Of a DNA stretch of 32,206 nt, positions 1 through 32,206 are shown one piece after another. A program made the translations under genes and the position numbers. Numbering within the stretch: the stretch's first letter is position 1; each line of letters starts with the position of its first letter. The notes under the pieces were generated by a model that saw only the letters and a list, made by a program, of their open reading frames with translations, did no database searches and was not told where the DNA came from. The stretch comes from Nostoc sp. LPT (GTDB lineage Bacteria > Cyanobacteriota > Cyanobacteriia > Cyanobacteriales > Nostocaceae). The stretch lies in the NCBI RefSeq assembly GCF_017115165.1, contig NZ_JABXKF010000042.1, positions 1-32,206 of the forward strand. Direction: 5' to 3'.

Positions 1-49
1 AATGACCAATGACCAATGACCAATGACCAATGACCAATGACCAATGACC
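1..49. repeat. Heptamer tandem array (AATGACC)7
   Basis: Seven perfect head-to-tail copies of AATGACC are followed by one near-copy (AATGACA). Short heptameric tandem repeats of this sort (STRRs) are characteristic of filamentous cyanobacterial genomes. Because seven is not a multiple of three, the array carries ATG and TGA in all three frames, and each early ATG runs into a TGA five codons later. The ATG at 44 is the first whose frame continues into the downstream ABC ATPase gene. The array may extend beyond the left edge of the window. Confidence 0.95.
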
Positions 50-820
50 AATGACATTCCTATTTTGAAAGTAGAAGGATTAACTGTCTATCAAGGCAGC
101 TATCTAGCTGTTCGAGATGTTTCCTTTGAATTATTGCCAGGAACAGATACAGCCATTGTTGGCCCCAATGGTGCTGGTAAAAGTACCCTGGTAAAAGCGG
201 TTTTAGATTTGATACCTCGAAGTGCTGGGACGATTGAAATCTTGGGTCGTCCAATTTCCAGATTGGGGCATTTACGCCACACGTTGGGCTATATGCCACA
301 AAACTTTATTTTTGACCGGAGCTTTCCGATTTCTGTCAGCGAATTAGTCGGACTGGGATGGACTAAGGAACGGAAAAAAAAGAGTTCATTTTTTTCCAAG
401 CTGGGGAGACAAGACCGAGAAAAATCGGCAGCAGTAACAGAAGCTTTACGGCGAACTGATGCTTATCATTTACAGCATCAAGCTATTGGTACTCTTAGTG
501 GCGGTCAGCTCAAGCGGGTTTTATTGGCTTATTGTTTGGTAATGCCTCGGAAACTCTTGGTACTAGATGAAGCCTTTGCTGGTGTTGATGTGCAGGGTGC
601 AGCAGATTTTTACGCTTTGTTAAATGAATTAAAGCGCGAGGAAGGTTGGACAGTATTACAAGTTTCTCACGATATTGATATGGTAAATCGGCATTGCGAT
701 CGCGTGCTTTGCCTGAACCAAAGCATTGTTTGTACTGGTAAGCCAGAAATTGCCCTTTCACCGCAAAACCTGTTAGCAACCTACGGCCCAGGTTTCAGTC
801 GCTACCAGCACCAACATTAA
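44..820 (+). CDS. Metal ABC transporter ATP-binding protein (Zn/Mn type)
   Basis: This is the ATPase subunit of an ABC importer, 258 aa, acting at the inner face of the plasma membrane. Visible motifs are a Walker A (GPNGAGKST, residues 40-48), a Q-loop (YMPQNF), the ABC signature LSGGQ and a Walker B (LLVLDEAFAGVD) followed by the H-loop (QVSHD). Length and sequence fit the ZnuC/MntA group. The next gene, 11 bp on, is an ABC-3 family permease, which supports a divalent-metal importer; the substrate-binding partner is not in the window. The start ATG lies in the last full unit of the heptamer array and has no Shine-Dalgarno sequence. An in-frame TGA at 38-40 rules out any earlier start, and a TTG at 65 is the only near alternative. 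Zinc versus manganese cannot be decided here. Confidence 0.92.
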   Translation: MTNDIPILKVEGLTVYQGSYLAVRDVSFELLPGTDTAIVGPNGAGKSTLVKAVLDLIPRSAGTIEILGRPISRLGHLRHTLGYMPQNFIFDRSFPISVSELVGLGWTKERKKKSSFFSKLGRQDREKSAAVTEALRRTDAYHLQHQAIGTLSGGQLKRVLLAYCLVMPRKLLVLDEAFAGVDVQGAADFYALLNELKREEGWTVLQVSHDIDMVNRHCDRVLCLNQSIVCTGKPEIALSPQNLLATYGPGFSRYQHQH

Positions 821-831
821 TACCCATAAGT

Positions 832-1701
832 ATGAATTTCTTGAATGATTGTCAGATAACTTGGCTTGCGATCGCTAGTAGTAATGACTTGCTAGAGTTG
901 TTACAACTTGCTTCGATACAGCGTGCGATCGTCGGTGCTGCCTTAATGGGAATACTTGGCGGGATGTTGGGTAGTTTTGTTACCTTGCGCCAGTTGTCAT
1001 TTTTCAGCCACGCGGTTGGTCATGCGGCATTGGTAGGTGTGGCATTAGGTGTACTGCTACAAATAAATCCTACTTGGATGCTGTTACCTTTTACCTTAGT
1101 TTTTGGGGTTATTGTCCTTTACTTTATCGATAAAACCGACTTAGCTAGCGATAGCATACTTAGCATAGTGCTATCTGGGGCATTAGCGATCGGTTTAATT
1201 CTCACGAGCTTAATTAAAGGATATCGTGGCAACTTGATGGCTGTACTGTTCGGGGATATTCTAGCGATCAACACCACAGATTTGATTTTGACCCTGCTAG
1301 TTCTTGTGGGAGGTAGCATATTTTTACTATCAACTCTGCGACAGCAAATTTTATTGACCCTTAACCCCGATGTAGCCCAAGTTCAAGGCGTTCCCGTTCA
1401 ATTGTACCGCTACGCTTTTGTGGTCTTGCTTTCACTCGCCGTTGCTGTTGCGATTAAAGCCGTCGGTGTTTTACTAGTGAATGCCTTTTTGGTCATTCCC
1501 GCCTCCACCGCCAAACTGATGAGTCACCACTTTAGCCGTTTTCTAATCATGTCGGTGATAGTTGGTTCCATCAGCAGCATTGCTGGCATCATTGTCTCAG
1601 GTATTTTCAACCTGGCTTCTGGGCCAAGTATTGTTCTTGTCCAATTTCTACTATTTGTAGCCGTTTTCATCTGGTTTAAGTTGACTTTGAAAGTTGCATA
1701 A
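832..1701 (+). CDS. Metal ABC transporter permease (ABC-3 family, ZnuB/MntB-like)
   Basis: This 289-aa integral membrane protein has about seven to eight hydrophobic helices and the ABC-3 family pattern: a glycine-rich first helix (GILGGMLGSF), then FFSHAVGHAALVGVALG, and a late cytoplasmic stretch followed by AIKAVGVLLVNAFLVIPA. Such permeases form the channel for Zn2+ or Mn2+ and pair with the ATPase encoded 11 bp upstream, so the two genes are almost certainly co-transcribed. The ATG at 832 is the natural start; no strong ribosome-binding site is visible. A tRNA gene follows 74 bp downstream. Confidence 0.92.
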   Translation: MNFLNDCQITWLAIASSNDLLELLQLASIQRAIVGAALMGILGGMLGSFVTLRQLSFFSHAVGHAALVGVALGVLLQINPTWMLLPFTLVFGVIVLYFIDKTDLASDSILSIVLSGALAIGLILTSLIKGYRGNLMAVLFGDILAINTTDLILTLLVLVGGSIFLLSTLRQQILLTLNPDVAQVQGVPVQLYRYAFVVLLSLAVAVAIKAVGVLLVNAFLVIPASTAKLMSHHFSRFLIMSVIVGSISSIAGIIVSGIFNLASGPSIVLVQFLLFVAVFIWFKLTLKVA

Positions 1702-1775
1702 CTATTTTTCTCCAAAGACTTGCTATATTCTTTTATCTTTGCTACATTGATTAATCGTGGCTAACAAAAGCCCTA

Positions 1776-1848
<73 letters not shown>

Positions 1849-1854
1849 TCGATT

Positions 1855-1892
1855 AAACCCCTTAAAAACTATTAATTTTCAAGGGGTTTTTA
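1855..1892 (+). terminator. Terminator-like hairpin after tRNA-Phe
   Basis: The stem AAACCCCTT (1855-1863) pairs with AAGGGGTTT (1881-1889), and additional A/T pairing in the loop is possible. The right arm merges into a run of T residues. It lies 7 bp beyond the tRNA and is the likely 3' end of the tRNA transcript. Confidence 0.8.
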
Positions 1893-1912
1893 CTTTATCA
1901 ATCCCAATTTTG

Positions 1913-1928
1913 TAGAACAAATGTTCTA
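1913..1928. promoter_or_regulatory. LexA-like palindrome upstream of the integrase relic
   Basis: TAGAACAAATGTTCTA is a perfect 7+2+7 palindrome that contains GAAC-N4-GTTC, the core of the Bacillus-type SOS box. The cyanobacterial LexA consensus (about AGTAC-N4-GTTC) differs by one base. It lies 106 bp before the recombinase start, where SOS control of a mobile element would make sense. Function is inferred from the motif only. Confidence 0.4.
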
Positions 1929-1975
1929 ATTTTGAAAGGAGTTTTAGACATTTTTGGATACCTTTAGACAAAAAA

Positions 1976-1995
1976 TGGGTGTAAATTGGGTGTAA
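1976..1995. repeat. Iterated TGGGTGTAA, possible recombinase arm-type sites
   Basis: Two copies of TGGGTGTAA (1976-1984 and 1987-1995) lie just upstream of the integrase relic. The reverse complement, TTACACCCA, occurs twice more inside the gene at 2282-2290 and 2291-2299, and a partial TTACACC lies at about 2018. Iterated 9-mers around an integrase gene can be arm-binding sites, but this is unproven and the inner pair also fits the coding frame (ITPITPI). Confidence 0.35.
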
Positions 1996-2034
1996 AAGCG
2001 ATAGAGTAGAGGACTAATTACACCTTATAAAATT

Positions 2035-3170
2035 ATGTTCTCCAAAACTCCTACAGGGCGGGCATCTAAGGGTTCTGTCTCGATCATTAACTCTAATGAT
2101 CGATTGCAGTTGCGGTTTAGATATAGGGGCAAGCGTTATTACATCTCTACTGGTTTAGCAGATACCCTAAATAATCGGAAATTGGCTCAACTTAAGGCAT
2201 CTGAGATTGAGAAAGATATACTCTGTGAGCGATTGGACTTAACTCTAGAGAAGTACCAACTTCAATCTGCGCTAAGTACGATTACACCCATTACACCCAT
2301 AAAGAAGAAGCCTCAACCTCATGTTAGACCAACTTTGGGACAGGTATAGCGAGTTTAAAAAACCGCAAATTAGCCCTAGTACCTATGCCAAAGACTTTAC
2401 TAAGCATCGGAATCACATCGCTAAATTACCAACGCGATCGCTAGATGAAGCATCCGCTATTCGAGATTATCTTCTAGCAAATTTAACTCCAAATGCTGCC
2501 AAACGTTGTCTAACTCAGTTCAAAGCTTGCTGTAATTGGGCAATGGAAGAAGGGTTAATAGACGACTAACCCTTTTGCTGCCATGAAAATCAAAACACCC
2601 AAGGGTGCTACTGAAGAACAAGATATTAATCCCTTCGGTAAAGAAGAAAGAGATTTAATTATTCGTACTTTTGCTAGCGATCGCCACTATAACCACTACA
2701 CTCACTATGTGCGCTTCCTTTTCCTTACTGGATGCAGACCATCTGAGGCAATTGCTTTAAAGTGGAAAAACATTACAAATAGTGCAGTTCAATTTCGAGA
2801 ATCTGTTGTCGTTTCTGAAGATGGCTTAATCCTTAAGGAAGGGTTAAAAACACAAAGAAAACGGGATTTCCCAATTAATTCAGAATTACAAGCGATGTTA
2901 AATGAGATTCGACCAAAGGAACTTAATCCTGAAGCATTAATTTTTACAAGTCCAAAAGGAAAATTTATCGACCATCACAACTTTTATAATCGTGCATGGA
3001 AGTCTATTTTAGCCAAATGCAGCGTTCCTTACCGCAAAAGCTACCAGACACGACATACCTTTATCAGGTTGTGCGTGGAATCACATATTAACAGCACAGC
3101 TATCGATAGATGGACTGGAACTCCGGCGAAGATGATTGACAATCACTATGGTGCGACTACACTTTACTAA
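2035..3170 (+). pseudogene. Tyrosine recombinase (phage-type integrase), split by two frameshifts
   Basis: Three consecutive segments in three different frames add up to one integrase of about 375 aa. The first (2035 to about 2310) is an arm-type DNA-binding domain (SIINSNDRLQLRFRYRGKRYY). The second (about 2310 to 2566) is the SAM-like core-binding domain (LWDRYSEF... SPSTYAKDF). The third (about 2567 to 3170) is the catalytic domain, with the first Arg in TGCRPSEAIALKW, box II YQTRHTF (Tyr in place of the usual His) and the nucleophile Tyr in DNHYG. Each junction needs the reading frame to skip one extra base; the second is clear, because dropping one base at about 2567 restores ...GLIDD-NPFAAMKIK. 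Catalytic residues are present but no full-length protein can be made. It sits next to tRNA-Phe, a likely former integration target. Confidence 0.85.
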
Positions 3171-3200
3171 GGGATTTCCAGAAAATAAAATATACAGTTG

Positions 3201-3707
3201 CTAAGAATGATAATCATTGAGGCGATCGCTGTTATCTGCTTCAGCTAAATCTTTAATAATTTCATCTAGGTAATTCGTTAATATCTTTTCACGAGAGAGG
3301 TTTACTAGTGTTTTTCCTTGCTGAAATAGGCGAGCTGCTATGCCAGCAAATAGTGGATTACCTTCAGCAGTTTTAACTATGGCATAACGAACATCTTCTT
3401 CAGTAATGTTGTAAAGAGAAAATTCTAGAATTTGGTTAATATCCTGGTTTGTTAGAGTTTTGACTTCAATAGTGGCAAATTGATTATCTAGTAATGTCCC
3501 TAACTGATAAAGGATTGAGTCTTTAAAAACGCTACGTGTAGATAAAATTAAGGTAACTTTATTTGCAAGTTCAGGGTTGACGAGAAGTTCACGCAACTGA
3601 GATAAAAGGTTAAAGCGGTGAGCATCGTCTACAACAATGAGGTGCTGGCGATCGCGCTCTAGTGATACTAAATCTGGTTCTATTGACTCAGCTGCTATAT
3701 TTGATTT
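3201..3707 (-). pseudogene. STAND/AAA-type NTPase fragment, 5'-truncated
   Basis: The frame is open from 3707, just after an in-frame TGA at 3708-3710, to the stop at 3201. It encodes a Walker B (HLIVVDDAHRF), a sensor-like LILSTR, and a GxP-type motif (EGNPLFAGIAARL) of the kind seen in STAND NTPases, then a short helical tail. The Walker A half that should precede it is missing, and the sequence beyond the stop is a repeat array. Only a TTG at 3596 could act as a start, which would leave out the Walker B. I read it as a gene remnant belonging with the neighbouring integrase relic; an independent small protein is unlikely. The substrate or partner is unknown. Confidence 0.65.
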
Positions 3708-3741
3708 TCATTTAGCCAGATTCCATACAATTTGTCACTAA

Positions 3742-3774
3742 TAGGGTATAGGGGGTAGGGTGTAGGGTATAGGG
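3742..3774. repeat. Degenerate heptamer array (TAGGGTA-type)
   Basis: The units are TAGGGTA, TAGGGGG, TAGGGTG, TAGGGTA and a partial TAGGG, so nearly five copies of a heptamer with variation in the last two bases. It is an STRR-type array unrelated in unit to the one at the left edge. It sits directly upstream of the truncated NTPase fragment and may mark the junction where that gene was cut. The rest of 3775-3914 holds no gene that I can support. Confidence 0.85.
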
Positions 3775-3914
3775 AAGACGGCATTGGTCGAGGCTTGTGA
3801 CATAGACCTTTTGCTACGCCAGTGAATTGACAGGGCTTGTGAAATTGATGGTTGTTGGGGCTCTCTAGAAGGGAGCAACCCCACCCCAACGGGGCTTGGT
3901 CAAAACGGTTTTTT

Positions 3915-3945
3915 ATGTAGAGACGTTCATAAAACGTCCCTACAT
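3915..3945 (-). terminator. Inverted repeat downstream of chlH
   Basis: ATGTAGAGACGTT (3915-3927) and AACGTCCCTACAT (3933-3945) form a 13-bp stem with one mismatch and a 5-nt loop, 14 bp beyond the chlH stop codon. GTAGAGACGTT palindromes of this form are dispersed in Nostoc-type genomes. It could serve as the chlH terminator, although no long U run follows. Confidence 0.55.
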
Positions 3946-3958
3946 TTATGATTAGGGA

Positions 3959-6900
3959 TTATTCAATCCCTTCAATCCGGTCTTCAACTTCTTGGTACAA
4001 CTCACGTAGGCGGTCTAAATTCTCCTCGCTAGTCTCCCAATAACCGCGTCCATTCACTTCCAACAAAGTTGATACAACCTTGCGGAAAGAATGGGGATTA
4101 AGGTTCATCAACCGTTTCTGCATTTCTTCATCTTTGATGAAGGTTTCGTTAGTATCCTCGTAAATCCAGTTATCTACAGCGCCGGCTGTTGCACTCCAAC
4201 CCATTGTGTTTACTAATCGCTTGGAGAGTTCGCGTACACCTTCATAACCGTGATTCAGCATCCCCTCATACCATTTGGGATTTAACAATTTGGTACGCGC
4301 ATCCAAACGCACAGTTTCTGATAATGTCCGCACTTGAGCGTTAGCTGTGGTTGTATCTGCAATATAAGATGCTGGTTTTTTACCATCACCTCGCAGACTT
4401 GTAACTAACTTAGTAGGATCTGAATCAAAGTAATGAGAAACATCCGTTAAGCTAATCTCAGAAGAATCGAGATTTTGGAAAGTTGCATCAGCAGTTTTCA
4501 ATGTACTTTCAAAAATCTGCCGGGATTCGTCCATGATTCCGGGGTTATCGGAATTGAAGGAGAAGGATTTGCGGTTGAGATACATTTCCTGCAACTCGGC
4601 TTCGCTGTCCCAAGTGCTGTTTTCTACTGCCAAGTTAATATTTGACGAATAGGAACCAGAAGCGTTGGAGAAAACGCGCGTCGCTGCTTGACGCAGATTA
4701 ATCCCCATATCTTCGGCTTGTTGCAAAGCGTGTTTGCGAACAAAGTTCATTTCTAAGGGTTCATCTGCCTCGGCTGCCATCTTCACGCCTTGGTCTAGTA
4801 AGTTCATTTGGTTGATGAACAAGTCGCGGAATACACCAGAACAGTTGATTACTACATCAATTCTGGGGCGTCCTAACTCTTCTAGAGATATCAACTCCAA
4901 CTTGTTCACCCGTCCCAAGGCATCGGGAACTGGACGCACGCCCACCATCCACATAATTTGTGCTAGGGATTCGCCGTAAGTTTTGATGTTATCGGTTCCC
5001 CAAAGAACGCAGGCGATGGTTTCTGGCCATTTTCCATCGTTTTCAGCCTTGTTACGCGCCAAAAGCCTATCTACGACGATTTTGGCTGATTGGACTGCTG
5101 CTGTTGTGGGGATGGATTGCGGATCGAGTGCATGGATATTCTTACCCGTGGGCAATACATCTGGGTTGCGGATGGGATCGCCACCTGGGCCAGGTAGAAC
5201 GTACTCACCTTCTAAGCCTTTGAGTAATGCTCCCAGTTCGTTATCGGCACAAACTTGTTGCAGGCAGAATTCCAAATACTCAAATAGGGGTTTTAGGGCT
5301 GCGCCATCAACTTTGGGATAACCTGCTTTATGCAATGCTTCTACCCAAGGTTCTTTTTTGCCCATGTTGAAGAAATTCAAACGGGAAACCAGAGAAACTC
5401 GTCCTTCGGCGTCGATTTGCTCTTGTACAAGGGCAGTAACTGCTGCACGGGTTGCCAAGGTGATATCTTGCAATAACTGGACATCTTCTAAAATGCCTTG
5501 ATCGCTATTTTGGTAAATATCATCAATGTTACGCCCAATGCTGTTAGCGATAATTCCCGGTAAGCCTTGAAGTTCTTCTTCCTGACGATCTAGACTGGCA
5601 ATGTTGACGAGAGTTGCGATCGCTTCTTCTGCACTTGGCGGTTTACCAATCACGTGCAACCCACAAGGCAACAACCGAGACTCGATTTCCATCAACTTGC
5701 GGTAGACGTTGCCAACAATATTATCGCGATCGTCGGCACTCATGTCTCTGGCATCGGTTTCTGGCAGGTTAATATCCTTATCCAGATTCACGATCCGGCA
5801 TTTATCCATGATGCTGTTGACAATTGAAACACCGCGTCCACTATCTTTCAAGGTTTGATAGGAAGCAATTAATTCGCTAAGTTCCTTTAAACCTTTATAC
5901 AAACCAGCATTTTCTGCCGGCGGTGTCAAGTAAGAAATTGTTTCGGCATAACTCCGACGTTTGGCAATTGTTGCTTCACTCGGATTATTAGCTGCGTAGT
6001 AATACAGATTGGGAATTGAGCCAATCAAGTTATCTGGATAACAGTCACCAGACATCCCCATCTGTTTACCTGGCATGAATTCCAAGGAACCGTGTGTACC
6101 AAAGTGCAGTACAGCATCAGCTTTCCAAACTTGCTCTAGGTACGTGTAGTAAGCAGCAAAACCGTGGTGAGGACTAGCTGAACGGGAGAACAACAGCCGC
6201 ATCGGATCGCCTTCATAACCAAATGTAGGTTGGACACCGATGAAGACGTTACCGAATTGCTTACCATAAATCAGCAGGTTTTGCCCATCACTATTGAGAT
6301 GTCCCGGAGGTGGACCCCAGTTTTCTTCTAGGCGTTGAGAGTATGGGGTCAGCGCCTCATACTCAGGAACCGACATTTTGTAAGCAATGTTCAGTTCTGG
6401 GCTATTGTACTGCGCCTGGGCGTCATGGATGACTTCTTGCATCAACGCTTCCGCTGATTCTGGCAATTCTGGTAAGTCGTAGCCGTTATTTTTGAGGGCT
6501 TTCATCACTTCATAGATTGAGCCGAATACATCCAAGTAAGCGGCGGTTCCGACGTTGCCTTTATCTGGTGGAAAGCTGAAAACGGTGATGGCAACTTTTT
6601 TATCCAGCTTTGGCTTGCGGCGCAGATTTGCCCATTTTAAGGCGCGTTCGGCGACAGCTTCAACCCGATCGCGCAGGGCGATCGCTTTGCCTGTAGTCCC
6701 ATCCCTACCGGATAAAATTATCGGCTCAATTGCCCCATCCAATTCAGGAATTGCAATTTGCAAAGCTACTTGAATGGGATGTAACCCTAAATCGCTATCC
6801 ATCCACTCTTCTGTGGTTTGGAATACTAAGGGTAATGCCACCATGTAAGGACGGTTTAAGCGTTTGAGTGACTCAATTGCTTTGGGATGATCTTGTCTGG

Positions 6901-7945
6901 CTGGGCCACCCACTAAAGCAAAACCAGTCAGCGATATCACTGCATCTACCAACTGTATATTAGTAGTCGGTTCATAAAAGTATGCATCCACCGGCTTGGA
7001 GAAGTCCAAACCACCAGCAAACACAGGTAGTACCCGTGCGCCTAATGCTTCCAACTCCTGCACCATCGCTACATAATGGGCATCATCCCCTGTAACTAGG
7101 TGAGTGCGTTGCAATACTAACCCGACACAAGGAGCTAAAGGATCTTTTAGATCGCTAGAAATATCCTTACGAGCTGTATACCAATTCAGGTACTCTCTGA
7201 CATCTTCAAACATACTGGGAGCCAAAGGGTGCCAAATCCCTAAATCGGGATAAACCACCGGCTGTTCGTATGTAGAAGGTGCAAAATTCTGTTTTTCTAA
7301 ACCTTTAAATACATATTTATCAGCTAGCATCAGCAAGAAGTTTTCCAGATTTTCTGGAGAACCACCTAGCCAATACTGAAAACTGAGCATGAAATTTCGG
7401 GCATCCTGTGCCTTGTCCATCGGTAAAAATTTCAGCACTTGCGGCAGCGTTCGCAAAAGCTTCAGCATTCCATCTTGGAATCCCGCACCGGATTTTTCTT
7501 TGCGTTTCCGCATGAATTGCGCGATCGCACTTTTTGACTGTCCCAACTGTGCCAGGGAAAAGCTGCCCATTTTACTCAGGCGCATTACTTCTGGCATCGA
7601 GGGAAAGACAACGGAAACGTCCAGGCGATCGCGATGTGGTTCTACTGCTGCTACTACTTTCTGTGCTAAGTCTTCAATGAAAATGAGGGAAGCGATGAAG
7701 ATATTCGCACTTTCAATTTCTCGTTTGAACTCTTCGTAATTCTCTGGGTCGCGGAGTTCCTCAATCAAGTACCCGCTGATTTCAATCGCCAAGTTGGGAT
7801 TGTTCGCGTTAATCGTGCGAACTGCTTGCGACAAAGCACTCTGGTACTGGGACTCAAGCACGACATAGACCACCTTGATTAAACTACGTCCGCGTAAGTT
7901 ATCAGGCGCAATGTGTCTAATGGTGGACTTGACGTGTGTGAACAT
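3959..7945 (-). CDS. chlH: Magnesium chelatase subunit H
   Basis: ChlH is the large porphyrin-binding subunit of Mg-chelatase. With ChlI and ChlD it inserts Mg2+ into protoporphyrin IX using ATP, the first committed step of chlorophyll synthesis. The 1328-aa length is normal for the cyanobacterial protein. The N-terminal region ([16 protein letters not shown]...) is the ChlH-specific domain, and the rest is the CobN/Mg-chelatase fold, with the characteristic [20 protein letters not shown] and [15 protein letters not shown] stretches. The ATG start is supported by AAAGGAG ten bases upstream. It appears monocistronic; chlI and chlD are not in the window. The protein looks intact end to end. Confidence 0.98.
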
Positions 7946-8539
7946 GCTTCTTCGGCTCCTTTGATGCGTGTTCTCTACTAGAAGTTATTAGCGGCATCGG
8001 CAGCCACAGTTAACTTCTGATCTTTAGGCAATATGTGTTTTTTATCAGAAAACGCTTACCCAGTGGGCATTTTATCGTGTATCTGACACAAATCGATATA
8101 AAAAACGAAATATTTCTTCGTAATTTTTGACTTTATCTAAAAGTATTGGCTCACTTATTTGTAAAATTTTTGCAATACTTATTTTTGATAGTTAAATAGC
8201 TATTTAGATATCAATACTTTTCGGTTAAGACCAAAAACAGTTAACAATTCACGCATTCACGCATTCAAACATTTTAGACATTTTCAGACGAACGCGAGTG
8301 CGTCTCTAAGAGTTGAGAAGTGCCTTCTCCCAAGGGCGATGCGCGGGTTAAGAGCGTTGTGGCAACTACGTTCCATTTAAACCCCGACTGAAAATGATTT
8401 GGAGGCAGAGTGGCTTTGACTTTGCGCTACATGTAATGGTTGGGGTCTTAAACCCTTTGATTTACGGTAAATTGAGAGTTATACTTAAAAACACGCGCGG
8501 CTAATACAACTCAAAGAATTTTCCCTGGTATCACTTTTA
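7946..8539. other. Spacer upstream of chlH with degenerate repeats
   Basis: No gene is supported here. The first 300 bp are AT-rich and should hold the chlH promoter, but I cannot identify convincing -10/-35 boxes. At 8247-8270 there are three 8-bp units (ATTCACGC twice, then ATTCAAAC). From 8279 to 8396 an inverted pair CATTTTCAG/CTGAAAATG brackets a GC-richer stretch containing GTGCGTCTCTAAG and CCTTCTCCCAAGGG, which resembles dispersed Nostoc repeats. Confidence 0.5.
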
Positions 8540-8845
8540 ATGGAATCGGGGAAAGTGCTAAAAGCGATAGAAACACCGATACCAACAGAAACAGTTGAGC
8601 AAGTTATTAGGGCAAACAGATAAGTAGGTCGGCGTAAATAATTATCGTTGGGATAACGCAGTTCTTGCTGGGGGCTGGGAGCAAGAAAAGAGAGGGTTTG
8701 AGTCTTGTTTACTTTTCTTCACACAGTTTGGTTTTATTGTGCCGACTTACTTAGTAGAGAGATACGCAAGCAGAAACTGACATCACACTTGGCGATCTGT
8801 ATGGTGATTGTGATGAGTATATGGTCATCGGATTCAATACCTATT
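8540..8845 (+). pseudogene. IS4-family transposase N-terminal remnant
   Basis: From ATG 8540 the frame reads MESGKVLKAIETPIPTETVE followed by QVIRANR and a stop. After a 129-bp insertion, a second piece (8756 to about 8845) reads REIRKQKLTSHLAICMVIVM and then SIWSSDSI. Together these match the pattern of the IS4-type N-terminal domain (...IP...VEQVI...RKR-L-hydrophobic...MS-WS-DS-). The two pieces are in different frames even after removing the insertion, and homology stops at about 8845, just short of the 3' end of the neighbouring GT9 gene. The catalytic DDE region is absent, so this is a dead fragment. Confidence 0.6.
8621..8753. mobile_element. Small TA-flanked MITE inside the transposase remnant
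   Basis: AGTAGGTCGGCG at the left end (from 8623) is mirrored by GCCGACTTACT at the right end (to 8751); the inverted repeats match over 11 bp with one mismatch, and an AATAA follows in each. The 129-bp element is bounded by TA on both sides (8621-8622 and 8752-8753), the target duplication expected for IS630/Tc1-type movement. It has no coding capacity and interrupts the IS4-type transposase remnant, so it would need a transposase supplied in trans. Confidence 0.65.
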
Positions 8846-8864
8846 ACGCGAATGGTGAGCAATT

Positions 8865-10007
8865 TCACACCATTTTTTGACAAACTTTTTTTAGCAGGCT
8901 TCGGAGATAATCGATAATCTGCTGAGAAGACAGATGGCTCATGCAAGGATGGTCTAGCACGAGACACGACTTATTGCTAAAACTATGCTCTTGACACAAG
9001 GTACATTTGAAAGTTGAAAACGCTATATGTACGTGAGATTGTCTTGGTTTCCACAAGTGTATTGGACTGGCTCCATCGCCATCAACATCATTGCCGAAGA
9101 TAGCAATTGTCTGGCATCCCATCGCAGCTGCAATATGTAATGGCCCTGCATCTACTGAAATGAAAGCTTTGGTTTGAAGAAATGCGCCTGCCAATTCTAA
9201 CAGAGATGTCTGACCTCTGAGATCAATCAAAGCAGTAGTTTGTAATAACTCGTCTTCTATAGAACCTGCATTGTACAGCGTTTTCTGTATCTTCGGCGCA
9301 CTGCCCACTAAACCGACACTCAGTCCTTGTGCCATACACCAATGAATCGCTTGCTGCCAAGCGTGAATCGGCCAGAGCTTGGCAGGTCGGGTGGCTGTCA
9401 CATGAATTAGCACATCGGGTACAGGAAAATTAGGTTCTTGACTGGGCAGTTCTAACTTGAAAAAGTCGGTTTCAACATAGGCTAAACGACAGAAGATTTC
9501 CCCAATGTAGTTGCTCTGAATCACGCCTTGATGCCTTTCGACCAATTTAGAACTATTCCAATCTCGATCCTGGAGCAGGCTTTGAATTGAATTCGCATTT
9601 TCACCTCCATCTAGCTTTTTCTGAAAGTCTTGTGTCAAAGCCGCTCCTGTGACATACAGGGGACGTAGGGCAGTTGTCATCACTAGGTTGATGGGGCTGA
9701 ATTCATCACAATTAATCGCTAAATCGTAAGAGCCTGCAACTTGTTGCCGTTGATGCACTACTTGCGCTAACTGCGCTAAGATATCATCGCGATCGCTATA
9801 CAGAGAAAAGCGCCAATCAATGTAGGGACAATAAAGTTCAAAATCTTGGGTTACGTCACTGCCAAAAAAATCCAACGTGCAATCTGGATATTTTTCTTTC
9901 AGGCCTCGCAGCAAGGGGGTAATTACTACATAATTGCCAACTTTGCTGGAGCCAAATACGGCAAGATGGGGATGTGGGCGTAAGGATTGATCGACAAAGA
10001 CTTGCAT
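8865..10007 (-). CDS. Glycosyltransferase family 9 (heptosyltransferase-like)
   Basis: This is a 380-aa GT-B-fold glycosyltransferase. The N-terminal half has the acceptor-side pattern FGSSKVGNYVVITPLLRGLK, and the C-terminal nucleotide-sugar side has the family hallmark SVDAGPLHIAAAMGCQTIAIFG. GT9 enzymes transfer heptose or related sugars from nucleotide donors; the sugar and acceptor here are unknown. It is the last gene of the minus-strand NRPS/glycosyltransferase locus and is followed by IS debris. A 92%-identical copy of about 180 bp of its C-terminal half lies at 12841-13020. Start ATG 10007 lacks a clear ribosome-binding site. Confidence 0.88.
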   Translation of the reverse strand: MQVFVDQSLRPHPHLAVFGSSKVGNYVVITPLLRGLKEKYPDCTLDFFGSDVTQDFELYCPYIDWRFSLYSDRDDILAQLAQVVHQRQQVAGSYDLAINCDEFSPINLVMTTALRPLYVTGAALTQDFQKKLDGGENANSIQSLLQDRDWNSSKLVERHQGVIQSNYIGEIFCRLAYVETDFFKLELPSQEPNFPVPDVLIHVTATRPAKLWPIHAWQQAIHWCMAQGLSVGLVGSAPKIQKTLYNAGSIEDELLQTTALIDLRGQTSLLELAGAFLQTKAFISVDAGPLHIAAAMGCQTIAIFGNDVDGDGASPIHLWKPRQSHVHIAFSTFKCTLCQEHSFSNKSCLVLDHPCMSHLSSQQIIDYLRSLLKKVCQKMV

Positions 10008-10126
10008 ATCACGAATTTTTTACAAATTTTTTAAGTTATTTTTAGATGATGTCTGACAACGACTTTCCAAATATTCTCTTAGTACAGCTTTGCGTAAAAT
10101 CGTGGCGAATTGAGGGTTGAAATTTA

Positions 10127-10168
10127 AACGCAAAGGTTCGCAAAGGTAAACGCAAAGGGGCGCAGAGA
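10127..10168. repeat. Tandem CGCAAAGG repeats
   Basis: Three CGCAAAGG-starting units (10129, 10139, 10151) of 10-12 bp are followed by CGCAGAGA. The array lies in the 199-bp gap between the two GT9 genes. Repeats of this sequence are common between cyanobacterial genes. No function is evident. Confidence 0.75.
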
Positions 10169-10175
10169 ATTGCCT

Positions 10176-10215
10176 ACGAATTAATAAAATGTTGTACTTA
10201 GTTTTATCAATTCGT
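10176..10215 (-). terminator. Hairpin at the 3' end of the second GT9 gene
   Basis: ACGAATTAATAAAA (10176-10189) and TTTTATCAATTCGT (10202-10215) form a 14-bp stem with one mismatch and a 12-nt loop. The right arm contains the last codons and stop of the minus-strand gene ending at 10207. It may terminate or stabilise that transcript; there is no distinct U tract after it. Confidence 0.5.
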
Positions 10216-11184
10216 GATTAGTTTACTAAGTCGATTAAAGGAGTTGAGTTGTTCAAGAATGAATTCCAAGCAGTCTTCAAGGACTTCCTTCTTTTTCTCA
10301 CCAAGAATAACTAAATTCTGATTTTGAGGATAAGACCATCGACGCAGATGAGCAATACTAAATCCTTCTTGTTTCTCTTCTTCTAAAGAAGCTTTTCTCA
10401 CAGCATCCCATAAAACCAGTGTTGGTTTCGCAAATGCAGTAGCAATATGAGAAGGGCCAGTATCAAATCCTACATATAAATCGCTTGCCCAAATCAGAGC
10501 CATTGCTTGTCTAATAGTTGTTTTTGGTGTAAAGATAGAAAACGTCTTTTGCTCAAAGTCATTATTGCCAATATGTAAAAAACTTACTTTATTTTTCAAG
10601 TAATCGACTAATTCTAGCGAGTTATCTAAGTGCCAAGGTGAGTCTTTAGTACTCGATGAAGTCCCATAGGGACAGATACAAACAACGGGACGTTTGAGGT
10701 GAGCAAGAGTCTTTAATCCCCACTGCATTTCTGCGTGAGATAAAAATAAAGAACCCCTTAATTGACGAGGGCGCAGTCCATGAGCAAAACAGATATTTTC
10801 TATGATATGACGGCTTTGACAAAAATTATCTGACTCAACGGACACTTCTAGCATAATGTTCGGGTCTATGTCATCGGCATTGATAATTGTCTCAATATAT
10901 GGATTGTTATCCCAGATTGCATACCCGTTTTCTTGAGCTTTTTTATAATAGTTTAAAGGAGCAGTCAATACTTTTATAAGTCGCCCTTTATTTAAAGATA
11001 ATGCTTCAACTAATGGTGTATAACATACACAGCTTCCTATTCCAAGATAACTAGGTATTGCCAAGTCACAGTCATACTTTTCAGTATAATATTTCGATGC
11101 TGCTAATGGTTCTGAATCTCGAAATCGTGGATAGAAGATAGATTGATCTGTAATGCTGTTATTAAACATATTTGGTTTTTCCAT
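10207..11184 (-). CDS. Glycosyltransferase family 9-type protein
   Basis: This protein of about 325 aa has the GT9 donor-site signature (YVGFDTGPSHIATAFAKPTLVLWD) and the preceding VCICPYGTSSSTKDSPWHL strand-loop pattern. It also has a GIGSCVCYTPLVEAL motif equivalent to the GT9 N-terminal glycine loop. The role is transfer of an unknown sugar. I chose ATG 11184 because GAAG lies nine bases upstream; a TTG at 11199 would add five residues, and ATG 11169 is also possible. It is separated from the GT4 gene upstream by about 440 bp, so it may have its own promoter. It is only distantly similar to the other GT9 gene in this locus. Confidence 0.82.
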   Translation of the reverse strand: MEKPNMFNNSITDQSIFYPRFRDSEPLAASKYYTEKYDCDLAIPSYLGIGSCVCYTPLVEALSLNKGRLIKVLTAPLNYYKKAQENGYAIWDNNPYIETIINADDIDPNIMLEVSVESDNFCQSRHIIENICFAHGLRPRQLRGSLFLSHAEMQWGLKTLAHLKRPVVCICPYGTSSSTKDSPWHLDNSLELVDYLKNKVSFLHIGNNDFEQKTFSIFTPKTTIRQAMALIWASDLYVGFDTGPSHIATAFAKPTLVLWDAVRKASLEEEKQEGFSIAHLRRWSYPQNQNLVILGEKKKEVLEDCLEFILEQLNSFNRLSKLITN

Positions 11185-11199
11185 ATTTAGTGTCTTCAA

Positions 11200-11628
11200 T
11201 TTTTAGTAAAAAGGCAGTTTTTCGATTTTACGATCGCAACAATTGAGCCATCTTAAAAGCTACCAATCCACCAAAACACCAGGGCAAACGCATCTAAAGT
11301 ATAAGAATTCTTTAATAATAGGGGTTTTGGCGTTTTTTAATTGAGCCTATTTTTCCGTCAACATCTTTATCCAGCAAGGGTTTCAGAAATTCCGTGCGTT
11401 CGCCCTGGCAATGGCGAAGCAATTTGACTATCACTAATTTTTACTGCTGGTAGGTGCAATATCAGCTTACTTGCTTTGTATACCATTTAGACAGCTAGGG
11501 ATCTGTACCTACAATTAAGTGAAGTTGTATATTTGGCTGTGTTTTAAAGCAGTCAATATAGTCAGCAAGACTCTCTCTGCACCACCAATTACTCTTACCG
11601 GATTTACAAATACTATTTTCATACAGTT
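11200..11628. other. Gene-free spacer between GT4 and GT9 genes
   Basis: I find no supported reading frame here. The stretch 11330-11440 (CATCTTTATCCAGCAAGGG... GTGCGTTCGCCCTGGCAATG) has a more even base composition and could be the end of an old insertion sequence, but I cannot identify a family. The remainder is AT-rich and could carry a promoter for the downstream GT9 genes. Confidence 0.4.
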
Positions 11629-12780
11629 TTAATTACCGATTAATTCTAAATATGATTGAGCAATAATCTGGGTGTGAGTAGACCAAGAATATTTGTGAGC
11701 CTGACTCAAGCGAAGATTGATATCTGGGGCGCTAGTGGGGTTTAGCAATAGCTGTTCTACTGTCTTTACCCAGGCTGAAACATCCGCAGTTGGACAGTAA
11801 ACCACTGCTTCTTGTCCTACCTCACGCAATACAGGAATATCGCTGACAACTGTGATCGCTCCACAGGCTAAGGCTTCAATAACTGGTAATCCAAAGCCTT
11901 CTGCTATACTTGTTAATAATACTGCTGATGCTTGTCGATAAAGTGCTGCTATGGTTGTACGCTGTAAATTTTGTAGGTGAATTATTGACTTTTTAATATT
12001 CAAATGAGCAATTTGTTGCTGTTGGGTTGGTGTCCACTCGCCGCTGACTTTCACAAGTCGTAACTCTGGGTAAATAGCTTGTAACTGAGCAAACACTTGT
12101 AAAAGAGTATCGATGCGCTTGCGCTGAATGCAACTACCAACATGGAGTAGAAAAGGTGCTTTACCTATTTGTTCTCGTATTTGTTGATCGGCAATATTGG
12201 CGTTTTCAGGAGTAATACAAAATTCTGGGGCGAAACCATAGGGAGCATAAACTAAGCGCGATGGTTCCACCAGTTGATAATGCTCAATTTGTTTCCTGAC
12301 TTCTGCGGTTGAATAAAATACAACAGCACATGATTGTAAACCATGCAAAATTCTCCGAGACATGGCTTGATACCAAGCAGGTCGAGGGTCTTTTACTGGC
12401 TCTACCAAAGAGTAAAAAGCATCAATATCGTGACAGTATACCCCTGTACGTTTTGGGGGTAAGACATGGGCTAGATGGGCGTAGGAGTGGTCAGTAACAT
12501 GATATAAATCAAAATCTGCTACCCGTTGGCTGAGGTAACGAGGATAGTCCCAAAATCGATTGAGTAAGCGGTCAGTATTGTAGGTAAAGCGCTTTTTCCC
12601 AAACCAGGGAATTTTTTGACAACGCCATTGAAATGTTGGACGTACCTCTATGGCTTGAATAGATGTAAGATGTTCAGCTTGCAAGTGCTTGAGTAGCATC
12701 TGAGCGCATAAATTCATGCTATGCCAGTTTTCTTCTAGGTAATCACAGACAATCCCTAAGCGCATTTGATTTTTAGTCAA
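11629..12780 (-). CDS. Glycosyltransferase family 4
   Basis: This is a 383-aa GT-B glycosyltransferase. The C-terminal donor domain has LLHVGSCIQRKRIDTLLQVF and the GT4 EX7E region EGFGLPVIEALACGAITVVSD. The N-terminal domain begins RLGIVCDYLEENWHSMNL, a typical acceptor-side strand and loop. It likely transfers a sugar from a nucleotide or lipid-linked donor; the specificity is unknown. The start is a TTG at 12780 rather than the ATG at 12765: AGGAG lies seven bases before the TTG, and the same sequence would be 22 bases from the ATG. It lies between a GT9 remnant upstream and a gene-free spacer downstream. Confidence 0.9.
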   Translation of the reverse strand: MTKNQMRLGIVCDYLEENWHSMNLCAQMLLKHLQAEHLTSIQAIEVRPTFQWRCQKIPWFGKKRFTYNTDRLLNRFWDYPRYLSQRVADFDLYHVTDHSYAHLAHVLPPKRTGVYCHDIDAFYSLVEPVKDPRPAWYQAMSRRILHGLQSCAVVFYSTAEVRKQIEHYQLVEPSRLVYAPYGFAPEFCITPENANIADQQIREQIGKAPFLLHVGSCIQRKRIDTLLQVFAQLQAIYPELRLVKVSGEWTPTQQQQIAHLNIKKSIIHLQNLQRTTIAALYRQASAVLLTSIAEGFGLPVIEALACGAITVVSDIPVLREVGQEAVVYCPTADVSAWVKTVEQLLLNPTSAPDINLRLSQAHKYSWSTHTQIIAQSYLELIGN

Positions 12781-12815
12781 GATCTTGCTCCTCTATGATT
12801 TTCTATCACGGCCAA

Positions 12816-13020
12816 TTAGAAAGGAATAACTGCGTGCAATAGTCCTGCATCCACTGAGATGAAGGCTTTGGTTTGAAGAAATGCGCCTGCTAATTCTAAT
12901 AGAGATGTCCGATCTCTAAGATCAATCAAAGCAGTAGTTTGTAACAACTCGTCCTCTATAGAACCTGCATTGTACAGCGTTTTCTGTATCTTCGGCGCAC
13001 TGCCCACTAAACCGATACTC
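12816..13020 (-). pseudogene. GT9 gene remnant (paralogue of the 8865-10007 gene)
   Basis: The stretch 12841-13020 aligns with 9142-9321 without gaps, with about 14 differences in 180 bp. It encodes the same donor-side segment (GSAPKIQKTLYNAGSIEDEL through SVDAGLLH). Most differences are silent, with only three amino-acid changes (GQ to DR, P to L). The fragment lacks both ends of the gene, and its frame closes at 12816. It probably represents a once functional second GT9 gene lost between the two GT4 genes. The last codons and stop of the upstream GT4 gene lie inside it, in another frame. Confidence 0.8.
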
Positions 13021-14269
13021 TAAGAATTTGCTGGTACAACTGAATGTATCGTTGGGCTTGTACTTCTAACGAGTACTCTTCAACCGCAACCTTGCGGCAA
13101 TTTTGACTCATACGATCGCCTAAATTAACGTCTTCTAATAGTTGGACAATCCCATTACAGAAATCATCAGCATCTTCAGGTTTTGCTAAATAGCCAGTGA
13201 TACCAGGACGGACATAATCTGGAACGCCACCAACATTGAAGGCAACTGTCGGCGTACCACAAGCTGCTGCCTCCAGACCGACTAATCCGCAAACATCAGC
13301 ACGGGTTGGAAACAGAAATAAATCGGCGGCAGAATAGGCAATGGCTTTTAAGCGATCGCTGCTGATATAGCCAAGGTGCAGTACTTCTATTTCTGCGGCA
13401 TTTGAGATTGCCTTCGCTTCATCCCCAAAAGTCAGCAACACGGTTTCAGCTTTGAGCGATTTAGGTATGCGAGAAAGGGCTTTGAGCAATAAATCGCCAC
13501 CTTTACGCCGATTGGTCATGTCTTGTGCTCCAAATATGAGAACTTTTTTATGCTGGGGAATTCCCAAGTCAGATTGACACTGCTGTTGATCGAGTGGTTG
13601 ATAGGCTACTGTATCAATTCCGTAGGAAATGTGATGAATGGGGAAACAGTTGAGCATACTCTTTTTAGCGCATTCAGCCAACCAGCGACTAGGAGCCACA
13701 ATCGTTAAGTTGGAGTGTTGATATGCCCAATTCTTTAACTTCCACTCTAGAGATGTGGCATCTCGTTGAATCGGAGGTAACGCATTAGGATAAGGACATT
13801 TTCCACAACCAGTTTGCCATTTTGAACAGTCATAACTGTAGGCACAGTGTCCCGTGAAACTCCACATATCATGTAGCGTGTAGACCGCAGGTTTATCTCT
13901 CGTTAAGGAGGGAAGCATGAGATAGGAAAAATAATCATCATGAAGCAGGTGAAAGTTGAGTAAAGCAGCATTCTGATAACAGGCTTGATGTTTAAGATCA
14001 GCAATTGAGGGATTGGCAACGTAATTCAAACCCATTCGTCTTGTAATTGAGTTCGCTAAATCAACAAACTGATTTTTTCTTTGGACAATCTGTACTGTAT
14101 TTTTAAAATCATTAGCTTTTTCCTGAAACACTCCATTAATCTCATCTTTATAGGCAAAGAAAGATTGAATCCCGGCTCTGGATAAACCTTTATGAATATT
14201 GTGGGCAGCAATAAATGCACCACCTAAGCCAAACCAGTTATTAATATGAAGTATATTGAGAGAATTCAT
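13007..14269 (-). CDS. Glycosyltransferase family 4
   Basis: This is a 420-aa GT-B enzyme. The N-terminal glycine loop is NNWFGLGGAFIAAHNIHKGL, followed by the subfamily block TLHDMWSFTGHCAYSYDCSK with a cysteine-rich QTGCGKCP. The donor domain has GAQDMTNRRKGGDLLLKAL and the loop DVCGLVGLEAAACGTPTVAF. It shares the HDMWxFTGHC pattern with exopolysaccharide and O-antigen glycosyltransferases. Donor and acceptor are unknown. The gene follows the NRPS after 59 bp and is probably co-transcribed. Its last residues (RVSV) and TAG stop come from the adjacent GT9 remnant, so the original 3' end was replaced by a recombination event, with little or no loss of conserved sequence. Confidence 0.9.
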   Translation of the reverse strand: MNSLNILHINNWFGLGGAFIAAHNIHKGLSRAGIQSFFAYKDEINGVFQEKANDFKNTVQIVQRKNQFVDLANSITRRMGLNYVANPSIADLKHQACYQNAALLNFHLLHDDYFSYLMLPSLTRDKPAVYTLHDMWSFTGHCAYSYDCSKWQTGCGKCPYPNALPPIQRDATSLEWKLKNWAYQHSNLTIVAPSRWLAECAKKSMLNCFPIHHISYGIDTVAYQPLDQQQCQSDLGIPQHKKVLIFGAQDMTNRRKGGDLLLKALSRIPKSLKAETVLLTFGDEAKAISNAAEIEVLHLGYISSDRLKAIAYSAADLFLFPTRADVCGLVGLEAAACGTPTVAFNVGGVPDYVRPGITGYLAKPEDADDFCNGIVQLLEDVNLGDRMSQNCRKVAVEEYSLEVQAQRYIQLYQQILRVSV

Positions 14270-14328
14270 TTTACTTCGTCTTTAGTGCCTTGTCTCTTGA
14301 ATATCCAATCTGTTTAACAACTGAAGAT

Positions 14329-16242
14329 TCAATTAGAATCTGAATGTATTGTCTTAAAGAGGTTTGAAACAGTCATTTCTGAATGGCTAACAAGCTTCGT
14401 CAGAATTTCCTGATAGTTATTTAATAGGCGATCGATTGTCTCTGCTGAGAATTTCTCAGTGCCGTATTTAGCCCTGATCCGGATTGTTTTTGATAGTTCA
14501 ACGTAAAGCTCTAATGGGGGTGTTTTGCCATAAAGTTCCATTGGCATATCACCCCATTGTGACGGTGCGATCGCTTCCCAGTCTGGGATTTGATCTTGAA
14601 CCGAGGGGGTCATGGTAATGCTTGCCAGCAGATTCAGGGGACGTAAATGTTGGATCTGCTCGATCACCCGATGCAGCGACACCTCTTTATGTTCGATCGC
14701 TTCATTGACAGTCTCTTGAAGTTGTTTAATGACGGTTGAGCCAGTCTGTTCCGGCAAAATTAGCGATCGCAGAATCACGTCATTGATAAAGCAGCCAATC
14801 ATCCGCTCTGTGTCTGGCCCAGTGCGGTTGCCGAGCGTCGCCAGGATCAAAATCTCATTTTGTTGACTCCACTTCGCTAAAACAAGTTTGAAAGCGCTCA
14901 ACAAGATGACAAAACTCGTCACCCTCTGTGAACGACCCAGCTTTTCAATCGAACTAACCACAGACTCAGGTAAGTTTACAAAACTGTGTCCTGCCTGTTT
15001 ACTAGACAGCATCAGACTTGGAGAAGGGTGTAACTCGTCATCAACGAGTTTGCGTTGCCAATAACTGAGTTGCTGTGCGATCGCGGACTCATTATATACT
15101 TGCTGCTGCCACAAGCAAAAATCTGTATATTGGCATGATAGGGCTGGCAGGGGCGAAGGTTGCCCATTGGCGAAAGCCTGTATCAGTGCCTCTAATTCTT
15201 GCAGAAGCACACCAAATGACCAACCATCTGCGATCAGATGGTGCATGGTAATCACCAGCCAATACTCTTCTGAATTCAGTTGAAATAAGGCAGTTCTGAT
15301 CAGGGGAGCAACAGCCAAGTTGAAGGGCTGCTGACGTACTTTAATTCCCAAACGAACAGCTTCCGACTCCCGCGCCTCTGGGGGTAGGTACTGGAGATTT
15401 TCATAGATTAATGGCAGGTGCAGGTGAGGTAAAACGATCTGCATCGGCTGATCGTTGATGACGGTGAAGACCGTGCGGAGATTCTCATGACGGCGGACGA
15501 TTTCATTCAAACTTTGCTCGACTACCTCTGGTGAGAGAGGACGCCTGACTCGCATCAGAGTCGAACTATTGAGAGTTGCGACCTTAGTATCTGATTGATT
15601 TAGTAACCATAACGCCTGCTGTGATAGCGAGAGAGGCACGGGTGTAAATGGGCTTCTCTCCAAGGGAGACATGGCTTTATTTGAACTGAGTGTTGGATGG
15701 GCTTTGAACGATTCAATTAACTTGCTGAGGGCGGCGATCGTCGGGTTTTCAAACAGACACCGCAGGGGAAAATCAATCGCAAAGGCTTGGCGAATTTGGA
15801 ACAGAAGTGAGGTTGCCAGCAGAGAATGTCCGCCCAAATCAAAAAAGTTATCATAAATCCCGACTTTCTCAATCCTGAGAATCGCAGCCCAAAGGTTAGC
15901 TAAAATTTCTTGGGTGGGGGTGCTAGGTGCTACGAAGCTAGATTCTAGTCCAATCTTGAATTCCGGTATGGGTAGAGCGCGACTATCAACTTTTCCATTG
16001 GACGTTAAGGGAAACTTTTCTAGGACAACAAAGGCAGATGGAATCATGTACTCAGGCAGTTTTTTCTGGAGATAGTAGCGAAGGTCTTGAATATATGTCT
16101 CTAAACTGCTCCAAGTCGATTGGCGATTGCCTAAACTATTCGATCCCGTTTCTTGAGGAAAACGCTGCTTTATTGTTGTCCGTCTCGCGTAAATATTATA
16201 GAGGGGGGTTGCTTCTAGTAATTTGTCCTGAACAATGGTCAA
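14329..16242 (-). CDS. NRPS C-terminal part: methyltransferase end, A9-A10, T, C
   Basis: This 637-aa frame begins in the last 25 residues of an FkbM-type methyltransferase (LLEATPLYNIYARR). It then has adenylation motifs A9 (LPEYMIPSAF) and A10 (LTSNGKVD, Lys84), a carrier domain with the phosphopantetheine Ser140 in DNFFDLGGHS, and a complete condensation domain (HHLIADG, His334-His335, Asp339). It ends soon after the C domain, with no thioesterase or reductase. The only possible start is a TTG at 16242 without a ribosome-binding site. The frame in fact continues upstream without any shift, through a TAG at 16321-16323, into the methyltransferase. It is best read as the 3' third of the interrupted NRPS gene. 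Confidence 0.85.
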   Translation of the reverse strand: MTIVQDKLLEATPLYNIYARRTTIKQRFPQETGSNSLGNRQSTWSSLETYIQDLRYYLQKKLPEYMIPSAFVVLEKFPLTSNGKVDSRALPIPEFKIGLESSFVAPSTPTQEILANLWAAILRIEKVGIYDNFFDLGGHSLLATSLLFQIRQAFAIDFPLRCLFENPTIAALSKLIESFKAHPTLSSNKAMSPLERSPFTPVPLSLSQQALWLLNQSDTKVATLNSSTLMRVRRPLSPEVVEQSLNEIVRRHENLRTVFTVINDQPMQIVLPHLHLPLIYENLQYLPPEARESEAVRLGIKVRQQPFNLAVAPLIRTALFQLNSEEYWLVITMHHLIADGWSFGVLLQELEALIQAFANGQPSPLPALSCQYTDFCLWQQQVYNESAIAQQLSYWQRKLVDDELHPSPSLMLSSKQAGHSFVNLPESVVSSIEKLGRSQRVTSFVILLSAFKLVLAKWSQQNEILILATLGNRTGPDTERMIGCFINDVILRSLILPEQTGSTVIKQLQETVNEAIEHKEVSLHRVIEQIQHLRPLNLLASITMTPSVQDQIPDWEAIAPSQWGDMPMELYGKTPPLELYVELSKTIRIRAKYGTEKFSAETIDRLLNNYQEILTKLVSHSEMTVSNLFKTIHSDSN

Positions 16243-16320
16243 ATCATATCCATGAGATTTAAGTAACTCCGTAATTTCAGTCAGTCTGCCATTAATATCA
16301 TGAACCTCAACAATAATTTG

Positions 16321-16650
16321 CTAGATTTTTAACCAATCTCTTTCTTTAATTCCTGCTAATACATCCCGTTCACTTTTTTCCACATCAATTTTGAGTAAAT
16401 CAATCCGCTCAATTTTATTTTCTTCAATGATATAAGAAATGGTTTTTACCTGACAGGTAAATTGCTCACTTTGCAAACGTTCAACTAATAATTCATCCAG
16501 TACTTCCTGTGATACAGTTGTCCCATTGCCTGTTACTGCTTGTTGCTTGAGCAAGAAGGATTTGACGACTTCTTTTTCCTCAAATGCGTCAGCAAAGCGT
16601 CCAGAAATGACGGAAACATTGGGATAATAAGTAAATTCAGCAGATTTAGT
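16321..16650 (-). pseudogene. Middle of the FkbM methyltransferase domain between two stops
   Basis: This open stretch lies between the TAA and TAG codons and encodes TKSAEFTYYPNVSVISGRFA through ERIDLLKIDVEKSERDVLAG and RDWLKI. The DLLKIDVEKSE segment is the hallmark of the FkbM methyltransferase fold. It is in frame with the sequence on both sides. The first possible start inside it is a TTG at 16554 without a ribosome-binding site, so independent translation is doubtful. Confidence 0.75.
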
Positions 16651-19600
16651 TTACCCAGAAAGACCAATGTTAAAGACTTTGGCATCGAGATTGTAAAGTT
16701 CTGCATTCAAGCGTAACAATTCAAAGACAGGGGGAATAGGTTCAAAAGCATAGATTTTTACCTTTGGGCAAGCTTGAGCAGCAAATAAACTAAACAAACC
16801 GATATTCGCCCCGACATCAAAAATGCAGTCCCCTTCATCAAGGGTAATTCCATGTTGTAAATAGGATTGCTCGGTAAATATTTCTTGATAAAGAAATTCT
16901 GTTTCCGTTTTATTGAGATGAGCGATCATCATCCCATTGGGTAACTCATAGAGAGAGCGATCGCTCAGTATACCCTGCTCTTTTAAACTCACCAAATTGA
17001 GAATGGTTGAAGCTTGGATATGGTCAGGAACAATATAGGCTACCAATCGCTTATTATTAGGTTCATCCTCTCTGGCAAGTACAACACATTCTTGCACACC
17101 TTGATGCCCAGAAAGTAGTGCTTTAATTTCTCCTAACTCAATCCGAAAGCCCCGAATTTTGACTTGATGATCGATGCGTCCTTTATACTCAAGCTCACCT
17201 GTAGGCAAATATCGCGCTAAATCTCCCGTTTTGTATAAACGCCCTTGCTGCTGATTGCTAAAGGGATTGGGTACAAACCGCTCCTGGGTCAGTTCACTGC
17301 GCCGCCAATATCCCCTCGCTACACCACCACCGCCAACATAAAGTTCTCCTACCACCCCAATGGGTACAGGTTGTTGGTATTTGTCCAGCAGGTAAATCTG
17401 TAAGTCGGAAATTGGCTGCCCAATTAAGCTACTAGTGGCTTTGACATCAGCTAAAGTTAAACGACGGATTGTCACATGAACCGTTGTTTCTGTAATGCCG
17501 TACATATTTACTAACTGGGGCAGTTGATCCCCATGCCGCTCAAACCAAGGCTGCAACAAAGGTAACGAGAGTGCTTCTCCGCCAAATATCACTACCCGTA
17601 AACTCAATTTTTCTGTTGTCTTGGAGTGTTCATCAACTTGAATTAGTTGGTAAAAAGCGGATGGAGTTTGGTTGAGAACAGTCACTTGTTCAGCAATCAG
17701 TAAGTTGTAGAATGCTTGCGAGTCTCGGCTCACCTCGTAAGGCACAACCACAACACACCCGCCATACAGCAACCCTCCCCACAGTTCCCAAACCGAAAAG
17801 TCAAATGCAAACGAATGGAATAGCGTCCATACATCCGTTTCATTGAACTGATAGCAACTTTCCGTAGCTTTAAATAACCGAACGACATTCTGATGAGTGA
17901 TTAATACCCCTTTGGGCTTTCCTGTAGAGCCGGATGTATAAATCATGTACGCTAGGTTATCACTCTGCACACCACTGACTAGGTTATTTCCGGGGTACTG
18001 AGCAATTTTGTCTGCCTCTTCATCTAAACAGACAACAAAATTGCTCTGATCTAAAGTGTTGCGTAATTGCGAATTCGTTACCAACACTTGCACTTGTGCA
18101 TCTTCTAGTATGTGGTTCAACCGTTCTTGCGGATTACTGGGGTCTAGTGGTATATATGCCCCTCCGGCTTTGAGTATTCCCAATATGCCCACGATCATTT
18201 CTAGTGAACGTTCTACACAAATGCCTACTAATGTTTCTGGTTTTACACCCAGAGTTTGCAAGTGATACGCTATTTTGTTAGCCTGCTGATTCAATTCCCG
18301 ATAAGTCAGCTGTTGCCCTGCAAACTTAAGTGCTACAGCTTCGGGTGTCTTCTCCACCTGTGCTTCAAACAACTCATGCAAACACAGAAACTCAGACTCA
18401 ATCTCCTGTATTTCTTTCCCTAGCAACTGCTCCCTTTCTGTAACGCTGAGTATTGACAAATTGCCGATACACTGATCTGGAGATTCAACAATTCTTGCTA
18501 GCAAAGTCTGAAAATGTCCACTGCTGCGCTGGATTATTTCTTCATTAAACAGATAGGCGTTGTACTCTAGTTTCCCTTGCAGTTGTGAGTTTGTTTCCCA
18601 CAAATTTAAGGTTAAATCAAAGGTTGCTCCGGCTGTTGGTTTATTCAACTCCAGTACTGTTGTCATAACTCCTGCGAGTTGCAATTCCTCCTGAGTGATA
18701 GTTTCTAGAGTGAACATCACTTGCAAAAGGGAATTATTACCTGATTTGCGATCTATTTTCAGAGCTTCAATAACTTTAACAAAGGGAACCTCACTATGAG
18801 CATACGCTTCTAAAACAACCTTTTGTACTTCAGTTAACAGTTCTCGAAAGGTAGGATTATCAGGAATCTGAATACGTAAACCCAGTGTATTGACAAAAGC
18901 ACCAATAAGTGGATTTGTCTGCACTGAGGTGCGATTAGCAATCACAGTTCCGACAATTAAATCCTCCTGATGAGTGTAGCGGGAAAGTAAGATGGCGAAA
19001 GCAGTCAAGAGGGTGGTAAAAAACGTTGTCCCAGACTGTTGACTTAACTGCTTTAACTTGTAAGTCACCTCAGTACTCACAGACAACGGAACTATACCAG
19101 ATTGAAACGCTTGCTTTGTATTATGATTGCGCTCGCCGCTTAAGTAGGGTAGTTCCAAAATAGGCACAACGTCTGCCAACTTTTGCTGCCAGTAGTTTAA
19201 TTGTTGGTGAAATTTCTCCAGAGCGATCTGTTGATTTTGCCAATGAGCAAAATCAGCATATTGAATCGGGAGTTCTGGTAAAGAAGCTATTTTTCCTGTT
19301 GAAACTTCTTGATACAGAGCTGATAATTCCCGCAAAAATACCTGAATTGACCAATCATCACAAATAATGTGGTGCAGATTGAACATCAACAAGTGAATGT
19401 GAGGAAGAAGACGGATTAAAGTCACTCGCCACACAGGAGACTGATTCAAATCAAAAGCACGGGTACGCTCTTGCAAAAGAAGTTGTTGTGCTTGAGAAAT
19501 GCGCTCAGTTTCTGATAAGTTCTGCAAGTCAATTACAGGAATCTCAAAGTTCAGGTGAGGTGTAATCACCTGTCCTGGCGAACCATCCACCACCTTAAAC

Positions 19601-19992
19601 CCAGTCCTTAGAATGGAATGACGCTCAATTAGACATTGGATTGCTCGCTCGAAGCTGGGAATATCCAGATCCCCTTCCAAGCGAAACGCCCTCACCATGT
19701 TGTAGATATAATTTGACTCTTCTAGGTGATGAAGTAGCCAAAACTGTTGTTGAGTCAAGGACAAAGGCAGATCATTTTTTATAGTTGCATCAACAGGTTT
19801 AATGGTTGATTGTGACTCAAGTACTGATTGATTTAGGAATGCTAAAATTTCTGTTTTGTGTGTTTTTATTTGAGCCAGTATATCTGAAGTTAGAATACCT
19901 TTAGGTGCTTGATAGCGGAGATTGTTGCCATCAGCCCAGATTTTGATATTGAGGCGACCAAGTTCTAACAACAGTTCATCAAGCGTTTTCAT
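16651..19992 (-). CDS. NRPS N-terminal part: TubC docking, C, A (Thr), start of methyltransferase
   Basis: This 1113-aa frame starts with a TubC-type docking domain (1-52, LGRLNIKIWADGNNLRYQAP). A condensation domain follows (about 75-520, catalytic HHIICDD, His207-His208, Asp212), then an adenylation domain (about 540-990) with A3 YTSGSTGKPKG and A8 KIRGFRIELGEI. The specificity residues read D731, F732, W735, N774, I802, G804, M830, V838, H839; with the A10 lysine this is DFWNIGMVHK, the established threonine code. From about 993 an FkbM-type methyltransferase begins (CIFDVGANIGLFSLF, the SAM-binding loop, then YAFEP), cut by TAA at 16651. The ATG overlaps the stop of the upstream A-T gene (ATGA), which indicates translational coupling. 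Confidence 0.88.
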   Translation of the reverse strand: MKTLDELLLELGRLNIKIWADGNNLRYQAPKGILTSDILAQIKTHKTEILAFLNQSVLESQSTIKPVDATIKNDLPLSLTQQQFWLLHHLEESNYIYNMVRAFRLEGDLDIPSFERAIQCLIERHSILRTGFKVVDGSPGQVITPHLNFEIPVIDLQNLSETERISQAQQLLLQERTRAFDLNQSPVWRVTLIRLLPHIHLLMFNLHHIICDDWSIQVFLRELSALYQEVSTGKIASLPELPIQYADFAHWQNQQIALEKFHQQLNYWQQKLADVVPILELPYLSGERNHNTKQAFQSGIVPLSVSTEVTYKLKQLSQQSGTTFFTTLLTAFAILLSRYTHQEDLIVGTVIANRTSVQTNPLIGAFVNTLGLRIQIPDNPTFRELLTEVQKVVLEAYAHSEVPFVKVIEALKIDRKSGNNSLLQVMFTLETITQEELQLAGVMTTVLELNKPTAGATFDLTLNLWETNSQLQGKLEYNAYLFNEEIIQRSSGHFQTLLARIVESPDQCIGNLSILSVTEREQLLGKEIQEIESEFLCLHELFEAQVEKTPEAVALKFAGQQLTYRELNQQANKIAYHLQTLGVKPETLVGICVERSLEMIVGILGILKAGGAYIPLDPSNPQERLNHILEDAQVQVLVTNSQLRNTLDQSNFVVCLDEEADKIAQYPGNNLVSGVQSDNLAYMIYTSGSTGKPKGVLITHQNVVRLFKATESCYQFNETDVWTLFHSFAFDFSVWELWGGLLYGGCVVVVPYEVSRDSQAFYNLLIAEQVTVLNQTPSAFYQLIQVDEHSKTTEKLSLRVVIFGGEALSLPLLQPWFERHGDQLPQLVNMYGITETTVHVTIRRLTLADVKATSSLIGQPISDLQIYLLDKYQQPVPIGVVGELYVGGGGVARGYWRRSELTQERFVPNPFSNQQQGRLYKTGDLARYLPTGELEYKGRIDHQVKIRGFRIELGEIKALLSGHQGVQECVVLAREDEPNNKRLVAYIVPDHIQASTILNLVSLKEQGILSDRSLYELPNGMMIAHLNKTETEFLYQEIFTEQSYLQHGITLDEGDCIFDVGANIGLFSLFAAQACPKVKIYAFEPIPPVFELLRLNAELYNLDAKVFNIGLSG

Positions 19993-21923
19993 AGCATCCC
20001 TTCATCATAATCATCTGTGCTATCAGGCACTTCCTTTTGTACTAATATCCGACAAGTGTTTTCAATACGTTTGGCTAGTTGAGCGATCGTTGGTAATTCA
20101 AATACAGTAATTAAAGGAATATTTATTGAGAAAGTGTTAAATAATTGGGCAATCAGTTGATTAACAAGTAGGGAATGACCCCCTAATTCAAAAAAGTTAT
20201 CATGAATCCCAATTTCTTCTATTCCAAGAATTTGAGTCCAGATGTCAACCAGTATTTGCTCAGTAGAAGTGCGAGGCAAAACTAAATTTTCTGACGGCGC
20301 TCTTTGCGCCTGACTGAAAGCGGGTAAACCCAAACGATCAACTTTGCCATTGGGCGTTAGGGGAAGCGCTTCTAAAGTCATAAAAGTTGAGGGAACCATG
20401 TAGTCTGGTAGGCTTTCTAAGAGCAGACTTCGTAGTTCTCGGAGTGAGAGTGCTTGTTGAGGAGCCGGCACAATATACGCTCTTAGATGTTGCTCACCCA
20501 GATGATCGGGTGATTCTACGACAGCAGCCTCTCGGATAAGGTTGGTATTAATCAATGCCATTTCGACTTCCGAAATGTCGATGCGGTAGCCCCTGACTTT
20601 CACCTGGAAGTCTTTTCTGCCTAAGTGCAAAAGGCAGCCATCTGGCAACATACAGCCTAAGTCGCCCGTTTTATACAGTAGTTTATTTTCTTGTTGTACA
20701 TCTTTTAAGAGTACTGCTTCGGTCAAGTCTGGTTTTTGCCAATAACCACAAAACAGATAACGACTTCTAACTACGATTTCACCAATCTGATTAAACTCAA
20801 CTGGTTGATCCTGTTCATCAACTAACAAAACCTCATGATCCTCAACTGCGTAGCCAGCTGGTACAGTACTGCCAAGAATTTCCGTTTCCTGATCAACAAA
20901 GTACTGCCGAATTGGGCTAATTTCTGAACCTCCCAAATTGGCAACAAAAATACAGTCATTAGAGAAATGCTGCTTGAAAAGTTCTACATCTTTTTTGTAG
21001 ACTGTCTCACTTCCTACCTGAATCAGGCGCAGTTTGGGGAACTTCTCCTGTTGAGTTAAGGTGTTGACAAAATGGCGAAACATAGTCGCCACGGCAAAAA
21101 AGATGGTTATTTCTTGCTGGTTCAGCCAGTTACTTAAACCTATTAACCCTTCTTGTTTAACGTCATACGGCAGAAGAGTTGCACCATTGAGCAAGGAGCA
21201 GAAGATATCCCTGACAGCACCAGCAAAATTTGGGGAGTATAAAAGCGCTAGCCTGTCATTGGCACAAATATGACCACTGTTGGTATAGTTCATCGTCAAA
21301 TGCAGAACATAACGATGGTTTTGGATTACGCCTTTGGGCTGCCCTGTTGATCCAGAGGTATAAATGATGTAGGCAAAATTATCTGGTTGCAGAGGTAAAT
21401 CTAGATTTTCACAAGAAATGCTGGAATCTATCTCATCAATATTGAGTATTTCTAAGCCGCTGATTTGCAATTTTTTGGCAAATGAGATATTTTTGCTATC
21501 TGTTAGCAATAAACCTGCTTGTGAATCTTTGAGAATATAGTTAATTCTTGCTTGTGGCAGCGAGGTATCTAGTGGTACATAAAACTTACCAACTTTCAAT
21601 ACACCCAGAATTGCAGCAATTATCGAAGCACCACTTTCAAATAATATTGCAATCGGTTCTGCTTGGCGATCGCCTTCGGCGCAGCGAAGCTGAACGCGCT
21701 TGATTAAGATAGCCCTGGCTATCCGATTGGCGAACTGATTCAGGGCATTATATGTGAACACATACTCCCTAGTCTTAACAGCAATCTGTTCAGGATGCAG
21801 ATGTACTTGTTTTTGAAAGCGCTCAGGAACCGATAGTTCAACATCTTTCTTGTCGAACTTTACAAAGGGGTTATTTGGGTGGACATGATGTCTCTGAATT
21901 AACTGTTGCAACGGGTTATTCAT
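19989..21923 (-). CDS. Stand-alone NRPS adenylation-carrier (A-T) protein, non-canonical pocket
   Basis: This 644-aa protein has an adenylation domain (A3 YTSGSTGQPKG about 189-199, A8 KVRGYRIDISEVE, A10 LTPNGKVD with Lys527) and a carrier domain (DNFFELGGHS, Ser584). It would activate a carboxylic acid as an adenylate and load it on its own pantetheine arm. The A4 core reads NFAGAVRDIF, so the position of the alpha-amino-binding Asp235 is Ala234, and the A5 core is NLGGSE rather than YGPTE. A hydroxy, keto, aryl or other non-alpha-amino acid substrate is therefore likely. Residues 77-88 (VQLRCAEGDRQA) appear to be encoded by an inserted palindromic repeat. The tail DSTDDYDEGML is acidic and could dock to the TubC domain of the next protein. 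Confidence 0.88.
   Translation of the reverse strand: MNNPLQQLIQRHHVHPNNPFVKFDKKDVELSVPERFQKQVHLHPEQIAVKTREYVFTYNALNQFANRIARAILIKRVQLRCAEGDRQAEPIAILFESGASIIAAILGVLKVGKFYVPLDTSLPQARINYILKDSQAGLLLTDSKNISFAKKLQISGLEILNIDEIDSSISCENLDLPLQPDNFAYIIYTSGSTGQPKGVIQNHRYVLHLTMNYTNSGHICANDRLALLYSPNFAGAVRDIFCSLLNGATLLPYDVKQEGLIGLSNWLNQQEITIFFAVATMFRHFVNTLTQQEKFPKLRLIQVGSETVYKKDVELFKQHFSNDCIFVANLGGSEISPIRQYFVDQETEILGSTVPAGYAVEDHEVLLVDEQDQPVEFNQIGEIVVRSRYLFCGYWQKPDLTEAVLLKDVQQENKLLYKTGDLGCMLPDGCLLHLGRKDFQVKVRGYRIDISEVEMALINTNLIREAAVVESPDHLGEQHLRAYIVPAPQQALSLRELRSLLLESLPDYMVPSTFMTLEALPLTPNGKVDRLGLPAFSQAQRAPSENLVLPRTSTEQILVDIWTQILGIEEIGIHDNFFELGGHSLLVNQLIAQLFNTFSINIPLITVFELPTIAQLAKRIENTCRILVQKEVPDSTDDYDEGML
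21665..21689. repeat. HIP1 plus palindromic repeat inserted in the A-domain coding sequence
   Basis: GGCGATCGCC (21665-21674) abuts the imperfect palindrome CTTCGGCGCAGCGAAG (21674-21689), a combination typical of Nostoc interspersed palindromes. It encodes an arginine-rich stretch between the conserved NRIARAIL helix and the EPIAILFESG strand, where related adenylation domains have a short loop. The frame is preserved. Confidence 0.55.
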
Positions 21924-21964
21924 CGTTGATTTTCATGATTAGAGCTATTTAATTTTTCTTAGTG

Positions 21965-22954
21965 TTAATGACTCACTGTCCTCAAATTCTGCAAGGATTT
22001 AAGTCTACTGTTCAAAGTTAGTTGCACAGGATCAATAATTTCCAATTCTGATAAGAACCCCTTCACTTGCTTAAAAGTGCTAGTTTTCAACCATTCCAGC
22101 AAGTAGGGAATTTCGCTACATCCAGCGATAATGCAGTCAACAGTAGGCTGGAGCTTGAGTAGCTCAACGAAAAAATGTTCACCGACTTGACAAGCAAAAT
22201 TGTAGTCAGATGTTTTTACTCCTTGATAAATAGATTGCATTAATATTGATTGCAACTGATCATTAGGTTCTAAGCAAACAATACTCACTTCTTGAAGAGG
22301 TCGAGAGTAAACACACCCTAACCGCGTTGCTGTAGTACAGAGAATTAAAGGCTGACAAAAGTTTCGTTGTTGCAAGTACTGTATTGTAGTGTCAATCAAA
22401 GAGATCCATTGCAGTCTGAAAAAAATCTTTGAATAATCAAGCAGGAGTTGCTGCATCACTTCAGGTAAGAAATAATGAGCGCCATTGCACAGAACGATCA
22501 ACTCAACAGGTTCAACACTAGAGCAAATGTACTGCATCGCTTCTCGGATAGCGATCGCCAGCATTACCACCAAATCCGGCTCTTGAGATGCACCAATTTG
22601 AATCTTTTGTTGAATGGCTGTAGTCCGATTAGGCAGCGAACAAGCTTGAAACAGAACAATTTCTCTACTATTGTGGAACATCTGACAGGCTATCTCAAAA
22701 GCTCCCAAACCAGCTAGAGGCCCCATTCCACCCAATAGTAGTAAAGGAGGCGCTTGAGTCTGTTTTGGTTTCAGTACAATCACTTCATTGGGGTAACTTT
22801 GATCCTCAACAGCTTCTGAACGTAGCTTTTTGTTTTGAGCGATCGCACACAGATGTTGTCGAAAATCTAAAGTTGCAGCAATAGCTTGTTGAGCATCGTT
22901 AAAAAAATGTTGCGCTTGAGGTTTAAGGCACGGATAGCAGATGTTTTGCTGCAT
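21965..22954 (-). CDS. Aspartate/glutamate racemase-family protein
   Basis: This 329-aa protein has the family start loop LLGGMGPLAGLGAFE (about 74-88) and both expected catalytic cysteines: Cys156 in VLCNGAHYF and Cys279 in IAGCSEIPYLL. These PLP-independent enzymes interconvert L- and D-Asp or Glu by a two-base mechanism. The usual CNTAH reads CNGAH here, which may affect specificity. The first 65 residues are not part of the core fold. The gene overlaps the end of the upstream diiron gene by 32 bp and precedes the A-T gene by 41 bp, so it likely supplies a D-amino acid to the pathway, by analogy with racemases in cyanobacterial peptide clusters such as McyF. A related PLP-independent activity is possible. 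Confidence 0.82.
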   Translation of the reverse strand: MQQNICYPCLKPQAQHFFNDAQQAIAATLDFRQHLCAIAQNKKLRSEAVEDQSYPNEVIVLKPKQTQAPPLLLLGGMGPLAGLGAFEIACQMFHNSREIVLFQACSLPNRTTAIQQKIQIGASQEPDLVVMLAIAIREAMQYICSSVEPVELIVLCNGAHYFLPEVMQQLLLDYSKIFFRLQWISLIDTTIQYLQQRNFCQPLILCTTATRLGCVYSRPLQEVSIVCLEPNDQLQSILMQSIYQGVKTSDYNFACQVGEHFFVELLKLQPTVDCIIAGCSEIPYLLEWLKTSTFKQVKGFLSELEIIDPVQLTLNSRLKSLQNLRTVSH

Positions 22955-23861
22955 TTATTTCTTGTCTCATCTCTATAGTTAGTGCTTCCATTACAGTACC
23001 TAACCGAGTCAGGTACTCCTTAAACAAAAGTTTTGCTTGTGTATAGTCAATTGGAGTATTAGTAGCTTCGCTGTACTCATTCAAGGCTTTGACGACCACT
23101 TGAAAGTGAGCCACTTCCGTTTCATCTGCAACATGAACACCGATATAGAACAGAGCTTTTTCTTTTTCTTCAGGGGAGAAGTGGTAATATTTGTCAATTA
23201 ATTCTGAAACAGCAAATAAGGCTCGCGTATACTCACCGTGGTTGTAAATTTCTGAGAACATATTTGTGAGTAAACCTTTGGAAATATCATCTACCACCAT
23301 GTTGTGATATATCCATTTCTGAAAATCACGCGCTTGGGGTAAACAATATTCTTCTAATTGCCAAGGATAATTGCCTAAAAAGCTGTTAGCAAAATCTTCA
23401 TAGAGTGCAGCGTGAGTTACACCTTCGTAGTCTAATCCCAAATCTTCGTGACTAGTTTCAGCATTGAAGGCACTAGCTAACATTAATTGTTCCCGTTCTT
23501 GAGTATCTCTGCTTAAAGCAAGACGTTGTAAACGGCAACATAGGCCATATATAGCTAACATTTTCAAGTGTGTAGCTTTCCAGGAATAAAAGAATGTAGC
23601 TAGCATTTTGCTTGACCAGCAATGAGTAGGTAACAGCTCAAAAAAGTTTTCACAATGTTGAAGTGGCTCACTAGCTTCCAAAAAACTCTGACTCAAAGCC
23701 TGTTGCAACTTTTCGTCAGAAACCATGTTGATGATACTGGTAATCGTGCTGATAATGCTGGATGTTGACGCGATCATAAATATAATATAGATGTTAAAGG
23801 TTAAAAACTCCCTTTTCGCCAGGAAGATTGTATCAATCTTTTTCAAGCTAATATTGGGCAT
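22923..23861 (-). CDS. Haem-oxygenase-like diiron (HDO) iron-containing redox enzyme
   Basis: This is an all-helical protein with likely metal ligands in AFNAETSHEDLGLDYEGVTH (Glu135, His138 or Glu139, His150) and GVHVADETEVAHF (His243, Asp246, His252). The pattern fits iron-containing redox enzymes of the haem-oxygenase-like fold, whose members perform oxidative decarboxylation, C-C cleavage or N-oxidation of amino-acid-derived substrates. It is the first gene of the NRPS operon and overlaps the racemase gene by 32 bp. The start is uncertain: ATG 23861 gives 312 aa with an odd hydrophobic leader (residues 19-45), while ATG 23777 and ATG 23726 (MVSDEKLQQAL) are possible. The last fits the family's usual length best. 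None has a clear ribosome-binding site. The reaction is not predictable. Confidence 0.7.
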   Translation of the reverse strand: MPNISLKKIDTIFLAKREFLTFNIYIIFMIASTSSIISTITSIINMVSDEKLQQALSQSFLEASEPLQHCENFFELLPTHCWSSKMLATFFYSWKATHLKMLAIYGLCCRLQRLALSRDTQEREQLMLASAFNAETSHEDLGLDYEGVTHAALYEDFANSFLGNYPWQLEEYCLPQARDFQKWIYHNMVVDDISKGLLTNMFSEIYNHGEYTRALFAVSELIDKYYHFSPEEKEKALFYIGVHVADETEVAHFQVVVKALNEYSEATNTPIDYTQAKLLFKEYLTRLGTVMEALTIEMRQEINAAKHLLSVP

Positions 23862-24328
23862 ATTTTTCAGGTTGTCAGCAATAGAATCCGTTACTAAAAT
23901 TCATACTTACAGAGGCTTAGAAATTCTCATGTAAACGAATAAAAACCAAAATAGTAAATATGAATTTTTTGGATAACTTTTGCAAATACCCTTGCTCTAG
24001 GAGTTTATTAAAGCATTTTCATTTGAAATCAAACAAGTACATAAATGTCATATATTTATCTTTGCTGCAAGATATTTTTAGTTACTGCCTCACAGATTAA
24101 TTTTTTGTCAATATATAAGTATCACAACTTTGAACATACAATGTCATAAATATTATTCTTATACATATATATGAATAATTTGTCAATATATAAAATTCAT
24201 ATCTTTATTTAAAATGTATTAACTTTGATAACAGAAAATCAAATATAAATTATTAATTAAATATTGCTATATTGAGAGACAATTCATTGTAGGCGGTAGT
24301 TTATTGTTATTTAAACTAGCTCAAAACA
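23862..24328. promoter_or_regulatory. AT-rich divergent intergenic region with a 15-bp direct repeat
   Basis: This 467-bp region separates the minus-strand NRPS operon from the plus-strand pentapeptide gene, so it should hold both promoters. TTTGTCAATATATAA occurs exactly at 24104-24118 and again at 24179-24193, with starts 75 bp apart, close to seven helical turns. This spacing could suit a cooperative regulator or a DNA-looping site. No gene is seen. Individual -10 boxes cannot be chosen in such AT-rich DNA. Confidence 0.5.
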
Positions 24329-25252
24329 ATGATTGCCCAAGAAATTATCAAACGCTATGCAGCTAAGGAAAGAGATTTTCAACACCTGAATTTAAGCCAG
24401 ATTTATTTGCAGGGTGTTGATTTTAGTGGTGTTGATTTTAGCTATGCTAACCTCAGTAGTGCCAATCTCAGTGAGGCTAACTTAAGTTATGCCACCCTGG
24501 TTTGGACAGATTTAAATCGAGCAGACTTCCAAAAAGCCAATTTGCAAAACGCAAACTTGTTAAATGTGAGTCTACTGTGGGCAAACTTAAGTTACGCTAA
24601 TCTAACTAGAGTAAACTTAACCAATGCTCACTTAAATTATGCCAAGCTTGATTCTGTCTGCTTACGAGAGGCAAATTTAACAGATACTGATTTAGAAAAT
24701 GCTTGTTTGACTCAAGCAGACTTAACTGGGGCAAATTTGTTTAAAGCAAGTCTCAAAGCCACAGATTGCACTGGCGCTAAGTTTGATGATGCTAATCTTC
24801 GCCAATCCAACTGGGAAGGGGCGATTTTATGTGCTGCTTCTTTACAACGAGTTGATTTGGAACGAGCGCAATTACAGGATACTATTTTAAAGGGAGCCGA
24901 CTTAACAGAATCAGATTTAATTAAAGCGGACTTGAGTAGTGCAGATTTGAGTGATGCAATTTTACGTCAAGCTGCCTTGGAGTTAGCCTGTTTATTTAAT
25001 GCAGACTTGAGTCGTGCTAATTTAAAGTTAGCTTCTTTATTTAACGCCAACTTAGAGGAGGCGGTTCTAAATGGGGCAAATTTGAGTGATAGTGATTTAA
25101 GACATGCAAATTTCACAAATACCCAATTAGATGAGGTAAATTTTTCCGGTTCTCGCGTTAAGGGAGCGCTATTTACTGATGCTATTGGGTTAACCCCTCA
25201 ACAAAAGCAATGGTTGAGGAAAAATGGAGCATTAAATATTTCTGATTTGTAG
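24329..25252 (+). CDS. Pentapeptide-repeat protein
   Basis: This 307-aa protein consists almost entirely of tandem A(D/N)LXX pentapeptides (for example YANLSSANLSEANLSYATLV) from about residue 25 to 295, expected to form a right-handed quadrilateral beta helix. A short N-terminal helix (MIAQEIIKRYAAKERDF) and a C-terminal LTPQQKQWLRKNG tail cap it. No signal peptide, membrane segment or second domain is visible, so it is probably cytosolic. Cyanobacteria carry many such proteins, most without known function. It has the opposite orientation to the NRPS operon and shares its intergenic region. Confidence 0.93.
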   Translation: MIAQEIIKRYAAKERDFQHLNLSQIYLQGVDFSGVDFSYANLSSANLSEANLSYATLVWTDLNRADFQKANLQNANLLNVSLLWANLSYANLTRVNLTNAHLNYAKLDSVCLREANLTDTDLENACLTQADLTGANLFKASLKATDCTGAKFDDANLRQSNWEGAILCAASLQRVDLERAQLQDTILKGADLTESDLIKADLSSADLSDAILRQAALELACLFNADLSRANLKLASLFNANLEEAVLNGANLSDSDLRHANFTNTQLDEVNFSGSRVKGALFTDAIGLTPQQKQWLRKNGALNISDL

Positions 25253-25381
25253 AAAGAATTTCACGTATGCGTCAAGAGAGGCGCAAAGAAGAGAAACAAG
25301 AGAAATATTTAGTGTTCACAAACAATTTAGAATTGCTGTATTAGGAAATGGAGCTTTAAATACCTTTAGTTTTGAACAGAG

Positions 25382-26740
25382 ATGAGGAGCATAGAACAAA
25401 TTATCGAATGCACTGAAACATTAATTAATGATAAGACAGGAAAATCGCTCTCATTTATTCAAAAAGCTGTCTTGTCAGCATCTCTATTGGAAACAAAAAA
25501 AAATTATGCACAAATCGCTATAGAAAACAACTACTCAGAGAACTATATTAGGCAATTGGTTGCTCCTAAATTGTGGCAACTACTTTCTAATAGTCTTGGC
25601 GAGAAAGTTAATCGCACTAATTGTCGTGCTGTGCTAGAGCAACGACTAGATAATTCATTTTTGCAAACAATATCTCAGCCTACACATATGTGGCAAAAGA
25701 TAAATTTAGAACCTCCAGATGGGCAAGTTCCGCTTTCTTCTACCTTGTATATTGAGCGGGGTTTAGAACAAGTCTGTTATCAAGCAATTCTTCAACCTCG
25801 TGCGTTTATCCACATCAAAGCACCGCGAAAGATGGGGAAAACTTCTTTAATGACTAGAATTCTTGCTTATGGTAGTTCGCATGGTTATCATACTGTAAGG
25901 TTAAGTTTACATCGTGCTGAAACAGAAGTTTTTAGCTCATTAGAAAAATTTTTACGTTGGTTCTGTGCAAATGTTACTCATCAGTTAGGAATAAAGTCAA
26001 AGCTAGAGGAATATTGGGACGAGGATATGGGTGATTTGATGAACTGTACTATCTATTTTCAAGGGTATGTTTTACAGGAAATCAATACTCCCTTAATCTT
26101 AGCGTTAGATGAAGTGAATAAGTTGTTTGAATATCCTCAATTGACTCGTGATTTCTTGGGCCTATTGCGCTCATGGTATGAAGAAACTAGAGATATATCA
26201 ATTTGGCAAAAATTACGAGTGTTAATTGTTAAATCTACCGATATATATATTAATTTAGAGATTAACAAATCTCCTTTTAATATAGGGTTAGCAATTGATT
26301 TACCTGTTTTTACAAGATTGCAGTTAGAGGATTTAGCCCAACGTCACAGACTCCAACTTACAGCTTTCCAATTTGAACAATTAATGGCACTGACAGGAGG
26401 ATTTCCTTACTTGGTGCGACTGGCATTTTATCATAGCGTTCAACATCAAATTCCTGTGGACGATATACTACAAGATACCACGAATGATACTGGAATTTTT
26501 AGTGAGCATTTGCACAATCAGTTATACTCTATTCTGCAAAGTCCTGATTTGGTTGATGCTTTTCAACAAGTTATTAGGTCAACTGTACCGATTAGCTTAG
26601 AGCAAGAAGTAGCATTTAAGTTAAAAAGTTTAGGGCTGATATATCTAGAAAATAAAACTGCAACAGTTAGTTGTGGGTTATATAGAAAGTATTTTAGTGA
26701 TTACTTTATTAATGAAACAGCAATTTTAAATAATTCGTAA
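25382..26740 (+). CDS. AAA-like ATPase with vMAP-type N-terminal HTH
   Basis: The protein is 452 aa. Residues 1-80 match the helical vMAP (vWA-MoxR-associated) N-terminal domain: NYAQIAIENNYSENYIRQLV followed by KLWQLLSNSLGEKVNRTN. Residues 105-440 form an AAA-like (AAA_35-type) domain with Walker A APRKMGKTS (147-155), Walker B LILALDEVNKLF and a LTGGFPYLVRLAFYH motif near the C-terminal part. In cyanobacteria this architecture occurs in signalling or conflict-type NTPases whose effector is often a separate domain; none is fused here. It lies 129 bp after the pentapeptide gene. The function is unknown. Confidence 0.88.
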   Translation: MRSIEQIIECTETLINDKTGKSLSFIQKAVLSASLLETKKNYAQIAIENNYSENYIRQLVAPKLWQLLSNSLGEKVNRTNCRAVLEQRLDNSFLQTISQPTHMWQKINLEPPDGQVPLSSTLYIERGLEQVCYQAILQPRAFIHIKAPRKMGKTSLMTRILAYGSSHGYHTVRLSLHRAETEVFSSLEKFLRWFCANVTHQLGIKSKLEEYWDEDMGDLMNCTIYFQGYVLQEINTPLILALDEVNKLFEYPQLTRDFLGLLRSWYEETRDISIWQKLRVLIVKSTDIYINLEINKSPFNIGLAIDLPVFTRLQLEDLAQRHRLQLTAFQFEQLMALTGGFPYLVRLAFYHSVQHQIPVDDILQDTTNDTGIFSEHLHNQLYSILQSPDLVDAFQQVIRSTVPISLEQEVAFKLKSLGLIYLENKTATVSCGLYRKYFSDYFINETAILNNS

Positions 26741-26756
26741 TAAACAAGATCACAAA

Positions 26757-26785
26757 ATTCCCGACTTATTTAAGAAGTCGGGAAT
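26757..26785 (+). terminator. Perfect 11-bp hairpin between the ATPase and the exoprotein gene
   Basis: ATTCCCGACTT (26757-26767) and AAGTCGGGAAT (26775-26785) form a perfect stem with a 7-nt loop, 17 bp after the ATPase stop codon. There is no U run, so it may be a dispersed palindrome that also limits read-through. Confidence 0.6.
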
Positions 26786-26816
26786 CTGTAACTTTGAATA
26801 AAAAACAAATTGACTC

Positions 26817-29800
26817 ATGTTGAAAGTAGTAAACATTCCTAGACAGTACTCTTGGTATTTGAAAATATTATATATAATCTTATTTTTTAGTAATATATTT
26901 ACTTATTTTCTTATTTGTTATTACCCAGCTAACGCTCAAATAATACCCGATAACACTTTAGGAACTGAAAAATCTACTATTACCCCTCAAAATCTTCATG
27001 AATTAGTTGGTGGAGGCGCAATTCGCGGTGGTAATCTTTTCCATAGTTTTCAAGAATTTAATGTTAATCAAGGGCAGCAGGTTTATTTTACTAATCCAGT
27101 AGGCATTAATAACATCCTCACTCGCGTTACCGGAAATCATATATCTAAGATTTTCGGCACATTAGGTATAGATGGTACCGCGAATTTATTTTTGATTAAT
27201 CCTAATGGGATTGTTTTTGGTAAAAATGCTCGATTAGATATCGCAGGTTCTCTTGTAGCTAGTACTGCAAATGCAATTAAATTAGGAGAAAATGGGTTAT
27301 TTAGTGCAACAGAACCACAAAATAGTAATTTACTCACAATTCAGCCAACAGTTTTATTTGCTAATGCCTTGCACCAACAACAAGCAAAGATTAGTGTAGA
27401 AGGAAATTTAACAATAGGTAGTAGACAAACTCTTACGTTACAAGGAGAGATTGTTACTAACACAGGTTCTTTGACTGTACCAGGGGGAACGGTGCAGATT
27501 TTAGGAAATCAGGTGAGCTTATTAAATAATGCCACTATTAACACTGATGCTCTTAATAATGGCAATGGTGGCACTGTAATTATTAAAGCAAATGATCTAA
27601 CCCGTTTTGAGGGTAATATTAGTGCCCGTGGCGGTGAAAATTCTGGGAACGGTGGTTTTGTAGAAGTATCAGGTGGCAGAGTTGAATTTGCTGGTACTGT
27701 GGATACTAGTGCGTCAAATGGCTCATTTGGTAGATTACTGCTTGACCCTAAAGATATTTTGATTCAACCTGGGGGAACTCTTAGCGGTCAAAGTGTGAGC
27801 CAAGCGTTAGCGCTAAATAATGTAAGTTTGCAGGCGAGTAACGATATCACTGTTGATGATGATATTACTGGTATCGCAACAAACAGTCTCAGCTTAGAAG
27901 CGGGGCGCTCGCTCACCATTAATCCCAACCGCAGTATCATTCTCAATGGTGGTAATTTTAGCGCCAAAATTAACGATGAAAATGCGATCGCAACCGTTAG
28001 AGATGCTGGAGTAGCGCAGTTTCTCATGAACCCAGGTTCCCAAATCCTTACCAATGGCGGGAATGCAACTATTACATCAGGAAAGTTTGGGCAAAATAGT
28101 CAAATTAATACTACCGATGCATCCATCATTTCTGCAAAAAGTGGCGGTAATGGTGGCGACATTGCCCTAAACGCCATCAATGATATTACAACTGGTAATT
28201 TAATTAGTGGGTTTTTCAATATACCCAATATCACCGACTCCATAAATAGCGGTGACATTACTATCAATAGCAGCGCAGGCGGAATTACCACTACTAACTA
28301 TCTGTTAGCTAATGCTCAACAGCAAGCAGGAGATATTTCACTACTAGCCGCAGCTAATCTTAGCCTCAATGCCGCAGGCGACTTTCCTCGTTCGGGTAAT
28401 ATCGCTTCTATTGGAGACACACCAGGAAAAATTACATTTACTAGTGGTAATATCCTTTCTGGTAAAAATATTCGTATTGTCAATGCAAACTTAGGTGCTG
28501 ATAAAGGCAATGACATTACCCTCACCGCCCGCTCAATCTTTCTGGACACTACATCTATTTTCGCCTTAGCCAGGGGTAAAGGTAAAGGGGGAAATATGAT
28601 TCTCAATGCTACAGATGATGTAGTGATGCGGACAAGCGATATTGGTACAAATTCTGATGCGGCGTTGGCTGTAAATCTTCCTACTGGTGCTAGCGGCGAT
28701 GCTGGGGATTTTACTCTCAATGCTCGTCGGTTGAGCGTTAGCAAAGATCCAACAGCTTTTTTCCCTTTTAGAGCAACTACCATAAGTACTGGAACTGACG
28801 CAAACACAACGGGTAATGCCGGGAATTTAACAATTAATGCTTCAGAATCCATAGAAGTTATCGGTCGTCAACCCACAACCCCGATACTTACCCCTAGCCA
28901 ATTAGTGAGCCAACTTCTACAAGGAACGGGAGTAGGTATAAGCACAAATGCTTTCGGGAGTGGTAACGCTGGCAAACTGACGGTTAACACTGGGCGCTTA
29001 GTGCTTCGAGATGCAGGTGGAATTACCACGTTTCCAGTGTCAGGTAATGGCGGAGATTTAACAATTAATGCTACAGAAATATTGTTGCAGAATTTTGCCG
29101 GGATTCAAACGGCAACTGCTGGTTCCGGGCAAGCCGGGAATTTGACAATTAACGCTGATAATGTAACGCTCACCAATAGGTCGATAATCAATGCAACGGC
29201 GTTAGCTGGTACGGGCAATGCTGGTAACTTAACTTTATCAGTTAAACAACTAAATGTCCGTGATGATTCTATTGTCTCCTCAGCAACTACAGGAGAGGGG
29301 AATGCAGCAACATTAAATCTCAACGCTACCGACAAAGTAGAAGTGGTGGGGACTTTCGCAGACAATGGCGGTTTTCCCAGTAGCATCGGAACGAGTTCCT
29401 TGAGTCCAATTGGTGGTAATGCTGGGCCTTTGAATATTACGACTGGGCAGTTAATTGTCCGCCAAGGAGGAGAGATTTCTACCGCTACCGTTGGTCAAGG
29501 AAATGGCGCACCCATTACAATTAATACCCGCACGCTGCAATTAAATAACGGTAGGATTAACGCTTCCACAGCTGGTGCTGGTGACGGCGGTGATATTACT
29601 ATCAACGCCAGCGACTCTGTAGAAGTTGCTGGAAATGGATTTGCAGACTTGCAACAAAAAATTATCAATCCAGCTTATGCGGGTACTCTCAACCTTGATA
29701 ACTTTGACCAGGGAATTGTTGCTGTCAGCGCAGGCCAAGGTAAAGCCGGAAATGTTGTGATTCAAACTCCGAATTTTCTTAGCCGCAATAGTGGATTAAT

Positions 29801-30968
29801 TGCTACTACTGCTTTGCGTCAAGGACAAGGAGGGAATATTACCCTTGATAGCAGTAATACCTTCGAGTTAGATAACTCTTTTATCGGTACAGGAACATTA
29901 ACCAATGCCGAATCTGGCAATGTTAACCTAACAGCGCGTCAACTTACAGCCAAAGGAGGCGCACAGGTATTTACTACTACCTTTGGTTCTGGAAAAGCCG
30001 GGGATTTAACAGTTAATGCTTTCGAGTCCATTGATTTAATTGACCCCTCCCAGCAGGGTTTCGGCTCAGGCTTATTTGCTTCTTCGGCTCAAACTGCTGC
30101 CGGAAACGGGGGAGACATTAATATCAACATTCCCAATGGTGACTTAAATATCCGCGATCGCGCCACCGTATCTGTCAGCGCTTTAGGAACAGGCAATGCT
30201 GGAGATGTCAATATTGATGCCCGTGCAATCTCTATTAATCAAGGTTCCATCACTGCTACCAGCGTTTCTGGACAAGGAGGTAACATCAACCTTAAGGTAG
30301 CCAATAACCTACTTTTACGAAATAACAGTCAAATTTCCACCCGTGCGGGAACTGAAAACAGTGGCGGTGGTAATGGTGGCAATATCAATATTAATAGTGA
30401 ATTTATTATTGCTGTCCCTCAAGAAAACAGTGACATCACCGCCAATGCTTTTGCAGGAAATGGTGGGGATATCAACATTACGACTCAAGGTATTTTTGGC
30501 TTACAAGTTAATGACAAACTCACCCCAAATAGTGATATCACCGCCAGTTCTCAATTAGGCATCAATGGCATCGTTGATATTAATGCTCCAGATGTTGACC
30601 CTACTAGAGGATTAACTCAATTACCTTCTGTGCCTACCGATCCTGCAAATCAAATTGTGGCAGGTTGCCCTAGCAACGAAGAAGCAAATTTTGTGATTAG
30701 CGGACGGGGAGGTTTACCAGAAGACCCCCGCCAAGTGTTGCGTGGTCAGGTAGTTTTACAAGATATGCGAGTTGGTGCAGAAAGTTCCTTAAATAAACTT
30801 TCAGGGCAAATTAGCAATAGAAAAGTACCAGATATAAAAGCGCAACCACCACTACTAGAAGCTACTGGATGGATGATTAATCAACGAGGACAGCTAGAAT
30901 TAGTGGCAAATACTACCCAAGTACAACCTGATGGTGAGAGAAATAAAGGTGATTGTGGAAAATTATAA
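26817..30968 (+). CDS. Two-partner-secretion exoprotein (filamentous haemagglutinin N-terminal domain)
   Basis: This is a 1383-aa secreted protein. Residues 1-40 form a signal peptide (hydrophobic YLKILYIILFFSNIFTYFLI, probable cleavage after ANA). A TPS domain follows (about 41-290) with NPVGI (93-97) and NPNGI (128-132). Then come about 1,000 residues of glycine- and asparagine-rich repeats (GNAGNLTINA-type) expected to form a long right-handed beta helix. The C-terminal block (IVAGCPSNEEANFVISGRGG followed by LPEDP) is common to cyanobacterial members of the family. Such proteins are exported across the outer membrane by a TpsB/ShlB pore; no TpsB gene is in the window. The likely role is surface adhesion. 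No toxin-like C-terminal domain is seen. Confidence 0.93.
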   Translation: MLKVVNIPRQYSWYLKILYIILFFSNIFTYFLICYYPANAQIIPDNTLGTEKSTITPQNLHELVGGGAIRGGNLFHSFQEFNVNQGQQVYFTNPVGINNILTRVTGNHISKIFGTLGIDGTANLFLINPNGIVFGKNARLDIAGSLVASTANAIKLGENGLFSATEPQNSNLLTIQPTVLFANALHQQQAKISVEGNLTIGSRQTLTLQGEIVTNTGSLTVPGGTVQILGNQVSLLNNATINTDALNNGNGGTVIIKANDLTRFEGNISARGGENSGNGGFVEVSGGRVEFAGTVDTSASNGSFGRLLLDPKDILIQPGGTLSGQSVSQALALNNVSLQASNDITVDDDITGIATNSLSLEAGRSLTINPNRSIILNGGNFSAKINDENAIATVRDAGVAQFLMNPGSQILTNGGNATITSGKFGQNSQINTTDASIISAKSGGNGGDIALNAINDITTGNLISGFFNIPNITDSINSGDITINSSAGGITTTNYLLANAQQQAGDISLLAAANLSLNAAGDFPRSGNIASIGDTPGKITFTSGNILSGKNIRIVNANLGADKGNDITLTARSIFLDTTSIFALARGKGKGGNMILNATDDVVMRTSDIGTNSDAALAVNLPTGASGDAGDFTLNARRLSVSKDPTAFFPFRATTISTGTDANTTGNAGNLTINASESIEVIGRQPTTPILTPSQLVSQLLQGTGVGISTNAFGSGNAGKLTVNTGRLVLRDAGGITTFPVSGNGGDLTINATEILLQNFAGIQTATAGSGQAGNLTINADNVTLTNRSIINATALAGTGNAGNLTLSVKQLNVRDDSIVSSATTGEGNAATLNLNATDKVEVVGTFADNGGFPSSIGTSSLSPIGGNAGPLNITTGQLIVRQGGEISTATVGQGNGAPITINTRTLQLNNGRINASTAGAGDGGDITINASDSVEVAGNGFADLQQKIINPAYAGTLNLDNFDQGIVAVSAGQGKAGNVVIQTPNFLSRNSGLIATTALRQGQGGNITLDSSNTFELDNSFIGTGTLTNAESGNVNLTARQLTAKGGAQVFTTTFGSGKAGDLTVNAFESIDLIDPSQQGFGSGLFASSAQTAAGNGGDININIPNGDLNIRDRATVSVSALGTGNAGDVNIDARAISINQGSITATSVSGQGGNINLKVANNLLLRNNSQISTRAGTENSGGGNGGNININSEFIIAVPQENSDITANAFAGNGGDINITTQGIFGLQVNDKLTPNSDITASSQLGINGIVDINAPDVDPTRGLTQLPSVPTDPANQIVAGCPSNEEANFVISGRGGLPEDPRQVLRGQVVLQDMRVGAESSLNKLSGQISNRKVPDIKAQPPLLEATGWMINQRGQLELVANTTQVQPDGERNKGDCGKL

Positions 30969-31054
30969 GGGAAATGCCGAAAACCCTATATCTGCAAAAC
31001 TACCCATTTAATTAGGCACTGTACAATTTTATTTCTTGGAAGTCCCTCTATTGA

Positions 31055-32074
31055 TTATTTAGCCGTTTCTGACCACCAAGGGAAAGGCGCAGACGACATA
31101 GGTTTGGAACTCGGATTACCAATTTTCGCCGTTTCTATCGATGCAGTCGTAGCGATGGAAGCCACCACACCTTTGAAACTAATCGGTTTCTCATCTTTGT
31201 AAGTGATGGTTCCATTCAGGGTTTGTCCGCCATCTTTAGACTCAACATTGATCTCAACGATGTCCTTGTTAGTACGGGAACCAAGCACCCATGTAAACTC
31301 CCGAGGGGAATTCCCTGCGGTTTCGACCACGGTGTAAGAATTACGACTGGTGGAGCGGGTAGCTTGACAAGAACCCGTACTGGCAATAAGCTCATCAGAA
31401 ATACCATCCCAGTAGTTTCCAACCAGGGTTTTTCCGTCATCGTTAGACTTAATGTTGATGCTATTGATGATGCCTGTCTTATTTGTCCTATTAAAGTCAT
31501 AGAGACCGATCACCCAGATGCCATCATCATGCCACGATCCATCTGTCTGAATTTGCACTTGATACTGATTTTTTACTTGATCTGGAGTCGGCAAGGCAAC
31601 AGAGCGCAGAGAGACAGGCTCGTGAGCTACTGGGGTTTGCTGAGCATCAGATTGTACAAAAACAGGTTCTTGAGCTACAGGTTCTTGAGCAACTGAAGTC
31701 GGCTGTGCAACAGAGCGCACAAAAACAGGCTCTAAGATCCACGAATCACTAGCATTTTTCACAGTGGTTATATAACCCTGATTCTTTGTATCGGGAGCTA
31801 GTCTTTGATTGCTGTAGGATATGTTGGTGATGCAAACGCGATCGCCATAGAAAATTGACCCTGCCTTGCCATCAGCTTTAGTAATCTTCCAACTCTGTTT
31901 CCCGTCATCATAGCCATCTTGCCAATAGTAACAATCATGGCTATCAGCAAAAGCCCCCAAAATATTATTGTTGCCTGTTACCTCTTCTGTCGTTCTGATT
32001 TTAATGTAATTGGTAGAAGTTACTTCTCCTTGACCGCCTACTAGTTGAAGCCCTACTTTTCCCGTTGTGCTCAA
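31055..32074 (-). CDS. OAA-type lectin with N-terminal accessory domain (5' end disrupted)
   Basis: The C-terminal part (about 170-305) contains two Oscillatoria agardhii agglutinin-like repeats. The second, FTWVLGSRTNKDIVEINVES, then KDGGQTLNGTITY and PISFKG, closely follows the OAA pattern; the first (DGIWVIG... INSINIKSNDDGKTLVG) is more diverged. OAA-family proteins bind high-mannose glycans. Residues 1-115 form another domain that may be a beta-trefoil, and 116-165 is a linker with repeated QEPVFVQS-type units. The only start in this frame is a TTG at 32074, which cuts into the N-terminal domain. The same frame runs back to 32152 (GDSFYLKHESGKYLVNADRG) and is preceded by ATG-TGA at 32153-32158. 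No signal peptide is seen. The gene may be inactivated or may use the late TTG. Confidence 0.75.
   Translation of the reverse strand: MSTTGKVGLQLVGGQGEVTSTNYIKIRTTEEVTGNNNILGAFADSHDCYYWQDGYDDGKQSWKITKADGKAGSIFYGDRVCITNISYSNQRLAPDTKNQGYITTVKNASDSWILEPVFVRSVAQPTSVAQEPVAQEPVFVQSDAQQTPVAHEPVSLRSVALPTPDQVKNQYQVQIQTDGSWHDDGIWVIGLYDFNRTNKTGIINSINIKSNDDGKTLVGNYWDGISDELIASTGSCQATRSTSRNSYTVVETAGNSPREFTWVLGSRTNKDIVEINVESKDGGQTLNGTITYKDEKPISFKGVVASIATTASIETAKIGNPSSKPMSSAPFPWWSETAK
31590..31740. repeat. Degenerate coding repeats in the lectin linker
   Basis: Imperfect direct repeats encode (Q/H)EPVFV(R/Q)S(V/D)A-Q-T-type units, three to four copies, between the N-terminal domain and the OAA-like repeats. 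They are in phase with the reading frame and probably form a flexible linker of variable length. Confidence 0.6.
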
Positions 32075-32158
32075 CTGCGGCCAGTTGCGTCGTCCGCGAT
32101 CGGCATTAACAAGGTATTTTCCGCTCTCGTGTTTAAGATAAAAGCTATCACCTCACAT
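32075..32158 (-). other. Upstream in-frame extension of the lectin gene with ATG-TGA
   Basis: Codons from 32152 down to 32075 encode a convincing N-terminal segment (GDSFYLKHESGKYLVNADRG, then RRNWPQ) contiguous with the lectin frame. Immediately upstream, ATG (32156-32158) is followed by TGA (32153-32155). An AGG six bases before the ATG could act as a weak ribosome-binding site. This looks like a true start codon whose second codon has become a stop. Confidence 0.6.
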
Positions 32159-32206
32159 CTTGCACCTGGAAATATGAATGTCAAAACCACAACTAAGTGC
32201 AAGGAG

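What the first reader, a model, noticed from the sequence alone, without database searches (positions are those of the whole stretch)
8865..23861. Unrecognised NRPS/diiron/racemase/glycosyltransferase locus
A same-strand run encodes an HDO-type diiron protein, an Asp/Glu racemase, an A-T loader, a TubC-C-A-MT-T-C synthetase, two GT4 and two GT9 enzymes. I do not recognise this combination as a known pathway. The gene overlaps (32 bp between the diiron and racemase genes, 4 bp between the two NRPS genes) show the first four act together. It suggests a small acyl- or hydroxyacyl-threonine-derived product that is oxidised and glycosylated. With no thioesterase and a terminal condensation domain, release may occur by condensation onto an external amine or alcohol.
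Basis: partly seen in the sequence, partly recalled or inferred. Interest (0 to 1): 0.72.

Follow-up and report, generated by a model that had tools for sequence, protein, structure and literature searches.

The report
Conserved NRPS starter cassette, broken here
This Nostoc locus carries a conserved three-gene cassette (a predicted diiron oxidase, an aspartate-racemase-like enzyme and a loading enzyme) that likely makes an unusual acidic starter for a small, probably sugar-decorated threonine peptide, and in this strain the second peptide synthetase gene is interrupted by two stop codons.

The parts
22923..23777 (-). HDO-fold gene (predicted diiron oxidase/oxygenase), conserved start; the listed ORF begins at 23861
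21965..22954 (-). Asp/Glu-racemase-like gene, 32-bp overlap with the HDO gene
   Evidence: aspartate racemase 1JFL E 5e-12 with both Cys aligned; Cys kept in 12 of 12 loci; below curated cut-offs
19989..21923 (-). A-T loader with non-canonical pocket (Ala235, Gly236, Arg239, Phe278)
   Evidence: 235/236/239 numbering after gramicidin synthetase is recalled
16651..19992 (-). TubC-C-A (threonine-type code) and the first part of an FkbM-type methyltransferase, ends at a stop
16651..16653 (-). in-frame TAA inside the methyltransferase
16321..16323 (-). in-frame TAG inside the methyltransferase
14329..16242 (-). T and terminal C domain, cut off from C-A by the stops; listed frame opens on TTG
13007..14269 (-). 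GT4a glycosyltransferase, conserved with the cluster in 5 of 6 Nostoc carriers
10207..11199 (-). GT9a glycosyltransferase, in exactly the 6 Nostoc genomes (of 53) with a full-length HDO
8865..10007 (-). GT9b glycosyltransferase, in the same 6 Nostoc genomes plus a broken remnant in G415
11629..12780 (-). GT4b glycosyltransferase; inside the run but not shared by the other carriers, so not counted as part of the pathway

Best explanation
The locus is an NRPS cluster whose conserved HDO, racemase-like and A-T genes likely make and load an aspartate-derived starter with no basic amine, which would be joined to threonine, released onto a free amine by a terminal condensation domain and then probably glycosylated. 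Shown: gene order and its conservation, the HDO fold, the two racemase cysteines, the loader pocket (no Asp235, Arg239), the threonine-type second A domain, the recurrent terminal C domain, the co-occurrence of GT4a, GT9a and GT9b in Nostoc, and the two stop codons. Inferred: the racemase-like enzyme inverts aspartate or a close acid; the HDO oxidises it so that its amine is lost or masked; Arg239 holds the second carboxylate while the other is activated; an FkbM-type domain O-methylates threonine where it survives; the terminal C domain couples a small, perhaps agmatine-like amine; the glycosyltransferases add sugars. In this strain the stops separate C-A from T-C, so the line as sequenced would probably not work.
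For: Of 16 HDO-positive genomes among 388, 12 have the loader and 10 a full racemase-like gene beside it. 32-bp overlap in 9 of 12. P0162 has a racemase domain fused ahead of a loader with Arg239. HDO fold. Racemase cysteines 12 of 12. Loader pocket 14 of 14. Threonine-type code in all six FkbM-bearing modules looked at. Terminal C at the C-terminus in 98 of 121, also in P0157 and P0144, where the line is fused to an Arg239 loader. Release onto a free amine is proposed for suomilides (PMC13122637 section 8). GT9a in exactly the 6 of 53 Nostoc genomes with full-length HDO.
Against: No reaction was tested. The racemase scores below its curated cut-offs, so the substrate is open. The HDO metal ligands could not all be assigned; an alpha-1 histidine is missing in most homologues. 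4 of 16 HDO genomes lack a loader beside it (G313, G352, G104 without either neighbour; G178's contig ends) and G091 and G297 have only an HDO remnant and no racemase. G265 kept the cluster although its racemase body is deleted. GT co-occurrence can come from linkage alone; outside Nostoc it rests mostly on GT9a remnants, and only G332's lies in the cluster. No gene for an amine supplier was identified.
Confidence: 0.45

Rival explanations
1. The HDO is an N-oxygenase (like SznF, HrmI or RohS) that turns the amine of a free amino acid into an N-hydroxy, oxime or nitro group; the loader lacks Asp235 because that amine is no longer basic. The acid need not be aspartate.
Against: UndA, CADD and PolF, which do other chemistry, match as well, so the fold does not choose; Arg239 and an Asp/Glu-racemase-like partner point to a diacid.
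Confidence: 0.3
2. The glycosyltransferases belong to a neighbouring cell-surface glycan locus and only travel with the NRPS genes by linkage; the peptide is not glycosylated.
For: GT9 and GT4 families are common in glycan loci; the carriers also share other flanking genes, 24329-30968; G016 has GT9a without an HDO match; G417 has a GT4b relative without HDO.
Against: GT9a and GT9b are found full-length only in the six HDO carriers among 53 Nostoc genomes; they still follow the synthetases in S13, where the assembly line is much longer; the flanking genes, unlike the GTs, persist in G398, which has only an HDO remnant.
Confidence: 0.2
3. The terminal C domain does not release the chain but hands it to an A-T protein encoded elsewhere, so the product is longer than starter-threonine-amine.
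For: C domains at protein ends are frequent in related cyanobacterial proteins of unknown product.
Against: No protein starting with an A domain follows in the window or in the G240, G265 and G356 loci.
Confidence: 0.25
4. In this strain the locus is a relic: the two stops end the pathway, and what is conserved here is only recent inheritance.
For: Two stops in the methyltransferase, a duplicated GT9b fragment, a GT4 remnant near 11500-11630; decayed copies elsewhere (G398, G091, G297, G185, G265).
Against: The frame is otherwise open for 1,888 codons and dN/dS in T-C (0.27-0.31 for window pairs) lies within the range of the other pairs (0.11-0.35). This concerns the strain, not the family.
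Confidence: 0.6

Closest known systems
Heme-oxygenase-like dimetal oxidases (UndA, HrmI, CADD, BesC, PolF, SznF, MboA)
   Same: Fold; H215-x3-E219-x4-H224 has the spacing of MboA's alpha-3 ligands H172, D176, H181 (PMC13185094 passages)
   Different: No sequence match in Pfam, NCBIfam or PDB; substrate unknown; alpha-1 histidine not assignable
Aspartate racemase (1JFL) / Asp-Glu racemase family
   Same: Both catalytic cysteines and the LGGMGP motif
   Different: About 70 extra N-terminal residues and scores below curated cut-offs
Aeruginosin / suomilide (bsl) clusters of cyanobacteria
   Same: Small linear peptide lines with non-amino-acid starters, release onto an agmatine-derived amine and glycosylation (PMC10143770 passages; PMC13122637 section 8)
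   Different: Different starter loading (KR- or FkbH-type), Choi or Abn core; no HDO-racemase-loader cassette is described in the text read
E-64 (fungal cp1/cp2) and Microcoleus mfa pathway
   Same: A diacid starter, then an amino acid, then an amine, as proposed here (PMC12568646 passages)
   Different: NRPS-independent: Fe/alpha-ketoglutarate oxygenase, ATP-grasp and amide synthetase; none of these was found among the window genes
Miraziridine A (sponge peptide with aziridine-2,3-dicarboxylate)
   Same: Possible starter; biosynthetic origin described as elusive (PMC3280575 and PMC13096860 passages)
   Different: No gene cluster known to compare; no product known for the locus
Iso-linked acidic modules of microcystin synthetase
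   Same: Arg239 and an Asp/Glu racemase in the pathway (both recalled, not fetched or tested)
   Different: Those keep Asp235 (recalled); the 14 loaders here do not have it

Membership tests
HDO superfamily | heme-oxygenase-like helical fold | tested here: met
HDO superfamily | three-histidine/three-carboxylate ligand set | tested here: inconclusive
   H215, E219 (Glu/Asp in 45 of 46), H224 match by spacing; E111, E176, E182 are invariant; position 110 is His in 12 and Tyr in 34 of 46; no coordinates available
HDO superfamily | O2-dependent oxidation by a diiron centre | not testable with these tools
   needs purified enzyme
Asp/Glu racemases | two catalytic cysteines | tested here: met
   12 of 12 loci; aligned to 1JFL
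Asp/Glu racemases | score above curated family cut-off | tested here: not met
   Pfam 22.4 vs 31 bits; TIGR00035 60.4 vs 93.1 bits; hence only 'racemase-like'
NRPS assembly line | A, T and C domains | tested here: met
NRPS assembly line | intact reading frame of the second synthetase in this strain | tested here: not met
   two stops
Aeruginosin / suomilide family | Choi or Abn biosynthesis genes in the cluster | tested here: inconclusive
   no such genes named among the 19 window proteins scanned with Pfam; AerD/E/F profiles were not run
E-64 / mfa pathway | Fe/alpha-ketoglutarate oxygenase, ATP-grasp ligase and amide synthetase | tested here: not met
   none among the 19 window proteins scanned
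Miraziridine-type aziridine peptides | aziridine-2,3-dicarboxylate in the product | not testable with these tools
   needs mass spectrometry or an enzyme assay

The most novel reading that the evidence does not exclude
The cassette is the missing bacterial route to aziridine-2,3-dicarboxylate (or a like diacid warhead): the racemase-like enzyme supplies D-aspartate, the HDO closes a C-N bond on it as PolF does on isoleucine, the Arg239 loader activates one carboxylate, and swappable release domains (reductase, thioesterase, terminal C) turn it into a family of E-64- and miraziridine-like, in Nostoc glycosylated, protease inhibitors.
Probability: 0.18. Interest if true: 0.88.

Novelty: new variant of a known kind. 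Interest (0 to 1): 0.62.

Why it matters
The cassette marks a family of cyanobacterial assembly lines by its starter rather than by its product. It pairs the HDO enzyme class, known for rare chemistry, with a loading domain whose pocket is unlike that of an amino-acid activator. If the starter is an aspartate-derived electrophile, it would give a route to a protease-inhibitor warhead whose origin is described as elusive. Decayed copies (this strain, G265, G398) are natural knock-outs for linking genes to compounds.

Tried and rejected
HDO as a known family by sequence: no Pfam or NCBIfam hit and only two chance-level PDB hits (E 0.92-0.93); only the fold search placed it. C-domain typing by nearest solved structures: both C domains hit ordinary condensation domains (Txo1/Txo2, tyrocidine synthetase 3); no subtype assigned. 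Relaxed selection after the stops: pairwise dN/dS gave no clear signal. Operon ends: promoter- and terminator-like sites at chance level (35 found, 36.2 expected; 12 found, 12.8 expected). Loader positions 299 and 301 were dropped because the alignments placed them one column apart. The 26 database loaders were picked from the 120 listed of 6408 by a pattern that contains the Arg, so their Arg239 and Gly236 are by construction; 25 of them were read (P0149 dropped, no A3 motif found). The 14 loaders were picked by synteny. One search lists the best 120 of 1560. Five GT9a genomes with E 4e-4 to 1e-3 were left out of 'strong hits'. G160 was left out of the overlap count because its HDO frame is broken. 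The chance figures ignore kinship.

Papers: searches (HDO or diiron + racemase + NRPS + cyanobacteria wording) gave 0 papers; others gave lists. Seen: abstract, section list and passages of PMC13108848; passages of PMC13185094, PMC12614342, PMC3280575, PMC13096860, PMC12568646, PMC10143770 and PMC3765200; section 8 and passages of PMC13122637. The others only as listings. 'Not found in print' is claimed only for those searches in this open-licence library.
Full report
What is there. The window is the whole 32,206-base contig C126 of an 8.6-Mb genome; its close relatives are named Nostoc. On the minus strand, in order of reading: an HDO-fold gene (conserved start 23777), a racemase-like gene (22954-21965), an A-T gene (21923-19989), a TubC-C-A frame (19992-16651), a T-C frame (16242-14329), GT4a (14269-13007), GT4b (12780-11629), GT9a (11199-10207) and GT9b (10007-8865). 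The frame is otherwise open. Three proteins of 1,903-1,911 aa keep the same domains unbroken: P0246 and P0247, named Nostoc, and P0249, unnamed (P0246 scanned again). G265, G240 and G356 lack the methyltransferase by a clean in-frame absence of about 254 codons and are open. So the stops are unusual among the relatives seen. Reads would be needed to exclude an assembly error.

The cassette. Among 388 genomes of the order, 16 have an HDO match, fragments included. Beside it, 12 have the loader and 10 a full racemase-like gene. G265 has only the first 68 racemase residues, fused to the loader. G178's contig ends before a loader could appear; G091 and G297 keep an HDO remnant and a loader but no racemase; G313, G352 and G104 (a 40-residue match) show neither neighbour in the stretches read. 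HDO and racemase genes overlap by exactly 32 bp in 9 of 12 loci and by 29, 41 or 62 bp in the other three. P0162, of unnamed origin, carries a racemase domain (44.9 bits, above Pfam's cut-off of 31) fused ahead of a loader with Ser235, Ala236, Arg239 and Phe278: close to, not the same as, the cyanobacterial pocket. These results make HDO, racemase-like enzyme and loader one functional unit with good confidence.

The assembly lines differ downstream. Second A domains read DFWNIGMVHK (threonine-type, recalled) in the window, S13, P0127, P0136, P0157 and P0167 and look alike in G042 and G091. All six FkbM-bearing modules looked at are of this type (window, S13, P0127, P0136, P0167, G091; the codes of P0246, P0247 and P0249 were not read), which points to O-methylthreonine. 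Others carry DAFFLGVTFK (P0153; isoleucine in PMC13122637) or DALWMGGTFK-like codes, some followed by A domains with Glu239 (recalled as typical of basic residues). Ends differ too: reductase in G042 and G332 and P0123; a PKS and then C-A-T-TE in S13 and G188; a terminal C domain in the short Nostoc lines, P0157 and P0144. In 98 of 121 proteins (the 120 listed of 1560, plus P0144) the best match to the terminal C domain ends within 60 residues of the C-terminus. Release onto a free guanidine amine is proposed for suomilides and aeruginosides (PMC13122637 section 8), and I adopt that logic. Those clusters are otherwise different.

Glycosyltransferases. Among 53 Nostoc genomes GT9a occurs in exactly the six with a full-length HDO, GT9b in the same six plus a broken remnant in G415, and GT4a at 91% or more in five of the six. 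Two sets of six in 53 coincide by chance with probability 4e-8 if genomes were independent, which they are not, and one linked island inherited whole would give the same pattern. Against that, the flanking genes persist in G398, which has only an HDO remnant and no GT9a or GT9b match, and in S13 the same genes still follow a far longer synthetase block. Outside the genus, 3 of 4 strong GT9a genomes are HDO genomes (G297, G332, G352; not G016; chance about 1e-4, same caveat). This is weak: the G332 and G352 matches are remnants of 76 and 70 residues, G297's HDO is itself a remnant, and only G332's lies in the cluster, downstream on the same strand. GT4b is not matched in the other five carriers and its best relative is in G417, which has no HDO; it is left out.

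Mechanism. My commitment: the racemase-like enzyme and the HDO convert aspartate or a close acid into a diacid starter without a basic amine; A-T loads it; C-A-T adds threonine (O-methylated where FkbM persists); the terminal C domain transfers the chain to a small amine; glycosyltransferases finish the molecule. Order and parts are shown; every chemical step is inferred. In this strain the split of C-A from T-C would probably stop the line. dN/dS shows no long relaxation, so the loss is recent or, less likely, the pieces still work. Decay is common in this family: G398 keeps 69 HDO codons between conserved flanks, G265 has lost the racemase body, G185's HDO is split, G091 and G297 keep HDO remnants.

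Novelty. The parts are known kinds; the cassette and its link with an Arg239 loader were not found in the papers searched. The boldest reading, an aziridine- or epoxide-like diacid warhead, rests on the loader pocket, on C-N bond formation by the HDO PolF (PMC12614342, passages) and on the unexplained origin of miraziridine A. It is a lead, not a result. Cyanobacteria also have another route to epoxysuccinate (MfaA of Microcoleus, PMC12568646), which speaks against needing this one.

Noticed in passing
window 1776-3170: A tRNA-Phe gene (1776-1848) followed by an integrase gene broken into two frames (2035-2349 and 2583-3170), as at the edge of a decayed mobile element.
   Followed up: partly
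window 24329-30968: A pentapeptide-repeat, AAA_35 and TPS-secretion gene trio on the other strand is kept beside the cluster in window, G240, G265, G356 and S13, and persists in G398, where only an HDO remnant is left.
   Followed up: partly
window 11300-13020: Between GT4a and GT9a lie a 186-bp copy of part of GT9b, GT4b and a broken GT4 frame: a small rearranged patch not seen in relatives.
   Followed up: partly
L023 (G265; position and contig length as Nostoc sp. UHCC 0926 plasmid pn1): The cluster sits on a 1.04-Mb plasmid; its racemase gene is cut to 68 residues and fused to the loader.
   Followed up: partly
L026 9839-10576 and L029 15049-15786: G240 and G356 have a separate 245-aa methyltransferase between the synthetase and GT4a, absent from the window and G265; both lack the built-in FkbM domain.
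   Followed up: partly
L054 and L055 (G426, S13): A much longer hybrid line (NRPS-PKS-NRPS-TE) sits between the same starter cassette and the same glycosyltransferases.
   Followed up: yes
window 31055-32074: A gene with OAA-family lectin sugar-binding domains; related pieces lie near the cluster in G240, G265, L021 and G398.
   Followed up: no
window 1-55: The contig begins with about eight perfect copies of the heptamer AATGACC.
   Followed up: no
L080 14899-15735 (Azospirillum sp. B510 plasmid pAB510c): A 33% relative of the HDO beside methyltransferase and MFS genes, with no NRPS gene in the stretch: the HDO family is wider than the cassette.
   Followed up: partly
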